Position numbers and translations under genes: made by a program
NCBI RefSeq assembly: GCF_019900845.1
Contig: NZ_CP074570.1
Span: forward strand, 1,364,001-1,428,000
DNA length: 64,000 bases
Direction of reading: 5' to 3'
From: Paraneptunicella aestuarii
GTDB taxonomy: Bacteria > Pseudomonadota > Gammaproteobacteria > Enterobacterales > Alteromonadaceae
In this document: positions 1 to 64,000 of the stretch, piece after piece
Numbering within the stretch: position 1 is the stretch's first letter
Layout of the letters: each line of letters begins with the position of its first letter
Notes under the pieces: generated by a model
Database searches by the model: none
What the model saw: only the letters and a program-made list of their open reading frames with translations
What the model was told of the DNA's origin: nothing

Positions 1-965
1 ACCACTGAACCTTCGAACAGGCTTGGGTCGAACTGGTTGTTAACGATATCAATGGCTGAGATATAAGGAAAGCTTTTGGCTTGACCGCGATATGGGATCA
101 ACACTCGGCCTTCTGCATCGGTAGGGATGAGCTCTTTTCCGATCACAACCCCTTCAATATTGTTAAATCGCCCTGCTGGTTGGGTTTTAACCGAAATGTT
201 ATCCGCAAGAGCATATAAGCGAGCGGCTTCCAGCGCTAACGAGGGGTAGAGTGTATTTTCGTAGCGATATATCAATGCGCTTTTTCGTAAGAAACCATCT
301 GGGTCGGGAGAGGAATTGATAAACCCTTCGCCTGATGACGCATTATGAAAACGCGGTAGGCTGGTGACATATCCCGAGTATTTTCCCACTACCATTTGAT
401 GATCCACGGGACTATCACTGGTGACGACGCGTTCAGGCAATCTGCCTCTACGCATATCGTCGTTTTGCAGTATGTAACCTAATACGACATCGGTGCTGGA
501 AAAGCTTTCAACGAAAGCTAAATCACCATCCATTTCTGTTACTAGCTGGGCAATGAGTTGATTGGTGGAGTCGCTACTTTGGTCGGGGTGAGAGCGTAGC
601 TTTTGTTGTACTTGCTCAGCGGGATTACGCTCGGCTTCGGAAAAGATAACGTCGAAGGCAATAACAACAGTACCCGCATCGCTAAGATTTTTGATTAGGG
701 TTGCCAGTTTGTCTCTTGGCCACGGCCAGCCGATTTCCGACATGGTTTTTTCATCAAGATCGATAATGATGATCTCGGCTAAACCTGAGTCGCGACTTTC
801 CAGTGTGCCTTTTAAACGCAGGTCGTAAACTAATCCTTGAGCACGCTCCATAACCTGTCTAAGCCAGTCAATTTGAGCGAACTGTAACAGGATCACCAAG
901 ACACTGATGGCAAAACCGACTGTGATGGATCGGTAGGTTTTACGTAGCGCCTTAAGCAGTTTCAT
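1..965 (-). CDS. CHASE2-domain sensor protein, 5' part only (3' end beyond window)
   Basis: Reading the minus strand from the ATG at 965 gives an uninterrupted frame to the left edge, about 321 residues. A basic N-terminus (MKLLKALRKTYRS) is followed by a membrane segment at about residues 15-30, then an extracytoplasmic domain with YDLRLKG, IIIIDLDEKT, GWPWPRDKLA and VIAFDVIFSEAE. This is the typical CHASE2 pattern. CHASE2 domains usually sit in front of an adenylate/guanylate cyclase, histidine kinase or kinase domain. That output domain would lie outside the window, so it cannot be named. The start overlaps the stop of the upstream hydrolase gene by 4 bases (ATGA), implying translational coupling. 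CHASE2 identity is fairly sure; ligand and output are unknown. Confidence 0.8.
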   Translation of the reverse strand, partial: MKLLKALRKTYRSITVGFAISVLVILLQFAQIDWLRQVMERAQGLVYDLRLKGTLESRDSGLAEIIIIDLDEKTMSEIGWPWPRDKLATLIKNLSDAGTVVIAFDVIFSEAERNPAEQVQQKLRSHPDQSSDSTNQLIAQLVTEMDGDLAFVESFSSTDVVLGYILQNDDMRRGRLPERVVTSDSPVDHQMVVGKYSGYVTSLPRFHNASSGEGFINSSPDPDGFLRKSALIYRYENTLYPSLALEAARLYALADNISVKTQPAGRFNNIEGVVIGKELIPTDAEGRVLIPYRGQAKSFPYISAIDIVNNQFDPSLFEGSV

Positions 966-1810
966 TCCTGATCAAAATCGATGGTCAAGCCTTCGGCGGC
1001 TGCAAACATTTCCATATCGACCTCGGCAATTTCGACGACTTCCTGACAATGTTGTTCAACGGCTTCGATTTCATCGTCAGTTCGAATATGGTCATGGCTG
1101 TATAAGGCCAGGCGTTTGGCTCGACTAGCCATGGCAAGCTTAACCGCTTCTTCGGCGACAGAATGTCCCCAGCCTGATTTGGCTGGCATGTCCGACATCA
1201 TGTATTGGGCGTCATGAATAATCAGGTCGGCTTCCTCTGCAAAATACACCCACTGTAAAAAGTCGGTTTCTTTTTGATAGGGAGGATAGAGTTCGTTGTC
1301 TGTGATATAGGCTATTTTGACGCCATCAGCCTCTATGAGATAAGAACTTCCACTGCCGGGGTGATTCATCGATCGACGAGTAATGGTGGCGCTATTGAGC
1401 GTCCAGGTGTCGGTGTCGGAGGGAATTGGGCAAATCTCGATATTGGATTGCAGAGAATGATAGTTCACCGGGAAATAGGTTCCGGTCATTTGACGCAATA
1501 TGGCGTCATGATCTTCCTGACTGGTTTTCCCCGGCGTAATAAAGATATTACGTCCAGGTTGGTAAATGGGAATAAAGAAAGGAAAACCCTGAATATGATC
1601 CCAATGGTTGTGGCTTAGCAACAAATGAATATCGGTATCTTTGCCTGCCAGTTTTTGGCCTACCGATTTTATTCCTGTTCCTGCATCCAGGATGATATCC
1701 GTACCGTCGTTTAATTCGATATGAATACAGGCTGTGTTGCCACCGTATCGAATAAATTGCTCGCCTGGTGAGGGGATTGAGCCCCTGACTCCATGGAAGG
1801 TCAGTTTCAT
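962..1810 (-). CDS. MBL-fold metallohydrolase (cyclic phosphodiesterase-like)
   Basis: A 282-residue soluble protein of the metallo-beta-lactamase superfamily. It begins with a VRGSIPSPG stretch and GGNTAC (residues 8-28), then DAGTGI. The metal motif is SHNHWDH (HxHxDH) near residue 70, with later ligands in the D and H of ITDNE and SHDH, and GWGHS near 215. The MRGSxP...GGNTxC start is typical of the branch that includes cyclic-nucleotide and phosphoribosyl-cyclic-phosphate phosphodiesterases, so hydrolysis of a phosphodiester is likely but the substrate is not shown. It is the immediate upstream partner of the CHASE2 gene (4-base overlap). If that sensor carries a cyclase domain, this enzyme could degrade its product; that is inference. 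No signal peptide is seen. Confidence 0.75.
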   Translation of the reverse strand: MKLTFHGVRGSIPSPGEQFIRYGGNTACIHIELNDGTDIILDAGTGIKSVGQKLAGKDTDIHLLLSHNHWDHIQGFPFFIPIYQPGRNIFITPGKTSQEDHDAILRQMTGTYFPVNYHSLQSNIEICPIPSDTDTWTLNSATITRRSMNHPGSGSSYLIEADGVKIAYITDNELYPPYQKETDFLQWVYFAEEADLIIHDAQYMMSDMPAKSGWGHSVAEEAVKLAMASRAKRLALYSHDHIRTDDEIEAVEQHCQEVVEIAEVDMEMFAAAEGLTIDFDQE

Positions 1811-1991
1811 ATATGCTGTATAGTCGTTTCGTTCTGTTTTACCAAGCTTGAGAGTTAATCTGTGCCTTCGACAGTATTAGCTACGATGGAATGGTAATAA
1901 TTGTTTATTTTGCCTCTGGTAAACAGTATACCGTTAGCCGTTCATTTATGTGCTTTTCAATTTTATGCGTTTTTCAATTGAGCTTTAAGAA

Positions 1992-2040
1992 TAGCCCTCG
2001 ATTGCATTTGTGCATGGATTATCATGCTTTTCAAGGGCTA
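1992..2040 (-). terminator. Structured 3' element after the giant surface gene
   Basis: TAGCCCTcGA (1992-2001) pairs with TCaAGGGCTA (2031-2040), with an inner GCATG/CATGC stem at 2012-2027. It lies about 60 bases beyond the stop of the giant gene on the minus strand. The following U-tract is weak (ATTCTT), so termination is only a guess; a processing or stability element is equally possible. The rest of 1811-2097 shows no gene. Confidence 0.35.
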
Positions 2041-2097
2041 ATTTGAGTGCTTTTTCGAATACAGCTTAAAGCACGACTTCGAGCATTAAAAAACGCG

Positions 2098-5000
2098 CTA
2101 GTAGAATCCTACTGCACTTGCGTACTTAAGTACAAAAATATCCCATTCCTGATCAATTTGTGCGCTACCTGTCATGTAAAGATTGCCTATCGAATCAATC
2201 GCAATATCTCTGACTTTGTAACTCTCAGCCAGGTCATAACTTGGGAAATGGTTTAGCTGAGTCCAGTCTGATTTAAAGCGATAGAGCTCAAACCCCTTGT
2301 CTGATTGTCCTGCAATAAATATCGCTCCGAAGCTATCCACTTGCACCGCTGTAGCAGAACTATAGTTGGTGGATGAGAAGCTGGCTGCATTGATATAAGT
2401 GCCATTTATGTCATAGCGTTTCGCAATCATCTGATTATTGCTTTCACCAACGACAATAATGTTGCCTTCGGCATCAAGAGCGACATCATAAAATCCGTTA
2501 TCGATACTGTCTCCCTGACCGTAGTACAGAATGCCATCGCTATCAAAGCTGGTGTCCAGCACACCTGTTGGGTCGAACTTCACCATGAATGCATCGTACT
2601 GAGTTCCACCAAATATTTCACCGACGGCAAGGAGCTTGCCATCAGGCAATCTGGTGATGCTCATCAGTTTGGAGTCGTTCAGGAATGCCAGTTCGTAGTT
2701 CACTTCTCCGGGGGAGCTGGCGAATGAGCCTGCCAGGGTACCTGATCGATCTATTACGGCTACGTTGCCCTTGTTATTTTCAGAACCAACCAGCCAGATA
2801 TTACCCATATCATCTACGAATTGTCCGCTTACATTGTTGGTGTTTGCTGTGGCATTGACAACATAGCTGGAGGAGTTAAACGAGCCGTCCAGAGTTGTGC
2901 TATTGGGCTGTAATCGGCCTGCACTGATATCATCGTCGACTATACCTGCAACAATGGTTTTGGATTGAACGTTGATATCCAATGTTGTAAAGCGCGAAAC
3001 GATAGCGTCATCAATGATGTGAATACCTTCCCCGCCATCATAGCTGGTATCGGCAGAACCATCATGGGTGAAACGGGCGATAGCCTGATCAACATCATTA
3101 TTAACGGAGTCAAAACTGTTACCCGAGACAAGTATGCGTGAATAGTGATCCAGTTCGATATCGTAGCCGTGATCACCGAAACCAAAATCGAAGCGTAAGT
3201 TGGACTCACCATTAATGATGGTGCCGTTGCTATCCATATGTGCCAGGGCGAAGTCGTTATTGCTTTCTCCAAATACAACCAGCTTGCCACCTTCTTCAAA
3301 GGTGAAACCTTTCATATTCGTCCAGTTAATCACATCGTTTGATAAGCGCCCCTGGCCTGCATTCAGGTAGTCTTTCTTAAGTATGCCTGTGCTATCCATT
3401 TTGATGATGTAAGGAATAGTGCTGGCATCTTGCAAATGTACCCAGATATTGTTGCTGGCATCTGATTTGATTTTCGCTGATGTTGGCACTGTATAAGTGG
3501 TGAGATTATAGGTGCCGCCGTTAGCGAAGTTAGTATCCAGAGCACCTGTGCTGGTGAATTTCTGAATCCATCCACCAGAGTTATCCATCAGCACGACAAT
3601 GCTGTTGTCACTGAGTGCCGTAACGGATTTTAGGGTGATATTGGCCAGAGTCATTACTCCGCTTGTCGCGAAACTTGAATCCAGAGTTCCGGCTGCGGTG
3701 AACTTCAAGATAAGTTGGTCAGTCGAGCCATAATCTTGAGCCAATACATAGATAGAACCGTCGGCACTCATTGTCATATCAATGCCCGTAGCACCGACAT
3801 AATCAGTGATGCCTGAAGTGCCAAAGCCTGTAACCATTGCCCCTGAGTCATCAATTTTAATCAATCTGACAACGGGTGTGGCATCTGCTGTGGTGGTGGC
3901 AATCAATAGATTGTTACTGTTGTCGATGGATGTTGCGAAGGCGGTAGCCGTTTGTACCCCGTTGAAATCATCCTGAATACCATCGCTGCTGAAAGGCGAG
4001 TGGAGATTACCGGAAATATTAAACTTCAGAACTCGTAAGTCGGAATCGTTATACAGTCCCGTTACTAATAAATCCTGGGCACTGGTGGTATTAACCGCTT
4101 TAACAACAAAGGACGCGCCAGCGTTGTGCCTTAAATAACCTGTATCGGCAAATTCACTTATTGAGCCAGTGTTACTGGATAGTTTGAAGATGAGGACATC
4201 TTCGTATGACACTCCGTTCGGCACACCATAACCTACGGCATAGAATTCGCTGGGGGCGCCTTCAACCACGTCAACAATGGTGTCGTTTGTTATACTCGCT
4301 GTGTTATTTCGAACCACTCGGGCATCGCCACAAGACGTGAAACCGGGATCAGCAATATTTATTTTTTGGAAAATATTTACTTCGGTGTTGCTGGTATCGG
4401 TGTCGGCGTACATCAGCTGACCATTGCCATTTAACATCGCGCTTACTTTGGTATCACTTGCGCCATTGACTGTGACAATGAGTTCTCCACTTCCGGCAAA
4501 ACTGGAATCAAGAGTTCCATTGCTCAAGATTTTGATAATACCGATATCGTTGTCGGCTTTACCAAAGGCGTAAAGGTTGCCTTGCTCGTCGCGAATAATG
4601 TCGGTGACTTTTTCATTACTGGTGGAGGTGATGTCATGTACCAGATAGCCCTGAGCGCTGTTAAAGCCAGAGGTGTTTAAGGCTGGTGTCGTGGTGAAGC
4701 TGTATGTGCCAAACTGGTTGGCATGATCGCCCGCGACAACCAGATTACCATTGGAATCGAAGTTGATGGCATAAGCGATTTCAGTGCTGCCGCCATCGTA
4801 GGTATAAATACCGTCACTATCAAAGCCAGTATCCCATGTGCCGATTTCGCTACCATCATTGTTGGAGTCTAAATCAATACGTCCAAGTAACAGGTCATTG
4901 TCTGTTCCATTGTGGTGACTTCCTGCAATGTATAGGCGGTTTTCGTCGTCTTTGACAATGGCATGGGCAAACTGGTCATTTGCTGAGGAATAAATCAATT

Positions 5001-8000
5001 TTCCACCAGAGCCAAAGTTGCTATCCAATGTGCCATCTGCCAGAGTTTGCAGCAGCACAACGTCGTGGTCTGTACCGTTATGATAGTAGCCAAGCACAGT
5101 GATATCTGTGTTGTCGTGAATAACCAGTTCCGAGACATAGTCTGCGGAATTGATACCTGGATTCACATCAATTTCAACCAAGCCGTCACCGCCGCCGAAG
5201 CTGGTGTCGAGCGAACCTGAACTTAAGAGTTTTGCAATGCCGATTTCAGTATCACCGTTAACAGAATCAGTTGTTTGTGCGGCGATCAAAATATTATTTT
5301 CTTTGTCGATGGCAACGGCATAGCCGTGGTCGGTACTACCGAAATCAATGAAGTTTTTGCCTGAGCCGTTAAATGATGTGTCGAAATCACCGTTTGGCAG
5401 TAAGCGAATAACAAACACGTCATTGTTGGATTGTCCAACAGCAACGATTCGTCCGTAGTTGTCCAGAGCCATATCTTCAATACGGTCGTTACCACCAAGA
5501 TCAAGTTGCAGGGCGTTGGATATGCCAAATTCATCCTGCAGCTGCACGGCGAAATTGATGGAATCACTGTCTTTACCATCGCTAACCGTTACCTGAATAT
5601 TGCTGGCGCTGCTGTCTGATGTGCCAGGAGTACCGGATATCAGCCCAGAAGAAGAGTTGATCGTTAACCAACTGGGGAGTCCTGTGGCTGAATAGGTGAG
5701 CGTGTCTTCATTCCAGTCTGTTGCGTAAACCGGGTAGCTATATTGGACTCCGACAGTTGCATGGGTGACAGGCGGAATACATAATTCTGGAGGCGTGTTA
5801 GACATATGAATATTGATGCTAACCGAGCCTGTTGCGGTTTTGGCTCCATCGCTAACTGTGTAGGTAAAGCTATCGGTCAGGTTATTTGTTCCATCATGCA
5901 GGTAATCGAATGAACCATCGGTATTTAAGGTAAATGCTGAGGCATGGCTTGGTGATGTGGCGATGGTTGCCGTAAGTGTATTACCTTCCGGATCACTGTC
6001 GTTTTCTAACACGCCTTGTTTAGCCGCAATGCTAACCTGAACGCCGTCGGAAAGTAATATATATGAATCGTTGGTGGCCGTTGGGTTTTGATCTCCTGCG
6101 GTGACAATAACCTGAGCGGTTGCACTACCACCTTTATTGTCTCTGATACTGTAACTAATCGTCGCTGTGCCGCTAAAACCAGCAGGTGGTGTGTAATTAA
6201 GTGATGTACCGGCATTGATCGATACACTACCGGTATTTGTGCTGGCACTAAATACTTCCAGTGTATCGCCGTCTGGATCTGAATCATTGTCTAGAACCAG
6301 GATGGTGACTGTCGTTCCCGCCGGTGTGGTTGCGGTATCGTCTTGGGCGATAGGGAAGTCATTAACCGGTGTGACTGTGATGGTGACGATAGCGTCGTCC
6401 AAGCCACCGTTGTTATCGGATACCGTATATTTGACCGTTGCATCACCATTAAAATTATTAGCCGGTGTAAAGATAATGGTTTCATTATCACCTTTAATTG
6501 CATCACCATTATTAGCCAATATTGAAATGATGGTTAGCGTATCTTCATCAGCGTCGCTGTCGTTTGCCAAAGCATCAATGGTGATTTGAATATCTTCGGG
6601 GGTAGTGACCTTATCATCTTCCGCTATAGGTGCGTCATTAACTGCTACTACAGTAACAGTAACAATGGCAGAAGCCGATTGTTGGCGAGAGTCTTCGATG
6701 GTGTACTTAATAATTGCTTCGCCAAAGAAGTCCGGGGCTGGTGTGTATTGCAGCACTTGCTCACTGGGAATGATGATGACTGTTCCTGTGTCTGCTGTTG
6801 CTTCAATGATCGTCAGCTGATCATTATCCGGATCGGAATCATTTTGCAAAACAGGAATTGTTGCTTTTTTATCTTCATCAATGGTGATGTTGTCATCATT
6901 GGCGATAGGTGGATCATTAGGCGATAACACCGTGATAGTGACTTTACCTGTGCTGGTTAATCCTGAATCGGATAAACCATCTTTAATGGCATAGGTAACG
7001 GTGTCAGTTCCTTCAAAGTTTTCTTGCGCAGTATAGGTAAGAGTTCTGCCTTCATTTATAGAGACAGTGCCATGCAGGGCAGTAGCACTGACAATAACAA
7101 GTGCGCTATTGTCATTATCGAGATTATTGTCATTTTCCAGTACGTTAATTTCAGTCGCTTCTCCAAAAATGGCTTCGGCAACATCATCTTCCACTTCGGG
7201 AGCATCTGGAATCGGATTAATGCTTAGAGAAACCTGCCCATTACTGCTATTTCCCTGGTTGTCTTCCACCTGATAGGTAAATTCGTCGCTACCATTTTGG
7301 TTGCTTTCAGGGGTGTAAGTGAAAGAACCATCCTGATTAAATTCAACCGTACCGTGTTCCGGTAATGTAATGAGTTTACTGACTTTGAGTGTTGAACCGG
7401 GATCCGGGTCGGAGTCGTTGGCAAGCAGGCCATTTTCGGCTGTTACTTGTAGCACTGAATCTTCATCCAATGTGTAACTATCCGGTTCGGCTTTTGGTGC
7501 GTCTGCTACGGCATTAATGGTAATACTGACATTGGCGTCTGCGGTTTCTCCTGCTGAGTCGGTAATGCGATAACTGAATGCATCTGAACCGACAAAATCC
7601 AGATTTGGGGTGTATGTGAATTCTCCATTACTGGATAAATTTACTTCGCCATTGGATGTTGAAGATAACAACGCTACAGTCAATTCTGCTGCTTTGTCAC
7701 CATTCACAACGTCGGCATCCGAATCATTATTTAGCACGTTGCTCTGGAGCTGAGTATCTTCGTCAATTTCAAATACATCATTGTTGGCGACAGGCAAGTC
7801 GTTGATAGGACTAACCGTTAGAGAAACCGTCGCGGATGGTTGTTGTTGGGAAACTCCGTCAGAAATGGCATACATAAAGGAGTCTGTGCCTGAGAAGTTG
7901 GCATTGGGTGTATAGGTGAAGCTGCCATCAGTGCCTAATTGCAGTGTGCCTGATTGCGGGGCGACTTTAGCAACCGGATTGACGCTGAGTGTATTGCCAT

Positions 8001-9138
8001 CGACATCGCTATCGTTGCTTAATAATCCGCTGGCATTGACTGTTAGGGAACTATCTTCATTCAGTGAAAAACTGTCGTTTTGTGCGACAGGAAGGTCATT
8101 AACAGGGCGAATAATCAAGGTGACGGTAGCGGAATCAATGCCGTTTAGAGGGTCGGCTATCTCATAGACGAAGCTGTCAGTTCCGTTGAAATTACTATTG
8201 GGCACATAGGTAAACTGACCTGTATCCGATAATGTCACTTGCCCATGTTTGGCATTTTCAACCAGAGTTGCGACCAGTTCTTGTGCTGATGGATTATCGC
8301 CCTGATTATCTGGATCAAAGTCATTATTCATGACATTACCGGATAATGTTGAATCTTCATTGCCAGTAAATTGATCATTTTCTGCAACAGGTAAGGCATT
8401 GCTGAATGCCGGAATGGCAATTTCAGCACTAAATGCACTTTCTCCTGAATAGTCGACGCCAGTGATGCGGGCAAAAACAGCAGTTTCGTCTGCATAACCC
8501 GTGACTACTTGAGATGTTCCACTAATGGAACGAAAGGCTTGCCCGTTTGCTATGGAATTCACATTTTCCGGGGAAACGCCACGTTCAGTCGAAGCATAAA
8601 GGTTATAACGTTGGATGCCTGTGGTGGGGGACCAGTTTAAGGTGAATTCTCCGAGCGTGTTTCGTATTACCTGAATGCCGGTAATTTGTTTGGGTTGCCA
8701 GTTAAAGCTTGCTGAATCAATGACATTATCTGGATTATTCGCCCACAAATGAATGACGTTTGTTCCCGGATTTAAGCCAAAGTTAACCGGGTTTACACCA
8801 TTTTTTACACCTCGGTAATTTGTGCCGCAATTGCCGTTACAAAAGATTAGGCTGTTACCTGTGTCACCAAAAGAGACGCCAACGGAATTTAACGCGACGG
8901 TGTCACTGACCTTGAAGAATAAAAACAGGTTGGAGTTATAAGAACTGTTTTCTATAGGATGAACCAATGTCCCCGTTGGAGCCGCATGGGATGGCAGTGC
9001 GTAAAAGACAGTTTGAGCGAGCATGACTGCAAATAATCGCTTTCGCCAATGAGAATGCTTGGCTTTTAAACGAGGCGGTTTACCGCAAGTAATGAGCTCG
9101 CGATAACGTCTGATTAATGTTGCAATACGCCTTTCCAC
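2098..9138 (-). CDS. Giant exported protein: cadherin-like repeats plus delta-60 repeat propeller
   Basis: A 2346-residue protein. An extended basic N-terminus precedes a Sec-type signal peptide with likely cleavage after PSHA (about residue 52). A beta-rich N-domain and a fibronectin-III-like segment follow (about 150-245). Next come nine tandem cadherin-like/VCBS-type repeats (about 248-1112), each starting with a form of 'PVAxNDxxxxxED' and 'VLxNDSDPDxDxL', whose Asp/Asn residues suggest calcium binding. A putative-Ig (He_PIG) domain lies at about 1116-1200 (LPSWLTINSSSGLISGTPG). The remaining half, about 1200-2346, is a run of delta-60 repeats (DTSFxGxGK-type motifs) likely to fold as beta-propellers. 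A surface adhesin or matrix role is inferred. No anchoring domain, LPXTG or typical type I secretion C-terminus is visible. It follows fecR by 103 bases and is probably co-transcribed. Confidence 0.85.
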   Translation of the reverse strand: MERRIATLIRRYRELITCGKPPRLKAKHSHWRKRLFAVMLAQTVFYALPSHAAPTGTLVHPIENSSYNSNLFLFFKVSDTVALNSVGVSFGDTGNSLIFCNGNCGTNYRGVKNGVNPVNFGLNPGTNVIHLWANNPDNVIDSASFNWQPKQITGIQVIRNTLGEFTLNWSPTTGIQRYNLYASTERGVSPENVNSIANGQAFRSISGTSQVVTGYADETAVFARITGVDYSGESAFSAEIAIPAFSNALPVAENDQFTGNEDSTLSGNVMNNDFDPDNQGDNPSAQELVATLVENAKHGQVTLSDTGQFTYVPNSNFNGTDSFVYEIADPLNGIDSATVTLIIRPVNDLPVAQNDSFSLNEDSSLTVNASGLLSNDSDVDGNTLSVNPVAKVAPQSGTLQLGTDGSFTYTPNANFSGTDSFMYAISDGVSQQQPSATVSLTVSPINDLPVANNDVFEIDEDTQLQSNVLNNDSDADVVNGDKAAELTVALLSSTSNGEVNLSSNGEFTYTPNLDFVGSDAFSYRITDSAGETADANVSITINAVADAPKAEPDSYTLDEDSVLQVTAENGLLANDSDPDPGSTLKVSKLITLPEHGTVEFNQDGSFTYTPESNQNGSDEFTYQVEDNQGNSSNGQVSLSINPIPDAPEVEDDVAEAIFGEATEINVLENDNNLDNDNSALVIVSATALHGTVSINEGRTLTYTAQENFEGTDTVTYAIKDGLSDSGLTSTGKVTITVLSPNDPPIANDDNITIDEDKKATIPVLQNDSDPDNDQLTIIEATADTGTVIIIPSEQVLQYTPAPDFFGEAIIKYTIEDSRQQSASAIVTVTVVAVNDAPIAEDDKVTTPEDIQITIDALANDSDADEDTLTIISILANNGDAIKGDNETIIFTPANNFNGDATVKYTVSDNNGGLDDAIVTITVTPVNDFPIAQDDTATTPAGTTVTILVLDNDSDPDGDTLEVFSASTNTGSVSINAGTSLNYTPPAGFSGTATISYSIRDNKGGSATAQVIVTAGDQNPTATNDSYILLSDGVQVSIAAKQGVLENDSDPEGNTLTATIATSPSHASAFTLNTDGSFDYLHDGTNNLTDSFTYTVSDGAKTATGSVSINIHMSNTPPELCIPPVTHATVGVQYSYPVYATDWNEDTLTYSATGLPSWLTINSSSGLISGTPGTSDSSASNIQVTVSDGKDSDSINFAVQLQDEFGISNALQLDLGGNDRIEDMALDNYGRIVAVGQSNNDVFVIRLLPNGDFDTSFNGSGKNFIDFGSTDHGYAVAIDKENNILIAAQTTDSVNGDTEIGIAKLLSSGSLDTSFGGGDGLVEIDVNPGINSADYVSELVIHDNTDITVLGYYHNGTDHDVVLLQTLADGTLDSNFGSGGKLIYSSANDQFAHAIVKDDENRLYIAGSHHNGTDNDLLLGRIDLDSNNDGSEIGTWDTGFDSDGIYTYDGGSTEIAYAINFDSNGNLVVAGDHANQFGTYSFTTTPALNTSGFNSAQGYLVHDITSTSNEKVTDIIRDEQGNLYAFGKADNDIGIIKILSNGTLDSSFAGSGELIVTVNGASDTKVSAMLNGNGQLMYADTDTSNTEVNIFQKINIADPGFTSCGDARVVRNNTASITNDTIVDVVEGAPSEFYAVGYGVPNGVSYEDVLIFKLSSNTGSISEFADTGYLRHNAGASFVVKAVNTTSAQDLLVTGLYNDSDLRVLKFNISGNLHSPFSSDGIQDDFNGVQTATAFATSIDNSNNLLIATTTADATPVVRLIKIDDSGAMVTGFGTSGITDYVGATGIDMTMSADGSIYVLAQDYGSTDQLILKFTAAGTLDSSFATSGVMTLANITLKSVTALSDNSIVVLMDNSGGWIQKFTSTGALDTNFANGGTYNLTTYTVPTSAKIKSDASNNIWVHLQDASTIPYIIKMDSTGILKKDYLNAGQGRLSNDVINWTNMKGFTFEEGGKLVVFGESNNDFALAHMDSNGTIINGESNLRFDFGFGDHGYDIELDHYSRILVSGNSFDSVNNDVDQAIARFTHDGSADTSYDGGEGIHIIDDAIVSRFTTLDINVQSKTIVAGIVDDDISAGRLQPNSTTLDGSFNSSSYVVNATANTNNVSGQFVDDMGNIWLVGSENNKGNVAVIDRSGTLAGSFASSPGEVNYELAFLNDSKLMSITRLPDGKLLAVGEIFGGTQYDAFMVKFDPTGVLDTSFDSDGILYYGQGDSIDNGFYDVALDAEGNIIVVGESNNQMIAKRYDINGTYINAASFSSTNYSSATAVQVDSFGAIFIAGQSDKGFELYRFKSDWTQLNHFPSYDLAESYKVRDIAIDSIGNLYMTGSAQIDQEWDIFVLKYASAVGFY
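2101..5545 (-). repeat. Delta-60 repeat array (protein level)
   Basis: Codes for residues about 1200-2346 of the giant protein. At least nine clear copies of a DTSF/DSSF-x-x-x-G motif, each preceded by a 'L-x-x-x-G-x-L' strand, are visible (for example LDTSFGGGDG, LDSNFGSGGK, LDSSFAGSGE, LDTSFDSDGI), plus degraded copies. Spacing is irregular, about 50-100 residues. The DNA itself is divergent, so this is ancient duplication and not recent slippage. Confidence 0.7.
5800..8400 (-). repeat. Nine tandem cadherin-like repeats (protein level)
   Basis: Nine units of about 90-100 residues, most opening with a proline-hydrophobic-alanine-acidic-Asn/Asp-Asp motif and ending before 'VND' or 'DAP'. Repeat 5 (EVEDDVAEAIFGEATEI) and repeat 9 lack the ED pair seen in most others. 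The units differ in DNA sequence, so recombination between them is not expected to be easy. Confidence 0.75.
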
Positions 9139-9241
9139 ACTGATTCTCCATCAAAATCGTTACATTGCTTTCCTTGTTGTGGCAATTTCAATGTAATTTG
9201 ATGTTGATACTTGATGTTCGCCACAGCTTATTTGTTTTGCT

Positions 9242-10516
9242 TTAGTTGATAATAAAGCTTCCGGTGGTACTCGTGGTTGGGGTGTTCACCTCAAATAAAT
9301 TGAAGTTACCGATAATGCGATTACCGTTATCACCAAAGAAACCATTAATTGTACCGTCCGCTATTTCGTTACCATGGTAGGCAGTGCCAATATCAATAAT
9401 CAGATCACTGCCGTCTACCGCTCCTGCAAACAGGGCTAACCATTCACCTCCATTGTCGGTGAGTGATAAATCACCGGTCATGAAGTTAATATCAAAATCA
9501 ACGGTCATATTGACTTGCAGATTACTCGCGCCACCTGCTGTACTGCTGAATGACGATTCAACCAGACCGCTGTAGGTGAATTCTCCAACTTTGTTTTCTA
9601 TGACGACAGGATCGGCCGGGCTGTTGATATCAAGCACGCCTTCAAGTCGTTCTTGATTAGCGCTGTCTTGTTCAGAGTCGTTGCTAGCGAAATCGCCTTC
9701 GTCGCCATCATCGCCACCTTCGTTATCATCATCAAAGTCACCAAAATCAACGCCTTCGTCAGAATCATCACCGAAGTCGTCACCACCTTCGTTATCTCCA
9801 TCGTCATCGCCATCGTTGTTGGCAAAACCACCTTCAGATGAGTCTCCGTCTCTGTCATTACCGTCATCGTCGCCATCATTATCGCTACCGTGACCCTGGT
9901 TGAAGTTCTCCGGGGCTTCCAGTAAGGAAGTCACTTCGCCATTTTCACTAATAACGCCGAATGAGAAATCTTCACCTTCTCCAAACGAAACCGTATCAGA
10001 CCCGCTTCCTGAATTAACCGTAACATCAATCGCGCCGTCCCAAACAGCCAGGAACATATCGCCGTTGATTAGTTCGATTTCAAAGTGAGTACCCCTGATA
10101 CCAATAGAACCAACAGGTGTTTTTAATTGATAGCTACCATTATTTGATTTGATAGCGCCAGTCACGGAACGTAATCCGCCTTCCACTAATTCAATGACGG
10201 CTGAATTTCCTTCATTTCCGGGCTCGTATTGATATTCAGAAATAAGGATCTGGGAGGACTCTTTTAATGCGAGCAGTGTGCCGTCAGTCATTCTGAACTG
10301 AGCTTTGCTATTAGCTTTTGTGGTGACAGTGTCGATATCGTAAATGGGGGAACGGCGTTGTAATTGGCGGGAATCAGCTTCGGTTTCAAAGGCTTGTACA
10401 TCGCCTTTGACTACCATGGTTTTACCTGCGGTGGTAGCCGCTTGGGCTGCATAGCCAGATATTAAGCTGCTTGATACCAATATTGAAAGTGCAAGAGCGT
10501 TATATTGCCGCGTCAT
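9242..10516 (-). CDS. FecR-domain exported protein with Asp/Gly-rich linker
   Basis: 424 residues. A signal peptide (cleavage about AAQA-A, residue 27) is followed by a FecR domain at about 35-200, with GDVQAFE, ANSKAQFRMTDGT, VELVEGGLRSVTG and TPVGSIGIRGTHFE, the hallmark of the fold. Residues about 210-290 form an extreme Asp/Gly/Glu linker with near-repeated DGDDDGDNEGG-like units, possibly calcium-binding. A beta-rich C-domain (about 310-424) ends in TTGSFIIN. No sigma factor gene is adjacent, so it is not a classic FecIR pair; soluble periplasmic FecR proteins of this kind often occur beside CHASE2 proteins. The start is set by a strong GGGGGAG Shine-Dalgarno seven bases before the ATG. 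Function is unknown. Confidence 0.8.
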   Translation of the reverse strand: MTRQYNALALSILVSSSLISGYAAQAATTAGKTMVVKGDVQAFETEADSRQLQRRSPIYDIDTVTTKANSKAQFRMTDGTLLALKESSQILISEYQYEPGNEGNSAVIELVEGGLRSVTGAIKSNNGSYQLKTPVGSIGIRGTHFEIELINGDMFLAVWDGAIDVTVNSGSGSDTVSFGEGEDFSFGVISENGEVTSLLEAPENFNQGHGSDNDGDDDGNDRDGDSSEGGFANNDGDDDGDNEGGDDFGDDSDEGVDFGDFDDDNEGGDDGDEGDFASNDSEQDSANQERLEGVLDINSPADPVVIENKVGEFTYSGLVESSFSSTAGGASNLQVNMTVDFDINFMTGDLSLTDNGGEWLALFAGAVDGSDLIIDIGTAYHGNEIADGTINGFFGDNGNRIIGNFNLFEVNTPTTSTTGSFIIN

Positions 10517-10864
10517 GTTGATTCTCCCCCGAGCTCTTCTTTACCGAGTATATAACCGAGTACATGCCTGACCAACTACCTGATACTTAGTATGTACTAT
10601 TCTTCCCATAACCGTTATGACAAGCCCTAAATTTTACGCCGTCTGTTTAGAGTCTGTTGTGTAAAACACAATAAACAGAGCTGTTAGAGCCATGTTTCTA
10701 TTGAATGCTTAACTAAACGAAAAGCGCTTCAATTCGTCGGGTTAGTGTGACGTCGTCTTAGTGTTAACTTGTCTATCGGTTAAGACTAAATCAAGTTCAT
10801 AATTTGCTCAATCTGCAATGCTGTGAACTGGTTCACAGGCGCAGAGTTAAGCTGTTCGTTGAGT
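10517..10864. other. Intergenic region, fecR promoter side
   Basis: 348 bases between the outer-membrane protein gene and fecR. It holds the fecR promoter and Shine-Dalgarno at the left end. At 10643-10678 a two-part hairpin is seen (CTGTTTA/TAAACAG outside TTGTGT/ACACAA), with no U-tract. Three CCGAG copies occur at 10529, 10544 and 10556. No convincing gene. Confidence 0.5.
10547..10575 (-). promoter_or_regulatory. Predicted sigma-70 promoter of fecR
   Basis: On the minus strand, TTGGTC (10575-10570) and TATACT (10552-10547) are separated by 17 bases, placing transcription start near 10540 and a short leader before fecR. This would start a transcript covering fecR and probably the giant gene. 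Confidence 0.55.
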
Positions 10865-12268
10865 CTAAAATTTATAAGCCACCGAAATGTTCACTTCACT
10901 TCGGACAAAAGCGTAAATCTCTATATTACTGTTCTTATTGGCGTGTCTCAGCTGCGCCGATAAATTCCACTGGTCATCCAATTGATAACTTGCGGCCAAC
11001 ATACCTGTAACCGAACTATCGTCCCGAGTGACCAAGTAGATGGGATGAATGGCATCATATTTGGATTTGTCGGCATACACTTTCAGGGTGAAATTCAAAT
11101 CTCGTGAATAGGGGTAAAGATAAGTATAAGCTGCTGTGAAGTAGTCTCTGCCAAAGTGTTCACCACCCGAATTGGATGCATCATCGTCGTAGTAGGCCAA
11201 TTCGAACATTTGGATATGGTTATTGATGTAGGTGATTTTTGTGTTGATGCCTATTTGATCCAGACTTTGAACATCATATTTATTGTTGTCAATTTTGGCT
11301 GCATTGGTTCCTACACTCCATAGCCAGGTATCGGTTAGTCTCCATGAGCCATCTAACATTACACCGTAGGCTGTACGATAGTATTGATCATCAAGCATCA
11401 TGGGTTGGATATAGCCTGTAACCGTGTACTTGGTGCTGTTCCAATAGTTACTGTAATTGGCAACGAGATTCAGGTAACTGCGATCCAGATTGCTTTTGGT
11501 GTCGTGAGTAATATTGGTGAAATTGGCTTGCAGGGAATAAGCGCTTTTCTGAGAGAGTTTTTCGTTCAGTTTATAAGAAAGCGCAACATCGGCGACGATA
11601 TCTTCAACCTGTGCGCCTTCCACTAAGGGGATTTCCCTGTTTAGCGCTGGCAGGAAGACATGGTCGTCATCGGTGCCGCTATTCACGTTAGAGTCGTAGC
11701 CAATACCTGCTTTCACCTCCAAAGCGGTATTACGAATTGCCTTGCGTTCTTGCTCTTCGATTCTTTTCAGATAATCGCGAATTTTTTGCTGTTCTTCCGG
11801 GGTTAGCGTGTCTGCCTTTTTAAGCAATTGGTTTAGTTCAAGCTTGGCTGCACCATAGTTATCTACCTTGAAGTAACTAAAGGCGAGCAGCAGTCTGGCT
11901 TTCTGATGCTGTGGGCGGTTAAACATAACGCGTTCAAAAGCAAATACGGCTTCTTGAAAATGGCCTGTTTGAAACGCGGCTTGTCCAGCCAGAAAATCAA
12001 ATTCCGCTTCGCCCCCGTATTCTTCAAGTAACGCATTGGACATTGTATAGGCTTCGGAATATTGCTTCTGTTTAATGAGTGTATAAAGGTTTAAAAGTTC
12101 TTTTGATGAGGGTGAGGCGGCTTGCACCGAAAAGCTAAGTGAGAAAAAGCTAAATGAAAAAATCAGGGACGAAATAACAGTAGTTGCAAACGTTGCGAGA
12201 GTGGTTTTTTGAGTGCGGGTAACACGGTTTAAAATGGGTGTTACTGCCACGGTCTTATTATTATTCAC
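10865..12268 (-). CDS. TPR-domain outer-membrane beta-barrel protein
   Basis: 467 residues. After an extended N-terminal signal region (hydrophobic core about 22-48, cleavage about VQAA), TPR units occupy about 55-165 (LYTLIKQKQYSEAYTM, FDFLAGQAAFQTGHFQEAVF, KARLLLAFSYFKVDNYGAAK). From about 180 the sequence alternates polar and hydrophobic residues in barrel-like strands (VKAGIGYDSNVNSGT, YLNLVANYSNYW) and ends in VAYKF, a terminal aromatic typical of BAM substrates. The layout resembles surface-lipoprotein-assembly-modifier or DUF560 proteins, which help move partner proteins to the surface; that role for the giant protein next door is inference. It precedes fecR on the same strand with a 348-base gap. 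Confidence 0.75.
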   Translation of the reverse strand: MNNNKTVAVTPILNRVTRTQKTTLATFATTVISSLIFSFSFFSLSFSVQAASPSSKELLNLYTLIKQKQYSEAYTMSNALLEEYGGEAEFDFLAGQAAFQTGHFQEAVFAFERVMFNRPQHQKARLLLAFSYFKVDNYGAAKLELNQLLKKADTLTPEEQQKIRDYLKRIEEQERKAIRNTALEVKAGIGYDSNVNSGTDDDHVFLPALNREIPLVEGAQVEDIVADVALSYKLNEKLSQKSAYSLQANFTNITHDTKSNLDRSYLNLVANYSNYWNSTKYTVTGYIQPMMLDDQYYRTAYGVMLDGSWRLTDTWLWSVGTNAAKIDNNKYDVQSLDQIGINTKITYINNHIQMFELAYYDDDASNSGGEHFGRDYFTAAYTYLYPYSRDLNFTLKVYADKSKYDAIHPIYLVTRDDSSVTGMLAASYQLDDQWNLSAQLRHANKNSNIEIYAFVRSEVNISVAYKF

Positions 12269-12364
12269 ACCTTATTCCTTCAAATATAGACCTTTTATTA
12301 CATACCAAATGTAAATGTCGATATTCCCACATTTTAGTCGCGAATTTTATTTCAATACTAAGTG

Positions 12365-12403
12365 TAAGGATATTCTGCTGTAAATTTGTGCAGAACATCC
12401 TTA
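12365..12403. terminator. Long hairpin between proS and the barrel protein gene
   Basis: TAAGGATaTTCTGC (12365-12378) pairs with GCAGAAcATCCTTA (12390-12403), a 14-bp stem with one mismatch and an 11-base loop. It lies just after the proS stop on the minus strand. The U-tract is poor, so it may be a factor-dependent or processing site. Confidence 0.45.
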
Positions 12404-12416
12404 CCCTACTGAGGTT

Positions 12417-14129
12417 TTACAGTCTTTGCAAGAATTCTACCGCTTCATCGATAGATAGCAGCTGTTTCTCGCCAGTTCGACGGTTTTTATACTCGACTTT
12501 TGCGTCATCCAGATTACGTTCTCCGATAATGATGGAATGAGGCACGCCTAACAGTTCCATATCCGCAAACATCACGCCCGGGCGCTCTTTACGGTCATCG
12601 AAAAGCACTTCCATATTGGCTTCCTGCATTTCAGCGTAGAGTTTTTCGGCTACTTCATTAACCCTGTGAGACTTGTGCATGTTCATAGGGATAAGCGCAA
12701 TTTTGAACGGCGCAATGGCTTCAGGCCACTTAATGCCGTATTGGTCATGGTTTTGCTCAATCGCTGCTGCCACAACACGAGACACACCTATACCATAACA
12801 GCCCATTTGCAGAATTTCGTTCTTGCCGTTTTCATTTAGAACGCCGCACTGCATGGCTTCACTGTATTTCTTACCGAGTTGGAAAATGTGGCCTACTTCG
12901 ATACCACGTTTAATATCCAGCACGCCTTTGCCATCTGGAGAAGGATCACCCGCGATAACGTTACGAATATCAACCACTTCGTAAGCGGTACAATCTGACC
13001 AGTTTACGCCAGTTAAATGATGGTCTTTTTCGTTGGCACCGCAAACAAAGTTTTTCAGTTCCGCAGCGCTGCGATCAACAAACACTGGAATATTTGCATT
13101 CACTGGGCCAATTGAGCCTGGAACCAAGCCTTGAGCTTCCAATTGAGCGTCATTTGCCATGGTTAGCGGAGAGAATACACCTGGAATTTTCTCTGCCTTA
13201 ATATCGTTTAATTCATGATCGCCACGAAGAACCAAGGCAACCAATTTAACGCCATTAGAATCTTCTTCCTGCTCACCCAAAACCACGATGGTTTTGGCAA
13301 CCACATCAGCTTGAACACCAAAATGCTCGCACACCTCAGCGATAGTCGCGACGTTAGGTGTGGCCACTTTTTCCATGCTGGTAAAAGGAGACGTTGAAAC
13401 AGGAGCTACTGCTAATGCTTCCGCCATTTCTACGTTGGCGGCGTAATCAGACTCAGAGCTAAATGCGATAGCGTCTTCACCGGAGTCAGCCAATACGTGG
13501 AATTCGTGAGATGTGCTACCACCGATAGAGCCCGTGTCGGCGATAACCGGGCGATATTCCAAACCAATGCGCTCAAATACACGGCAGTAAGCGTCGTACA
13601 TATCCTGATAGGTTTTTTCCAGACACTGCTCGTCCATGTGGAAGGAATAAGCGTCTTTCATGGTGAACTCACGACCACGCATAATGCCGAAACGAGGACG
13701 GATTTCGTCACGGAATTTGGTCTGGATCTGGAACAGGTTCATCGGCAACTGTTTGTAGCTGGTGACTTCACGCTTAACCAAATCGGTGATGACTTCTTCA
13801 TGGGTTGGACCCAAAGCAAAGTCGCGCTGGTGGCGGTCTTTAAAGCGTAGCAGTTCAGGGCCATATTCAACCCAGCGACCCGATTCTTCCCACAAATCCG
13901 CAGGTTGAACAACCGGCATTAATACTTCGATAGAGCCCGCTTTGGTCATTTCTTCACGAACGATTTGCGCGACTTTATTCAGTACGCGTAAACCAGAAGG
14001 CAACCATGTGTACAAACCAGAGGCTAATTTACGAACCAAACCAGCACGTAACATAAGCTGGTGGCTGATCACTTCTGCATCGGCAGGGGTTTCTTTCAGT
14101 GTTGCAAGCAAGTATTGACTAGTGCGCAT
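12417..14129 (-). CDS. proS: Prolyl-tRNA synthetase
   Basis: 570 residues, the usual length of the bacterial-type enzyme that charges tRNA-Pro in the cytoplasm. It is a class II synthetase. Motif 1 region [13 protein letters not shown], motif 2 [21 protein letters not shown] and motif 3 [17 protein letters not shown] are visible. The YbaK-like editing insertion (about 230-390) that clears mischarged Ala is present, with [19 protein letters not shown]. The C-terminal anticodon domain contains [21 protein letters not shown]. The start [13 protein letters not shown] matches the family. It stands alone between the surface cassette and the Fic/tmRNA region. Confidence 0.97.
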
Positions 14130-14443
14130 GTATCCAATTCTTTTATTACAGTCAAAATTGCTGCGTATTCTAGCAGGTTTCTGGTGGGAAACTAGTTTCT
14201 AGAGCAACAGACTGGCAGGGAACTAGCGATAAAGATAACAAGAGTCTTAATCATCTTATTTTGGGGTGGAAAGGGGTTATAGAATAGCCCAAGGCTGGTT
14301 TTTATCCGGGGGATGTAAGATCTGGGTAGAGCCTATCATTACCTTGTCGCCAATAAGTACGCATGGTAAATTTAAAACTCTAAAGTTAATGCAGCATTGG
14401 TTGCTGACTCGATACTAACCTAAATCTAAAAGAGTAATTAAAT
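14130..14443. other. Intergenic region between divergent proS and a small gene
   Basis: 314 bases. A minus-strand TAGAAT at 14172-14167 is a plausible proS -10 element; no good -35 was found. A short hairpin GGGTTAT/ATAGCCC lies around 14275. No open frame here looks coding. Confidence 0.45.
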
Positions 14444-14710
14444 ATGAATCGTACTGTTGTTGAAGCAAATATTATTTTGGGAACCAGCGCAGGAGTTACC
14501 ATTGCAACATACATGGAGAATATAGACCGCCCTTTACAGATTACTCCTGAAGATGACCTGGTGAACCATGTTGATATTTTCTTTAATGGTAAGCGTGCCA
14601 CCCTTCAAGGCGATGACCCCGATTTTAAAGTAGTAGAAGCAGGTGCAATCGTCTATAAATACGATTGTGGCCCAGGCGATAAACTCACCGTCATTGTTTA
14701 TAGAGATTAA
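14444..14710 (+). CDS. Small conserved-looking protein of unknown function
   Basis: 88 residues, acidic, with no signal peptide or membrane segment. It contains a beta-rich middle (VDIFFNGKRATLQGDDPDF) and a C-terminal VYKYDCGPGDKLTVIVYRD. I do not recognise the family. It is judged real because of its balanced amino-acid make-up, because it stands isolated and divergent from proS, and because a terminator-like hairpin follows. The Shine-Dalgarno is weak (AAAAGAG, about 14 bases upstream). It could be a small soluble beta-fold protein; function cannot be inferred. Confidence 0.5.
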   Translation: MNRTVVEANIILGTSAGVTIATYMENIDRPLQITPEDDLVNHVDIFFNGKRATLQGDDPDFKVVEAGAIVYKYDCGPGDKLTVIVYRD

Positions 14711-15044
14711 TGCAAATACAAGTAATCATTGCATTCTGAATAATAGACAGGGGCTATTGAACCTCTGTCTTGGTTTCGACCAAAGATATTTATTTCGCAT
14801 CCTCTTATTTCGTTGCCATCACAGTCATATGGTTAACAACTCACTCCAATACTGTCCTCCGTTGCATTGGCAATCCAATCTGTTCTGCTCAACTTAATCA
14901 TCACACTTTTCTTAAGGAACTTGGCTCGGTTATCAATGCTGCAGTTTCCCGCTTAAACTCAGTCGTATAACTTCTGTTGGTTCTTTTTGTCATTTAACAC
15001 CTCAATAATTGGATTCTATTCCATTATCAAAGTGTCTGGTTTGA
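14711..15044. other. Intergenic region before fic 3' end
   Basis: 334 bases with short, poorly coding open frames only. Apart from the hairpin at 14746-14769 nothing distinctive is seen. Confidence 0.45.
14746..14769 (+). terminator. Hairpin after the small gene
   Basis: GACAGGGG (14746-14753) pairs with CCTCTGTC (14762-14769), including one G-U pair, around an 8-base loop and followed by an interrupted T-rich stretch (TTGGTTTC). Plausible weak terminator of the 88-residue gene. Confidence 0.4.
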
Positions 15045-16112
15045 TTAAAGCAGATCAGTTTCTAAATATGCTTGTTGCTTGCCTAGTTCTGTGAGTCTGT
15101 ATTGTTGCAACCTGCTGTTAGGTTTGTCTGGGATCGTCATTTCAATTAATCCGCTTTCTAAGGCTGGTTTTAAATAGAGTTCTCTAAATGATTTCCGATC
15201 TTTCAGTTGTAATGCCCGTTGTAATTCTTCCCGATTTAAAGGGGCTTTTGTCTTTAGCATCAAAGTAAGTAGTGATTTGACTTGGGGGGTGACTTGGGGG
15301 TTGACTTGGGGGGTAAGGTTTGGGTTAGTGCTTTTGATTGTTTCTAAAATCGTATTGAGCATGAACTCAATAAAGGGACTTGAATCCGTTCTTTGAGTGC
15401 TTAAGTTAATCGCTTGGTAATACTCGCTTTGGTACTCATGAATCATGCTTTCAACGGGTAATTGAGAGAACAAGGGATTCCATTGACTAAGTATTAAGGT
15501 CTGCCATAAGCGCCCCATACGACCGTTACCGTCAGCGAAGGGGTGAATAAACTCAAACTCATAATGAAACACAGAACTGGCAATAAGTGGGTGTTGATCT
15601 GTGGAATCTAGCCAGTTAAACAGGTCGCCCATTAGCATTTTGACTCGTTCGGCTTGGGGAACCATATGAACCACCTTATCGCCATTCATGACGCCCACGT
15701 TACCGCTACGGTAGTGACCAGCATCGTCTATAAGGCCAGCCATTAATATCCTATGAGCATTTAACAAATCCCTTTCGTTAGCGGGTTGCCAGCGTTCAAA
15801 TTCTTCATAGGCTTTGATTGCGTTTCGCGCTTCCAGAATGTCTTTAGGCGGCGCTATGACCCTTTTTCCTTCAAGTATGGCGGTTATTTGCTCTTGGCTC
15901 AGGGTATTACCTTCAATCGCTAACGAGCCTTGTATGGTACGAATACGATTCAAGCGGCGAAGACGAAGATCCTTTTCTTCCTGCAATACAGATAAACGCC
16001 CCAAGCTTTCACTAATGTTTGAAATCAGCGTTATGATTGCTGGTGTTATTGTGAAAGGCGGTGTTTGTTTGCTCATCTTTGCATTTTTACTTGAGATATA
16101 AATGTCTATCAA
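15045..16112 (-). CDS. Fic-family protein (predicted AMPylase) with winged-helix C-terminus
   Basis: 355 residues. The Fic core motif HPFADGNGRMGR is at 190-201, complete with the catalytic His and the anion-binding GNGR. An N-terminal inhibitory motif S63-xxx-E67-G-N (SLAIEGN) fits class II Fic proteins, which are held off by their own Glu until relieved. The C-terminus (about 275-355) looks like a winged helix (LNREELQRALQLKDRKSFRELYL) joined by a short NPQVTPQV linker repeat. Fic proteins transfer AMP to hydroxyl side chains of target proteins; the target here is unknown. The gene lies just after the tmRNA terminator. The internal Met at residue 13 is an alternative start. No adjacent FicA-type antitoxin gene is present. 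Confidence 0.88.
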   Translation of the reverse strand: MIDIYISSKNAKMSKQTPPFTITPAIITLISNISESLGRLSVLQEEKDLRLRRLNRIRTIQGSLAIEGNTLSQEQITAILEGKRVIAPPKDILEARNAIKAYEEFERWQPANERDLLNAHRILMAGLIDDAGHYRSGNVGVMNGDKVVHMVPQAERVKMLMGDLFNWLDSTDQHPLIASSVFHYEFEFIHPFADGNGRMGRLWQTLILSQWNPLFSQLPVESMIHEYQSEYYQAINLSTQRTDSSPFIEFMLNTILETIKSTNPNLTPQVNPQVTPQVKSLLTLMLKTKAPLNREELQRALQLKDRKSFRELYLKPALESGLIEMTIPDKPNSRLQQYRLTELGKQQAYLETDLL

Positions 16113-16116
16113 GAAA

Positions 16117-16149
16117 TAAAAAAGCCGCTCAGAAAGAGCGGCCTTTTTG
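16117..16149 (-). terminator. Intrinsic terminator of ssrA
   Basis: On the minus strand GCCGCTC (16142-16136) and GAGCGGC (16130-16124) form a stem with a 5-base loop, followed by a run of T. It starts 11 bases after the tmRNA CCA end. Confidence 0.85.
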
Positions 16150-16152
16150 AAT

Positions 16153-16510
16153 TGGTGGAGCAGGCGGGATTTGAACCCGCGTCCGTAATACCTACATCCT
16201 CGGTCCTACATGTTTAGTTTGCCTTTTATTTAACTATTACGAACTCCGACAAACAGGATTTCTCATAGCTGGCCTGATACTATTTCGCGGTTCAACCTCA
16301 GACAAGTTTCCCTCGCTAGTCTATTAGTATGACCTCCCGAACCTTCACGAACAGACAACGGCTGAAGTGGGAGGGCCTATGCCGGGTATTAAGCGGCTAG
16401 TGCGTAGTTTTCGTCGTTTGCGACTATTTTTTTGCGGCTTTTTACGAGGCCAACCGCCCCTCGACATGCACCTTGGGTTTCGTGTATCCCGTCGAATCCT
16501 AATCTGCCCC
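16153..16510 (-). ncRNA. ssrA: tmRNA (transfer-messenger RNA)
   Basis: The 5' end GGGGCAGATTAGGATTCGAC (from 16510) and 3' end ...CCTGCTCCACCA (to 16153) form the tRNA-Ala-like acceptor stem with one G-U pair at position 3, the key AlaRS signal. The T-arm GGTTCAA is readable. The tag reading frame on the minus strand (16421-16389) encodes ANDENYALAA then TAA, the same tag as in E. coli. The RNA rescues ribosomes stalled on broken mRNAs, with SmpB, whose gene lies 120 bases upstream. ssrA is a common integration site for islands, but no repeat of its 3' end was noticed here. Confidence 0.97.
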
Positions 16511-16558
16511 AAGTACTAGTACTAAATGAATCTGTACCTTGATTAGGTATATGGTGCC

Positions 16559-16564
16559 ATTCTA
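16559..16564 (-). promoter_or_regulatory. -10 element of ssrA
   Basis: TAGAAT on the minus strand about 50 bases before the mature 5' end, preceded by a TTTTGCAAC stretch at a suitable distance for a -35. The leader would be removed by RNase P. The same TAGAAT hexamer is seen before carA and, less surely, proS and yhbY. Confidence 0.5.
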
Positions 16565-16630
16565 GCACAATGCAAGTGTTGCAAAAGGAAGATTTTCCTA
16601 AATCTCACTTGCTTGCTGCTTTTTTGGCTA

Positions 16631-17107
16631 TTAGCCGTGTTTCATTACCCTGGCTTTTTGTCTTTCCCAATCTCTGTCTTTAATAGTATCGCGCTTATCG
16701 TGCGATTGTTTACCCTTGGCGAGGTAAATCTCTAATTTTACCCAACATTTTTTCCAATACATGGCGGTGGCGACTATGGTGTAGCCTTGTCGCTCAACAC
16801 TGCCAATGAGTGTACTTAGCTCACGTCTTTTGAGCAGTAACTTTTTGGTTCTGTTTGGGTCGCAGATGACGTGGCTTGATGCTGATTCCAACGGTTGAAT
16901 TTTGCAGTTGGTAACGAAGGCTTCGCCATCTTTTATATATACGTGACTGTCAGACAAATTGACTTTGCCTGCCCGAATGCTTTTGATTTCCCAGCCTTGT
17001 AATGAGATACCTGCTTCGAACTTTTCTTCAAGAAAAAAGTCGTGGCGCGCCTTTTTGTTTAGCGCGATGGTATTGCTGGTTGATTTGTTTTGCTTTTTCT
17101 TACTCAT
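16631..17107 (-). CDS. smpB: SsrA-binding protein SmpB
   Basis: 158 residues, family length. Typical SmpB landmarks: [51 protein letters not shown] and the basic C-terminal tail [20 protein letters not shown], which folds in the mRNA path. It delivers tmRNA to stalled ribosomes. The gene is divergent from ratA and upstream of ssrA on the same strand, the classic neighbourhood. No Shine-Dalgarno is seen before the ATG, and a TATAAT lies only 9-14 bases upstream, so the mRNA may be nearly leaderless. Confidence 0.97.
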
Positions 17108-17115
17108 GGCGGCGT

Positions 17116-17121
17116 ATTATA
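17116..17121 (-). promoter_or_regulatory. TATAAT close to the smpB start
   Basis: A perfect -10 hexamer on the minus strand whose expected start site (about 17108) falls almost on the smpB ATG at 17107. No strong -35 was found; AAGACA lies 16 bases upstream. Confidence 0.45.
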
Positions 17122-17228
17122 ACGAGTATGGCGTATTTGTCTTTAAGATAATTGCACTTTGTTTGTAGCACGCTTTTTTCAATGTTGTGGTAATATGCCG
17201 CGTCAATGTAGGGCGGACAGGAGCAAGA

Positions 17229-17663
17229 ATGCCAACTGTAAATCGAAGTGCCCTGGTTCCATTTAGTGCCGAAACCATGTTTGATCTGGTTAATGATGTG
17301 CTGAGCTATCCGAAATTCCTTCCTGGGTGTGTTAATGCGGATGTTCATGAAGAATCAGACTCGCACATGAGGGCTTCGCTGTTAATTAAAAAGGCGGGCG
17401 TGAATCAGTGGTTTACAACCAGCAATGAGTTATCACGGGGTAAGCATATTCTTATGTCGTTGGTAGATGGGCCTTTTACTTCTTTGCAAGGTGGATGGAA
17501 GTTCACCGCATTAGCTGAAGATGCATGCAAAATAGAACTTAGTCTGGAGTTTGAATTTTCCAGTAAGCTGGTGGAATTGGCCTTTGGCAAGGTATTTAGC
17601 AGTATCGCTAATAATATGGTGAAGGCTTTTACTGACCGGGCAAAGGATGTGAGTCGTGGCTGA
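17229..17663 (+). CDS. ratA: Ribosome association toxin RatA / coenzyme-Q-binding START-like protein
   Basis: 144 residues from the ATG at 17229. Polyketide-cyclase/START-like fold, with [32 protein letters not shown] and the C-terminal [12 protein letters not shown] typical of RatA/YfjG and Coq10-like proteins. In E. coli RatA was reported to bind 50S subunits; the mitochondrial relative Coq10 binds ubiquinone, so the physiological role remains debated. A longer in-frame start at 17187 is rejected because a -10-like TAATAT (17191-17196) and a GGACAGGAG ribosome site lie inside it. It overlaps the next gene by 8 bases. Gene order smpB/ratA/ratB/bamE/recN is as in E. coli. Confidence 0.92.
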
Positions 17664-18021
17664 GCAAGAAAAGCAAACCCCGGAAGCACAAGAGCAGATT
17701 CATGTTGAGGTTGCTTATGCGCTACCGGAGAAACAAGCGTTACTTGAGGTGACTGTTGCACAAGGCTTGACGGTTCAGCAAGTCATTGAAGCATCTGGAA
17801 TTCTTGAGCAATTTGACGGTATCGACCTGACTGTGAATAAGGTCGGGATATGGAATCGTACTTGTAAATTGCAGGATATTCCTCGTGATGGTGACAGGAT
17901 TGAAATTTATCGTCCTTTGATCGCAGACCCCAAAGAAGCTCGCCGTGCCAGAGCTGAAAAAGCCGTTCAAGAGGGACGTGCCAGCAAAGTCACGGGTGGA
18001 CGCCCTCGTTCGAAGAGCTAA
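17656..18021 (+). CDS. ratB: RnfH/RatB family ubiquitin-like protein
   Basis: 121 residues starting with GTG at 17656, inside the end of ratA. A small beta-grasp protein: [39 protein letters not shown], then [20 protein letters not shown], the C-terminal signature of the RnfH family. A basic tail ([10 protein letters not shown]) follows. RatB is the conserved partner of RatA; its biochemical role is not established. Translational coupling with ratA is implied by the overlap. The protein is somewhat longer than the E. coli homologue because of N- and C-terminal extensions. Confidence 0.92.
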
Positions 18022-18110
18022 CTTGTTGCTATTTTCGGGTTTAAGGCTGGAATGCTAAGAAGCTGATAAAATAAGTTAATCAATTGCAGATAAAAAGCAC
18101 AGATAAAACA

Positions 18111-18132
18111 AGAGGGCTGTAATTAGCCCTCT
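18111..18132 (-). terminator. Terminator between convergent ratB and bamE
   Basis: AGAGGGCT (18111-18118) and AGCCCTCT (18125-18132) make a perfect 8-bp stem with a 6-base loop. On the minus strand it is followed by TTGTTTTATC, so it mainly serves bamE; it may act in both directions. Confidence 0.7.
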
Positions 18133-18170
18133 GTTGTAGTATTTAGTCGACTAGTTAGCGCCGCGAGGGA

Positions 18171-18536
18171 TTATTCTAAAGGTGTATTAAAGTCTTCGGA
18201 TAATTCAAAATCACCAGTGACTTTGGCAACTTTGTCGTTTTCAAATTCAATCACCAAATCTTTACGAAAATCTTCACCACGGCTTTTCATTCCGCGCTTC
18301 ATTTCATAAATGTAGTAATAAATATCTTTTTCGAAGCTGTCTTTTAATACTGGATTTCCCAATACGAAAACGACTTGTTCTTTGGTCATGCCAATGCGCA
18401 GCTTCTCTACGTCTTTGGCTTCAAGATAATTTCCTTGTGGGATATCAATTCGAAATACCCAAGAAGAACAGGCGGATAAAGAAGTGGTGCCTGCAATAAC
18501 ACTCAGGGTAAAAAGAAAAGCTTTAATGTTACTCAT
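18171..18536 (-). CDS. bamE: Outer-membrane protein assembly factor BamE (SmpA)
   Basis: 121 residues. Lipoprotein signal with lipobox LSAC (Cys about 23). The SmpA/OmlA core follows: IPQGNYLEAKDVEKLRIGM, then TKEQVVFVLGNPVLKDSF and YYYIYEMKRG. BamE is a small lipoprotein of the BAM complex that inserts beta-barrel proteins such as the TPR-barrel protein in this window. It sits in the conserved position between ratB (convergent) and recN (same strand). The C-terminal tail (VTGDFELSEDFNTPLE) is acidic and short. Identification is firm. Confidence 0.95.
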   Translation of the reverse strand: MSNIKAFLFTLSVIAGTTSLSACSSWVFRIDIPQGNYLEAKDVEKLRIGMTKEQVVFVLGNPVLKDSFEKDIYYYIYEMKRGMKSRGEDFRKDLVIEFENDKVAKVTGDFELSEDFNTPLE

Positions 18537-18724
18537 ATAATTGCTGTCTCCATTGGAAGGCGCATCCTAACCCACTCGGACAGTCGCAATCAATGATTAG
18601 TTCCTATTTCCAATAATCGAATTATTCAGCCCGTTGCTACGTTGTTCGAAATTGCCGCGCCCGAAATTGCCTCATTCTTTGTTCAAGTGTTCACGTAATA
18701 CTCATACGTCATATGTTCCACCCT

Positions 18725-20386
18725 TTAACTATGCAACAGTCCTTTGGCGTTTTGCAGTGCTGATTCTGTTATTTCATCGCCAGCCAGCAGGCGTGCGAGT
18801 TCTTCAACACGTTTATCTTCTGACAGCCGCTGCATATGAGTCTCAGTGATGTCTTTGTCGGTAAACTTGGTGACTAACATTTGTTGATGAGCTTTGGCTG
18901 CAACCTGCGGTAGGTGAGTAACACACAGTACCTGATTATTTTCTCCTAATTCTCGAAGTAATTTGCCGACAACTGATGCTGTTGCGCCGCTAATACCCGT
19001 GTCGACTTCATCGAAAATCATAGTGGCACTGGTTCTGTTAGCGAGTACCTGGATAGCGAGGCTAATACGTGATAACTCACCACCGGAAGCGACTTTCTCA
19101 ATGCTGTCGGCTTCCATTCCTTTGTTGCTGGTTAGCATAAAACGAATGTCGTCAGTACCAATTGCTGAGATTTTAGGGTTTTCTATTGCAGTGACCTTAA
19201 TCTCGAACTGGGCATGAGGCATATTCATTTTATGCAGCTTTTCTGTTACTTGTTGAGCAAGCAGGCCGCCTGATTTTTGGCGCGATGTGTGCAGTTGTTT
19301 TGCTAACGTAAAGTAACCTGATTTCAGAGTTTCCAGTTCATGAATAATGCTTTCAAGGTCATTGTCTTGCTGTTGCAGGGTAGCTAATTCGTCATGTAGC
19401 CCTTGATGATGCGATGCCAGGAATTCAGGTAACACTGAGTGTTTACGTGCTAACTCCATGGCTTTGGAGTATCGTTCATCGGTCTGCTGCATCTTCATTG
19501 GGTCGATTTCCAGATGTTCGACATAATGCCGTAATTCATTTGATGCTTCTTGTACCTGAATTTGCGCTTCTGTGAGCATTTGCACGATGGGCGATAATTG
19601 AGGGTCGTGCTCTACTAAAGAACTCAGTTTATCCAAGGCTTCATCTACGATAGAAAGCGCGCTGCCATGATCGGATTCATACAGTTTATGCAAGCATATT
19701 TGCGTATCTTCCAATAAGGTTTGACTGTGGCTTAGCTTTTTAAACTCGGCTTCCAATTCAGGAAATTCGTTTTCAGCCAAGGCAAAATCATCAAGCTCTT
19801 GCAGTTGATATTGAAGCAGGCTTTTGCGATCGGCTCGCTGCTGTTGTTCGTCTTGCAGTCCTTTTAACTTGCGTGACAAGGCGTGAAACTGGGTACTCTT
19901 TTCCTGTACCTGTTCTAAGAGCGAAGAATGTTGAGCGCTGTTATCCAGTGTGATGCGCTGCATATCTGGCTTTAATAGTTCCTGATGAGCATGTTGCCCA
20001 TGAATATTAACCAGCAATAGCCCCAATTCTTTCATTTGTTGTAGCGTGACCGGGCTACCGTTTACCCAGGCTCTTGAGCGGCCTTCACTGGAAATAACAC
20101 GACGTAATATGCACTGTTCTTCTCCGTCGTCTAACTCATTGTTGCTTAGCCAGCTTGTTGCGCCTTCATTTTTTTGCAGGGAAAAGGTGGCAGTGACTTC
20201 TGCCTTGTCTGCATTTTTTCTGACCATTCCCGCTTCTGCTCGACCACCAAGGCATAAGCTCAAGGCATCAATAGCAATGGATTTCCCAGCTCCAGTTTCC
20301 CCGGTAATAGCGGTGGTATTGTTGCTGAACTCGATATCCAGATGACGAACGATGGCGAAATTTTTAATTGATAAATGAGTAAGCAT
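18725..20386 (-). CDS. recN: DNA repair protein RecN
   Basis: 553 residues, SMC-like ATPase of double-strand break repair. Walker A GETGAGKSIAIDAL is near residue 30, the central part (about 150-380) is coiled-coil rich, the ABC signature SGGELSRISLAIQ is near 430-445, and Walker B MIFDEVDTGISG follows. The length and the N-terminal LTHLSIKNFAIVRHLDIEF match the family. Two LexA-like boxes directly upstream suggest SOS control, as in E. coli. It follows nadK on the same strand by about 70 bases. Confidence 0.97.
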   Translation of the reverse strand: MLTHLSIKNFAIVRHLDIEFSNNTTAITGETGAGKSIAIDALSLCLGGRAEAGMVRKNADKAEVTATFSLQKNEGATSWLSNNELDDGEEQCILRRVISSEGRSRAWVNGSPVTLQQMKELGLLLVNIHGQHAHQELLKPDMQRITLDNSAQHSSLLEQVQEKSTQFHALSRKLKGLQDEQQQRADRKSLLQYQLQELDDFALAENEFPELEAEFKKLSHSQTLLEDTQICLHKLYESDHGSALSIVDEALDKLSSLVEHDPQLSPIVQMLTEAQIQVQEASNELRHYVEHLEIDPMKMQQTDERYSKAMELARKHSVLPEFLASHHQGLHDELATLQQQDNDLESIIHELETLKSGYFTLAKQLHTSRQKSGGLLAQQVTEKLHKMNMPHAQFEIKVTAIENPKISAIGTDDIRFMLTSNKGMEADSIEKVASGGELSRISLAIQVLANRTSATMIFDEVDTGISGATASVVGKLLRELGENNQVLCVTHLPQVAAKAHQQMLVTKFTDKDITETHMQRLSEDKRVEELARLLAGDEITESALQNAKGLLHS

Positions 20387-20394
20387 AAAAATTC

Positions 20395-20429
20395 ATGTAT
20401 ATATGAACAGTATGTGTAAATATATACAG
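20395..20429 (-). promoter_or_regulatory. Two LexA-like boxes upstream of recN
   Basis: On the minus strand CTGTATATATTTACAC (20429-20414) and CTGTTCATATATACAT (20410-20395) each match CTGT-N8-ACAG at seven of eight conserved positions. They lie 9-43 bases upstream of the recN ATG, the arrangement expected for strong SOS repression. Confidence 0.75.
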
Positions 20430-20455
20430 TTTTTTATGCTTGTCCAGATCGGACG

Positions 20456-21346
20456 TTAATAAAGTTTGCTACCCCAATTGAGTTTGGTGCGTAACACATT
20501 GAAATAACTGTAATCTTTGGGGTGGATCAAACTGAGTTTGTCTGGATTTTTGCGAATGTGGATTTCGTCACCAGGCATCACTGACAGCACTATGTGACCG
20601 TCACAACTGACTTGTTGATTCTCGGTGTTGTCGGCGGATACTTTGAGTTTCACTTCGCTATTGGCATCTACCACTATTGGGCGATTGCTCAATGTGTGCG
20701 GGAACATTGGCACTATGGCAAGTGCATCCAGATTCGGTGTCAGAATTGGGCCGCCGCCAGAAAGAGAGTAGGCTGTTGAACCTGTCGGCGTAGCCACAAT
20801 TAAACCATCAGAACGTTGGGTGAAAACAAAGTCGTCATCGACATAGAGTTCAAACTCCATCATATGAGCCACTTTGGTATGGTGCAGAACCGCTTCGTTA
20901 ATAGCTGCATTGCTGCTTTTCAGTACGCCGTGGCGATGGACTTCTACTTCCAGTAAAAAGCGCTGTTCAACGGTGTATTCACCATTAAATATGTAGTCCA
21001 GTTGCGTTTCGATTTCATCAGGGTGGATGTCGGTAAGAAAACCAAGGTTGCCTCTGTTAACGCCGACAACGCCAACATTGAAACGAGACAGTACCCGGGC
21101 TGCGCCCAGCATATTGCCATCACCACCCACAACAATAGCAAGTTCCACCTGTTTGCCAATTGACACCATGTCATGAACTTCCACCGAAGGGCAGTTCAGT
21201 TCATTAGCTACTCGTTCTTCAACGAGTACCTTGCATCCCCTTTTTTTCAAATAGTGCATGAGGGCGTTTAAGCTCTCGTTTGCGCCGTGATGATTGGGTT
21301 TGCCTATTAGACCGACGGTTTCAAAATTGCGTTTTGGGGTGCCCAT
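20456..21346 (-). CDS. nadK: NAD kinase
   Basis: 296 residues, family length. The nucleotide-binding GGDGN motif ([13 protein letters not shown]) is near residue 73, followed by [12 protein letters not shown] and the NAD-site loops [28 protein letters not shown] and SNRPIVV. It phosphorylates NAD to NADP with ATP in the cytoplasm. Divergent from grpE and upstream of recN, as in E. coli. The start [19 protein letters not shown] is consistent with relatives. Confidence 0.97.
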
Positions 21347-21552
21347 ACTGACTTTAAAAGTACGACCTGAAAATAAACTGTCCCTAGACTAGAGCAAAAT
21401 AAGCGGGAAATCCAAGCTTTAAATCTTTCATGTCAGAGATATTCGTTCTAATTAGAGAAGTATTTCTTATTCTTACATTGCTTAAAAAGGACGCTGTAAG
21501 CTAACGAATTCAAGCTTAATGGTAAAAAAGTGAATTTGTCTTAAAAAAACGC

Positions 21553-21580
21553 CTTGAATCAACTCAAAGTAACCCCATTA
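21553..21580 (+). promoter_or_regulatory. Sigma-32 (RpoH) heat-shock promoter of grpE
   Basis: CTTGAA (21553-21558), 14 bases, CCCCATTA (21573-21580): close to the RpoH consensus CTTGAA-N13-15-CCCCATnT. The predicted start near 21587 lies before the grpE ATG at 21626, so in-frame extension further upstream is not translated from this transcript. Confidence 0.85.
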
Positions 21581-21625
21581 ATAGCCGCAATTCAATTTTT
21601 GCTTACAAATTTGGGAAGTGTATAC

Positions 21626-22246
21626 ATGAGTAATGAAGCACAAAACGAAGAGATGGTTCAAGAAGTCGACGCTCAGACTCAAGGTGAGCAAGCGTCTGAG
21701 ACTGATTCAACAGCAGGTATGACCGTTGATGAAGCTCGTATTCAGGAATTAGAGGCTGCTCTGGCGAAGGCCGAGGCAACGATTGCTGAACAGAAAGATT
21801 CAGTATTGCGGGCTGCTGCTGAAGCTGAAAATGCTCGTCGTCGTGCAAGCGCTGAAGTGGAAAAGGCGCATAAGTTTGCACTGGAACGCTTCGCGGGTGA
21901 GTTGTTACCTGTTGCGGATAATTTGGAGCGAGCTTTACTGTCTGCTGATCCTGCCAATGAAGCATTAAAGGCTGTGATGGAAGGCGTAGAGATTACTCAT
22001 AAATCCTTTATTAGTACGATTGAAAAATTTGGATTGGAAGTTGTTGACCCACAAGGTCAGGCATTTAATCCAGAACAGCATCAAGCCATGGCTATGCAGG
22101 AATCGGCAGATTTCGCACCAAACACGGTAATGGCTGTGATGCAAAAAGGGTATCTCATTAACGGCAGATTGCTACGTCCAGCGATGGTTGTTGTATCTCG
22201 TGCAGTAGCCGGAAATGACGAAAATAATGTGGATGTAGAAGTTTAG
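21626..22246 (+). CDS. grpE: Nucleotide exchange factor GrpE
   Basis: 206 residues from ATG 21626. An acidic, low-complexity N-terminus is followed by a long coiled coil (about 50-110; [28 protein letters not shown] is its core region, given in part) and the C-terminal beta domain with the GrpE signature [11 protein letters not shown]...[20 protein letters not shown]. It releases ADP from DnaK. The earlier in-frame start at 21554 is rejected because it lies inside the heat-shock promoter. dnaK follows after 104 bases with its own promoter. Confidence 0.95.
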
Positions 22247-22283
22247 CATTTGGGATTTTTTGTGGTTTTTTTTCATGTTAAAC

Positions 22284-22311
22284 ATTGAAAAAAAATCAAA
22301 TAACCCCACTA
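22284..22311 (+). promoter_or_regulatory. Sigma-32 heat-shock promoter of dnaK
   Basis: ATTGAA (22284-22289), 14 bases, CCCCACTA (22304-22311). One base differs from CTTGAA and one from CCCCATnT. It lies 40 bases before the dnaK ATG. Confidence 0.75.
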
Positions 22312-22350
22312 AAAATACAGTTTTAAAGAATTTGTAGTTGGAGAAATCTG

Positions 22351-24282
22351 ATGGGTAGAATCATTGGTATCGACTTGGGAACCACTAACTCCTGTGTTGC
22401 TGTATTAGATGGCGATAAGCCTAAAGTAATTGAAAATGCCGAAGGCGATCGTACAACGCCTTCTATTATTGCTTACACTGACGACGGTGAGACCTTGGTA
22501 GGTCAGCCTGCGAAGCGTCAAGCGGTCACAAACCCTAAAAATACACTTTACGCAATCAAGCGTTTAATTGGTCGTCGTTGGGAAGATAAAGAAGTTCAAC
22601 GCGACATCGACATTATGCCTTTCAAACTGGTTAAAGCCGACAATGGTGATGCCTGGGTTGAAGCGAAAGGCGAGAAAATGGCTCCGCCACAGATTTCTGC
22701 TGAAGTCTTGAAAAAGATGAAAAAGACAGCAGAAGACTATCTTGGTGAGCCGGTTACTCAAGCCGTTATTACTGTACCTGCGTACTTTAACGACTCTCAA
22801 CGTCAAGCCACTAAAGACGCGGGTCGTATTGCTGGTCTTGAAGTTAAACGTATCATCAACGAACCGACTGCTGCTGCGTTAGCATACGGTATGGACAAGA
22901 AGAAAGGTGACAATGTTGTTGCTGTTTACGACTTGGGTGGTGGTACATTCGATATTTCAATCATTGAAATTGATGAAGTTGAAGGTGAGCACACGTTTGA
23001 AGTATTGGCCACTAATGGTGACACTCACTTGGGTGGTGAAGACTTCGATAACCGTGTTATCAACTACCTGGTTGATGAATTCAAGAAAGATCAAGGCGTT
23101 GATTTACGCAAAGATCCTTTGGCCATGCAGCGTTTGAAAGAAGCGGCTGAAAAAGCCAAGATCGAATTGTCTTCTGCGCAACAAACAGAAGTGAACTTGC
23201 CGTACATCACTGCTGATGCGTCAGGTCCTAAGCATTTAACTATTAAAGTGACTCGTGCCAAGTTGGAATCACTGGTCGAAGATATGGTTAAGGATTCTTT
23301 GAATCCGGTTAAACAAGCGCTTTCTGATGCAGGTTTGTCGGTAAACGACATTCACGACATCATTCTGGTTGGCGGTCAAACACGTATGCCTTTGGTTCAG
23401 AAGTATGTAACTGAATTCTTTGGTAAAGAGCCTCGTAAAGATGTTAACCCTGACGAAGCCGTTGCTATGGGCGCGTGTATTCAGGGCGGTGTATTGGCGG
23501 GTGACGTTAAAGACGTATTGTTGTTGGACGTAACGCCTCTGTCTTTGGGTATCGAAACCATGGGCGGTGTAATGACTGCGTTGATTGAGAAGAACACAAC
23601 GATTCCTACCAAGAAATCGCAAACCTTCTCAACAGCGGAAGATAACCAGGCTGCGGTAACGGTTCACGTATTGCAAGGTGAGCGTAAGCAAGCTTCAGGT
23701 AACAAGTCTCTGGGGCAATTTAACCTGGAAGGTATCCGTCCTGCACAGCGCGGTGCGCCTCAAATCGAAGTGACCTTTGATATTGATGCTGACGGTATCT
23801 TGCACGTATCTGCCAAAGATAAAGACACGGGTAAAGAGCAGAAGATCACGATTCAAGCCTCTTCTGGTCTGAGTGAAGAAGAAATCCAGGCAATGGTGCG
23901 CGACGCGGAAGCGAATGCTGCGGAAGACAAGAAGTTTGAAGAACTTGTTCAAGCTCGTAACCAGGGTGATGCCATGGTTCATAGCACTCGTAAGCAAGTT
24001 GAAGAAGCTGGTGATGCATTGCCTGCATCAGATAAAGAATCCATTGAATCTGCCATTTCTGCTTTGGAAGTTGCTATAAAAGGCGACAGCAAAGAAGAAA
24101 TTGAAGCCAAGACTCAAGAGTTGATTCAAGCGTCTGCCAAGTTGATGGAAATCGCACAGGCTAAAGCGGCTGAACAAGGTGCTGCTGGTGCAGGTACTAA
24201 TGCTGGTGCTTCTGGTAAAGCTGGTAAAGATGACGATGTTGTTGATGCCGAGTTTGAAGAAGTAAAAGACGACAACAAATAA
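22351..24282 (+). CDS. dnaK: Chaperone DnaK (Hsp70)
   Basis: 643 residues. N-terminal ATPase domain with [36 protein letters not shown] and [12 protein letters not shown]; substrate domain from about 390 with [20 protein letters not shown]-terminal tail ending [10 protein letters not shown], close to the EEVKDKK-type end that binds co-chaperones. It folds and protects proteins with DnaJ and GrpE, all three genes being adjacent here (grpE-dnaK-dnaJ). The Ala/Gly-rich linker near 610-625 is ordinary. Start and length match the family. Confidence 0.99.
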
Positions 24283-24307
24283 TTGCTGGAATCGACCATA
24301 GGTAGTG

Positions 24308-24367
24308 ACATGGGCTGTTAGCCCATGTTCGATTAAGCATTCGGGCGCTTGGTTGATTCATGCGCCC
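24308..24367 (+). other. Two hairpins between dnaK and dnaJ
   Basis: ACATGGGCT/AGCCCATGT (24308-24328, 3-base loop) and GGGCGC/GCGCCC (24343-24367, 13-base loop). Neither has a good U-tract. They could reduce read-through or protect the dnaK mRNA 3' end from nucleases. Confidence 0.5.
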
Positions 24368-24465
24368 TTATTTGTATCTGGGAAGCTTTAATAGTGACCC
24401 GATAGTTATGAAGAATTATAGTGACTGCTGATAGAGGCAAGTAATAACCGGAACGTATCATCTCT

Positions 24466-25593
24466 ATGTCGAAACGTGATTATTATGAAGTATTAGGTGT
24501 AGCCAAAGACGCGAGTGAGCGAGATATCAAGAAAGCTTACAAGCGTTTGGCAATGAAGTATCACCCGGACAGAACTTCTGGTGACAAGGAACTGGAAGAG
24601 AAGTTTAAAGAGATCCAGGAAGCCCATGAGATTTTGACGGACGAAAATAAACGTGCCGCTTATGATCGCTATGGTCATGCTGGTGTCGATCCTAACCGCT
24701 CTGCTGGTGCTGGTGCTGGTGCAGCTGATTTCGGCGACATATTTGGTGACGTTTTTGGTGATATCTTTGGTGGTGGTCGAGGTGGCAGACAGCGTGCCCG
24801 CCAAGGTGCAGATCTGCGCTACAACCTTGAATTAACATTGGAAGAAGCCGTTCGCGGTAAAGCCGTGGAAATTCGAGTGCCTACTTTGGTGGCCTGTGAA
24901 CCTTGTGATGGTTCTGGCGCCAAAAAAGGTACTTCGCCGACAACGTGCCCTACCTGTCATGGTAGTGGCCAAGTACAAATGCGTCAGGGGTTCTTTGCTG
25001 TACAACAAACCTGTCCAACCTGTTCGGGTAAAGGCAAGATCATTGCAGATCCTTGTACTAGCTGTCATGGTCATGGGCGTGTTGAAAAGAGCAAGACCCT
25101 TTCAGTTAAAGTGCCTGCTGGCGTTGATACTGGCGATCGTATTCGTTTGGCTGGTGAAGGCGAAGCGGGTGAGAACGGCGCTCCGTCCGGCGATTTATAT
25201 GTACAGGTGCATGTGCGTGAGCATGACATCTTTGTTCGTGACGGCAATAACCTGTACTGTGAAGTGCCATTAAGCTTTACCAAGGCGGCCTTGGGTGGCG
25301 AGTTGGACGTGCCGACTTTGGATGGACAAGTCAAACTCAAGATCCCGGCTGAAACGCAAACGGGCAAAATGTTCCGTTTACGTGGTAAGGGTGTGAAATC
25401 TGTGCGCAGTGGTGCTGTAGGTGACTTGATGTGTAAGGTTGCGGTTGAAACGCCGGTTAACCTGAATGCGCGTCAGAAAGAGTTATTGGCAGAGTTGGAA
25501 ACGTCTATGGGTGGCGAAGAAAGTAAACATCGTCCGAAGGAGAAAGGTTTCTTCGATAACGTTAAGAAGTTCTTTGACGATCTAACTAGCTAA
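24466..25593 (+). CDS. dnaJ: Chaperone DnaJ (Hsp40)
   Basis: 375 residues. J-domain at 1-70 with the HPD tripeptide (KYHPDR); Gly/Phe-rich region at about 75-115 ([16 protein letters not shown]); four CxxCxGxG zinc repeats at about 145-215 ([32 protein letters not shown]); C-terminal substrate domain. It delivers unfolded proteins to DnaK and triggers ATP hydrolysis. It lies 183 bases after dnaK, and no separate heat-shock promoter was seen, so it probably depends on read-through from dnaK. Confidence 0.98.
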
Positions 25594-25607
25594 TTGTTGG
25601 TTTCGTT

Positions 25608-25692
25608 GTCATATCGTCCGATTTCGTCGTTGGAAGTGCTCAAGTATTAAATATACATTCCGCGCTTCCGCCTGGAACTCGAACGATATGAC
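25608..25692. repeat. 85-base nested inverted repeat after dnaJ
   Basis: GTCATATCGTCCGA (25608-25621) pairs with TCGAACGATATGAC (25679-25692) except for one C-A mismatch. Inside it GGAAGTGC (25632-25639) pairs with GCGCTTCC (25662-25669) with one G-U. The element is too large for a simple terminator and a separate terminator follows 80 bases on. It may be a structured 3' UTR, a small RNA or a MITE-like remnant. Confidence 0.55.
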
Positions 25693-25770
25693 TTAGAAAT
25701 AAAACATTATGTGTCGATATCTTTGTTGGAAGCAGTAAAGTAAAACAAAGAATAAAGACTATACTGATAA

Positions 25771-25807
25771 AGCCCTGTTAATTTGTTTAATTAACAGGGC
25801 TTTTTTT
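25771..25807 (+). terminator. Intrinsic terminator of the dnaK-dnaJ unit
   Basis: AGCCCTGTTAA (25771-25781) and TTAACAGGGCT (25791-25801) form a perfect 11-bp stem followed by a run of seven T. Confidence 0.95.
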
Positions 25808-25853
25808 GTATGGTTGTGGCTCTTTTTGTGATTTATCTGATTAGTGGTGAGAA

Positions 25854-26660
25854 ATGACAATCAAGCTGGGTATTTTTGGTGCCAATGGTCGTATGGGAAG
25901 GGTACTGGTAGAAGCGATTAACCTTGACGAAGCAGTTGAGCTGCAAGTCGCTCTGGTAAGAGATGGTTCAAGCTGGCTTGGTGTTGATGTTGGTGAATTG
26001 GCGGGGATTGGTAAATGTGGCATTGTTGCCACTGACATGTCTTCAGTCGCAAGCAATATGCCGGATGTGATGGTTGATTTTACTTTACCAAGCGCACTGC
26101 CTGAGCATCTTGATTGGTGCATGGAAAAGCAAATTCCGGTTGTGATTGGTACAACCGGCCTTAATGAGCAGCAAAAACAATTGATTCATGACGCCTCAAA
26201 GCAACTACCTGTGGTTTTCGCTGCCAATATGAGTATTGGCGTAAACCTGCTGTTTAATCTGGCTCGACAAGCGGCTCGCGTGATGGGACATAGTGCCGAC
26301 ATCGAAATTTGGGAAGCGCATCACCGTTTTAAAAAAGACGCTCCTTCCGGCACTGCTGTTGCTATTGGTGAAGTGATTGCCGATGAGCTGAACCGGGATT
26401 TGAGCAAGTGTGCTGTGTATGGACGTGAAGGCGATACCGGCGAGCGCAAACACGAAACCATAGGGTTTGCTACAATTAGAGCGGGCGATGTAGTCGGTGA
26501 GCACACGGTATTGTTTGCTGATATTGGCGAGCGTTTGGAATTGACTCATAAAGCGTCAAGTCGTCTGACCTTTGCTAATGGCGCGGTAAAAGCGGCTAAA
26601 TGGTTAGCAGGAAAGCCAAATGGGCTGTACGATATGCAGGATGTTTTGGAGCTGAAATAA
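25854..26660 (+). CDS. dapB: 4-Hydroxy-tetrahydrodipicolinate reductase
   Basis: 268 residues. NAD(P)-binding [13 protein letters not shown] is at 6-19; the catalytic/substrate motif [16 protein letters not shown] near residue 155-170 carries the His pair, Lys and the substrate-binding Ser-Gly-Thr; [10 protein letters not shown] and [10 protein letters not shown] are also typical. The enzyme makes tetrahydrodipicolinate for lysine and cell-wall diaminopimelate. Its place between dnaJ and carA is conserved in relatives. A terminator lies just upstream, so it has its own promoter, not identified with confidence. Confidence 0.97.
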
Positions 26661-26853
26661 GCCCTTGGTTTAGACAATTTTATCGTTCAGCATCAAATAA
26701 TCAGCAAAGAAGTAGACCTTGGTAAGGCATTATCTTTTAGATGATTAGTTAGTAGTAATTGTTTGATTTCGGAAGGGCTTTATAGGGTTTTTGGCGCTTT
26801 CGGATAATTTATAGCTCTAATGGCTTAAAATTACAATTTTTCTGATTTTTCTC

Positions 26854-26882
26854 TGGCATGAAGTGAAGCCTTTCGTTAGAAT
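26854..26882 (+). promoter_or_regulatory. Candidate carAB promoter
   Basis: TGGCAT (26854-26859), 17 bases, TAGAAT (26877-26882). The -35 is weak; the -10 is the same hexamer as at ssrA. Expected start near 26889, about 60 bases before the leader terminator. Confidence 0.45.
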
Positions 26883-26949
26883 GCGCGGAATTTGCCAAAA
26901 ATTTAGGTTGAACCTGAATTGCGAGAAATAAATTGCACAATTTTTTAAG

Positions 26950-26984
26950 ACGGGCTGCCGGTTAAGACTGGCATCCCGTTTTTT
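26950..26984 (+). terminator. Terminator/attenuator hairpin in the carA leader
   Basis: ACGGGcTGCC (26950-26959) pairs with GGCAtCCCGT (26970-26979) with one mismatch, followed by six T (26979-26984). It lies between the candidate promoter and carA, so it would stop most transcripts unless antagonised. Alternatively it ends a small RNA. Confidence 0.65.
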
Positions 26985-27142
26985 ATAGAAGCACTGTACA
27001 TTTTGGTTTTGGGGATTGGGTAAGAGAGCGTTGTTTTTCATATTTATTGTTGTGTCGGGTTAGTTGCCTGGTACAGCAGTCAATATGAAAGATAAACACA
27101 CTCTACATTGATAGCCAGATGTAGCACTTTTAGGAGGCTAAG

Positions 27143-28273
27143 TTGACTCACCCAGCGATACTCGTGCTTGCCGATGGAACGACATTTAAGGGCACTGCAA
27201 TAGGCGCGTTAGGTGAATCGGTTGGCGAAGTGGTTTTTAACACTTCCATGACCGGTTACCAGGAAATTTTAACTGATCCATCATATGCTGAACAAATCGT
27301 CACCTTGACGTATCCTCATATTGGAAATACCGGCACTAATGACGAAGACGAAGAGTCTGAGCACATTTGGGCTAAAGGGCTTGTTATTCGTGATCTTCCA
27401 CTGTTAGCAAGTAGTTTCCGAAATCAACAAAGCCTCTCTGATTATCTCAAAGCCCGTAATATTATCGGTATCGCCGATATTGATACTCGTCGTTTAACTC
27501 GTGTGTTGCGTGACAAAGGTGCGCAAAACGGTTGTTTAATGGCGGGTGATAATATTGATGAAGCGGCTGCGCTTGAGAAAGCAAAGCAGTTTCCGGGATT
27601 GAAGGGTATGGACTTGGCAAAAGAAGTCACGACCAAGTCAGTATTTGAATGGGATTCAAGCACATGGCAACTTGGCGTTGGTCATACCAAGTTACAGGAA
27701 AACCCTCAGTTTCATGTCGTTGCTTACGATTTTGGGGTGAAACGTAATATTTTACGTATGTTGGTAGAGCGTGGTTGTAAAGTCACGGTTGTGCCAGCCA
27801 AGACACCTGCCAGTGAAGTGAAAGCAATGAATCCTGATGGCGTGTTTTTATCTAATGGGCCGGGTGACCCAGAACCCTGTGACTACGCAATAGCGGCTAT
27901 CAAAGAATTATTAGAAACCAATGTGCCTATATTTGGTATCTGTTTGGGACACCAGTTGTTGGGATTAGCCAGTGGTGCCAAGACTGAGAAAATGAAGTTT
28001 GGTCATCATGGTGCGAACCATCCGGTTAAAGACCTGCAACGCGGCACAGTGATGATTACCAGCCAAAACCATGGGTTTGCATTGGATGAGTCCAGCTTGC
28101 CAGCTAACCTGGAAGCGACTCACGTTTCCCTGTTCGATGGTTCACTGCAAGGTGTACGTCGAACTGACAAACCTGCGTTCAGCTTTCAGGGACACCCCGA
28201 AGCTAGCCCGGGGCCACATGATGTTGCTCCGCTCTTTGACCAGTTTATCGAATTAATGCAAGCACGCACTTAA
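27143..28273 (+). CDS. carA: Carbamoyl-phosphate synthase small subunit
   Basis: 376 residues, glutaminase subunit. The N-domain shows [22 protein letters not shown] and [21 protein letters not shown]; the class I amidotransferase domain has the nucleophile Cys in [15 protein letters not shown] and the His-Glu pair in [14 protein letters not shown]. It supplies ammonia to CarB for arginine and pyrimidine synthesis. The start is TTG at 27143, chosen because AGGAGG (27132-27137) lies five bases upstream and the N-terminus then matches relatives. carB follows after 15 bases. Confidence 0.97.
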
Positions 28274-28288
28274 GGTTGGAAGTCTATC

Positions 28289-31200
28289 ATGCCAAAACGT
28301 ACAGATATTAAAAGCATACTGATTTTGGGTGCAGGCCCAATCGTTATCGGACAAGCCTGTGAATTCGATTATTCCGGTGCGCAAGCATGTAAGGCGTTAA
28401 GAGAAGAAGGCTATCGCGTTATTCTGGTGAACTCTAATCCGGCGACCATTATGACAGACCCGGAAATGGCTGATGCAACTTACATTGAGCCAATTCATTG
28501 GGAAGTTGTACGTAAGATCATTGAGAAAGAACGTCCGGATGCCATTTTGCCAACCATGGGTGGGCAAACGGCCTTGAACTGCGCACTGGACTTGAATCGC
28601 CATGGCGTGTTGAAAGAATTCGGTGTGGAGATGATTGGCGCGACGGCGGATGCCATTGATAAGGCGGAAGATCGTGAACGTTTCGACAAAGCCATGAAAA
28701 ACATCGGCTTGGAATGTCCGCGAGCCGAAATTGCTCATAATATGGAGCAAGCACTAGACGTTGTAAGCCGCATTGGTTTCCCTTGTATTATTCGTCCTTC
28801 TTTCACAATGGGTGGAACCGGTGGTGGTATCGCTTATAACATCGAAGAGTTTGAAGAAATCTGTCGCCGTGGCCTGGATTTATCTCCAACCAATGAATTA
28901 TTGATCGATGAATCACTGATTGGCTGGAAAGAATATGAAATGGAAGTGGTACGCGATAAAAATGACAACTGCATTATTGTCTGTGCCATTGAAAACTTCG
29001 ATGCGATGGGAGTTCACACCGGTGACTCCATTACCGTTGCGCCTGCGCAAACCTTAACGGATAAAGAATATCAAATTATGCGTAATGCCTCGCTTGCTGT
29101 ATTGCGAGAGATTGGCGTGGAAACCGGGGGCTCAAACGTTCAGTTTGGTATTTGCCCGGAGACCGGACGCATGGTTGTTATTGAAATGAACCCGCGTGTA
29201 TCGCGCTCTTCGGCGCTTGCGTCAAAAGCCACTGGCTTTCCTATTGCGAAAGTGGCTGCAAAGTTGGCTGTGGGTTATACGCTGGATGAGTTGGCAAACG
29301 ACATCACTGGTGGTTTAACGCCAGCTTCGTTTGAACCGTCTATCGACTATGTTGTGACTAAAATCCCTCGTTTTAACTTCGAGAAATTCCCCGGTTCTAA
29401 TGATCGCCTGACAACCCAGATGAAGTCTGTGGGTGAAGTCATGGCGATTGGACGTAACTTTCAAGAGTCAATGCAGAAAGCGTTACGTGGTCTTGAAACT
29501 GGGGTTTATGGCTTGGAGCCTATCGTTGATACCAGCGATGAAGAGAACCGTTCCAAAATTGTTCGTGAACTGCAGGAGCCTGGCTCAGACCGGATTTTCT
29601 ATATTGCTGATGCATTCCGCATGGGCATGTCGTTAGACGAGATCTTTACGTTAAGCCATGTAGATCCCTGGTTCCTGGTACAAATTCAGGATTTGGTGCT
29701 GCTGGAAGAAAAAGTACAGGAAGTCGGCGCTCCAGGCCTGGCTGGTGATTTTCTTCGAGTCCTTAAGCGTAAAGGCTTCTCAGACAAGCGTTTGGCTGAA
29801 CTGACAAAAGTTTCTGAAGACGATATTCGCAATATGCGCTGGGAGCGTGGTATTTACCCTGTATACAAGCGAGTCGATACTTGTGCTGCAGAGTTTTCAA
29901 CCAGCACGGCTTACATGTATTCTTCATATGATGAAGAATGTGAAGCGCAGCCCTCTGATAAAAATAAAATTATGGTATTGGGCGGTGGCCCAAACCGTAT
30001 TGGTCAGGGTATCGAGTTCGATTATTGCTGTGTTCATGCTGCCTTGGCTTTACGTGAAGATGGTTACGAAACCATTATGGTTAACTGTAACCCGGAAACT
30101 GTTTCTACCGATTATGACACCTCAGATCGCTTGTACTTTGAGCCTGTCACATTAGAAGATGTGTTGGAAATTGTACGAGTTGAGAAGCCTAAAGGCGTTA
30201 TCGTTCAATACGGCGGTCAAACCCCTCTTAAGTTAGCACGAGCATTGGAAGAAAATGGTGTGCCAATTATTGGTACGTCGCCAGATGCTATCGATCGTGC
30301 TGAAGACAGAAAACGTTTCCAGCAAATGGTGCATAAGCTGGGCCTAAAACAGCCTGCAAATGCGACTGTTAGTAGTTGGGATGAGGCGTTGCAGGAAGCG
30401 GAACAGATTGGTTTCCCTCTGGTTGTTCGCCCGTCCTATGTTTTAGGTGGTCGTGCCATGGAAATTGTGTACGACATGAAAGACCTGAAACGCTACCTGA
30501 CCGAAGCCGTAAGTGTGTCTAATGAAGCGCCAGTATTGCTGGATCGCTTCCTTGATGATGCTATTGAAGTTGACGTTGATGCAGTTTGTGACGGTGAAAA
30601 TGTTGTTATTGGCGGCATTATGGAGCATATCGAGCAGGCGGGCGTTCACTCAGGTGACTCAGCGTGTTCTCTACCCACTCATAGCTTACCAGAAGATATC
30701 CTCAATACTATGCGTGAGCAGGTGAAGGATATGGCACTGGAATTGGGTGTTATCGGTTTGATGAATACTCAGTTTGCGGTTAAAGATGGTGAAGTGTATT
30801 TAATCGAGGTTAATCCTCGCGCCGCCCGTACTGTGCCTTTTGTATCAAAAGCTACTGGTCGTCCGTTAGCTAAAGTCGCTGCTAGAGCGATGGTGGGACA
30901 GACGTTACCTGAACAAAATGTTGATAAGGAAATTATCCCACCATATTACTCTGTGAAAGAGGTTGTGATACCCTTTGCCAAATTCCACGGTGTTGATCCA
31001 TTAGTTGGGCCAGAAATGCGTTCAACGGGTGAGGTTATGGGGGTTGGTGAAACGTTTGTTGAAGCTTATGCAAAAGCCAGCCTGGGCATTGGTGAACCTG
31101 TACCTTCAAAAGGTAAGGTACTATTGTCACTCCGTGAAAAAGACAAAGCGCGCGCTGTTGAACTTGGCCGCTCCATGTTGCAAAAAGGCTTTAAACTGGA

Positions 31201-31507
31201 AGCGACAAAAGGTACAGCAAAAGTATTGAATGATTCAAATGTTGCATGTGGTGTGGTCAACAAGGTGTCGGAAGGTCGTCCGAATATTGTTGATGCCATT
31301 AAAAATGGTGAATACTGCTACATCATTAATACTACCGAAGGGCGAAAGGCTATCACGGATTCGGTGTATATCCGTCGCGAAGCATTGCTTGGAAAAGTGT
31401 CTTATTCAACCACAATGAATGGTGCTTTTGCGGCTGTAAATGCTCATGCAACAGACGATCGTAAATCAGTCAATTCTGTGCAGGAATTACATAAGAGATT
31501 GAATTAA
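28289..31507 (+). CDS. carB: Carbamoyl-phosphate synthase large subunit
   Basis: 1072 residues. Two homologous halves, each with an ATP-grasp domain: [20 protein letters not shown] in the first and [19 protein letters not shown] in the second, with [12 protein letters not shown] and [16 protein letters not shown] as the ATP-binding loops. The C-terminal MGS-like domain (about 940-1072) is the usual allosteric site. It makes carbamoyl phosphate from bicarbonate, ammonia (from CarA) and two ATP. The stop overlaps the greA start by one base (TAATG). Confidence 0.98.
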
Positions 31508-31983
31508 TGAATAAAATACCAATGACGGCAGAGGGAGCTGAAAAGCTCCGTGCCGAGTTGAATGAGTTAAAATCGGTAAAAAGGCCCGCGATTATCAAAG
31601 CTATCGCGGAAGCTCGTGAACATGGTGATTTAAAAGAGAATGCTGAATACCATGCAGCTCGAGAACAGCAGGGCTTTTGTGAAGGACGCATTCAGGATAT
31701 CGAAGCGAAGTTGAGTAATGCTCAGATCATCGATGTGACTAAAATGCAAAACACCGGAAAAGTGATTTTTGGTGTGACGGTCACATTGTTGAATGTTGAT
31801 ACCGACGAAGAAACAACCTACAAAATTGTGGGTGATGATGAAGCTGATATCAAAAACAACCGGATTTCAGTGAATTCTCCCATTGCCAGAGGATTAATTG
31901 GGAAAGAAGTGGACGACGTAGTGACCATTCAAACCCCTTCTGGTGCAGTAGAGTTTGAAATCACGCAAGTGGAATATATTTAA
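31507..31983 (+). CDS. greA: Transcription elongation factor GreA
   Basis: 158 residues, full family length. N-terminal antiparallel coiled coil with [17 protein letters not shown] and the acidic tip region [20 protein letters not shown], whose acidic residues reach into RNA polymerase; C-terminal FKBP-like domain with [20 protein letters not shown]. It stimulates cleavage of backtracked RNA. Coupled to carB by a one-base stop/start overlap and closed by a strong bidirectional terminator. Confidence 0.98.
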
Positions 31984-32001
31984 TTTATTGAAGCAATAAT
32001 G

Positions 32002-32034
32002 AAAACGGCGTCTTGTGACAAGACGCCGTTTTTT
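32002..32034. terminator. Bidirectional terminator between greA and yhbY
   Basis: AAAACGGCGTCTTG (32002-32015) and CAAGACGCCGTTTT (32019-32032) form a perfect 14-bp stem with a 3-base loop, flanked by A and T runs, serving both convergent genes. Confidence 0.95.
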
Positions 32035-32039
32035 ATGAG

Positions 32040-32336
32040 TTACTTTTTCGGTAACTCGATTTTGGGCTCATCGCTTTGGCGATAGATCACCAGCATATGT
32101 CCAATAACCTGTAGCTTTTCAGCGCCAGATTGCTGGACAATTGCATCCATCAAGGCCTTTTTCTCTTCTCTGTCTTCAGAGGGAACTTTCACCTTGATGA
32201 GTTCGTGATGTGATAATGCGTTGTCGATTTCGGTCAACACGTTTTCAGTCAGACCATTGCCGCCCACGAGTACTACGGGTTTCAGCGCATGCGCCAGCCC
32301 TTTTAAATATTGCTTTTGTTTGTTAGTTAATTTCAT
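32040..32336 (-). CDS. yhbY: YhbY, CRM-domain RNA-binding ribosome assembly protein
   Basis: 98 residues. Single CRS1/YhbY (CRM) domain: [20 protein letters not shown], then [18 protein letters not shown] and the basic [18 protein letters not shown]. It associates with pre-50S particles in E. coli. Convergent with greA, divergent from rlmE with an 83-base gap where both promoters must overlap; a minus-strand TAGAAT at 32380-32375 is a plausible -10. Start and length agree with the family. Confidence 0.95.
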
Positions 32337-32361
32337 TTACAAAGAAATCATGTTTGAATAG

Positions 32362-32389
32362 CTTGAAAAGCGTTATTCTAGCGCCATCT
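32362..32389 (+). promoter_or_regulatory. Sigma-32 heat-shock promoter of rlmE-ftsH
   Basis: CTTGAA (32362-32367), 14 bases, CGCCATCT (32382-32389), one base off the CCCCATnT consensus. The heat-shock role of rlmE and ftsH in E. coli supports it. It overlaps the yhbY -10 on the other strand. Confidence 0.75.
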
Positions 32390-32419
32390 CTGTGCTATTC
32401 CCATTGTAATTGCAGTAAT

Positions 32420-33049
32420 ATGACCAAGAAAAAACATTCTGGTAGTAGTAAACGGTGGTTGAAGGAGCACTTTGACGACAAATATGTGCAAATGGCTCAG
32501 AAGCAAGGGCTTCGTTCCCGAGCCGTTTTCAAGTTGGATGAGATCCAACAAAAAGATAAGTTGATTAAGCCGGGCATGTGCGTGGTTGACCTTGGCGCAG
32601 CGCCGGGTGGATGGTCACAATATGCTGTGGATGTGGTGGGTGACAAGGGGCAAGTGATTGCTTGCGACATATTACCCATGGATTCCATCGCAGGTGTTGA
32701 CTTTCTTGAAGGTGATTTTAGAGAGGAAGCAGTATTGGATGCTTTGCTGGATAGAATCGGTGGTCGGAATGTTGATGTTGTGATGTCCGATATGGCACCC
32801 AATATGAGTGGTAACGATTCCGTTGACCAGTCCCGTGCAATGTATTTGGTTGAGTTGGCTTTGGATATGTGTAACGAAGTATTGAAGCCGAATGGCAGTT
32901 TTGTTGCTAAAGTTTTTCAAGGAGCTGGATTCGAGGAGTATTTCAAAGCATTAAAACAAAGGTTTCAGGTGGTGAAAACCCGTAAACCTGACTCATCCAG
33001 AGCTCGTTCGCGAGAAGTCTATTTGGTGGCGACTGGCTGGAAACTGTAG
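32420..33049 (+). CDS. rlmE: 23S rRNA (uridine-2552-2'-O) methyltransferase RlmE
   Basis: 209 residues from ATG 32420. FtsJ/RrmJ family: [20 protein letters not shown], the SAM-binding [16 protein letters not shown], the Asp of [12 protein letters not shown] and the catalytic Lys in [12 protein letters not shown] complete the K-D-K-E set. It methylates U2552 of 23S rRNA late in 50S assembly. A longer in-frame start at 32354 is rejected because it overlaps the promoter. ftsH follows 69 bases on, as in E. coli. Confidence 0.97.
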
Positions 33050-33118
33050 TAGGCTTGACCAAAAGCAAGAATAGCTACTACTGATTGCTAAATTTTAGAT
33101 AGATTGAGGTTTTGTAAA

Positions 33119-35083
33119 TTGAGTGACATGGCAAAAAATTTGATTCTCTGGCTCGTCATTGCTGTTGTTTTGATGTCAGTATTTCAGAGTTTCGCGCCTA
33201 ATGACGGCTCTAGAAAACAGACTGATTATACCCAGTTTATTCAGGACGTTCGTCAGGATCTTGTGCGCGAAGTACACATTGAAGGCCGAGAAATCAAAGG
33301 GCTTAAACGGACTGGTGAAAGCTTCACTACTTATTTGCCGACGTCTTACGATGAGTATTTGTTGAATGACTTGATTCAACATAACGTAAGAGTGTTTGGT
33401 GAACCGCCTGAAGAAACATCTCTGATTACTTCTATTTTCATTTCCTGGTTCCCAATGCTGTTATTGATTGGCGTATGGATTTTCTTCATGCGACAAATGC
33501 AGGGCGGCGGCGGCCGAGGAGCGATGTCTTTTGGTAAAAGTAAAGCTCGTTTGTTAGGTGAAGACCAAATTAAGACCACGTTTGCTGACGTTGCAGGTTG
33601 TGATGAAGCAAAAGAAGAAGTGACTGAACTGGTAGACTTCCTGCGTGATCCAACCAAGTTCCAGAAACTGGGCGGTAAAATTCCAACAGGTGTTTTGATG
33701 GTTGGCCCTCCAGGTACAGGTAAAACCTTATTGGCAAAAGCCATTGCTGGTGAAGCCAAAGTACCTTTCTTTACTATTTCTGGTTCTGATTTCGTTGAGA
33801 TGTTCGTGGGTGTTGGTGCATCTCGTGTCCGTGACATGTTTGAACAAGCCAAGAAATCGGCACCTTGTATTATCTTTATCGACGAGATTGACGCTGTAGG
33901 TCGCCAACGCGGTGCTGGCTTAGGTGGTGGACATGACGAGCGTGAGCAAACCTTGAACCAGATGTTGGTTGAGATGGATGGTTTTGAAGGGCATGAAGGT
34001 ATCATCGTTATTGCCGCCACTAACCGTCCTGATGTACTGGATCCTGCATTGTTGCGTCCGGGTCGTTTTGACCGTCAGGTTGTCGTTGGCTTACCTGATA
34101 TTCGTGGTCGTGAACAAATCTTAAAAGTACATATGCGTAAAGTGCCTATTGCTGACAATGTTGAAGCATCGGTTATTGCACGTGGTACTCCTGGTTTCTC
34201 AGGCGCTGATTTGGCTAACCTGGTGAACGAAGCGGCATTGTTTGCTGCCAGAGCCAATAAGCGTCTGGTTGCAATGGAAGAATTTGATAAAGCCAAAGAC
34301 AAGATCCTGATGGGTACTGAACGACGTTCCATGGTGATGTCTGAAGAAGAAAAGACCATGACGGCGTATCACGAAGCGGGTCACGCTATTGTGGGACGAT
34401 TGGTGCCTGAACATGATCCTGTCTATAAGGTTTCGATTATTCCTCGTGGACGCGCTTTAGGTGTGACTATGTATTTGCCTGAACAGGATCGTGTCAGTCA
34501 CAGTAAACGACATTTAGAGAGTATGATTTCCAGCTTGTTTGGTGGTCGTATCGCTGAACAGATCATTTATGGTGATGACAAGGTTACAACAGGGGCATCT
34601 AACGATATTGAGCGCGCTACTGATATCGCTCGTAAAATGGTAACTCAGTGGGGCTTGTCGAGCAAAATGGGGCCTATGCTGTACGCGGAAGAAGAGGGCG
34701 AAGTGTTCCTTGGTCGTAGCGTTGCCAAAGCGAAGCATATGTCTGACGATACTGCCCGTGCTATTGATGCCGAGATTAAGTCAGTGATTGATCGCAACTA
34801 TGAGCGTGCCGTTGGCATTCTGAAAGAGAATATGGATATTTTGCATGCCATGAAAGATGCGTTGATGAAATATGAAACCATTGATGCGAAGCAGATTGAT
34901 GACTTGATGGAGCGCAGAGACGTCCGTCCTCCTGCTGACTGGCAAGAGTCAAATAGCGATGATAGCAAGCCGACTGGTGGCGCGACCGCATCTGATGTTA
35001 AATCAGAAGAAAAAGTCGATGAGGAAGAAAAATCACGAGGCAAGGATCCTGACCTTGGTAAACCAGGCGATCTGCCACACTAG
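33119..35083 (+). CDS. ftsH: ATP-dependent zinc metalloprotease FtsH
   Basis: About 654 residues from TTG 33119 (MSDMAKN...), or 651 from ATG 33128. Inner-membrane hexameric AAA protease: two membrane segments (about 5-25 and 100-120) flank a periplasmic domain, then Walker A GPPGTGKT, Walker [16 protein letters not shown] region and the zinc-site HEAGH ([12 protein letters not shown]). It degrades RpoH, LpxC and damaged membrane proteins. GAGG at 33105-33108 favours the TTG start. The acidic Lys/Glu-rich tail ends [10 protein letters not shown]. Co-transcribed with rlmE from a heat-shock promoter. Confidence 0.97.
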
Positions 35084-35107
35084 TTCGTTGAAATAATGTT
35101 TATGCTA

Positions 35108-35136
35108 AAAACGCCTCTATTGAGAGGCGTTTTTTT
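35108..35136 (+). terminator. Intrinsic terminator after ftsH
   Basis: AAAACGCCTC (35108-35117) pairs with GAGGCGTTTT (35124-35133), 6-base loop, followed by more T. folP starts 22 bases later, so folP may depend partly on read-through or another promoter. Confidence 0.92.
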
Positions 35137-35157
35137 CGTTTTTATCTGTTGTGAGAA

Positions 35158-35976
35158 ATGAAATTTAGAAATAAAACCCTGTCATTAAATTCGCCACAGG
35201 TTATGGGGATTTTAAATGTTACCCCTGACTCTTTTTCTGATGGTGGCAAGTTTAATCATATGGATGCTGCATTAGCGCAAGCAGAACAAATGGTAAAGGA
35301 TGGCGCTACCATTCTTGATATTGGTGGTGAGTCAACTCGTCCCGGCGCAGAGGATGTCCCGGAAGCGCTTGAGTTACAACGAGTCATCCCCATAATTGAA
35401 GCCCTTAGCACACGGTTTGATGTTGTTCTTTCAATTGACACCAGTAAAGCTGTTGTTATGCGTGAAGCCGTAGTTGCGGGAGCTGACCTGATTAATGATG
35501 TTTGTGCTCTGCAATTAGAAGGAGCATTACAAGTGGCGGCTGAAACTGATGCTGCAATTTGCCTGATGCACATGCAGGGTCAGCCTCGAACAATGCAGTT
35601 GTCTCCTGAGTATGAAAATGTGATTCAGGATGTAAAGGCCTTCTTGCAACAGCGAATGCAGGCATGTATTGATTCCGGGATCAGTAAAGATCGTTTAATC
35701 ATCGATCCAGGGTTTGGTTTTGGCAAAACCTTACAGCATAACTGTGATTTGCTGGCTGGCATCTCCAGGTTTCATGATCTGAGAGCTCCTGTTTTGGTTG
35801 GCGTTTCAAGAAAATCCATGTTTGGAGCTTTATTAGGGCGAGACGTTAATGAGCGCCTAGTACCCAGCGTAGTTGCTGCGGTTTTAGCGGCACAACAGGG
35901 CGCGGCGATTTTGAGAGTTCATGATGTGAAAGAAACCGTGGACGCGTTAAAACTATTGAGTATTACACAACGCTAA
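35158..35976 (+). CDS. folP: Dihydropteroate synthase
   Basis: 272 residues. Signature 1 VMGILNVTPDSFSDGG (15-30) and signature 2 ILDIGGESTRPGAEDV (53-68) are intact; SIDTSKAVVMREAV, LMHMQGQPRTMQ, IIDPGFGFGKTLQHN and VGVSRKSMFG supply the pterin and sulfonamide-site loops. It joins p-aminobenzoate to the pterin for folate synthesis. The folP-glmM order after ftsH is the classic gammaproteobacterial one. No change typical of sulfonamide resistance can be judged by eye. Confidence 0.97.
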   Translation: MKFRNKTLSLNSPQVMGILNVTPDSFSDGGKFNHMDAALAQAEQMVKDGATILDIGGESTRPGAEDVPEALELQRVIPIIEALSTRFDVVLSIDTSKAVVMREAVVAGADLINDVCALQLEGALQVAAETDAAICLMHMQGQPRTMQLSPEYENVIQDVKAFLQQRMQACIDSGISKDRLIIDPGFGFGKTLQHNCDLLAGISRFHDLRAPVLVGVSRKSMFGALLGRDVNERLVPSVVAAVLAAQQGAAILRVHDVKETVDALKLLSITQR

Positions 35977-36249
35977 ATAGCTGTTCCAAACTATCAGTCA
36001 GCAACAGAAAGTTTTGAGCAGACCCTCAGCCCTGCTTTTCACTTAATGAATCGGCGAAGCGGCTGTGGAGCCTCAATGGATTGATTCACGGCGAGTCTGC
36101 GATAAATTTCTGTGGCTGACTTGCAGTTAAGCACACTTATTTAGGTCAACACGTCCTAAGTAGCGTTAACTATTTGTTCTGCGATTGGACTTAACATTGA
36201 TGATGTAAGAAGTCTATCGCAAAAAGACAATTGGGAATGAACAAGAATA

Positions 36250-37587
36250 ATGACTAAAAGACAGTATTTTGGAACAGATGGTATTCGTGGCAAAGTTGGC
36301 GAAAACCTGATTAATCCTGAATTTGTGACCAAACTCGGTTGGGCTGCAGGTAAAGTGCTAGCCGGGCGAGGAACGAATAAGGTGCTGGTGGGGAAAGACA
36401 CTCGTATCTCTGGGTATATGTTGGAATCGGCTCTGGAAGCTGGACTTTCAGCTGCCGGAATTGATATTGGCTTATTGGGGCCAATGCCGACACCTGCTAT
36501 TGCTTATCTAACCAAAACCTTTCGCTCCGAAGCTGGTATTGTGATTAGTGCTTCACACAATCCTTATTACGATAACGGTATTAAATTCTTCTCTTCTGAC
36601 GGCTTTAAACTGGACGATGATATTGAGCTGGCGATAGAAGCTCAAATGGCGAAGCCAATGGTGTGCGTTGACTCAAACAAACTGGGTAAAGCTTCTCGTG
36701 TGCAGGATGCTGCTGGTCGTTATATTGAATTCTGTAAAGGTAATTTTCCGTCTGAATTATCGCTAACCGGGTTAAAGATTGTGGTTGATTGTGCGCATGG
36801 CGCAACTTACCACATTGCTCCTAATGTTTTGCGGGAACTGGGCGCTGATGTCATTGAAATTGGAACAAAACCTGATGGTTTGAATATCAATGACAAAGTG
36901 GGTGCTACCGCGATGGAAGCGGTAACGCAACGTGTTCTTGATGAAAAAGCCGACCTTGGTTTTGCGTTGGATGGTGATGGTGATCGCATCATGATGGTCG
37001 ATCATCTGGGTAATGTTGTCGATGGTGACGAAATTGTTTATATCATTGCCCGCGATGCGCTGAAATCCGGTCGTTTACAAGGCGGGGTTGTTGGCACTCA
37101 AATGAGTAATATGGGGCTGGAAAAAGCGCTGAAAAAACTCAGTGTTCCTTTTGCTCGCAGTAAAGTTGGCGACCGTTACGTGATGGAACTACTACAGCAG
37201 AAAGGCTGGAGTATTGGTGGAGAAAGCTCTGGTCATATTTTGAATTTGGCTCAGTCCTCTACGGGCGATGGTATTGTTTCAGGGTTGCAGGTGATTGCTG
37301 CCATGTTGCATTCAGGCTTGACTCTCGCTGAATTACGCATGGGTATGGAGAAGTTCCCACAACGATTAATCAATGTGCGCTTTGCATCAGGTTTAGACCC
37401 ATTAGCGAACGATAAGGTAAAAGCCTCTGTCGCTGATGCCGAAAAAGGTTTGGCAAATAATGGACGAGTATTATTGAGAAAGAGTGGAACAGAACCCGTC
37501 ATTCGAGTCATGGTGGAAGCGCAACATGAAAATGATGCGAATCATTGGGCGGAGCACATTGCACAGGCCGTTGAAGCTGCTGTGTAA
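36250..37587 (+). CDS. glmM: Phosphoglucosamine mutase
   Basis: 445 residues. [12 protein letters not shown] at the N-terminus, the phosphoserine loop [17 protein letters not shown] (Ser about 102), the metal loop [12 protein letters not shown], the sugar-binding GGESSGHI and the phosphate loop [14 protein letters not shown] are all present. It interconverts glucosamine-6-phosphate and glucosamine-1-phosphate for cell-wall and LPS precursors. It lies 273 bases after folP, a gap with no clear gene, and is closed by an intrinsic terminator. Confidence 0.98.
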
Positions 37588-37591
37588 TGTT

Positions 37592-37623
37592 GCGTTCAAA
37601 TAGTGTTTGTTTGAACGCTTTTT
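37592..37623 (+). terminator. Intrinsic terminator of glmM
   Basis: GCGTTCAAA (37592-37600) pairs with TTTGAACGC (37610-37618), 9-base loop, then five T. It isolates glmM from tpiA. Confidence 0.92.
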
Positions 37624-37669
37624 ATACGTTTTGGATGAGTGTCATACTCAGTTGCAAATAAGTTTCCAG

Positions 37670-37702
37670 TTTGACATAAATTACGGGCTGATTTATGTCA
37701 AA
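37670..37702 (+). promoter_or_regulatory. Perfect inverted repeat with promoter elements upstream of tpiA
   Basis: TTTGACATAAAT (37670-37681) and ATTTATGTCAAA (37691-37702) are exact reverse complements with a 9-base spacer. The left arm contains TTGACA; 17 bases on, TATGTC (37694-37699) could be the -10. This looks like an operator laid over a promoter for tpiA-secG, 125 bases before the tpiA ATG. Confidence 0.6.
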
Positions 37703-37826
37703 AAACTTGTAACTTTTGTCGGCGTCCGTTAATATCTCGCCCGCTTTTTTGAAGGGTGTTTACGGCTGGCAAAGACGGTTAAATATACAGTTATTGCTAA
37801 TAGCTTGAATAAACTCAGGTGGATAA

Positions 37827-38570
37827 ATGAATACAATGCGACAAAAAATGGTTGCCGGAAACTGGAAACAGAATGGTGATCAGGCGCTTGTCAAAACCAT
37901 GCAGGACGGTTTGTCAAAGCTGGCTTTCAATGGTGTTGAAGTAGTTGTATGTCCTCCTTTTCCTTATCTTGGCGCATTTGAAGCAAAGGGTTTCAAACTG
38001 GGCGCCCAGAATTTGAGTTTGCACGACTCTGGAGCTCACACAGGTGAAGTGTCGGGTTCTATGCTTAAGGAAGTGGGTTGCCAATATGTTATTGTTGGTC
38101 ATTCTGAAAGACGTGCAGACAATAGCGAAGACAACGATGTTGTCGCGCAGAAAGTACAACAGGCACTTGCTGCAGGTTTGACCCCTGTACTGTGTTTTGG
38201 CGAATCAGAACAGGTTCGCGATTCAGGTCAGTTGTTCGATTTTATTCAATCGCAACTGGAGCCTGTTATTGCTTTGATAGGTGTTGCAAGATTAGCCGAG
38301 ACAGTTTTAGCTTACGAGCCAATTTGGGCTATAGGTACAGGTAGAACAGCGACACCAGAACAAGCGCAAGAGGTACATCAATTTGTGCGGTCTTATATCG
38401 CTGAAAAAGATGCCTCGGTTGCTGCCAACTTAACCATTTTGTATGGTGGCAGTGTTAAGGCTGATAATGCCGAGCTATTATTTGCCCAGCCAGATATTGA
38501 TGGTGGCTTGATTGGCGGAGCGAGCTTGAAATTGGATGACTTTGTCGCCATATGCCAAGCGGCAGAATAA
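37827..38570 (+). CDS. tpiA: Triosephosphate isomerase
   Basis: 247 residues, the usual TIM length. Catalytic Lys in VAGNWKQNGD (8-17), His in YVIVGHSERR (about 95) and Glu in YEPIWAIGTG (about 165), plus the flexible loop and phosphate-binding YGGSVKADNA and GGLIGGASL. It interconverts dihydroxyacetone phosphate and glyceraldehyde-3-phosphate in glycolysis. secG follows after 13 bases, so the two are co-transcribed, a common arrangement. Confidence 0.98.
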   Translation: MNTMRQKMVAGNWKQNGDQALVKTMQDGLSKLAFNGVEVVVCPPFPYLGAFEAKGFKLGAQNLSLHDSGAHTGEVSGSMLKEVGCQYVIVGHSERRADNSEDNDVVAQKVQQALAAGLTPVLCFGESEQVRDSGQLFDFIQSQLEPVIALIGVARLAETVLAYEPIWAIGTGRTATPEQAQEVHQFVRSYIAEKDASVAANLTILYGGSVKADNAELLFAQPDIDGGLIGGASLKLDDFVAICQAAE

Positions 38571-38583
38571 GTAGAGATAAATA

Positions 38584-39012
38584 ATGTACGAAATTCTTTT
38601 AGTGATCGATTTGATTGTTGCTTTGATGTTGATCGGCTTGGTGTTGATCCAGCAAGGTAAAGGTGCTGACATGGGCGCTTCTTTCGGGGCTGGTGGCTCA
38701 AATACTGTATTTGGTTCAACCGGTTCAGGAAACTTCCTGACACGCTCCACTGCTATTTTGGCAACGTTATTCTTCATTATTAACCTGGCATTGGGTAGCA
38801 TGTCTGGTAATGTTGAAAAGAACGTTGACGAGTGGCAAAACCTAAGTGATCCAGCTGTGAAAATGACTCCGGCTGATGCAGATGTTCCATCTGTAACTAT
38901 TGCTCCAGGTAGCAACGATGTTCCTGTTGAAACAGTTGAACCTAAGGCACCTGAAGCGTCTCAGGAAGTAGCTCAAGAAGAGAAACCTGCCGACGATAAC
39001 GGTAGCAACTAA
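38584..39012 (+). CDS. secG: Preprotein translocase subunit SecG
   Basis: 142 residues. Two membrane segments (about 4-24 and 52-72) flank the conserved cytoplasmic loop LIQQGKGADMGASFGAGGSN, then FGSTGSGNFLTRSTAIL. SecG helps SecYE move proteins through the inner membrane. The C-terminal half (about 75-142) is a long acidic, Pro/Val/Glu-rich tail, longer than in the roughly 110-residue E. coli protein. Overlapping operon with tpiA; tRNA-Leu lies 72 bases downstream. Confidence 0.95.
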   Translation: MYEILLVIDLIVALMLIGLVLIQQGKGADMGASFGAGGSNTVFGSTGSGNFLTRSTAILATLFFIINLALGSMSGNVEKNVDEWQNLSDPAVKMTPADADVPSVTIAPGSNDVPVETVEPKAPEASQEVAQEEKPADDNGSN

Positions 39013-39084
39013 GCTCCTCAAAGCTTATTAGTAGAATTTAAACAAGTGTGAGCTACTTGTTATCAACAAGCTCAAATAGTCTAC

Positions 39085-39169
39085 GCGGAAGTGGTGGAAT
39101 TGGTAGACACGCCATCTTGAGGGGGTGGTGGCTTAGGCCGTGCGGGTTCAAGTCCCGCTTTCCGCACCA
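39085..39169 (+). tRNA. tRNA-Leu (anticodon GAG)
   Basis: 85 bases including the encoded CCA. Acceptor GCGGAAG pairs with CTTTCCGC at the end; the D-arm region is GTGGAATTGGTAGACAC; anticodon loop TTGAGGG gives GAG; a long variable arm and T-arm GGTTCAAGTCC follow. It corresponds by position (after secG) to E. coli leuU. Confidence 0.96.
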
Positions 39170-39492
39170 AATTATTCTATTCAAATCAGTTCATTTTTTC
39201 TTTCTCGGATCAGTCTTGGATCGTTACTTTCTTCTGAAAAATCAATCTTCAACTTTCTTTGATTCAGCGCACTAAATTCATTGTGCTATTCTTTTACCAT
39301 TTTAACTTCTCAGGCTTGATGGTCTCTCCCGGTTTTGAGCATTAGTACAATTGCCAATGGAACATTATCGTTTCTAACTGTCTTTGTACGCTAATCGATA
39401 AACGGTTATGCGCTTCTGAAATGCTTGTAGTGTGACTTTTCTGACGTGCTGTCTATCGCTCTGGGTTTCACGTTAATAAATGGAAAATCATT
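39170..39492. other. Gene-free stretch after tRNA-Leu
   Basis: 323 bases. Relatives have rimP-nusA or a second tRNA here. No tRNA, no copy of the tRNA-Leu 3' end and no convincing gene were seen; an open frame reading through the tRNA (from 39048) is spurious. Confidence 0.5.
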
Positions 39493-39921
39493 ATGTCAGA
39501 AGCATTTATAGAATATATGTCAGGGTATAAGTATCAGTTGGCGAAAGATTATAAGATCGCAACGTCAATTAAGCCCAAAGAGAATATTGATACGCAATTT
39601 ATTGCGTTGGATAAGCAAGGTAATTTGACCGTAAAAAGTGGCTATGCCTGGGATGGCACTTCTGGCCCTGTAGTTGATACAGAACACAATCTTAGGGCAT
39701 CTCTGGTTCATGATGCGTTTTATCAGTTAATGCGAAGAAAGCATCTTGAAGCTTCAAAACATAAAGACAAAGCGGATAAGCTATTCCGAAAAATGTGTAA
39801 GGAAGATGGTGTGCCGTCAACGGTCGCTCAGGTTTATTATGAGGCTCTTAAGTTACTTGGTAAGCCTGCATCAGCCCCGTCTCATGCCAAGAAAATCAAA
39901 CGAGCTCCCGAAGCCGAATAA
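39493..39921 (+). CDS. DUF1353-like protein
   Basis: 142 residues, soluble and lysine-rich. The core SGYAWDGTSGPVVDTEHNLR followed by ASLVHDAFYQLMRRKHL matches the pattern of DUF1353, a small family of unknown function frequent in phages and accessory DNA. A helical tail (KDKADKLFRKMCKEDGVPSTVAQVYYEAL) and a basic end follow. It is the first gene after tRNA-Leu, consistent with acquired DNA at this tRNA. Family call by eye, moderately sure; function unknown. Confidence 0.6.
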   Translation: MSEAFIEYMSGYKYQLAKDYKIATSIKPKENIDTQFIALDKQGNLTVKSGYAWDGTSGPVVDTEHNLRASLVHDAFYQLMRRKHLEASKHKDKADKLFRKMCKEDGVPSTVAQVYYEALKLLGKPASAPSHAKKIKRAPEAE

Positions 39922-40215
39922 AGGCGGATAGAAAAAACTGTCTCGGCTGTGCGTATTCGAGTCGGTAATGCTATTTGAGTGATTTTCTCACTGATAGCCA
40001 CTTCAGCATAATCTATCACCATACCTGATGTTTTTAAATTTAAGCTTTCTCGAGAAAAATAACGATTTCAATACGCGCTTTATCTGGGTATTGAGGAAAT
40101 GACGAGTGATATTCTGGCAATCTGCTTTAGCTTGATTATTTTGCATTGATTCGACTTATTTGCAGTATGAGTAGGTCAAGGCTCTATCTTTGTGTTGCAG
40201 TTCTGGAGTTGGTAC

Positions 40216-40443
40216 GTGAGAAAGTTTATGAATCAGTATCCTTTAAATATTGAAGCGTTTGCGCTGGAAGCGATTATTGGGGTTATTAGTGCTATTTTTG
40301 CGGTTGGAGGATTCCATGCACAGATACCACAAATCGCTATTCCATGTGCAGTTGTTGCTATTGCATGTTGGGGATTAGTCATTCATTCGATTTATATGGT
40401 CTTCCGCTCTCGCAGGGCGAGAAAAAAACAGTACAAAAGCTAG
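40216..40443 (+). CDS. Small membrane protein, unknown
   Basis: 75 residues from GTG 40216 (GGAG at 40205-40208, seven bases upstream); Met at 40228 is an alternative. Two hydrophobic helices (about 16-34 and 42-62: AIIGVISAIFAVGGF and IAIPCAVVAIACWGLVIHSI) and a strongly basic tail FRSRRARKKQYKS, so the C-terminus is likely cytoplasmic. No family recognised. It lies 89 bases before the next unknown gene on the same strand. Confidence 0.5.
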   Translation: MRKFMNQYPLNIEAFALEAIIGVISAIFAVGGFHAQIPQIAIPCAVVAIACWGLVIHSIYMVFRSRRARKKQYKS

Positions 40444-40531
40444 TCTTGAGTCAATATATCTTCCCTGATTGTTTACATAGCGTCATTAATGGGTCATTTT
40501 TATGTACTTCAAATAGAATGAGGCTGACACC

Positions 40532-41005
40532 ATGAACACTGAAGAGATGAATAGTAATGTGGATGATGGGAATTCAGGCGATCCTGAGGCTTCCAAGCAT
40601 TATAACGAAGCAAGAACCTACGTGACCCCAAGTATTGATGATCCCTGGATATTTACACCGTCCAGTGAGGTTACGTTTACCAGTAAGCAAGGTGTGCAGT
40701 CCATTTATGTAATGGCGAAGGGATCTGATTTTACGTTTTGTGATGAGCTGATCCCAATCGGTAGCAAGAAAGACCAATTACTATTCAAAGAATTGGTTCA
40801 CAGTTCGGTCGGTGAACATGGTAAAAAGCTCACCGTTATTATTGATCAGGGGAATGAAGATAAGTTGCGTCGTTTCCAGTTTGTGCAATTAAATTTTGAA
40901 ATGGTTGCTGAAGCGAAAGACGCAGATGGAAAGACAATAAAAGTGAGATCACAGGATCCTTCGATCATCATTCCAGAACCTGAGCCCCCTAAACATACGC
41001 CCTAG
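40532..41005 (+). CDS. Protein of unknown function
   Basis: 157 residues, acidic. A disordered, Asn/Asp/Glu-rich start (about 1-35) leads into a beta-rich domain (about 45-135: VTFTSKQGVQSIYVMAKGSDF, KLTVIIDQGNEDKLRRFQFVQLNF) and a Pro-rich end (PEPEPPKHTP). There is no signal peptide or membrane helix. Its stop lies three bases from the stop of the convergent Ser/Thr kinase gene. No known family recognised; the position suggests it belongs to the kinase/FHA accessory group but no link is proven. Confidence 0.55.
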   Translation: MNTEEMNSNVDDGNSGDPEASKHYNEARTYVTPSIDDPWIFTPSSEVTFTSKQGVQSIYVMAKGSDFTFCDELIPIGSKKDQLLFKELVHSSVGEHGKKLTVIIDQGNEDKLRRFQFVQLNFEMVAEAKDADGKTIKVRSQDPSIIIPEPEPPKHTP

Positions 41006-41008
41006 CAT

Positions 41009-43669
41009 CTAGCTTTTAAAACAGGTCAGGGGACGAGAGAATAACTGCTGATAGCCCTGGTTTTGGCATAAGTTGTCAAACCAGGGCAGCTCAAACCATA
41101 TTTCTCCAATGCCGCCAGTGAGCGCTTCTTCGGCTTTGGGGATTGCAAAATCCGGCTCATTCAACAGCACGAAAACCAAAGCTGAAACAAACGCTACTTC
41201 GGTGTTTCCCGGGGCAAGTTTGTTTGCTTGGTTGAGGGATTTAATGGCGGCTTGTGGGTCATTCAGGTGGGCATAGGCTTGAGCCTTTTCCAAATAGGAT
41301 TTCAGGCTTTCTTTCCCTTCGTAACGCTGTATAACTTCCTGATACAAGGATTGTGCTTTGTCATTGAGTTGCAATAGATGCAGCACATCTGCAAGATTTA
41401 AATATAGCGAGGTGTTATTCGGACTTTCCTGAATGGCTTTCTCTGCAAGCTCTTTTGCGCGTTGATATTTTCTTTGTAGCATATAGGCGATTGCCAGATT
41501 GTTCATGTCGCTGCTATGTCCCCCTTGTTCGAGGATCTTTTCATAGGCAGCAATAGAGCGTTCTAGTTCACCCTGAGTCAGATACAGTGACGCGATTAAT
41601 TGGTTAGCAGCATAGTCATTGGGAAATAAAGCCAATAACTGTTCAAGACGGTTTTGAGTTTCACCAATGTTGCCAAGATACCAATGACAAAGTGCCAGAT
41701 TAAACAGGTGGGAACGATCGAATCGCAGAGAGACGAGTTGTTCAAATAATTCCCGGGCTTGTTGGTATTTTCCCTGTTTTAAGTTCAATGTTGCTCGTAA
41801 ATCTTTGATCTGATAAATGCTGGCTTGTCTGGCCTCTGATAGTGCAATGGCACTTTCTGCTGCGGTAAAATCTTGCTGATAAATGGCAATCCAGAACAAA
41901 TCCAACGCATAAAACACGCTGTTCTTATACTCTGGCGGTGCGTTGTCCAACAATGTTCGGTAATTTTCCAGATACCGTGCGTCTCTTTTGTCGTCATAGA
42001 GTGTTAGCACCAACCAGCGATAGTTCTCATAGGCTTGAAAGAGCGGAGTATCACGCGTGATAAACTGTTCAAGGCGTTTTAAGTTTGCGTCGTTGCTATT
42101 GCCTTTTATGTGGATATCGACGATCAACTCTATAAACTCCTGATAGGATTGTTCCGTGATATAAATCGGAGCCAATTGGGTCTCTGCTAATTGTGCATTG
42201 GCCTCGGGAAATATGGGAAGAAAGAAGGATTTGGCTTCTTCATACATGGCATGAGCCGAACCAAAATGGGTAAACCATTGCTTTTGTTGCACCACGCTCC
42301 AGTGCTCGGAGGTGACTCTGTCAAAGGTAATTTCACATCGGTAATCGGTGCAATTAATGGCGGTGGTAATAATATCGGTTGCAGCAACCTGTTGACCGAT
42401 TTGTTTTAAGCTTCCCGAAAGCCCATCGGTTTCATGCCTTGATATCAGGTGAATGTTCTTTATACCAAGCAGGGTTTGTCGAATGGCGTCATCAATGGTG
42501 GCGATCATAATGTCGCGTTGTTGCGGTGCTATTGTTTCTTGCTCTGTAATTTTTGGTCGTAATACCGCCACATACCTCGGATTTTCATTTGAATGAATGA
42601 ACGAAGAGGCGCGGCCTTCTTGCCATAATTGATATGAAACAAAGGCAATAAATAACAGGGCTGAGAAAATCGCCAATGCCACAAATACCTGTGTTCGAGA
42701 TAATCCCTTTGTTGGAGTATGCCCTCTCCCTTTTTTACTGTTTTTGGAACTATCTTCTGGCGATGCAGAAGGCGAATAAAGGTTTCTGTCCAGTAACTCG
42801 GTTACCTGCTCTAAAGCCTGAGCATTCATCATGTCTTGCTCTATGGTTCTGAGCTGATTAGCCACCGCCACAAAATTTACAGGGCGCTTGTTCGGCTCCG
42901 TTTTTAGACAGCTATTTAATAGGTTAATTAACGCTTTTGGCAATAGAGGAAGTATGTGTGCGGCATCGTCTGGTTTTTCATTCAAAAGATAATGAATGAA
43001 GGTTTCTCGGGTGTGTTGAGGGTAGGGGAATCGTCCCGCAAACAGATAAAATGCCAGTAGTCCAAAGGTGAAGATATCGCTTTTTACATTAAGCGGTTCC
43101 CCTTTAACCTGCTCAGGAGAAAGAGCCGTAGGGGTAGCAAAACTGGGCGAAGATTTATTTGTGCCGTTTTCTGTATCGTTATTTTTCAGAGACCGGGAAA
43201 TGCCCAAGTCGAGCACTTTGACTGTACCTTGACCTGTCACCCATATGTTTTCGGCTTTCAGATCTGCGTGCAAAATTCCTGCATCATGTATGGCTTGTAC
43301 ACCATCACAAATTTGAGTCAGAAGTCCCAGTTTCTGTTCAATGGACATCACTTGCTGGCGTTGCAGTTTTGCCAGGGTAGTCCCTTGCAGGTACTCCATT
43401 ACCAACATGACCAGATCTTTTTGATGAATAATATCGTAGATGTGGATGACGTTCGGATGGTTGATTTGAGCTAATGCTCTGGCTTCCTTAAGTGCTCTGT
43501 CTGTGTCCGACTGATTTTTCGGCTTAAGTACCTTGATGGCAACTTTCCGTTGCAATCTTTCGTCCAGAGCAAGGTATACCTTGCTGCTTCCACCTTCACC
43601 GATAACCTTCTGAATTTGGTAACCAGCAATTGACGGAGAGGAGTGAAATGGTTCAGCCGTGTTTAACAT
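41009..43669 (-). CDS. Membrane-anchored Ser/Thr protein kinase with TPR C-terminus
   Basis: 886 residues. Hanks-type kinase domain at about 15-280: Gly loop GEGGSSKVY, Lys46 in VAIKVLK, Glu62, catalytic HADLKAEN (Asp136), DLG (154-156) in place of DFG, and SPEQVKGEPLNVKSDIFTFG. The Arg before the catalytic Asp is replaced by Ala (HAD, not HRD), so activation-loop phosphorylation may not be needed. One membrane helix at about 328-348 follows a Lys/Ser-rich linker. The outer part holds a region with VAVLRPKI and TPR repeats at about 570-870. The kinase would face the cytoplasm and TPRs the periplasm. Overlaps the FHA gene by 17 bases. Confidence 0.88.
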   Translation of the reverse strand: MLNTAEPFHSSPSIAGYQIQKVIGEGGSSKVYLALDERLQRKVAIKVLKPKNQSDTDRALKEARALAQINHPNVIHIYDIIHQKDLVMLVMEYLQGTTLAKLQRQQVMSIEQKLGLLTQICDGVQAIHDAGILHADLKAENIWVTGQGTVKVLDLGISRSLKNNDTENGTNKSSPSFATPTALSPEQVKGEPLNVKSDIFTFGLLAFYLFAGRFPYPQHTRETFIHYLLNEKPDDAAHILPLLPKALINLLNSCLKTEPNKRPVNFVAVANQLRTIEQDMMNAQALEQVTELLDRNLYSPSASPEDSSKNSKKGRGHTPTKGLSRTQVFVALAIFSALLFIAFVSYQLWQEGRASSFIHSNENPRYVAVLRPKITEQETIAPQQRDIMIATIDDAIRQTLLGIKNIHLISRHETDGLSGSLKQIGQQVAATDIITTAINCTDYRCEITFDRVTSEHWSVVQQKQWFTHFGSAHAMYEEAKSFFLPIFPEANAQLAETQLAPIYITEQSYQEFIELIVDIHIKGNSNDANLKRLEQFITRDTPLFQAYENYRWLVLTLYDDKRDARYLENYRTLLDNAPPEYKNSVFYALDLFWIAIYQQDFTAAESAIALSEARQASIYQIKDLRATLNLKQGKYQQARELFEQLVSLRFDRSHLFNLALCHWYLGNIGETQNRLEQLLALFPNDYAANQLIASLYLTQGELERSIAAYEKILEQGGHSSDMNNLAIAYMLQRKYQRAKELAEKAIQESPNNTSLYLNLADVLHLLQLNDKAQSLYQEVIQRYEGKESLKSYLEKAQAYAHLNDPQAAIKSLNQANKLAPGNTEVAFVSALVFVLLNEPDFAIPKAEEALTGGIGEIWFELPWFDNLCQNQGYQQLFSRPLTCFKS

Positions 43670-44648
43670 TCATCTGATTACTCAATGCATCAAGAGCACA
43701 TTCCAAGGTGCTACCCTTGTATATTTTGAAAGAAGTGCATCCCAAGCGAATTTTTCCAGGACGACGTTGAATAAAATCAGCGGGATCCTGAGAACTACCA
43801 AAGGTGTCGTAAAATTGCTTTCTGGCGCGATGGATCTGAATGTTCAGGTGATTCTCATCCAGCCCCAGAATATTGGCTAATTGCTCGGTATACACCCAAC
43901 CCTGTTCGCTTAAGTCTATACCATTGAGGGCATCTTGTGCTCGAATTCGTGCCAAATTTAAAGTCATATAATGATGACTTAACGAGCGTAAGTTATGTTG
44001 TTCACTATGGCAATCAATGAGTAATTTGGTGCTCTCCTCGTCCTGACTAAGGTAAAAGGTGAGTGACAACTCATCCAGTGAACACGGGCTGTAATCCAGT
44101 TCAACTGTGGGGGCGTCACCTGTCGCCAGACGTAGTTGCCATTGTTGCCCATTCAGTATGACAAATTCCTTATTCTGCAATTCTCGAGAGGAATGATGTG
44201 ATGAATGAAGTTCATCGATATACCACAACCCCTGTTTTTTAAAGATGGCAATTTCTGGAGATTGTTCACTGGGCAACAGATGATAGGAATGCAAAAAGAT
44301 AACATGACTTTCTGCTTTGTGAATAATCGACTCTGGAAATAGGGCATCCATCGGGGGTTGTACATCCTTAACCAGAAATATTTCGTTTTGAGGATGTCCA
44401 AACTGCAATTGATCACCTTTTTTCAATGGGTAGGGTTGATCTTTATTGACTCGAATATGGTTTAGCCAGGTGCCATTTAAACTCAGATCTCGCAAATGCC
44501 AGCGACCGTCATTCCATTCTATAGCGGCATGGTATCGAGATACTTCGGGGCTCTCTATCAATGTGTCGACAGATCTTGGAATACGACCAATGGTATGAAG
44601 GCTGGACAGGTAAATCAGGCTGTCGTTTTTGTCCGATAAAAAAGCCAT
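43653..44648 (-). CDS. FHA-domain protein with C-terminal winged helix
   Basis: 331 residues. N-terminal FHA domain (about 10-95), which binds phosphothreonine: GR at 21-22, SRYH at 37-40 and LNGT at 57-60 are the expected core residues. A second beta-rich section (about 110-190) may be a degenerate FHA. The C-terminus (about 245-331) resembles an OmpR-type winged helix (VYTEQLANILGLDENHLN, VHRARKQF-like). It is translated just ahead of the kinase with a 17-base overlap, so it is a likely kinase substrate or reader that acts on transcription. That output is inference; no membrane segment is seen. Confidence 0.8.
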   Translation of the reverse strand: MAFLSDKNDSLIYLSSLHTIGRIPRSVDTLIESPEVSRYHAAIEWNDGRWHLRDLSLNGTWLNHIRVNKDQPYPLKKGDQLQFGHPQNEIFLVKDVQPPMDALFPESIIHKAESHVIFLHSYHLLPSEQSPEIAIFKKQGLWYIDELHSSHHSSRELQNKEFVILNGQQWQLRLATGDAPTVELDYSPCSLDELSLTFYLSQDEESTKLLIDCHSEQHNLRSLSHHYMTLNLARIRAQDALNGIDLSEQGWVYTEQLANILGLDENHLNIQIHRARKQFYDTFGSSQDPADFIQRRPGKIRLGCTSFKIYKGSTLECALDALSNQMNVKHG

Positions 44649-44797
44649 TCGTTCTCAATTTCTTATATGCAAAAATCTCGACAAAGATATTAGGGGAAGC
44701 CTCTTTACTTGTCTATGCCGGCAAGGATTTGCTGGTGGATTGAAGGGATGTAAATTATTTCTCAAAAGTGAAAGTTAATACTCGAATGAGTGCCGCT

Positions 44798-44980
44798 TTA
44801 CTTCTGCTCGCTACGAATCGCTTCTAAAGCCTCACGCATGGAAACAACAGACTCTTTTAATTCCTCTTTCGCTTTTACATATTCTTCCGCAAGCTCTTTA
44901 GAATGCGGGTTGTCGCGCCACTTTCTGGAAGCTTTATCGGTTTTCTCAACAAGTTTTTGAATAGGTTTCTTGGGAGTCAT
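44798..44980 (-). CDS. Small charged helical protein, unknown
   Basis: 60 residues, almost entirely charged helix: KPIQKLVEKTDKASRKW, then AEEYVKAKEELKESVVSM and EALEAIRSEQK. Coiled-coil-like, no membrane segment. It may be a real small gene because of its consistent amphipathic pattern; family not recognised. It lies upstream of the FHA/kinase pair on the same strand, separated by about 150 bases. Confidence 0.4.
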   Translation of the reverse strand: MTPKKPIQKLVEKTDKASRKWRDNPHSKELAEEYVKAKEELKESVVSMREALEAIRSEQK

Positions 44981-45255
44981 GGGTAATATAATTGCTCTTT
45001 AGACCCCGGTATTATCTTGTAACTTCATAGGTTTTGGCAAATCTAAAATGAGTATTTGTTATGCTTTTTTTGTGAGTAAAACCATTCATTTCCCCGATTT
45101 GAAATTGCTCAATTACGATAACGATTTTTATGTTGTCTGTTTTTTAGGCTGATTTTGTGAAACTCTTTTTTATTAAGCGATCCTTTGCAACCGCTAAGAG
45201 AGTAACCTAAATTACATAACCTAAGCGTTGAGTTAGAGCAATAAATGGAAGAGCA

Positions 45256-45630
45256 ATGCAGTTTGAACAATTAAAAGAATATTTGTTGGCAAAGCCGGAA
45301 ACTACGATGGATTTCCCCTTTGGGCCTGACGTTAATGTATTCAAAGTGAAAGGCAAAATGTACGCCTTAGTGGGCTGGACTGAAGGAAAGATGAATATCA
45401 ATTTGAAATGTGAGCCTGATGAGGGCGCAGCATTGCGTGATATCTTCTTTTCGATCAAGCCTGGCTACCATATGAACAAAAAACACTGGATCACCATCTA
45501 CTTCGACGAAGACAAGTACGGCCCAGTCCCTCCATTGGGGGAATTGCATCGCTTAATTGATAACTCGTTTCGTTTGGTTGTGTCGAAAATGTCCAAAAGC
45601 GAACAACGCTCAATTCGAGTACATGAATAA
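45256..45630 (+). CDS. YjbR/MmcQ-like protein
   Basis: 124 residues. Small alpha/beta protein of the YjbR (MmcQ, CyaY-like fold) family: FPFGPDVNVFKVKGKMYAL, the segment INLKCEPDEGAALRD and the conserved PGYHMNKKHWITIYF. The family is thought to bind DNA in a double-wing manner but has no settled function. The start is GTG/ATG region MQFEQLKEYLLAKPE, usual for the family. It stands alone before pnp. The call is fairly sure; role unknown. Confidence 0.82.
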   Translation: MQFEQLKEYLLAKPETTMDFPFGPDVNVFKVKGKMYALVGWTEGKMNINLKCEPDEGAALRDIFFSIKPGYHMNKKHWITIYFDEDKYGPVPPLGELHRLIDNSFRLVVSKMSKSEQRSIRVHE

Positions 45631-45734
45631 CGGTTAACAAGTCCGGATTTCGTCACAAAAAATTCACACTTGGATTTATTGTGCATAGCGCTAATGATTC
45701 CTGTTAGAAAATCTCCGGATTCCACAAATTTAGC

Positions 45735-45763
45735 TGTCGTTACTACTAAACAGTGGCTATACT
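45735..45763 (+). promoter_or_regulatory. Candidate pnp promoter
   Basis: TATACT (45758-45763) with a weak -35 TGTCGT 17 bases upstream, 53 bases before the pnp start. A dedicated promoter is needed because rpsO, the usual upstream partner, is absent. Confidence 0.45.
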
Positions 45764-45815
45764 ATGCGCCGCAAATTGTAAGTAAAAAAGATTGAATTAA
45801 AGGATACTGAAAAAA

Positions 45816-47933
45816 GTGACTCCTATTACTAAGACTTTCCAGTATGGTAAGCATACTGTCACCCTGGAAACAGGCGTAATCGCTCGTCAGGCTACTGCCG
45901 CTGTAATGGCAAGCATGGACGATACTGCTGTACTTGTTAGTGTTGTTGGCAAAAAAGAAGCAAAAGCCGATCAGGACTTCTTCCCGTTAACAGTTAACTA
46001 TCAGGAAAAAGCATACGCAGCAGGTAAAATTCCAGGTGGTTTCTTTAAGAGAGAAGGAAGACCATCAGAGGGTGAAACCCTTATTGCTCGTTTGATTGAC
46101 CGTCCGATTCGTCCACTTTTCCCGGATGGCTTTAAAAACGAAGTACAAATTATTATTACGGTTGTTTCAGCTAACCCTGAAATCCCGACAGATATCATTT
46201 CAATGATCGGCACTTCTGCCGCTCTTGCTATCTCTGGTATTCCATTTAACGGCCCACTCGGTGCGGCGCGTGTTGGTTATATGGACGGCCAGTATGTATT
46301 GAATACCTTGAACTCTGAGCAAGAAAAGAGTCAATTGGATTTGGTTGTTGCCGGTACTGAAAATGCAGTATTGATGGTTGAATCAGAAGCCGACGTATTA
46401 TCTGAAGAGGTAATGTTGGGTGCTGTGATGTTCGGTCATCAGGAAATGCAAACTGTAATCAACGCAGTGACTGAATTTGCTCAGCAAGTCGGTACGCCTA
46501 CATGGGACTGGCAGCCAGAAGCTGAAAACGTTGATTTAAAAACCAAGATCAAAGACTTGATCGAAGCAGACATGGTTGCTGCATATCAAATCTCTGACAA
46601 GATGGCTCGTAAAGACGCGGTTGAAGCGGCGACTGAAAAAGCAGTAGCAGCCATTCTTGAGCAAGACGCAGAACAGGACGAAAAAGAAGTGCGTACATTG
46701 GCGCATGACCTGGAAAGTGACGTTGTTCGTTCTCGCATTTTGGCGGGTGAACCTCGTATCGACGGTCGTGACCCTCAAATGATTCGTGCTTTGGATGTTG
46801 GCACTGGCATTTTGCCAAGAACTCACGGTTCTGCATTGTTCACTCGTGGTGAAACTCAGGCGTTGGTTGCGGTTACTTTGGGTAACGAGCGTGACGCACA
46901 GATGATCGACGAACTGGGCGGTGTAAGTAGCAGCCGTTTCATGTTGCACTACAACTTCCCTCCGTACTGTGTAGGTGAAACTGGCATGGTGGGTTCACCA
47001 AAACGTCGTGAAATTGGTCACGGTCGTTTGGCCAAGCGTGGTATTCAAGCGGTAATGCCTGCGCACTCTGATTTCCCATACGTAGTTCGTGTTGTATCTG
47101 AAATTACAGAATCAAATGGTTCGTCTTCAATGGCATCTGTTTGTGGTACTTCATTGGCATTGATGGATGCGGGTGTACCGATTAAAGCGTCTGTTGCGGG
47201 TATTGCGATGGGCTTGGTGAAAGGCGAAGATAACTTTGTGGTTCTTTCTGACATTCTGGGTGATGAAGATCACTTGGGTGACATGGACTTTAAAGTAGCA
47301 GGTACGACTAACGGTATTACTGCACTGCAAATGGACATCAAGATCGAAGGTATCACCAAAGAGATCATGCAGATCGCTCTGAAACAAGCTAAAGAAGCAC
47401 GTTTGCACATTCTGGGTGTCATGGATCAAGCGATTCAGGGGCACCGTGAAGAGTTGTCTGAATTTGCTCCTCGTATCTATACTTTGAAAATCGATCAAGA
47501 CAAGATCCGTGAAGTTATCGGTAAAGGCGGTGCAACTATCCGTTCAATTACTGAAGAGTCTGAGTGTAATATCGAGATCGAAGACGACGGTACAGTTAAA
47601 GTGTACGCCACTGACTTGTCTCGTGCAGAAAAAGCGATTGGCATGATCGAAGCCATTACTGCGGATCTGGAAGTAGGCAAAACTTACCATGGTAAAGTGA
47701 CGCGTATCGTTGATTTCGGTGCATTTGTTGAAGTATTGCCGGGCAAAGAAGGCTTGGTTCACATTTCACAAATCGCTCATGAGCGCGTAAACAAGGTTTC
47801 TGACTACTTGCAAGAAGGCCAAATGGTTGACGTGAAAGTAATGGAAATCGACCGTCAAAACCGTGTTCGCTTGAGCATGAAAGAATTGCTTGAAAAACCA
47901 CAGTCTGAAAAACCTGCGGGTGACGCTGAATAA
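45816..47933 (+). CDS. pnp: Polyribonucleotide nucleotidyltransferase (PNPase)
   Basis: 705 residues from GTG 45816 behind AAAGGA. Two RNase PH domains (about 10-210 and 310-540; [20 protein letters not shown] and the catalytic-side [19 protein letters not shown]), a helical domain between, then KH ([12 protein letters not shown], about 565) and S1 ([18 protein letters not shown], about 630). It degrades RNA 3' to 5' with phosphate and joins the degradosome. It normally follows rpsO; here accessory genes precede it and it ends in its own terminator. Confidence 0.98.
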
Positions 47934-47956
47934 GCGCAATTAAATAAAAATAGAGA

Positions 47957-47983
47957 AAAGGGGAGCATGATGCTCCCTTTTTT
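47957..47983 (+). terminator. Intrinsic terminator of pnp
   Basis: GGGAGCA (47961-47967) pairs with TGCTCCC (47971-47977) with a 3-base loop, extended by A-T pairs and followed by six T. Confidence 0.9.
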
Positions 47984-48021
47984 GTCGTATTTGCCCTGCT
48001 TTTTAATAAGGAGAATATCCA

Positions 48022-48327
48022 ATGACTCCAGAACAAATCCAACAAATCGAAGCCGGCGCTTTTCGCCGCTTGCTAAAGCATTTAGACAACAATAAAGACG
48101 TACAGAACATCGACCTGATGATCGTCGCTGATTTTTGCCGTAACTGCTTATCTAAATGGTATATGGCGGAAGCGAAAGAAATTGGTGTTGATATCGACTA
48201 TGACGCAGCCCGTGAAGCTGTGTATGGTATGCCTTATAGCGAGTGGAAAGCCAACCACCAAGCTGAAGCAACACCAGAACAAATGGCTGCCTTTGAAGCT
48301 CGCCAAGCGGCTGGAAAATCGTCATAA
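48022..48327 (+). CDS. DUF1244 family protein
   Basis: 101 residues, helical. The conserved core DLMIVADFCRNCLSKWYMAEA followed by YDAAREAVYGMPYSEWK is the DUF1244 pattern (SMc04008-like), a small family widespread in proteobacteria with two conserved Cys that could bind metal. Function unknown. It has a good GGAG ribosome site and sits between the pnp terminator and nlpI on the same strand. No membrane or export signal. Confidence 0.82.
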   Translation: MTPEQIQQIEAGAFRRLLKHLDNNKDVQNIDLMIVADFCRNCLSKWYMAEAKEIGVDIDYDAAREAVYGMPYSEWKANHQAEATPEQMAAFEARQAAGKSS

Positions 48328-48485
48328 TATCGAACAGGATTGCAAGCCAGACATAGCTTGTTACATCCTGTGACAGGGAAATAACGGTTTTCCTGTTTGG
48401 CGACAATACAAAGCTTTGTATCATGTTGCGCTGCAAAAGGGGAGTGATTGTAGGCTCCCATCTGTTTTATTTGAAAGGAAATACA

Positions 48486-49376
48486 ATGTCTCGAGTTATT
48501 AAGTTATTCGCATTAATCACCGTACTGGCTCTGTCAGGGTGTAGTTCAATGTCGAATTCCAGTAATTACGAGAGACAAATGGGCAACTTGTTACTGCCTG
48601 AGCCCAGCCCGATCAGTGCTCGTGAGCAAATGAAACTGATGCGCTTAAATCAGATCCTGAACATGCAGGAAATGAGCGCAGAACAACGTGCTGAGTTACT
48701 CTATATTCGTGGTGAGGTATACGATAGTTTTGGGTTGTGGGGGCTGGCAATGAATGATTTCAATACCGCCTTGGAACATAAACCGGATTTGGCGGAAGTC
48801 TATAACTATCTGGGTATTCATTACACTCAGGAACAAAATTTCATTCAGGCTTTTGATGCCTTCGATTCAACACTGGATATCGACCCTGAGCATAGCTTTG
48901 CTTATTTAAACCGTGGTATTGCTCTTTATTATGCCGGGCGTCAAAAGCTGGCGGTTGAGGATCTGGAAACCTTTTTAAAACACCGCGAAGACGATCCTTA
49001 CCGTGTTATCTGGTTGTTCCTCGCTGAGCGTGAAGTCGATGAAAAAGCGGCCTTGGTGCATTTGGCTGAAAACCGCAAGCATATTCAAGAATCCGAGTGG
49101 GCGAAGCATCTGGTTGATTTATATCTGGGTGAAATTGATGAGATTGGCGTGCTCAACCTGCTGATGGAAAGCGTTACTAATCAGGAAATGTTGACTGAAC
49201 GTTTGTGTGAGGCTTATTTCTATCTGGGTAAATATCACATGTACAACAATCGCCCCAATGTTGCCTCTAACTATTTCCGTTTGGCGTTAACCACCAATGT
49301 ATACAATTTCGTCGAACACCGTTATGCGCGTTTAGAACTGGATTTGATGCGCAAGAAAACCTATGAAGGCCATTAG
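48486..49376 (+). CDS. nlpI: Lipoprotein NlpI (TPR)
   Basis: 296 residues from ATG 48486 behind AAGGAA; earlier in-frame starts are rejected because they would bury the signal peptide. Lipobox LSGC at about 16-19. TPR helices at about 60-170 (ELLYIRGEVYDSFGLWGLA, EVYNYLGIHYTQEQNF, FAYLNRGIALYYAGRQKLA). In E. coli NlpI is an outer-membrane adaptor for the protease Prc and peptidoglycan hydrolases such as MepS. Position after pnp is conserved in enterics and relatives, here with a DUF1244 gene between. Confidence 0.93.
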   Translation: MSRVIKLFALITVLALSGCSSMSNSSNYERQMGNLLLPEPSPISAREQMKLMRLNQILNMQEMSAEQRAELLYIRGEVYDSFGLWGLAMNDFNTALEHKPDLAEVYNYLGIHYTQEQNFIQAFDAFDSTLDIDPEHSFAYLNRGIALYYAGRQKLAVEDLETFLKHREDDPYRVIWLFLAEREVDEKAALVHLAENRKHIQESEWAKHLVDLYLGEIDEIGVLNLLMESVTNQEMLTERLCEAYFYLGKYHMYNNRPNVASNYFRLALTTNVYNFVEHRYARLELDLMRKKTYEGH

Positions 49377-49414
49377 TGATATATTCACTTCAGGCTAACT
49401 GAAAAATCGACTTT

Positions 49415-50980
49415 ATGGGTCTACTCCTCCAGCATCTTAAACAATATCGCAAACTACTGCTGTATTTCATTATTATGCTTTTTGCGCTGGGCAAAGTTCC
49501 GGCGAGTACAATCCTCTATCTGCCATACCTCAATCATCTTGCCCAAGCTGGCATTGAGGTTGAGCAAAATTGGTTTAAAGCCGCCGCATTAGGCGACACT
49601 CAGGCAACAGAATCCCTAATAAAACACGCTACTCAGCATCGCCAATTGTACTGGTTAACCTTGCTTGCTGAACGCGATAATGCGGAAGCTCAATACCAGC
49701 TGGCAATGATGACAGATGACAAACACCTGCGTCGTACCATGTTGCATAGCGCTGCGGAAAAAAATCATCTGGAAGCCTTGTTTGAAATTGGCCAAAGTAG
49801 TCGAGACTCTGCTTCTAAAATTCAAGCTTTTAGTCGTGCAGCGGGTTTGGAACATAAGCCTTCGCAATATGCCTTGTATCAATGGTACTGGTTACAGGGA
49901 GAATACGAGCAGGCTCTGCCCTGGTTGGCTTTATATGCAGAACAGCATGGTGAAAGTGCCCTTATTCTGGCGCGTTATTTATGGAAGATGAAGCGTTACG
50001 ATGAATCCAAACAGTGGTTTTTGCGCGCTGAGCATTTAGGAGAACAAAATGCCAAACAATATCAACGGTTGATTCGGGATTACTGGCGTAAACCTTTGAA
50101 GGTTGTTCAACCTCCCGTTCCTGCCAGCCTGGAATATTGTGCGGTTCGCTTACAGTTTTTGGCGACAGGATTGGAATCCATGCGCCAAGCGGAACATTTT
50201 AAACATCGTTTTCATCAAGATAAGCGACTGGCGTCGTTACCGATTTGTATCAATCAGCCTCTCTGGATGAACAATAAACAGCTGCCTTGTCAACATCACG
50301 CTATCAATCGTAATCGTATTACCTGCGAAGTGGGGCAACTGGCTAACTACTTTAAACCGCAGGACTTCTCACATATCGTGATCTTTACCGAACAAGGGAA
50401 AGCCAATGTCAATAACGGCATTATGTACCTTGATCTGGCTGATCAATACTCGGTGTTTGTTCATGAGCTGGCACATTTTGCCGGATTTGTGGATGAATAT
50501 CCTTTATCTGAAAAGTTAGCCGAACATATTTGTGTGCCCGATGCCGACCATCCAAATATCCTGGTGCAAGTGCCTGATAATGATAGTGCTCAATCTAAAC
50601 CTGTGTCTGATGAGATGACGGAGAACGGTGTTCCTCAAGATGTTGAAACTCAGGAGCAAGATTCAGGTTCGAAAACGCCAAATCTGGCTTATTGGCAACA
50701 ATTTGGTGAAGACCTGTCACTGACACGAGCCCGCACTTGTAATAACCACGTCAATAAAGCCTACAAGTTGTCTGGTCGTTTAACCTTTATGGAATTCCAT
50801 GATCAGGAATACATCCCTCCCTTGTACCTAAAAGTCTGGCGACAGCGCTTACAATCACCGGGATACCTGGTTCCCGCTTCACTCAATATTGCCCATGCAT
50901 TGGAAGACCAAGGCGACTTCAGCCGCGCTGAAATTTGGCGTCAGCACTTTATTCAATTCAGGCAGCAAGGGTTGCAGTAA
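49415..50980 (+). CDS. Membrane-anchored Sel1-like repeat protein with HExxH zinc motif
   Basis: 521 residues. N-terminal membrane segment (about 14-38, YFIIMLFALGKVPASTILYL), then Sel1/TPR-like helical repeats at about 50-220 (DNAEAQYQLAMMTDDKHLRR). A C-terminal part contains FVHELAHFAGFVDEY (about 348-362), an HExxH zinc signature followed by G-x-x-D-E-Y, reminiscent of M64-type peptidases. A disordered Asp/Gln/Ser-rich insert lies at about 385-425. Likely a periplasmic metallopeptidase or a derived inactive relative; the target is unknown. Follows nlpI by 38 bases on the same strand, so a cell-envelope role is plausible. Confidence 0.6.
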   Translation: MGLLLQHLKQYRKLLLYFIIMLFALGKVPASTILYLPYLNHLAQAGIEVEQNWFKAAALGDTQATESLIKHATQHRQLYWLTLLAERDNAEAQYQLAMMTDDKHLRRTMLHSAAEKNHLEALFEIGQSSRDSASKIQAFSRAAGLEHKPSQYALYQWYWLQGEYEQALPWLALYAEQHGESALILARYLWKMKRYDESKQWFLRAEHLGEQNAKQYQRLIRDYWRKPLKVVQPPVPASLEYCAVRLQFLATGLESMRQAEHFKHRFHQDKRLASLPICINQPLWMNNKQLPCQHHAINRNRITCEVGQLANYFKPQDFSHIVIFTEQGKANVNNGIMYLDLADQYSVFVHELAHFAGFVDEYPLSEKLAEHICVPDADHPNILVQVPDNDSAQSKPVSDEMTENGVPQDVETQEQDSGSKTPNLAYWQQFGEDLSLTRARTCNNHVNKAYKLSGRLTFMEFHDQEYIPPLYLKVWRQRLQSPGYLVPASLNIAHALEDQGDFSRAEIWRQHFIQFRQQGLQ

Positions 50981-51121
50981 GTCTATCCTGTCTTCCTTTC
51001 TATACATGAATAACGACGGAAGAAAATGCAGTGAAATAGCCAACTCCCATGCATACCCCAAGTGCGTAGCGCTATCCGGCATCCAGTTTCTATGTATAAA
51101 AAATTCACTATTGGCTGAATA

Positions 51122-51156
51122 AACTACAATGTAGTACAGTGTATTACATTGTAGTT
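51122..51156 (+). promoter_or_regulatory. 35-bp near-perfect palindrome, toxin-antitoxin operator
   Basis: Arms of 12 bases (AACTACAATGTA at 51122-51133 and TACATTGTAGTT at 51145-51156) are exact reverse complements; inside, TACA-G-TGTA continues the symmetry about base 51139. Sixteen of seventeen base pairs match. It ends 15 bases before the antitoxin ATG and covers a TACAAT -10-like hexamer (51125-51130), fitting repression by the ribbon-helix-helix antitoxin. Confidence 0.8.
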
Positions 51157-51171
51157 GCATAGAGAAAACCG

Positions 51172-51438
51172 ATGGGTGTAACAAGTGTGAGAATTTCAAA
51201 GGACATTGAAACACCGCTAAATGAATTAGCTGAAAAGCTGGATAGAAGTAAAAGCTATTTAATTAACCAAGCGATTAAAGATTATTTAGCAAGACAGGCT
51301 ATGGCTGATTCTCGTTGGCAAGATACGTTGGCTGCGTTGAAGTCTGTCGAAGATAATCGTCTGGTTGAAGGGGATAAGGCTTTTCAATGGATGGAAAGCT
51401 GGGGAAGTGAAAACGAGGGAAGCCCGCCGAAAGTATGA
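51172..51438 (+). CDS. Ribbon-helix-helix antitoxin (CopG/RelB type)
   Basis: 88 residues. The first 45 form a ribbon-helix-helix DNA-binding domain (TSVRISKDIETPLNELAEKL, then SKSYLINQAIKDYLARQ); the C-terminal half (about 50-88) is acidic and flexible, the usual toxin-wrapping part. It should bind the palindrome just upstream and neutralise the ParE-like toxin. The stop overlaps the toxin start by four bases (ATGA), the typical coupled order antitoxin-toxin. Name by family only; it cannot be assigned to a specific named pair. Confidence 0.88.
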   Translation: MGVTSVRISKDIETPLNELAEKLDRSKSYLINQAIKDYLARQAMADSRWQDTLAALKSVEDNRLVEGDKAFQWMESWGSENEGSPPKV

Positions 51439-51722
51439 ATATTCGATTTACACAGGATACCGTAGACGATTTGATCAGGTTAAGGGAATTTATCGGAGTC
51501 AAGAATCCATTGGCTGCGAACAGAATCGCAAACGAACTAAAAACCGGAATCAATAAGCTGGTTACTTTTCCTGAGCTGGGTTTAAAGGTGGAACAAGCTC
51601 TGGAGCCTGAAAAAATTCGTGACTTATTTATTGGTGAGTACACGATTCGCTATCTGATTAGCAAAGCCGAAATCGTGATTTTGCGTTTATGGCATGATAA
51701 AGAAAATGCTCGCAATGGGTGA
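51435..51722 (+). CDS. ParE/RelE-family toxin
   Basis: 95 residues. RelE/ParE fold: IRFTQDTVDDLIRLREFIG, PLAANRIANELKTGINKLVTF, PELGLKVEQALEPEKIRDLF and the C-terminal YTIRYLISKAEIVILRLWHDKENA. The PELG and YxIRY segments and the final WHDKE are ParE hallmarks. ParE toxins poison DNA gyrase, RelE toxins cut mRNA; this sequence looks closer to ParE, but the target is inference. Directly downstream of and overlapping its antitoxin. Confidence 0.88.
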   Translation: MNIRFTQDTVDDLIRLREFIGVKNPLAANRIANELKTGINKLVTFPELGLKVEQALEPEKIRDLFIGEYTIRYLISKAEIVILRLWHDKENARNG

Positions 51723-51766
51723 GTCTAAACTGTCGGCATGATCATTCCCGGAGCCGAACGTTAAAA

Positions 51767-51794
51767 CTCCTTCCTACGCAAGCGCAGGAAGGAG
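51767..51794 (-). terminator. Strong terminator between toxin and RND pump genes
   Basis: CTCCTTCCT-a-CGC (51767-51779) pairs with GCG-c-AGGAAGGAG (51782-51794) around an AA loop, with one mismatch. On the minus strand GGAG is followed by TTTT, so it mainly ends the pump operon; it may also act for the toxin gene. Confidence 0.75.
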
Positions 51795-51823
51795 CCACAC
51801 AGGGGATTACAATTCGAGTACGG

Positions 51824-54800
51824 TTAAGGTACAACAAATTGCGGTGCAGGTTTGGAAGGAGCCTGCACGGGTTCTGCTTCTTCAGCCATAACCTCAGGTT
51901 TGGCTTCGCGAGTTTCAGCAAATTTCATATAGAACACAGGCAACACAAACAGAGTAAATAGTGTTCCAATGATGATACCAGCCACAAGGATGATACCAAT
52001 GCTGTTACGCGCCATTGCGCCTGCTCCCGTTACCATCACCAATGGCAAGTGACCGAACACTGTCGCCGCCGTAGTCATGAGGATAGGGCGCAAACGAGTC
52101 GCAGCTGCTTCCTGAACCGCTTCAAGTTTGCTCTTACCTGCTTCTTGCAGATGATTGGCAAACTCCACGATCAGAATTCCGTTTTTGGCGACCAGGCCGA
52201 CGAGCGTGATCAAACCAATTTGTGAGTAGATGTTCATGGTTGTCAGTTCAATGAAAGACAACAACAGTGCGCCAGACATAGCCAGTGGCACGCTGCCCAG
52301 TAACACCACTAATGGGTCTCTAAAGCTATTGAATTGAACTGCTAGCAGCAAGTACATAATCAATAGTGAAATTACCAACACGCCTAACAAGCTATTACCG
52401 TCTTTGCGCAAGTCGCGAGACTCACCGGCATAGTCGATGTTGTAGTATTCCGGCAAGATGTCATGCGCCGCTTTTTCCAGTGCTGCCAAAGCGCGTTCTT
52501 TGGTTGAACCGGGTAACACACCACCGAAAATACGGAAAGCATTTTGCTGACCAAAGGTGGCAAGTTGGCGAGGAACGGTGATCCAGTCAATCGAAGCCAC
52601 GGCTGATAATGGCAACAAGGTGCCATTCGGTGCTTTGATGTTGAGCGACAAGATCTTTTCCGGATGATTGCGAATGGAATTGTCGGCAATTGGAATAACG
52701 CGATAGGCTTTACCATCTGAGTCAAAGCGATTGACGTAGTTGCTCGACAGGTAGATACCAAGCTGGCTACTCACGTCGGTAATGGTCATGCCAAGGTCGG
52801 CGATTTTGCCGCGATCCAGATTAATCTCAATTTGCGGCAAGTCGATTTTCAGGTCGGTATCGGCATACAGGAATTCGCCACTTTGGAAGGCTGCTCCTAC
52901 CAACTGGTCGGCGTATTTCTTCATGTCGGCGTGAGTATCAGAAGATTTCACAATGAATTCCACGTCGAAGTTACCTGCGGTCGGCAGCGGAGAAGGCAAC
53001 AAGGGTAACAAGTTCAATTCAGGAGTTTGAACCAATTTGCCATACACCTCCGGCAGCTTGTCCATGACACTATGATCCCGGTTGTAGGGTTTAACAAATT
53101 CCAAGCCACCGAATCCACCGTTAACATAAATGTTTTGCCACATCTGGAAAGTGCCGTCGGTTTTTAGCAACTCTTCCACGATGGGATACATGTATTTTTC
53201 GTTATACGCCAAAGACGATTCAGGCGGAGATTGAACTAACACGTTAATGAAGTTTTGGTCTTCAACCGGCGCTAATTCCTTGTCTGACTGCAAGTAGAAA
53301 GGAACAGTTAACAAACTGAATGCCAGCGCCATAAACATGATCTGCCAGCTCCAGCCAAAGGAACGCTGTAAGCCATTGGTGTAGCGGACTTGAATGGCAT
53401 AAAACACATTGTTAACCCATTTGGTTAAGCGACCTTCTCGCCCACCTTCAGGAGACACATAGGCACTCATAACCGGAGAGAGAGTAATGGCTACAACACC
53501 GGAAATAAATACGGCTAGTGCCAGAGTAAAGGCGAATTCTTTCAGTAGAGCACCGGTCAAACCTGCCAGGAAGCCAATTGGGGTGTATACCATCGACAAG
53601 GTCAATGTCATGGAAATAATAGGCACGAGTAACTGGCGACTACTTCTGAGCGCAGCTTCAATCGGTTTTGCGCCTTCACGCATGTGGCGAGACACGTTTT
53701 CAACCACGACGATGGCATCATCAACCACCAAACCTACCGACAATACAATAGCGAGAACCGTTAACAGGTTGAGCGAGAAGCCCATTACATAAATACCTGC
53801 TACCGCACCCAGAATGGAAATAGGAATAGTGACCAACGGCACTAATGCGGATTTAAATGACCCCATCATAAAGAGTACAACGACACCTACTAACAAGATG
53901 GTCTCGAACAGGGTTTTGAAGATCTCTTTTAGTGCGTCACGCATATACTGGGTGCCGTCGTAGGCGAAGTTCAGTTTTATGCCATGCTTAAGGGTTGGAT
54001 TGATTTTACCGACTACGTCATACAGTGCGTCACCGATAGCAATTTCGTTCGCCCCCGGAAGCGGCCAAACCGAAATATAAACCGTGTTATCCAAGCTGTG
54101 GCGAGCGGTCAGTGTAGGCTCTTCAAAGGCACGTTCAACGCGCGCAATATCGCGTAAATAGATGTTGTGATCATCCACGCTTTTTACGATCAGTTCTTTA
54201 AAATCGGTCGCGGTAGAAAGTTGAGTGTTGGAGACCAAATCAATACGCTGTTGCCCGGTTTCTGTGTAACCCAAGGTAGAAATCACGTTGTTGGTTTCCA
54301 GCGCTTTATACACTTCCTGAGCGCTGACATTAAAGATATTCATACGCTCAGAATCGAGCCAAACGCGCATGGCCGGAACACGACTACCTTCAATCAATGC
54401 CTTTTGAACGCCGGGAATATTGTTCAATAGTGGCGTGACCTGACGAGACAGGTAATCCGTGATATTGGGCAGTGGAATGTCCTGAGTAATCACGTTCAGA
54501 TAGAAAACCGCATGAGGGCGGTCAGCACGGCTAACCGAAATGACCGGATCTTCGGCTTCTTTCGGTAATTCAAAGCCCACTTCACTGAGCCGTGCATTTA
54601 GCTCTGCAACGGCGCGCGTGCTGTCTTCATTCAGCTTTAACCATGCTGTAACTGTGCTTAAACCCGCCTGGCTGCTGGAATCAACAAACTCAACACCCGG
54701 AACGGTAACAGCAACGCGCTCAATAGGCTCGCTGATATAGCCCTTAATGACTTCTGCCGATGCGCCGGTATAAACCGTCGTGATCACCAAAGACGAGCTT

Positions 54801-54928
54801 TCAATTTTAGGAAATTGCAGAATGGGGATGCCACGAATAGCTTGTAATCCTGAAAAGCACAGAACAATACAAATAACGATCGACAGAACTGGACGCGTAA
54901 CAAAGATGTCCATTACATTCTTTTTCAT
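51824..54928 (-). CDS. RND-family efflux pump, inner-membrane subunit
   Basis: 1034 residues, full length for AcrB/MexB-like HAE1 transporters. The N-terminus FVTRPVLSIVICIVLCFSGL, the periplasmic porter domains and twelve predicted helices are present, with the proton-relay Asp pair in helix 4 (VGLVVDDAIVVVENVSRH). It exports hydrophobic compounds in exchange for protons with a fusion protein and an outer-membrane channel. Four-base overlap with the upstream fusion-protein gene. It closes a same-strand set headed by the indigoidine synthetase, so export of pigment or intermediates is possible but not shown. Confidence 0.93.
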   Translation of the reverse strand: MKKNVMDIFVTRPVLSIVICIVLCFSGLQAIRGIPILQFPKIESSSLVITTVYTGASAEVIKGYISEPIERVAVTVPGVEFVDSSSQAGLSTVTAWLKLNEDSTRAVAELNARLSEVGFELPKEAEDPVISVSRADRPHAVFYLNVITQDIPLPNITDYLSRQVTPLLNNIPGVQKALIEGSRVPAMRVWLDSERMNIFNVSAQEVYKALETNNVISTLGYTETGQQRIDLVSNTQLSTATDFKELIVKSVDDHNIYLRDIARVERAFEEPTLTARHSLDNTVYISVWPLPGANEIAIGDALYDVVGKINPTLKHGIKLNFAYDGTQYMRDALKEIFKTLFETILLVGVVVLFMMGSFKSALVPLVTIPISILGAVAGIYVMGFSLNLLTVLAIVLSVGLVVDDAIVVVENVSRHMREGAKPIEAALRSSRQLLVPIISMTLTLSMVYTPIGFLAGLTGALLKEFAFTLALAVFISGVVAITLSPVMSAYVSPEGGREGRLTKWVNNVFYAIQVRYTNGLQRSFGWSWQIMFMALAFSLLTVPFYLQSDKELAPVEDQNFINVLVQSPPESSLAYNEKYMYPIVEELLKTDGTFQMWQNIYVNGGFGGLEFVKPYNRDHSVMDKLPEVYGKLVQTPELNLLPLLPSPLPTAGNFDVEFIVKSSDTHADMKKYADQLVGAAFQSGEFLYADTDLKIDLPQIEINLDRGKIADLGMTITDVSSQLGIYLSSNYVNRFDSDGKAYRVIPIADNSIRNHPEKILSLNIKAPNGTLLPLSAVASIDWITVPRQLATFGQQNAFRIFGGVLPGSTKERALAALEKAAHDILPEYYNIDYAGESRDLRKDGNSLLGVLVISLLIMYLLLAVQFNSFRDPLVVLLGSVPLAMSGALLLSFIELTTMNIYSQIGLITLVGLVAKNGILIVEFANHLQEAGKSKLEAVQEAAATRLRPILMTTAATVFGHLPLVMVTGAGAMARNSIGIILVAGIIIGTLFTLFVLPVFYMKFAETREAKPEVMAEEAEPVQAPSKPAPQFVVP

Positions 54929-56118
54929 CGTGACGCTCCGTGATTCGTGTCGTTTGACACCATGCTGGCCGTGACTTCTTCCTTGGCTTCAGCTTCGTTG
55001 TCTTTAACGTCGATACCGTCAAGTAACGTGCGATTGGCGATTTTCACCGTCTCTTCTTTCGGAGGGGCGACAAAGGTTTTAATGCCCGGCCAAAGCTTGA
55101 AAGAACCTTTGTTGGCAATATAGTCGCCCGGTTGCAAACCACTTAAAACAATGACGTTATCGCCAATACGCTCACCCAATTCCACAGGAACACGTTGGGC
55201 TCTAAAGTATTCACCTTCTGGCTCCAGTTTGTAGACGAAATTGCCTAAGCGATCCTTGATAATCGCCAAATTAGGAATCGCAATACGCTCTTGTGGCTCA
55301 GAAATCGGGAAGGTGACTTTCACCAGAAAGTTAGGTTTTAACGGCAACTTGTTGTTGGCGATTTTAGCGCGATAACGCAAGTGACGAGATTCACCGCGTA
55401 GCATAGGCTCCATTGATACAATGGTTGCCATCGCTGAATGACCATCATTGCCCTGGATCTCGACTCGTACTTGTGAACCAATGGGTAATTCGTCGTAAAT
55501 TTGAGGAATATCGAAGTCAATCCAGATGTAGTCACTTAAACCAATCAACTGGGTTAGCACAGTGTTGGCGGGCAAGAACTGACCTTCCTGTAAGTTATGA
55601 ATGCCTACCTGAGCGTCAAAGGGCGCGACGAAAGTACGACGTTGAACATAGGATTGGATCAATGCCGCATTCGACTCAGAATTGAGCAAATCCGCTTGTG
55701 CCTGATCAACCAATTCCTCGCTGATCTTGTCTTCTTTTAAAAGACGACGATAGCGGTTCAAGGTCTTCTTCTGCAATTCAATATTGGCTTTGGCGGCGAT
55801 TAAGCGGGCATCTTCTTCGCTGTGATCTTGCTCCAACAGCACTTGACCTTTTTTCACAATGTCGCCTGAGCGCATGTTTAACGTGTCAATTCTGCCCGGC
55901 AGTTCATTACTCAGCGTGATGGTTTTGACCGCTTGACTTTCACCATTAACAAATGAGGTTTCCTGGTATTGGATGGTCTCAACGTGAATGGCTTCAATCG
56001 TTGCAGCAGGCTCACCTGATTGAGACTGTTCGGCGTTTAACTTATTCTTGTAAGAAAAAAGCCCGGTGATGATAACTGCGATCATGGTGACGGTGATCAA
56101 CCAACGTAAATATTGCAC
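54925..56118 (-). CDS. RND efflux membrane-fusion (periplasmic adaptor) protein
   Basis: 397 residues. An N-terminal membrane helix (about 5-23) is followed by the barrel/lipoyl halves (ITLSNELPGRIDTLNMRSGDIVKKGQVLLEQD), a coiled-coil hairpin at about 110-160 (ARLIAAKANIELQKKTLNRYRRL) and a beta-barrel domain with RTFVAPFDAQVGIHNLQEGQ. This is the HlyD/AcrA-type adaptor of the pump translated next. The acidic C-terminal tail (KDNEAEAKEEVTASM) is unusual in length. No outer-membrane channel gene follows; a shared TolC-like channel is expected elsewhere. Confidence 0.92.
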   Translation of the reverse strand: MQYLRWLITVTMIAVIITGLFSYKNKLNAEQSQSGEPAATIEAIHVETIQYQETSFVNGESQAVKTITLSNELPGRIDTLNMRSGDIVKKGQVLLEQDHSEEDARLIAAKANIELQKKTLNRYRRLLKEDKISEELVDQAQADLLNSESNAALIQSYVQRRTFVAPFDAQVGIHNLQEGQFLPANTVLTQLIGLSDYIWIDFDIPQIYDELPIGSQVRVEIQGNDGHSAMATIVSMEPMLRGESRHLRYRAKIANNKLPLKPNFLVKVTFPISEPQERIAIPNLAIIKDRLGNFVYKLEPEGEYFRAQRVPVELGERIGDNVIVLSGLQPGDYIANKGSFKLWPGIKTFVAPPKEETVKIANRTLLDGIDVKDNEAEAKEEVTASMVSNDTNHGASR

Positions 56119-56233
56119 TTGTAATTCCTGTTATTCGCTGGATGGATGACTAAATTTGATTGGATAGATTAGCCATCCGGTTAACACTTCATTTCCCGAC
56201 ATTCCTTACCGCTGACGTCGGGGACTTCTCCCT

Positions 56234-57178
56234 CTATTTATTGGCGGCGACAATTTCCATATGTGCTTTGGCTAACTGAGCCCCCACTTCTGCGGTGTTG
56301 ATCAGTACAGCCATATTGGCTTTTGCTGAGCGACCTGATGTGACTTTGTCGATGGCTCGCATGATGTACTTGGTCACAGCATTACCTGCTACGCCGTCTT
56401 TCTCAGCGTTACGAATGGCTTCGTTAATGGCGTCATCCACTTCTTCACTGTTGATGGCGTCTTCTTCTTTGGTTGGGGTTGAGATTAAAAAAGAGCTGTG
56501 ATTGCCCAGTTTCCAATGGTTCTCAATCGCTTGTGCGATAACGAAAGGATTGTCCTCACGATGCGGCGCTTTAAAGCCACTGGTACGGCAATAAAACGCA
56601 GGAAAATCGTCGTATTGATAAGAAACAACCGGAACACAGTGGGTTTCCAGAAACTCCAACGTTAATCCCAAATCAAGAATGTTCTTGGCTCCGGCACAGA
56701 CCACAGCCACTTTAGAGCGCGTGAATTGCACTAAATCAGAAGAAATATCCATGGTTTGCTGCGCACCACGATGTACGCCGCCAATACCTGCCGATGAGAA
56801 AAAAGGAATGCCCGCCAGTTCGGCAGCCACAATAGAAGAGGCAACGCTGGTGGCACCTAAACCGCCACGAGCCAGAATAATAGGTAAGTCGCGGCTGCTG
56901 GTTTTCGGTACTTTTGCGGTTGTGGCGAAGCGTTCAATCATGTCATCGTCCATGCCGATGAGGAATTGTCCGTCACAAATGCCAATCGTGGCGGGGATCG
57001 CCCCGCCTCGGCGCACGGCTAATTCAACATTACGTGCGGTATTGGCGTTATCCGGGTAATCCAGCCCGTGGGAGATAACGTTCGATTCTAACGCGACGAC
57101 TGCTTGCCCAGTTGCCAACGCATCGGCGACTTCTTCTGTAAACACCAGTGGAATGCCACTTTCTGTTACGCGTTTCAT
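56234..57178 (-). CDS. indA: IndA / pseudouridine-5'-phosphate glycosidase (PsuG family)
   Basis: 314 residues, single PsuG domain. [16 protein letters not shown] (28-43) with the catalytic Glu, the Lys-bearing [10 protein letters not shown] (about 90), [17 protein letters not shown] and [20 protein letters not shown] (about 160-180, catalytic Lys) match the family. PsuG splits or forms pseudouridine-5'-phosphate. In Dickeya and other indigoidine producers this family member is called IndA and lies beside the synthetase gene, as here (95 bases downstream of the NRPS gene). Its exact part in pigment formation is not settled. No psuK kinase gene is adjacent, favouring the IndA role. Confidence 0.85.
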
Positions 57179-57240
57179 TTAATTCTCCGTTTTACTCAAG
57201 CTCATTTTTTCTGCGAATATGTGCTTGGGTGTGACTCTTT

Positions 57241-57268
57241 TAATGACTATTTGATTAATGACTATTTG
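57241..57268. repeat. 15-bp tandem duplication between indC and indA
   Basis: TAATGACTATTTG occurs at 57241-57253 and again at 57256-57268, giving a two-copy 15-base tandem repeat in the 95-base gap. It may be slippage; it could alter the spacing of a leader or promoter for indA. Confidence 0.7.
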
Positions 57269-57273
57269 TGACG

Positions 57274-60200
57274 CTATTCGCTTTCACCAATCAAGTTGTA
57301 TTCGAGTAGCTTTTGCGTCAGCTCTTCAATGCCTTCGGGCTTAAGTAGCGAGTAGTGATCGCATTCCAGATCCACAATAGTGGGTGGTCTGGCTGAGAAC
57401 TCCATGCCTGATTCAAGGAAGGAATAATCATCGCCTTGCGCTTTGAAAATGGTAATAGGCGCTTTCAACTGACGTTCCTGTAGCTCCCGGAATGTGTACT
57501 CAAACTCGTAAGTCTGGCGCACAATATTGGTGATACGGCTCACCAGATCGGAATCCAGATGCTTGAAGCGCTTGCAAATGAAATTGATAAAATCATCTTC
57601 TTTGTAAACTTCTTCCAGGCAGGCTTCCAGAATCGGCCCTTTTATGGTTTGAGCAAACACCGAGAACAAAATGGTGACAAATGCCTTGTTAGTGAACGCG
57701 GGTATCTTCGACGACATACCTTCCAGTTCGGCATGTAGCTTGGGCGAACCGGGGGCGATCAGGAACAGGCTTTCGATTTGTTCACCGGCTTGTTCCATCT
57801 GATAAGCCGTTTCAAATGCAACACGGGCTCCAAATGAATAGCCCCACAAGGTGTAAGGCCCTGAGCCTTGTTTTTCCTTGATGGCTTTGATGTCTTGCGC
57901 GGCCATTTCACTAATGGTGGCGTAAGGTTCTTCGCCGGCATTAATACCAAAAGCCTGAATGCCATAGAACGGGCGGTACATTTCCACTTCTGCTGCCAAA
58001 AAGCGCAGGTTCATTGGGTAACCACCCAAGCCAGGCCAGGCAAAAACCGGGTTCTTTTCAACCGGTGATAAGCGCAACAAACGAGAGGCTTTTTCGCTGG
58101 TTTTACCTTCCAGACGTTGTGCCAGTTTTTCAATGGTTGGTGCTTCAAACAATATCTGCATCGGCAGAGTGACATTGAACGCTGCGTTGATTTTGTTGAT
58201 CAGCGACACCGCAATTAACGAGTTACCGCCAGATTCAAAGAAGTCATCGTTAGTGGATACGCTTTCCCATTTCATAGCGGTTTTCCAGATATCAGCGATG
58301 CGTTTTTCGACATCATTTCTGGGCGATACGAAAGGGCGATCGTTTTTGGTGCTGGTGACTTCTGGCGATTCTGCCAATGCCTTGTAATCAATCTTGCCGT
58401 TTGGCGTAAGCGGTAAACGGTTCATGATCAGCACCTTGTTTGGCACCATGTAATTGGGCAACTGTTCATGCAAATCATCTTTAATGATTTCTGTTGGCCC
58501 TTTCATATGAATTGAGTCTTCTTTCATACCCAGGCTGGTGCGCTGATCATTGGTAATTCTGCCACCGATACAGAAATAAAACTGGCGCATGTCCATGTCG
58601 TGTTCAGCCAGAATGCTGCGCATACGAACAGCCGAAGGCAGATCGTTGCCTGTTTTAGAGCTGTATCCTGACGACATCGTACCGATATTGATATGGTTAG
58701 CCTGGATGTAATGCAGTTGGCGACCCAGAGAAATAAAGTCTTTCCATTCCTCGTCTTCGCGGCTCACTATGGAAATACCGAAGCTGGCTCTTTCGTAAAC
58801 CTGTTGGTTAATGGCAATGACATGCTTTTTCAAAATAAGCTCGTCGCCAAGAGGGAGCAATTTGCCGTCTTTCCAGTGGTATTGACCACCTGGCAGGTTC
58901 TCAATTTTGCCCGGATGGGATTGCACAAACAGGTCAACCTTAACCGGAAGTGCCTTGCGGCTTTGCTCACGTAGAGCAAAGCTGCCAAGGTAATAGTCTT
59001 CGTAAGCGACTTTCAGATATTGTTTTACGTTCTCATCAAAACTACCGTCGTCGATTTCGAGACCATATTTCGGCAATAGTTCGTCAAACAAGCCCAGCAT
59101 GTGGCCTGTTTCCATTTCCAATACTTCAATGATGTTATTTTTATAAACGGGTTCGATGGCACTCTTCTTACCAATAAAGTGAATCTGCAATCGAGTAATG
59201 CCCTTGGATTTGCCAGGATGAATTAACATCAACTGGTGCTCTACCGGGTGGTAATAGTAAATACCCGCTTCGAAGCCGAACATATTGTCGAGTTCTACAT
59301 ACATCTGCGTGGCGTATAGGGCACCGGGTGAGGCGTATGCATATTTGGGCAACAAACGCTCGCTACTGGTGAATTGACCGAACATGCGCATCAATTCGCC
59401 AAACTCTTCCAGCGTCAGGCTGGCAAGTGGGCGAGAGTGATTGGTATAAGGATTAAAATTCAGGACATCAATAATATCTTGCCTGGTCACATCCCCCCCA
59501 TCGTAGAAACGATAGGATTTGCGTCCAAAGGATTTCAGAATTTGAGCATCGCTGGGTTGCTTGTTAGGTAAAGAGATCGCTTTTAGCGACTCCAGTTCCG
59601 ACTCACTTCTCAAACCCGGGTTCGATAGCTGAGCTTTTACCTGAAGCTTGCTGGATTTCGATTGATGGTGAGAGCCATGATTGCCCTGATCCATCAATGC
59701 CGCTTCTTTCGGGTTTAGTTCAATACAAGCTATGAGGTTTTGAAAGCCTGTACGTGAGTCTTCCTTGATGAGCATGGCGGCGTGTTTTACCCAATCGTGA
59801 TCTTCAATGGCCAGACGAATTTCATCCAGCTCAACACGGAAGCCGCGCAATTTCACCTGGTTATCAACGCGTCCGGCAAAGTGATAGTTGCCGTAACCGT
59901 CTACGTAGGTTAAATCGCCGGTTTTATAAAGTTTCGGGCTACCATCCTGCTCTTGAAATGGATTATCAATGAAGCGTTCCGCAGTGAGATCGTCCCGGTG
60001 CAAGTAACCACGTGCAAGCTGCACACCGCCGATATAGAGCTCACCAATTTTGCCTTCAGTAACCGGGTTTAGGTCTGTATCCAGAATGTAGTATTGGGTG
60101 TCTCCAACAGGTTTACCAATTGATATCGCGGTAGGGCCTTTGCCGACAGTGTCAGGGTCAACCACGAATGTGGATGAATTGATGGTACATTCAGTCGGCC

Positions 60201-61176
60201 CATACAGGTTAATGAGCTGACAACCGGGAAGGGTTTCAAACAATAAGGATGACAAATGCTTGGTGAGTGTTTCGCCGCCGCTGAATACCTGGTTCAAACT
60301 GGTGCAATCGTGGATCCCCATGGTATCGAGCATGGCTTGAATTAATGTCGGAACGCCTTGGAAGGTCGTAACATTATTGCGAATAATGGTTTCAACCAGG
60401 GCTTCCGGATCTCGATAATCACCGGGCTTGCTGACCGTTGTTGTACCACCGAATACCGGCGACAGGATTTCCCATTGCGCGGCATCAAAACTCATTGGGG
60501 TTTTTTGTAGCACGTTGGTTTTTTCATTAAAACCAAACTCTTGTTGCATCCAGCAAAGTTGGCTGACAATGCTGTGATGTTCGATCATAACCCCTTTGGG
60601 TTTGCCTGTACTGCCAGAGGTGTAGATGACGTAGGCCAAATGATGCGGTTGAGCAATGCTTTCAACATCAATTTGGGGTTTCTTGGAAACCGCTGCGTTA
60701 AAGGAGGCAATGTCGTCCGGAGTGATGATTTTAATGCCTTCAGGAGCCAGCTTTTCAACCACTGGAGCTTGATGGTTTTCACAGAAAATAATGCTAACGC
60801 GAGAGTTTTCCAGCATGTAGCGTAAACGCTCTTCTGGGTACTCGGGTGAAAGCGGTAAATAGGCCGCGCCCGCCGTAAGAATACCCCAGGCACCGATCAT
60901 CAGTGTCATGGATGGGTCGGCAAATAATCCGACACAGTCGTCATTTTGACTTCCCAGATGGCGCAAGTATTGCGCTAACAGGATGCTTTGATCGGCAAGT
61001 TGCTGAAACGTGATCGCTTGATGATCAAACACAACAGCTGTTTTATCAGGGGTTTCTTTAACTCGTTGCCACAACAGGGCAGGCAATCCCGCAATTTGAA
61101 TGACAGGTTCTGCTTGCTGCGCAGGGTCGTTTTCGAAGCCCATAACAGGGGCACTAGTATTCACGTTAATCACCAT
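57274..61176 (-). CDS. indC: Indigoidine synthetase-type NRPS (A-Ox-A-PCP-TE)
   Basis: 1300 residues, close to BpsA/IndC. Adenylation domain with A3 YTSGSTGKPKG (185-195), A5 LYGPTEC (324-330), A7 YKTGDLTY (417-424) and A8 FAGRVDNQVKLRGFRVE (433-449). An FMN-dependent oxidase domain (about 540-890) is inserted here; A10 LTPNGKIDYKAL with catalytic Lys928 comes after it. Carrier domain with Ser986 (ESGGNSL); thioesterase with GYSFG (Ser1114) and His1274 (ECDHYS). This unusual order is diagnostic: two L-glutamines are activated, oxidised and cyclised to the blue pigment indigoidine. No condensation domain is present. Needs a phosphopantetheinyl transferase, not found here. Heads the minus-strand set with indA and the pump. 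Confidence 0.92.
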   Translation of the reverse strand: MVINVNTSAPVMGFENDPAQQAEPVIQIAGLPALLWQRVKETPDKTAVVFDHQAITFQQLADQSILLAQYLRHLGSQNDDCVGLFADPSMTLMIGAWGILTAGAAYLPLSPEYPEERLRYMLENSRVSIIFCENHQAPVVEKLAPEGIKIITPDDIASFNAAVSKKPQIDVESIAQPHHLAYVIYTSGSTGKPKGVMIEHHSIVSQLCWMQQEFGFNEKTNVLQKTPMSFDAAQWEILSPVFGGTTTVSKPGDYRDPEALVETIIRNNVTTFQGVPTLIQAMLDTMGIHDCTSLNQVFSGGETLTKHLSSLLFETLPGCQLINLYGPTECTINSSTFVVDPDTVGKGPTAISIGKPVGDTQYYILDTDLNPVTEGKIGELYIGGVQLARGYLHRDDLTAERFIDNPFQEQDGSPKLYKTGDLTYVDGYGNYHFAGRVDNQVKLRGFRVELDEIRLAIEDHDWVKHAAMLIKEDSRTGFQNLIACIELNPKEAALMDQGNHGSHHQSKSSKLQVKAQLSNPGLRSESELESLKAISLPNKQPSDAQILKSFGRKSYRFYDGGDVTRQDIIDVLNFNPYTNHSRPLASLTLEEFGELMRMFGQFTSSERLLPKYAYASPGALYATQMYVELDNMFGFEAGIYYYHPVEHQLMLIHPGKSKGITRLQIHFIGKKSAIEPVYKNNIIEVLEMETGHMLGLFDELLPKYGLEIDDGSFDENVKQYLKVAYEDYYLGSFALREQSRKALPVKVDLFVQSHPGKIENLPGGQYHWKDGKLLPLGDELILKKHVIAINQQVYERASFGISIVSREDEEWKDFISLGRQLHYIQANHINIGTMSSGYSSKTGNDLPSAVRMRSILAEHDMDMRQFYFCIGGRITNDQRTSLGMKEDSIHMKGPTEIIKDDLHEQLPNYMVPNKVLIMNRLPLTPNGKIDYKALAESPEVTSTKNDRPFVSPRNDVEKRIADIWKTAMKWESVSTNDDFFESGGNSLIAVSLINKINAAFNVTLPMQILFEAPTIEKLAQRLEGKTSEKASRLLRLSPVEKNPVFAWPGLGGYPMNLRFLAAEVEMYRPFYGIQAFGINAGEEPYATISEMAAQDIKAIKEKQGSGPYTLWGYSFGARVAFETAYQMEQAGEQIESLFLIAPGSPKLHAELEGMSSKIPAFTNKAFVTILFSVFAQTIKGPILEACLEEVYKEDDFINFICKRFKHLDSDLVSRITNIVRQTYEFEYTFRELQERQLKAPITIFKAQGDDYSFLESGMEFSARPPTIVDLECDHYSLLKPEGIEELTQKLLEYNLIGESE

Positions 61177-61206
61177 GTTTCTCAGTACTTATCTGTGTTG
61201 ATTCTT

Positions 61207-61229
61207 GAATGCCATCGTGTGCGGCATTC
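61207..61229. promoter_or_regulatory. Inverted repeat in the indC leader
   Basis: GAATGCC (61207-61213) and GGCATTC (61223-61229) with a 9-base spacer, 31-53 bases upstream of the indC start, in the divergent region shared with the MarR gene. Candidate operator or leader hairpin. Confidence 0.4.
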
Positions 61230-61377
61230 TGCTCCCTGAGAGCGAGCGCGTAGGCTGACTCTCGAACAAGTTCCAAATTCCTCAGTGACTTAGAACAGCG
61301 ACAGTAATACTTCTAAACATCGTCTTAACATAAAAAATATCCAAACAAACAATCTTTATGTGAAGATAAGTGGCGCA

Positions 61378-61386
61378 TGTTACACT
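61378..61386 (+). promoter_or_regulatory. Extended -10 of the MarR-family gene
   Basis: TGTTACACT (TG-n-TACACT) at 61378-61386; weak -35 upstream. Predicted start about 61393 lies before ATG 61447 and inside the longer frame, supporting the later start codon. Confidence 0.4.
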
Positions 61387-61446
61387 AAGCCAAGTCACTG
61401 TCAACGCTCTTTACCGCTACATAAGCCGGTGTTAGTATCCCCGCCC

Positions 61447-61935
61447 ATGAATAAAGATCACGTAGACATCGTATTAGCGCAGTGGCGTAAAGAAAGACCT
61501 GACATCAACCCGTCACCAATGGGGATTTCGGGTAGGCTTATTCGTGCGCAAAACTTCTTTTCTGGCGAAATGCAGAAAGTATTCTCCCGTTTTGGTTTAA
61601 ACCCTGGAGAATTCGATGTTCTCGCTACGTTGCTACGTTCAGGTCAGCCATACACACTGACACCTAATCAACTACTAAAAGCTTTGATGCTCTCTTCGGG
61701 TGCGATGACTAACCGTATCGATCGCTTGGAGGTTAAGGATTTGGTTGAACGTTTAGCCGATCCCAATGACCGACGTGGTGTTCGAGTCGCCTTAACCACC
61801 AAGGGTTACAAGCTGATTAGCGAAGTCATTACTCATCATGTTGAGAAATGTCGCCAAATGGCTTCCCCCTTGACCGATACAGAGCAAGAAACACTTGCTG
61901 AGTTACTTAAAAAGCTACTCAATCAATTCGAGTAA
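61447..61935 (+). CDS. MarR-family regulator, PecS-like
   Basis: 162 residues from ATG 61447. N-terminal VDIVLAQWRKERPDINPSPM and GRLIRAQNFFS, then the winged helix (LNPGEFDVLATLLRSGQPYT, LLKALMLSSGAMTNRIDRLE, DPNDRRGVRVALTTKGYKLI). The N-terminal helix and GRLxR pattern are shared with PecS, the urate-responsive repressor of indigoidine and virulence genes in Dickeya. Divergent from indC across 270 bases, which is where such a repressor would act. No clear Shine-Dalgarno; the longer frame from 61360 is rejected because it contains the promoter. Ligand and operators are inference. Confidence 0.82.
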   Translation: MNKDHVDIVLAQWRKERPDINPSPMGISGRLIRAQNFFSGEMQKVFSRFGLNPGEFDVLATLLRSGQPYTLTPNQLLKALMLSSGAMTNRIDRLEVKDLVERLADPNDRRGVRVALTTKGYKLISEVITHHVEKCRQMASPLTDTEQETLAELLKKLLNQFE

Positions 61936-61979
61936 GCTTCTTCACACCCATTCCATTTCATATTTACTGATAAAGTTAA

Positions 61980-62012
61980 CGGTCGAATAGCGCATCAAGC
62001 ACTATCCGACCG
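61980..62012. terminator. Hairpin between convergent MarR and reductase genes
   Basis: CGGTCGAATAG (61980-61990) pairs with CTATCCGACCG (62002-62012) with one mismatch. The flanks are only weakly T-rich on the minus strand (TTAACTTTAT). Plausible bidirectional terminator. Confidence 0.5.
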
Positions 62013-62043
62013 CTTCCTGGGCCGCGTTTACCTTTGCACTACG

Positions 62044-63120
62044 CTATTTTCTGCTCAGCGTTGGGTAATCGGTATAACCCTGATGATCACCACCATAGAG
62101 TGTGGCTTCATCCATTGAGTTATAGGGACCACCTTGCTTAATTCGTTCAATTAAATCCGGGTTTGCCAGGAAGAGTGCGCCCAACGCCACTGCGTCAGCC
62201 TCGTTATTTTCCAAAACTGCTTCGGCAATATCCGGTTTAACAAATCCATCATCCGGCGATTTATGTGGATTTAGAATAAAGGTTCCTCGCCATGCATCAC
62301 GCACCGCTAATGATTGCCCGCGATTACCCGCTTCCATAATGTGGACATAAGCCAGATTTGTCGGCAGTTGATCAATCAAGGTGCGATACAAGGTTTTCGC
62401 TTCTGTTTCGACCATGTCGTTGTATGGGTTTTCAGGCGAAATACGGATAGCGGTTTTCTCTGCGCCAATCGCTGCAACAACGGCGTTAACGACTTCCACC
62501 ACGAAACGAACGCGATTTTCAAATGAACCGCCATATTCGTCGCTACGCTTGTTGGTGTTGTCAGCCATAAACTGATGCAATAAGAAGCCGTTACCTGCGT
62601 GTAATTCAACTCCATCAAAGCCTGCGGCAATGGCGTTTTTACAGGCAGAGACAAAGTCCTGCACGGTGTCTTTGATGTCTTCCAGTGTCATTTCGCGTGG
62701 TACTGGATAGTCAGCCAGACCATTTGGCGTAAAGGTTTGACCTTTAGCTGCAATCGCAGATGGTGCGATTGACTGGTGAGCGCTAGGGTAAAGGCTTGGA
62801 TGACCAATACGGCCACTGTGCATGACCTGAGCGAAAATGTGTCCACCTGCGTTATGTACGGCTTCTGTGACCTGTTTCCAGGATTCGGTTTGCTCTGCTG
62901 TGTGCAAACCTGGGGTATTCATGAAGCCCTGACCGACAACACTAGGTTGAATGCCTTCAGATATAATCAGACCCGCACTGGCGCGTTGAGCATAATACTC
63001 GGCCATTAATGCCGTGGCGCAGCCTTCTGTGGTTGCACGGTTACGAGTCATTGGAGCCATAACCAGCTTGTTTGACAACTGAATGTTGCCAAGTTTTAGT
63101 GGCTCGAAAATCTTCTTCAT
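62044..63120 (-). CDS. Old yellow enzyme-family alkene reductase
   Basis: 358 residues, FMN-dependent TIM barrel like NemA. FEPLKLGNIQLSNKLVMAPM and TRNRATTEGCAT at the start, QVMHSGRIGHPS near 98, the active-site HAGNGFLLHQFM (His and Asn about 175-180) and DEYGGSFENRVRF are all typical. It reduces activated C=C bonds or nitro groups with NAD(P)H. Its start overlaps the transporter stop (ATGA), so the two form an operon convergent with the MarR gene. A role in indigoidine chemistry (reduction to the colourless leuco form) is only a speculation; detoxification is equally likely. Confidence 0.93.
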   Translation of the reverse strand: MKKIFEPLKLGNIQLSNKLVMAPMTRNRATTEGCATALMAEYYAQRASAGLIISEGIQPSVVGQGFMNTPGLHTAEQTESWKQVTEAVHNAGGHIFAQVMHSGRIGHPSLYPSAHQSIAPSAIAAKGQTFTPNGLADYPVPREMTLEDIKDTVQDFVSACKNAIAAGFDGVELHAGNGFLLHQFMADNTNKRSDEYGGSFENRVRFVVEVVNAVVAAIGAEKTAIRISPENPYNDMVETEAKTLYRTLIDQLPTNLAYVHIMEAGNRGQSLAVRDAWRGTFILNPHKSPDDGFVKPDIAEAVLENNEADAVALGALFLANPDLIERIKQGGPYNSMDEATLYGGDHQGYTDYPTLSRK

Positions 63121-64000
63121 CTTGTGTTTCCTTTTAATGGAGTCAATTGAGGACTTTGAGGTGTTGCTTTAGCGGCTCTGGGCTGAGCCAGAAAAATCGC
63201 AGCAAGAATGGCAACCGCGCCAACCAGCTGCATCCCGGTCAGGCTTTGATTCAGGATCAGGTAACCCAAAATCGTGGCTGACAACGGACTGGAAAATGAG
63301 ATAAGCGACACGCTGACGGCTGGAATACGCTCAACGCCTCTGAACCAGATCACATAGGCAAACAACGAGCCCACCAAACACAGGAAAGTAAAACCGATGA
63401 TGTTGTTGCTGGTGATGGTTTCCGGTAAGCCTTCTGTCATTAGGGCGATAGGTAATAACACCGCGCCACCCACAGTCAGTTGCCATCCGGTAAAGGTCAG
63501 CAGATTAACACCCTGAGGGCGTCCCCAGCGTTTGGTCATAACAATACCGGATGCCATACAGGAAGCGCCTGCAAGCCCAGCGAAAACACCAATGGCATCA
63601 AGTTGCGCGCTGGGTTTTAACACCAGTAAGGCAACGCCGATAGCGCCGACAAAACAGGCAATAACTTGGTATTGGGTGACTTTTTCTTTGAGCAGGAATG
63701 AACCCAGTAACATAACAATAAGAGGCTGACTCGACATAATGAGCGCAGCGACGCCGCCAGGAAGATGATAGGCGGCAAGGAAAACGAAATAGAAGAATGC
63801 TCCGATGTTCAATACACCGAGCACAAAGGCTTTCCACCACCAGGCTCCCTGTGGTAGACGTTGGCCGATAAGCATAAGAATAATCCCGGCTGGCAAAGCG
63901 CGCACAACCGACGCGAGCACAGGTGAGTCGGGGGGCAGCAATTCGGTTGTCACCAAATAGGTGCTTCCCCAAATTGCTGGTGCAAGCGCTGCCAGTAAAT
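63117..64000 (-). CDS. EamA/DMT-family transporter, PecM-like (5' end beyond window)
   Basis: The frame stays open to the right edge (LLAALAPAIWGSTYLVTTELL before the first internal start), so the true start lies beyond 64000; at least 293 residues are present. About nine to ten membrane helices and two EamA halves are visible, with APAIWGSTY, VRALPAGIILM, PGGVAALIMSSQPL and LISFSSPLSATILGYLIL. PecM of Dickeya, the inner-membrane indigoidine pump paired with PecS, belongs to this family. Four-base overlap with the reductase gene. The PecM role is inferred from context; many EamA proteins export other metabolites. Confidence 0.85.
   Translation of the reverse strand, partial: LLAALAPAIWGSTYLVTTELLPPDSPVLASVVRALPAGIILMLIGQRLPQGAWWWKAFVLGVLNIGAFFYFVFLAAYHLPGGVAALIMSSQPLIVMLLGSFLLKEKVTQYQVIACFVGAIGVALLVLKPSAQLDAIGVFAGLAGASCMASGIVMTKRWGRPQGVNLLTFTGWQLTVGGAVLLPIALMTEGLPETITSNNIIGFTFLCLVGSLFAYVIWFRGVERIPAVSVSLISFSSPLSATILGYLILNQSLTGMQLVGAVAILAAIFLAQPRAAKATPQSPQLTPLKGNTR

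What the first reader, a model, noticed from the sequence alone, without database searches (positions are those of the whole stretch)
51824..64000. Predicted indigoidine locus with built-in regulator and exporters
The 1300-residue NRPS has an oxidase domain inserted between A8 and A10 plus PCP and TE domains, the pattern known from indigoidine synthetases. An IndA-type glycosidase follows. A PecS-like MarR gene is divergent, and a PecM-family transporter lies close by. The added RND pump pair and alkene reductase are not part of the classic Dickeya set, so this may be a distinct marine version of the locus.
Basis: partly seen in the sequence, partly recalled or inferred. Interest (0 to 1): 0.85.

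Follow-up and report, generated by a model that had tools for sequence, protein, structure and literature searches.

The report
Blue-pigment gene cluster with nucleotide genes
A bacterium carries a blue-pigment-type enzyme inside a conserved gene set, shared with soil Streptomyces, whose other members handle ribose phosphates, which suggests that the product may be a sugar-linked, nucleoside-like compound rather than only the pigment indigoidine.

Summary
Window 57274-61176(-) encodes an A-Ox-T-TE synthetase of the BpsA/IndC family, followed by IndA and an RND pair, with a divergent PecS-type regulator, an alkene reductase (OYE) and an EamA transporter beside it. Two results change the reading. 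(1) The locus runs past the window into a second-copy uracil phosphoribosyltransferase (UPRT) and a TrpF-like protein without TrpF's catalytic Cys. The TrpF-like gene occurs in 4 of 118 family genomes, the same four that hold a full-length synthetase, and in 6 of 199 genomes of a Streptomyces sample, each time near a synthetase. (2) Among 46 synthetase loci IndA and UPRT go together (13 both, 1 IndA only, 0 UPRT only, 32 neither), accompanied by TrpF-like or by minimycin-type HAD+PF14027, never both. I infer a C-nucleotide pathway branching from indigoidine chemistry, with UPRT as self-protection as described for minimycin MinD. One palindrome precedes both half-operons in all four gammaproteobacterial genomes. 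The product is unproven. Part of the gene set is in print (Corynebacterium pET44827); I did not find the C-nucleotide reading or the two-cassette pattern.

The parts
51824..54928 (-). RND efflux permease (1034 aa), last gene of the indC operon
   Evidence: ACR_tran 770 bits; beside IndA in the 4 loci of this family
54925..56118 (-). RND periplasmic adaptor (MFP), overlaps the permease gene by 4 bases
   Evidence: TIGR01730 180.9 bits, over its cut-off; overlap
56234..57178 (-). IndA, pseudouridine-5'-phosphate glycosidase family; proposed C-ribosylating enzyme
   Evidence: PF04227 362.8 bits; E. coli-type pseudouridine-5'-phosphate glycosidase structures E 1.6e-75, and the residues I recall as catalytic are kept in the alignment
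57274..61176 (-). Indigoidine-type synthetase A-Ox-T-TE, 1300 aa, no fused tautomerase domain
   Evidence: no PF01361 match, whereas P0021, P0032 and P0049 have one
61352..61367 (.). Palindrome ATCTTTATGTGAAGAT in the divergent pecS-indC region, proposed PecS operator; a 2-mismatch copy lies 55 bases upstream of the TrpF-like gene (L003:15512)
   Evidence: binding not tested
61447..61935 (+). PecS-type MarR regulator (open frame from GTG 61360)
   Evidence: PF12802/PF01047; best PDB chains 8ylf and 8ylh; alignment with relatives
62044..63120 (-). Alkene reductase, Old Yellow Enzyme family
   Evidence: PF00724 278.3 bits
63117..64000 (-). EamA (PecM-like) transporter, open frame continuing to 64076; upstream of it, beyond the window, UPRT (L003:14018-14686, = 64018-64686 counted on) and TrpF-like (L003:14780-15457, = 64780-65457 counted on), same strand
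   Evidence: EamA 142.3 bits, UPRTase 254.1 bits, PRAI 78.6 bits; order and gaps

Best explanation
A PecS-controlled biosynthetic locus in which the indigoidine-type synthetase supplies an aminopyridinedione-type ring made from L-glutamine and IndA joins that ring to ribose 5-phosphate by a C-C bond, giving a C-nucleotide. The TrpF-like protein and the alkene reductase tailor it, in place of the HAD phosphatase and PF14027 enzyme of the minimycin pathway. The UPRT shields the producer by enlarging the UMP pool, the role described for MinD. EamA exports across the inner membrane and the adaptor-RND pair carries the product out of the cell. Ring not captured by IndA would couple spontaneously to indigoidine. 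PecS represses both half-operons through a shared palindrome. Shown here: gene content, conservation, co-occurrence, palindrome. Inferred: every catalytic step, the transporters' substrates and binding by the regulator.
For: Full-length synthetase in 4 of 118 family genomes and TrpF-like in the same 4; in the order sample TrpF-like in 3 of 394, all among the 8 with the Ox domain. In a Streptomyces sample TrpF-like in 6 of 199, all among the 29 with the Ox domain and 2.9-6.9 kb from it, with UPRT and IndA in 6 of 6, EamA in 5 and OYE in 4. IndA and UPRT pair across 46 loci (13/1/0/32; independent-pairs sign test median p 0.016). Minimycin precedent for ring capture by an IndA homologue and for protection by a UPRT (PMC8724604, passages). 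PRPP synthetase in 4 of 11 TrpF-type loci and on pSA3239. The palindrome precedes indC and the TrpF-like gene in 4 of 4 genomes.
Against: No chemistry. Family synthetases make indigoidine without these genes: S. lavendulae and Melittangium BpsA in E. coli (PMC12766979, passages). The window locus has no tautomerase gene, whereas the minimycin route uses one; the nearest candidate found lies beside the second synthetase (L026:16359-16589). No phosphatase lies in the locus. OYE is missing from 3 of 11 TrpF-type loci and EamA from 1. No outer-membrane partner gene was seen beside the RND pair. The C. aurimucosum locus is linked to a black pigment, not a nucleoside (PMC2830990, passages).
Confidence: 0.5

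Rival explanations
1. A plain indigoidine locus. The blue pigment is the product, IndA is a helper, EamA and RND export pigment, and UPRT, TrpF-like and OYE are accessory metabolic or stress genes.
For: Synthetase domains and pocket are those of the indigoidine family. PecM of Dickeya is reported to export indigoidine (PMC12288460, passage). Synthetases of related loci make indigoidine when expressed alone (PMC12766979, passages).
Against: 32 of 46 synthetase loci have neither IndA nor UPRT in the stretch read, so neither seems needed for pigment, yet the two occur together. The TrpF-like gene was found only in genomes with a synthetase in each sample.
Confidence: 0.36
2. The locus makes minimycin (oxazinomycin) itself by another set of late enzymes.
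For: IndC, IndA, UPRT and a transporter correspond to MinA, MinB, MinD and MinT (PMC8724604, passages).
Against: PF14027 was not found in the genome (the 14 control genomes were silent too, but the model does hit the Serratia and Erwinia proteins); no HAD gene and no tautomerase in the locus. TrpF-like and PF14027 were in no locus together (0 of 46).
Confidence: 0.09
3. Two unrelated neighbouring loci: a pigment operon with its RND pair, and a separate TrpF-UPRT-EamA-OYE operon.
For: In P. luteoviolacea B (G064) the halves lie on two contigs. On an Agrobacterium vitis plasmid TrpF-like, UPRT and an EamA match have no synthetase within 10 kb.
Against: Joint presence in 4 of 118 genomes and joint absence elsewhere. 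In G064 both contigs end at the cluster, beside genes (mnmE-like; mioC- and mnmG-like, named by recall) that commonly lie near one another, so adjacency is likely though not shown. The same palindrome precedes both halves in 4 of 4 genomes. Streptomyces mixes the genes in other orders.
Confidence: 0.05

Closest known systems
Streptomyces lavendulae plasmid pSA3239 locus (NC_024970.2; that it is the strain and BGC called S. aureofaciens CCM 3239 indigoidine is recalled)
   Same: TrpF-like (79% identical to the window's), upp, EamA, IndA, alkene reductase and synthetase (57%) in one locus
   Different: Has a separate tautomerase and a PRPP synthetase; no RND pair or PecS-type gene in the stretch read
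Corynebacterium aurimucosum plasmid pET44827 black-pigment locus
   Same: PecS-type gene divergent from TrpF-like, upp, synthetase, IndA, EamA
   Different: TrpF-like 55% and synthetase 36% identical; tautomerase present; no alkene reductase or RND detected in the stretch read
Minimycin (min) cluster of S. hygroscopicus (from a review; the original paper was not held)
   Same: Gln-activating A-Ox-T-TE synthetase, IndA-type C-glycosynthase, UPRT, transporter (PMC8724604, passages)
   Different: Window locus lacks MinC (HAD + DUF4243) and the Tau domain; it has TrpF-like, OYE and RND instead
Dickeya ind/pec loci (recalled; Dickeya sequences not fetched)
   Same: IndA, IndC, PecS- and PecM-type genes
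   Different: IndB-type HAD absent from this locus; UPRT, TrpF-like, OYE and RND present

Membership tests
Indigoidine synthetase (IndC/BpsA) | A-Ox-T-TE architecture with the Ox domain inside A | tested here: met
   the Ox match is under the model's curated cut-off
Indigoidine synthetase (IndC/BpsA) | Gln-type pocket as in family members | tested here: met
   DAWQFGLINK in 116 of 129 including the window; S. lavendulae P0066 DAWQFGVINK; that this code means Gln is recalled
Indigoidine synthetase (IndC/BpsA) | Makes indigoidine | not testable with these tools
   needs expression
Minimycin-type C-nucleoside cluster | IndA/MinB-type C-glycosynthase beside the synthetase | tested here: met
   PF04227 362.8 bits
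Minimycin-type C-nucleoside cluster | UPRT (MinD) | tested here: met
   UPRTase 254.1 bits, second copy in the genome
Minimycin-type C-nucleoside cluster | MinC: HAD phosphatase + DUF4243/PF14027 | tested here: not met
   no HAD in the locus; PF14027 not found in the genome (controls silent; model works proteins)
Minimycin-type C-nucleoside cluster | Tautomerase domain or gene | tested here: not met
   none in L003 with a tautomerase profile; found beside the second synthetase
Phosphoribosylanthranilate isomerase (TrpF) | Catalytic Cys and anthranilate-binding Arg (roles recalled) | tested here: not met
   Ala8 in 100% and Asp38 in 96% of 123 TrpF-like proteins, at T. maritima Cys7 and Arg36. 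The catalytic Asp is uncertain: the printed alignment pairs it with D139 (67%), while nearby D136 is invariant
PecS | MarR protein with the PecS N-terminal extension, divergent from its target | tested here: inconclusive
   MarR domain and shared N-terminal stretch in 7 aligned relatives, divergent from indC; no direct comparison with Dickeya PecS, best PDB hits carry general names

The most novel reading that the evidence does not exclude
A second, widespread branch of indigoidine chemistry: a mobile TrpF-like/UPRT/EamA (often OYE, sometimes PRPP synthetase) cassette around synthetase and IndA, found in gammaproteobacteria, Streptomyces and Corynebacterium, makes an undescribed C-nucleoside. 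The TrpF-like protein is a repurposed sugar-phosphate isomerase with a new reaction, and in the Gram-negative family the compound leaves through a dedicated RND pump.
Probability: 0.42. Interest if true: 0.8.

Novelty: new variant of a known kind. Interest (0 to 1): 0.62.

Why it matters
If right, loci now labelled indigoidine are split by a simple rule (IndA plus UPRT, with one of two tailoring cassettes) into pigment-only loci and C-nucleoside loci. It names a concrete unknown enzyme (a TrpF-like protein without its catalytic Cys) and gives a testable product prediction for gammaproteobacteria and Streptomyces. C-nucleosides are a small group of antibiotics, and the unexplained black pigment locus of C. 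aurimucosum would belong to the same class.

Tried and rejected
Idea that the TrpF-like protein replaces the tautomerase: rejected, 8 of 11 TrpF-type loci also have a tautomerase.

Idea that the two synthetases of the genome are a recent duplication: rejected, 54% identical and not sisters in the tree.

Idea that TrpF-type synthetases form one lineage: rejected, the label needs 7 changes, at least 6 forced by supported branches (a quick tree; the Corynebacterium row is on a long branch and its place is unsure).

The first genome-contig scan with the single protein found nothing.

One search (TrpF-like in the genomes of L045, L036, L037, L053) found nothing in 4 of 4; the S. netropsis genome has a synthetase without it.

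Literature: TrpF-like name with C-nucleoside, 0 papers; with indigoidine, 1 paper, PMC2830990; RND and efflux with indigoidine, 6 listed, of which I opened only PMC12288460.
Full report
OBSERVATION. On the minus strand, in order of transcription: synthetase (57274-61176), IndA (56234-57178), RND adaptor (54925-56118), RND permease (51824-54928). The PecS-type MarR gene is divergent; an alkene reductase (62044-63120) and an EamA transporter (from 63117) lie beyond it. The insert of the synthetase matches the SagB-type oxidase model TIGR03605 at 2.3e-10 (40.2 bits, under the curated cut-off) and the NRPS oxidase BmdC weakly. The pocket DAWQFGLINK is shared by 116 of 129 aligned family members and the other 13 differ at one position. 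A Sfp-type PPTase is in the genome.

BEYOND THE WINDOW. The EamA operon continues upstream past base 64000 into a uracil phosphoribosyltransferase and a TrpF-like protein. Both are second copies: the genome has another UPRT and another TrpF. The TrpF-like protein keeps C-terminal motifs of the family but has Ala where T. maritima TrpF has Cys7 (100% of 123 TrpF-like proteins, the best of 1811 hits plus two plasmid copies, the window's own counted twice) and Asp in place of Arg36 (96%) (the roles of these residues are recalled). It is therefore unlikely to be a normal isomerase, although its own invariant residues show that it is under selection.

WHO HAS IT. The TrpF-like gene is in the same 4 and no other. 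Congeners of three of them in the sample lack both (G044; G018 and G097; G045 and G110). Contig lengths identify G022 as Flocculibacter collagenilyticus, G064 as Pseudoalteromonas luteoviolacea B and G082 as Rheinheimera sp. 4Y26. In the order sample of 394 genomes the Ox domain is in 8 and the TrpF-like gene in 3, all among the 8. In 199 genomes of the genus of Streptomyces netropsis the Ox domain is in 29 and the TrpF-like gene in 6; all 6 are among the 29, with 2.9-6.9 kb between the two matches. Their neighbourhoods carry the same genes in other orders: IndA and UPRT in 6 of 6, EamA in 5, OYE in 4, PRPP synthetase in 4, PecS-type in 3, RND in 0. Named plasmids show the set with public annotation: pSA3239 (TrpF-like, upp, EamA, tautomerase, IndA, alkene reductase, PRPP synthetase, synthetase) and C. 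aurimucosum pET44827. Three Agrobacterium vitis plasmids carry the TrpF-like gene; in the one read there is upp next to it and no synthetase within 10 kb.

THE CO-OCCURRENCE PATTERN. I tabulated 46 synthetase loci, 32 of them from the Streptomyces sample. IndA and UPRT: both 13, IndA only 1 (Erwinia), UPRT only 0, neither 32. In the 32 Streptomyces loci: 7, 0, 0, 25 (Fisher p 3e-7). On the synthetase tree about 6.8 of 7 independent pairs go the same way (sign test median p 0.016). TrpF-like is in 11 loci, each with IndA and UPRT; PF14027 is in 3 (Serratia, Erwinia, one Streptomyces), each with IndA and HAD; no locus has both. For TrpF-like with UPRT the pair test is weaker (median p 0.031), and for TrpF-like with IndA (0.0625) and with OYE (0.125) it does not reach 0.05. 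Caveats: C. aurimucosum was found through its TrpF-like gene, so it is not an independent case; the 14 non-Streptomyces loci are not a random sample; for P. luteoviolacea two contigs were pooled; several loci end at contig edges; shared descent inflates the Fisher values. TrpF-type loci are not one clade in the synthetase tree, so the cassette has been gained or lost several times.

REGULATION. The pecS-indC regions of the four gammaproteobacterial loci share a palindrome, ATCTTYAYRTRAAGAT. The pattern was read off the indC sites and the window genome's TrpF-like site, so those are not independent tests. Copies with up to 2 mismatches also precede the TrpF-like gene in the other three genomes, stand between IndA and the adaptor gene in P. 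luteoviolacea and Rheinheimera, and lie between the second synthetase and its EamA gene in the window's genome. Chance expectation was 0-0.33 per stretch (6 random sequences each). Hits that fit no promoter were seen too: window 30046 and L027:3963, both inside coding sequence. Binding by PecS is inferred.

MECHANISM. The family synthetase loads Gln, cyclises it and oxidises it (IdgS, PMC10989907, passages). In minimycin biosynthesis the ring is captured by MinB, an IndA-type enzyme, and the cell is protected by MinCN, MinD (UPRT) and MinT (PMC8724604, passages). The pairing of UPRT with IndA across the 46 loci is what that model predicts, and I take it as the main support for a C-nucleotide here. 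The window locus lacks the MinC functions: no HAD gene in the locus, and PF14027 not found in the genome (where the control genomes were silent; the model does hit the Serratia and Erwinia proteins). TrpF-like and OYE would then set the final structure. The RND pair is in the 4 loci of this family and absent from the other 42 of 46; it fits as an envelope-crossing exporter, but its substrate is unknown and no outer-membrane gene was seen beside it.

KNOWN OR NEW. Synthetase and IndA are ordinary members of known families. A phosphoribosyltransferase, a TrpF-like and a PecS-like gene beside such a synthetase were described for C. aurimucosum, where they were thought to activate the synthetase (PMC2830990, passages). 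Fused and separate tautomerases were discussed for Myxococcota (PMC12766979, passages), and other marine loci (Leisingera igi) have different accessory genes (PMC5014874, passages). I did not find the UPRT-IndA pairing, the two alternative cassettes, the loss of the TrpF Cys, the RND-bearing form or its palindrome in the library; most subscription papers are not held, and the original minimycin paper was not readable here. I rate it a new variant of a known kind.

Noticed in passing
L026:9989-16589 (same genome, C1 about 4.08 Mb): A second indigoidine-type synthetase (54% identical) with its own EamA, HAD phosphatase and tautomerase genes and a 2-mismatch copy of the palindrome; not a sister of the window's synthetase.
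   Followed up: partly
L036 and L037: Serratia quinivorans and an uncultured Erwinia carry minimycin-type sets (synthetase, IndA, HAD, PF14027, tautomerase; UPRT in Serratia), a possible source of C-nucleosides in enterobacteria.
   Followed up: partly
L193: An Agrobacterium vitis plasmid has TrpF-like, UPRT, tautomerase and EamA/OYE matches with a transposase gene among them and no synthetase nearby, perhaps a decayed cluster.
   Followed up: no
window 41009-43669 (-): A protein kinase domain followed by TPR repeats, 886 residues.
   Followed up: no
window 2098-9138 (-): A 2346-residue protein of cadherin-like and bacterial Ig-like repeats, probably a large surface or secreted protein.
   Followed up: no
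L027:7832-8917 (+): A 361-residue protein with no Pfam or NCBIfam match sits between the alkene reductase and pecS only in Flocculibacter among the four loci.
   Followed up: no
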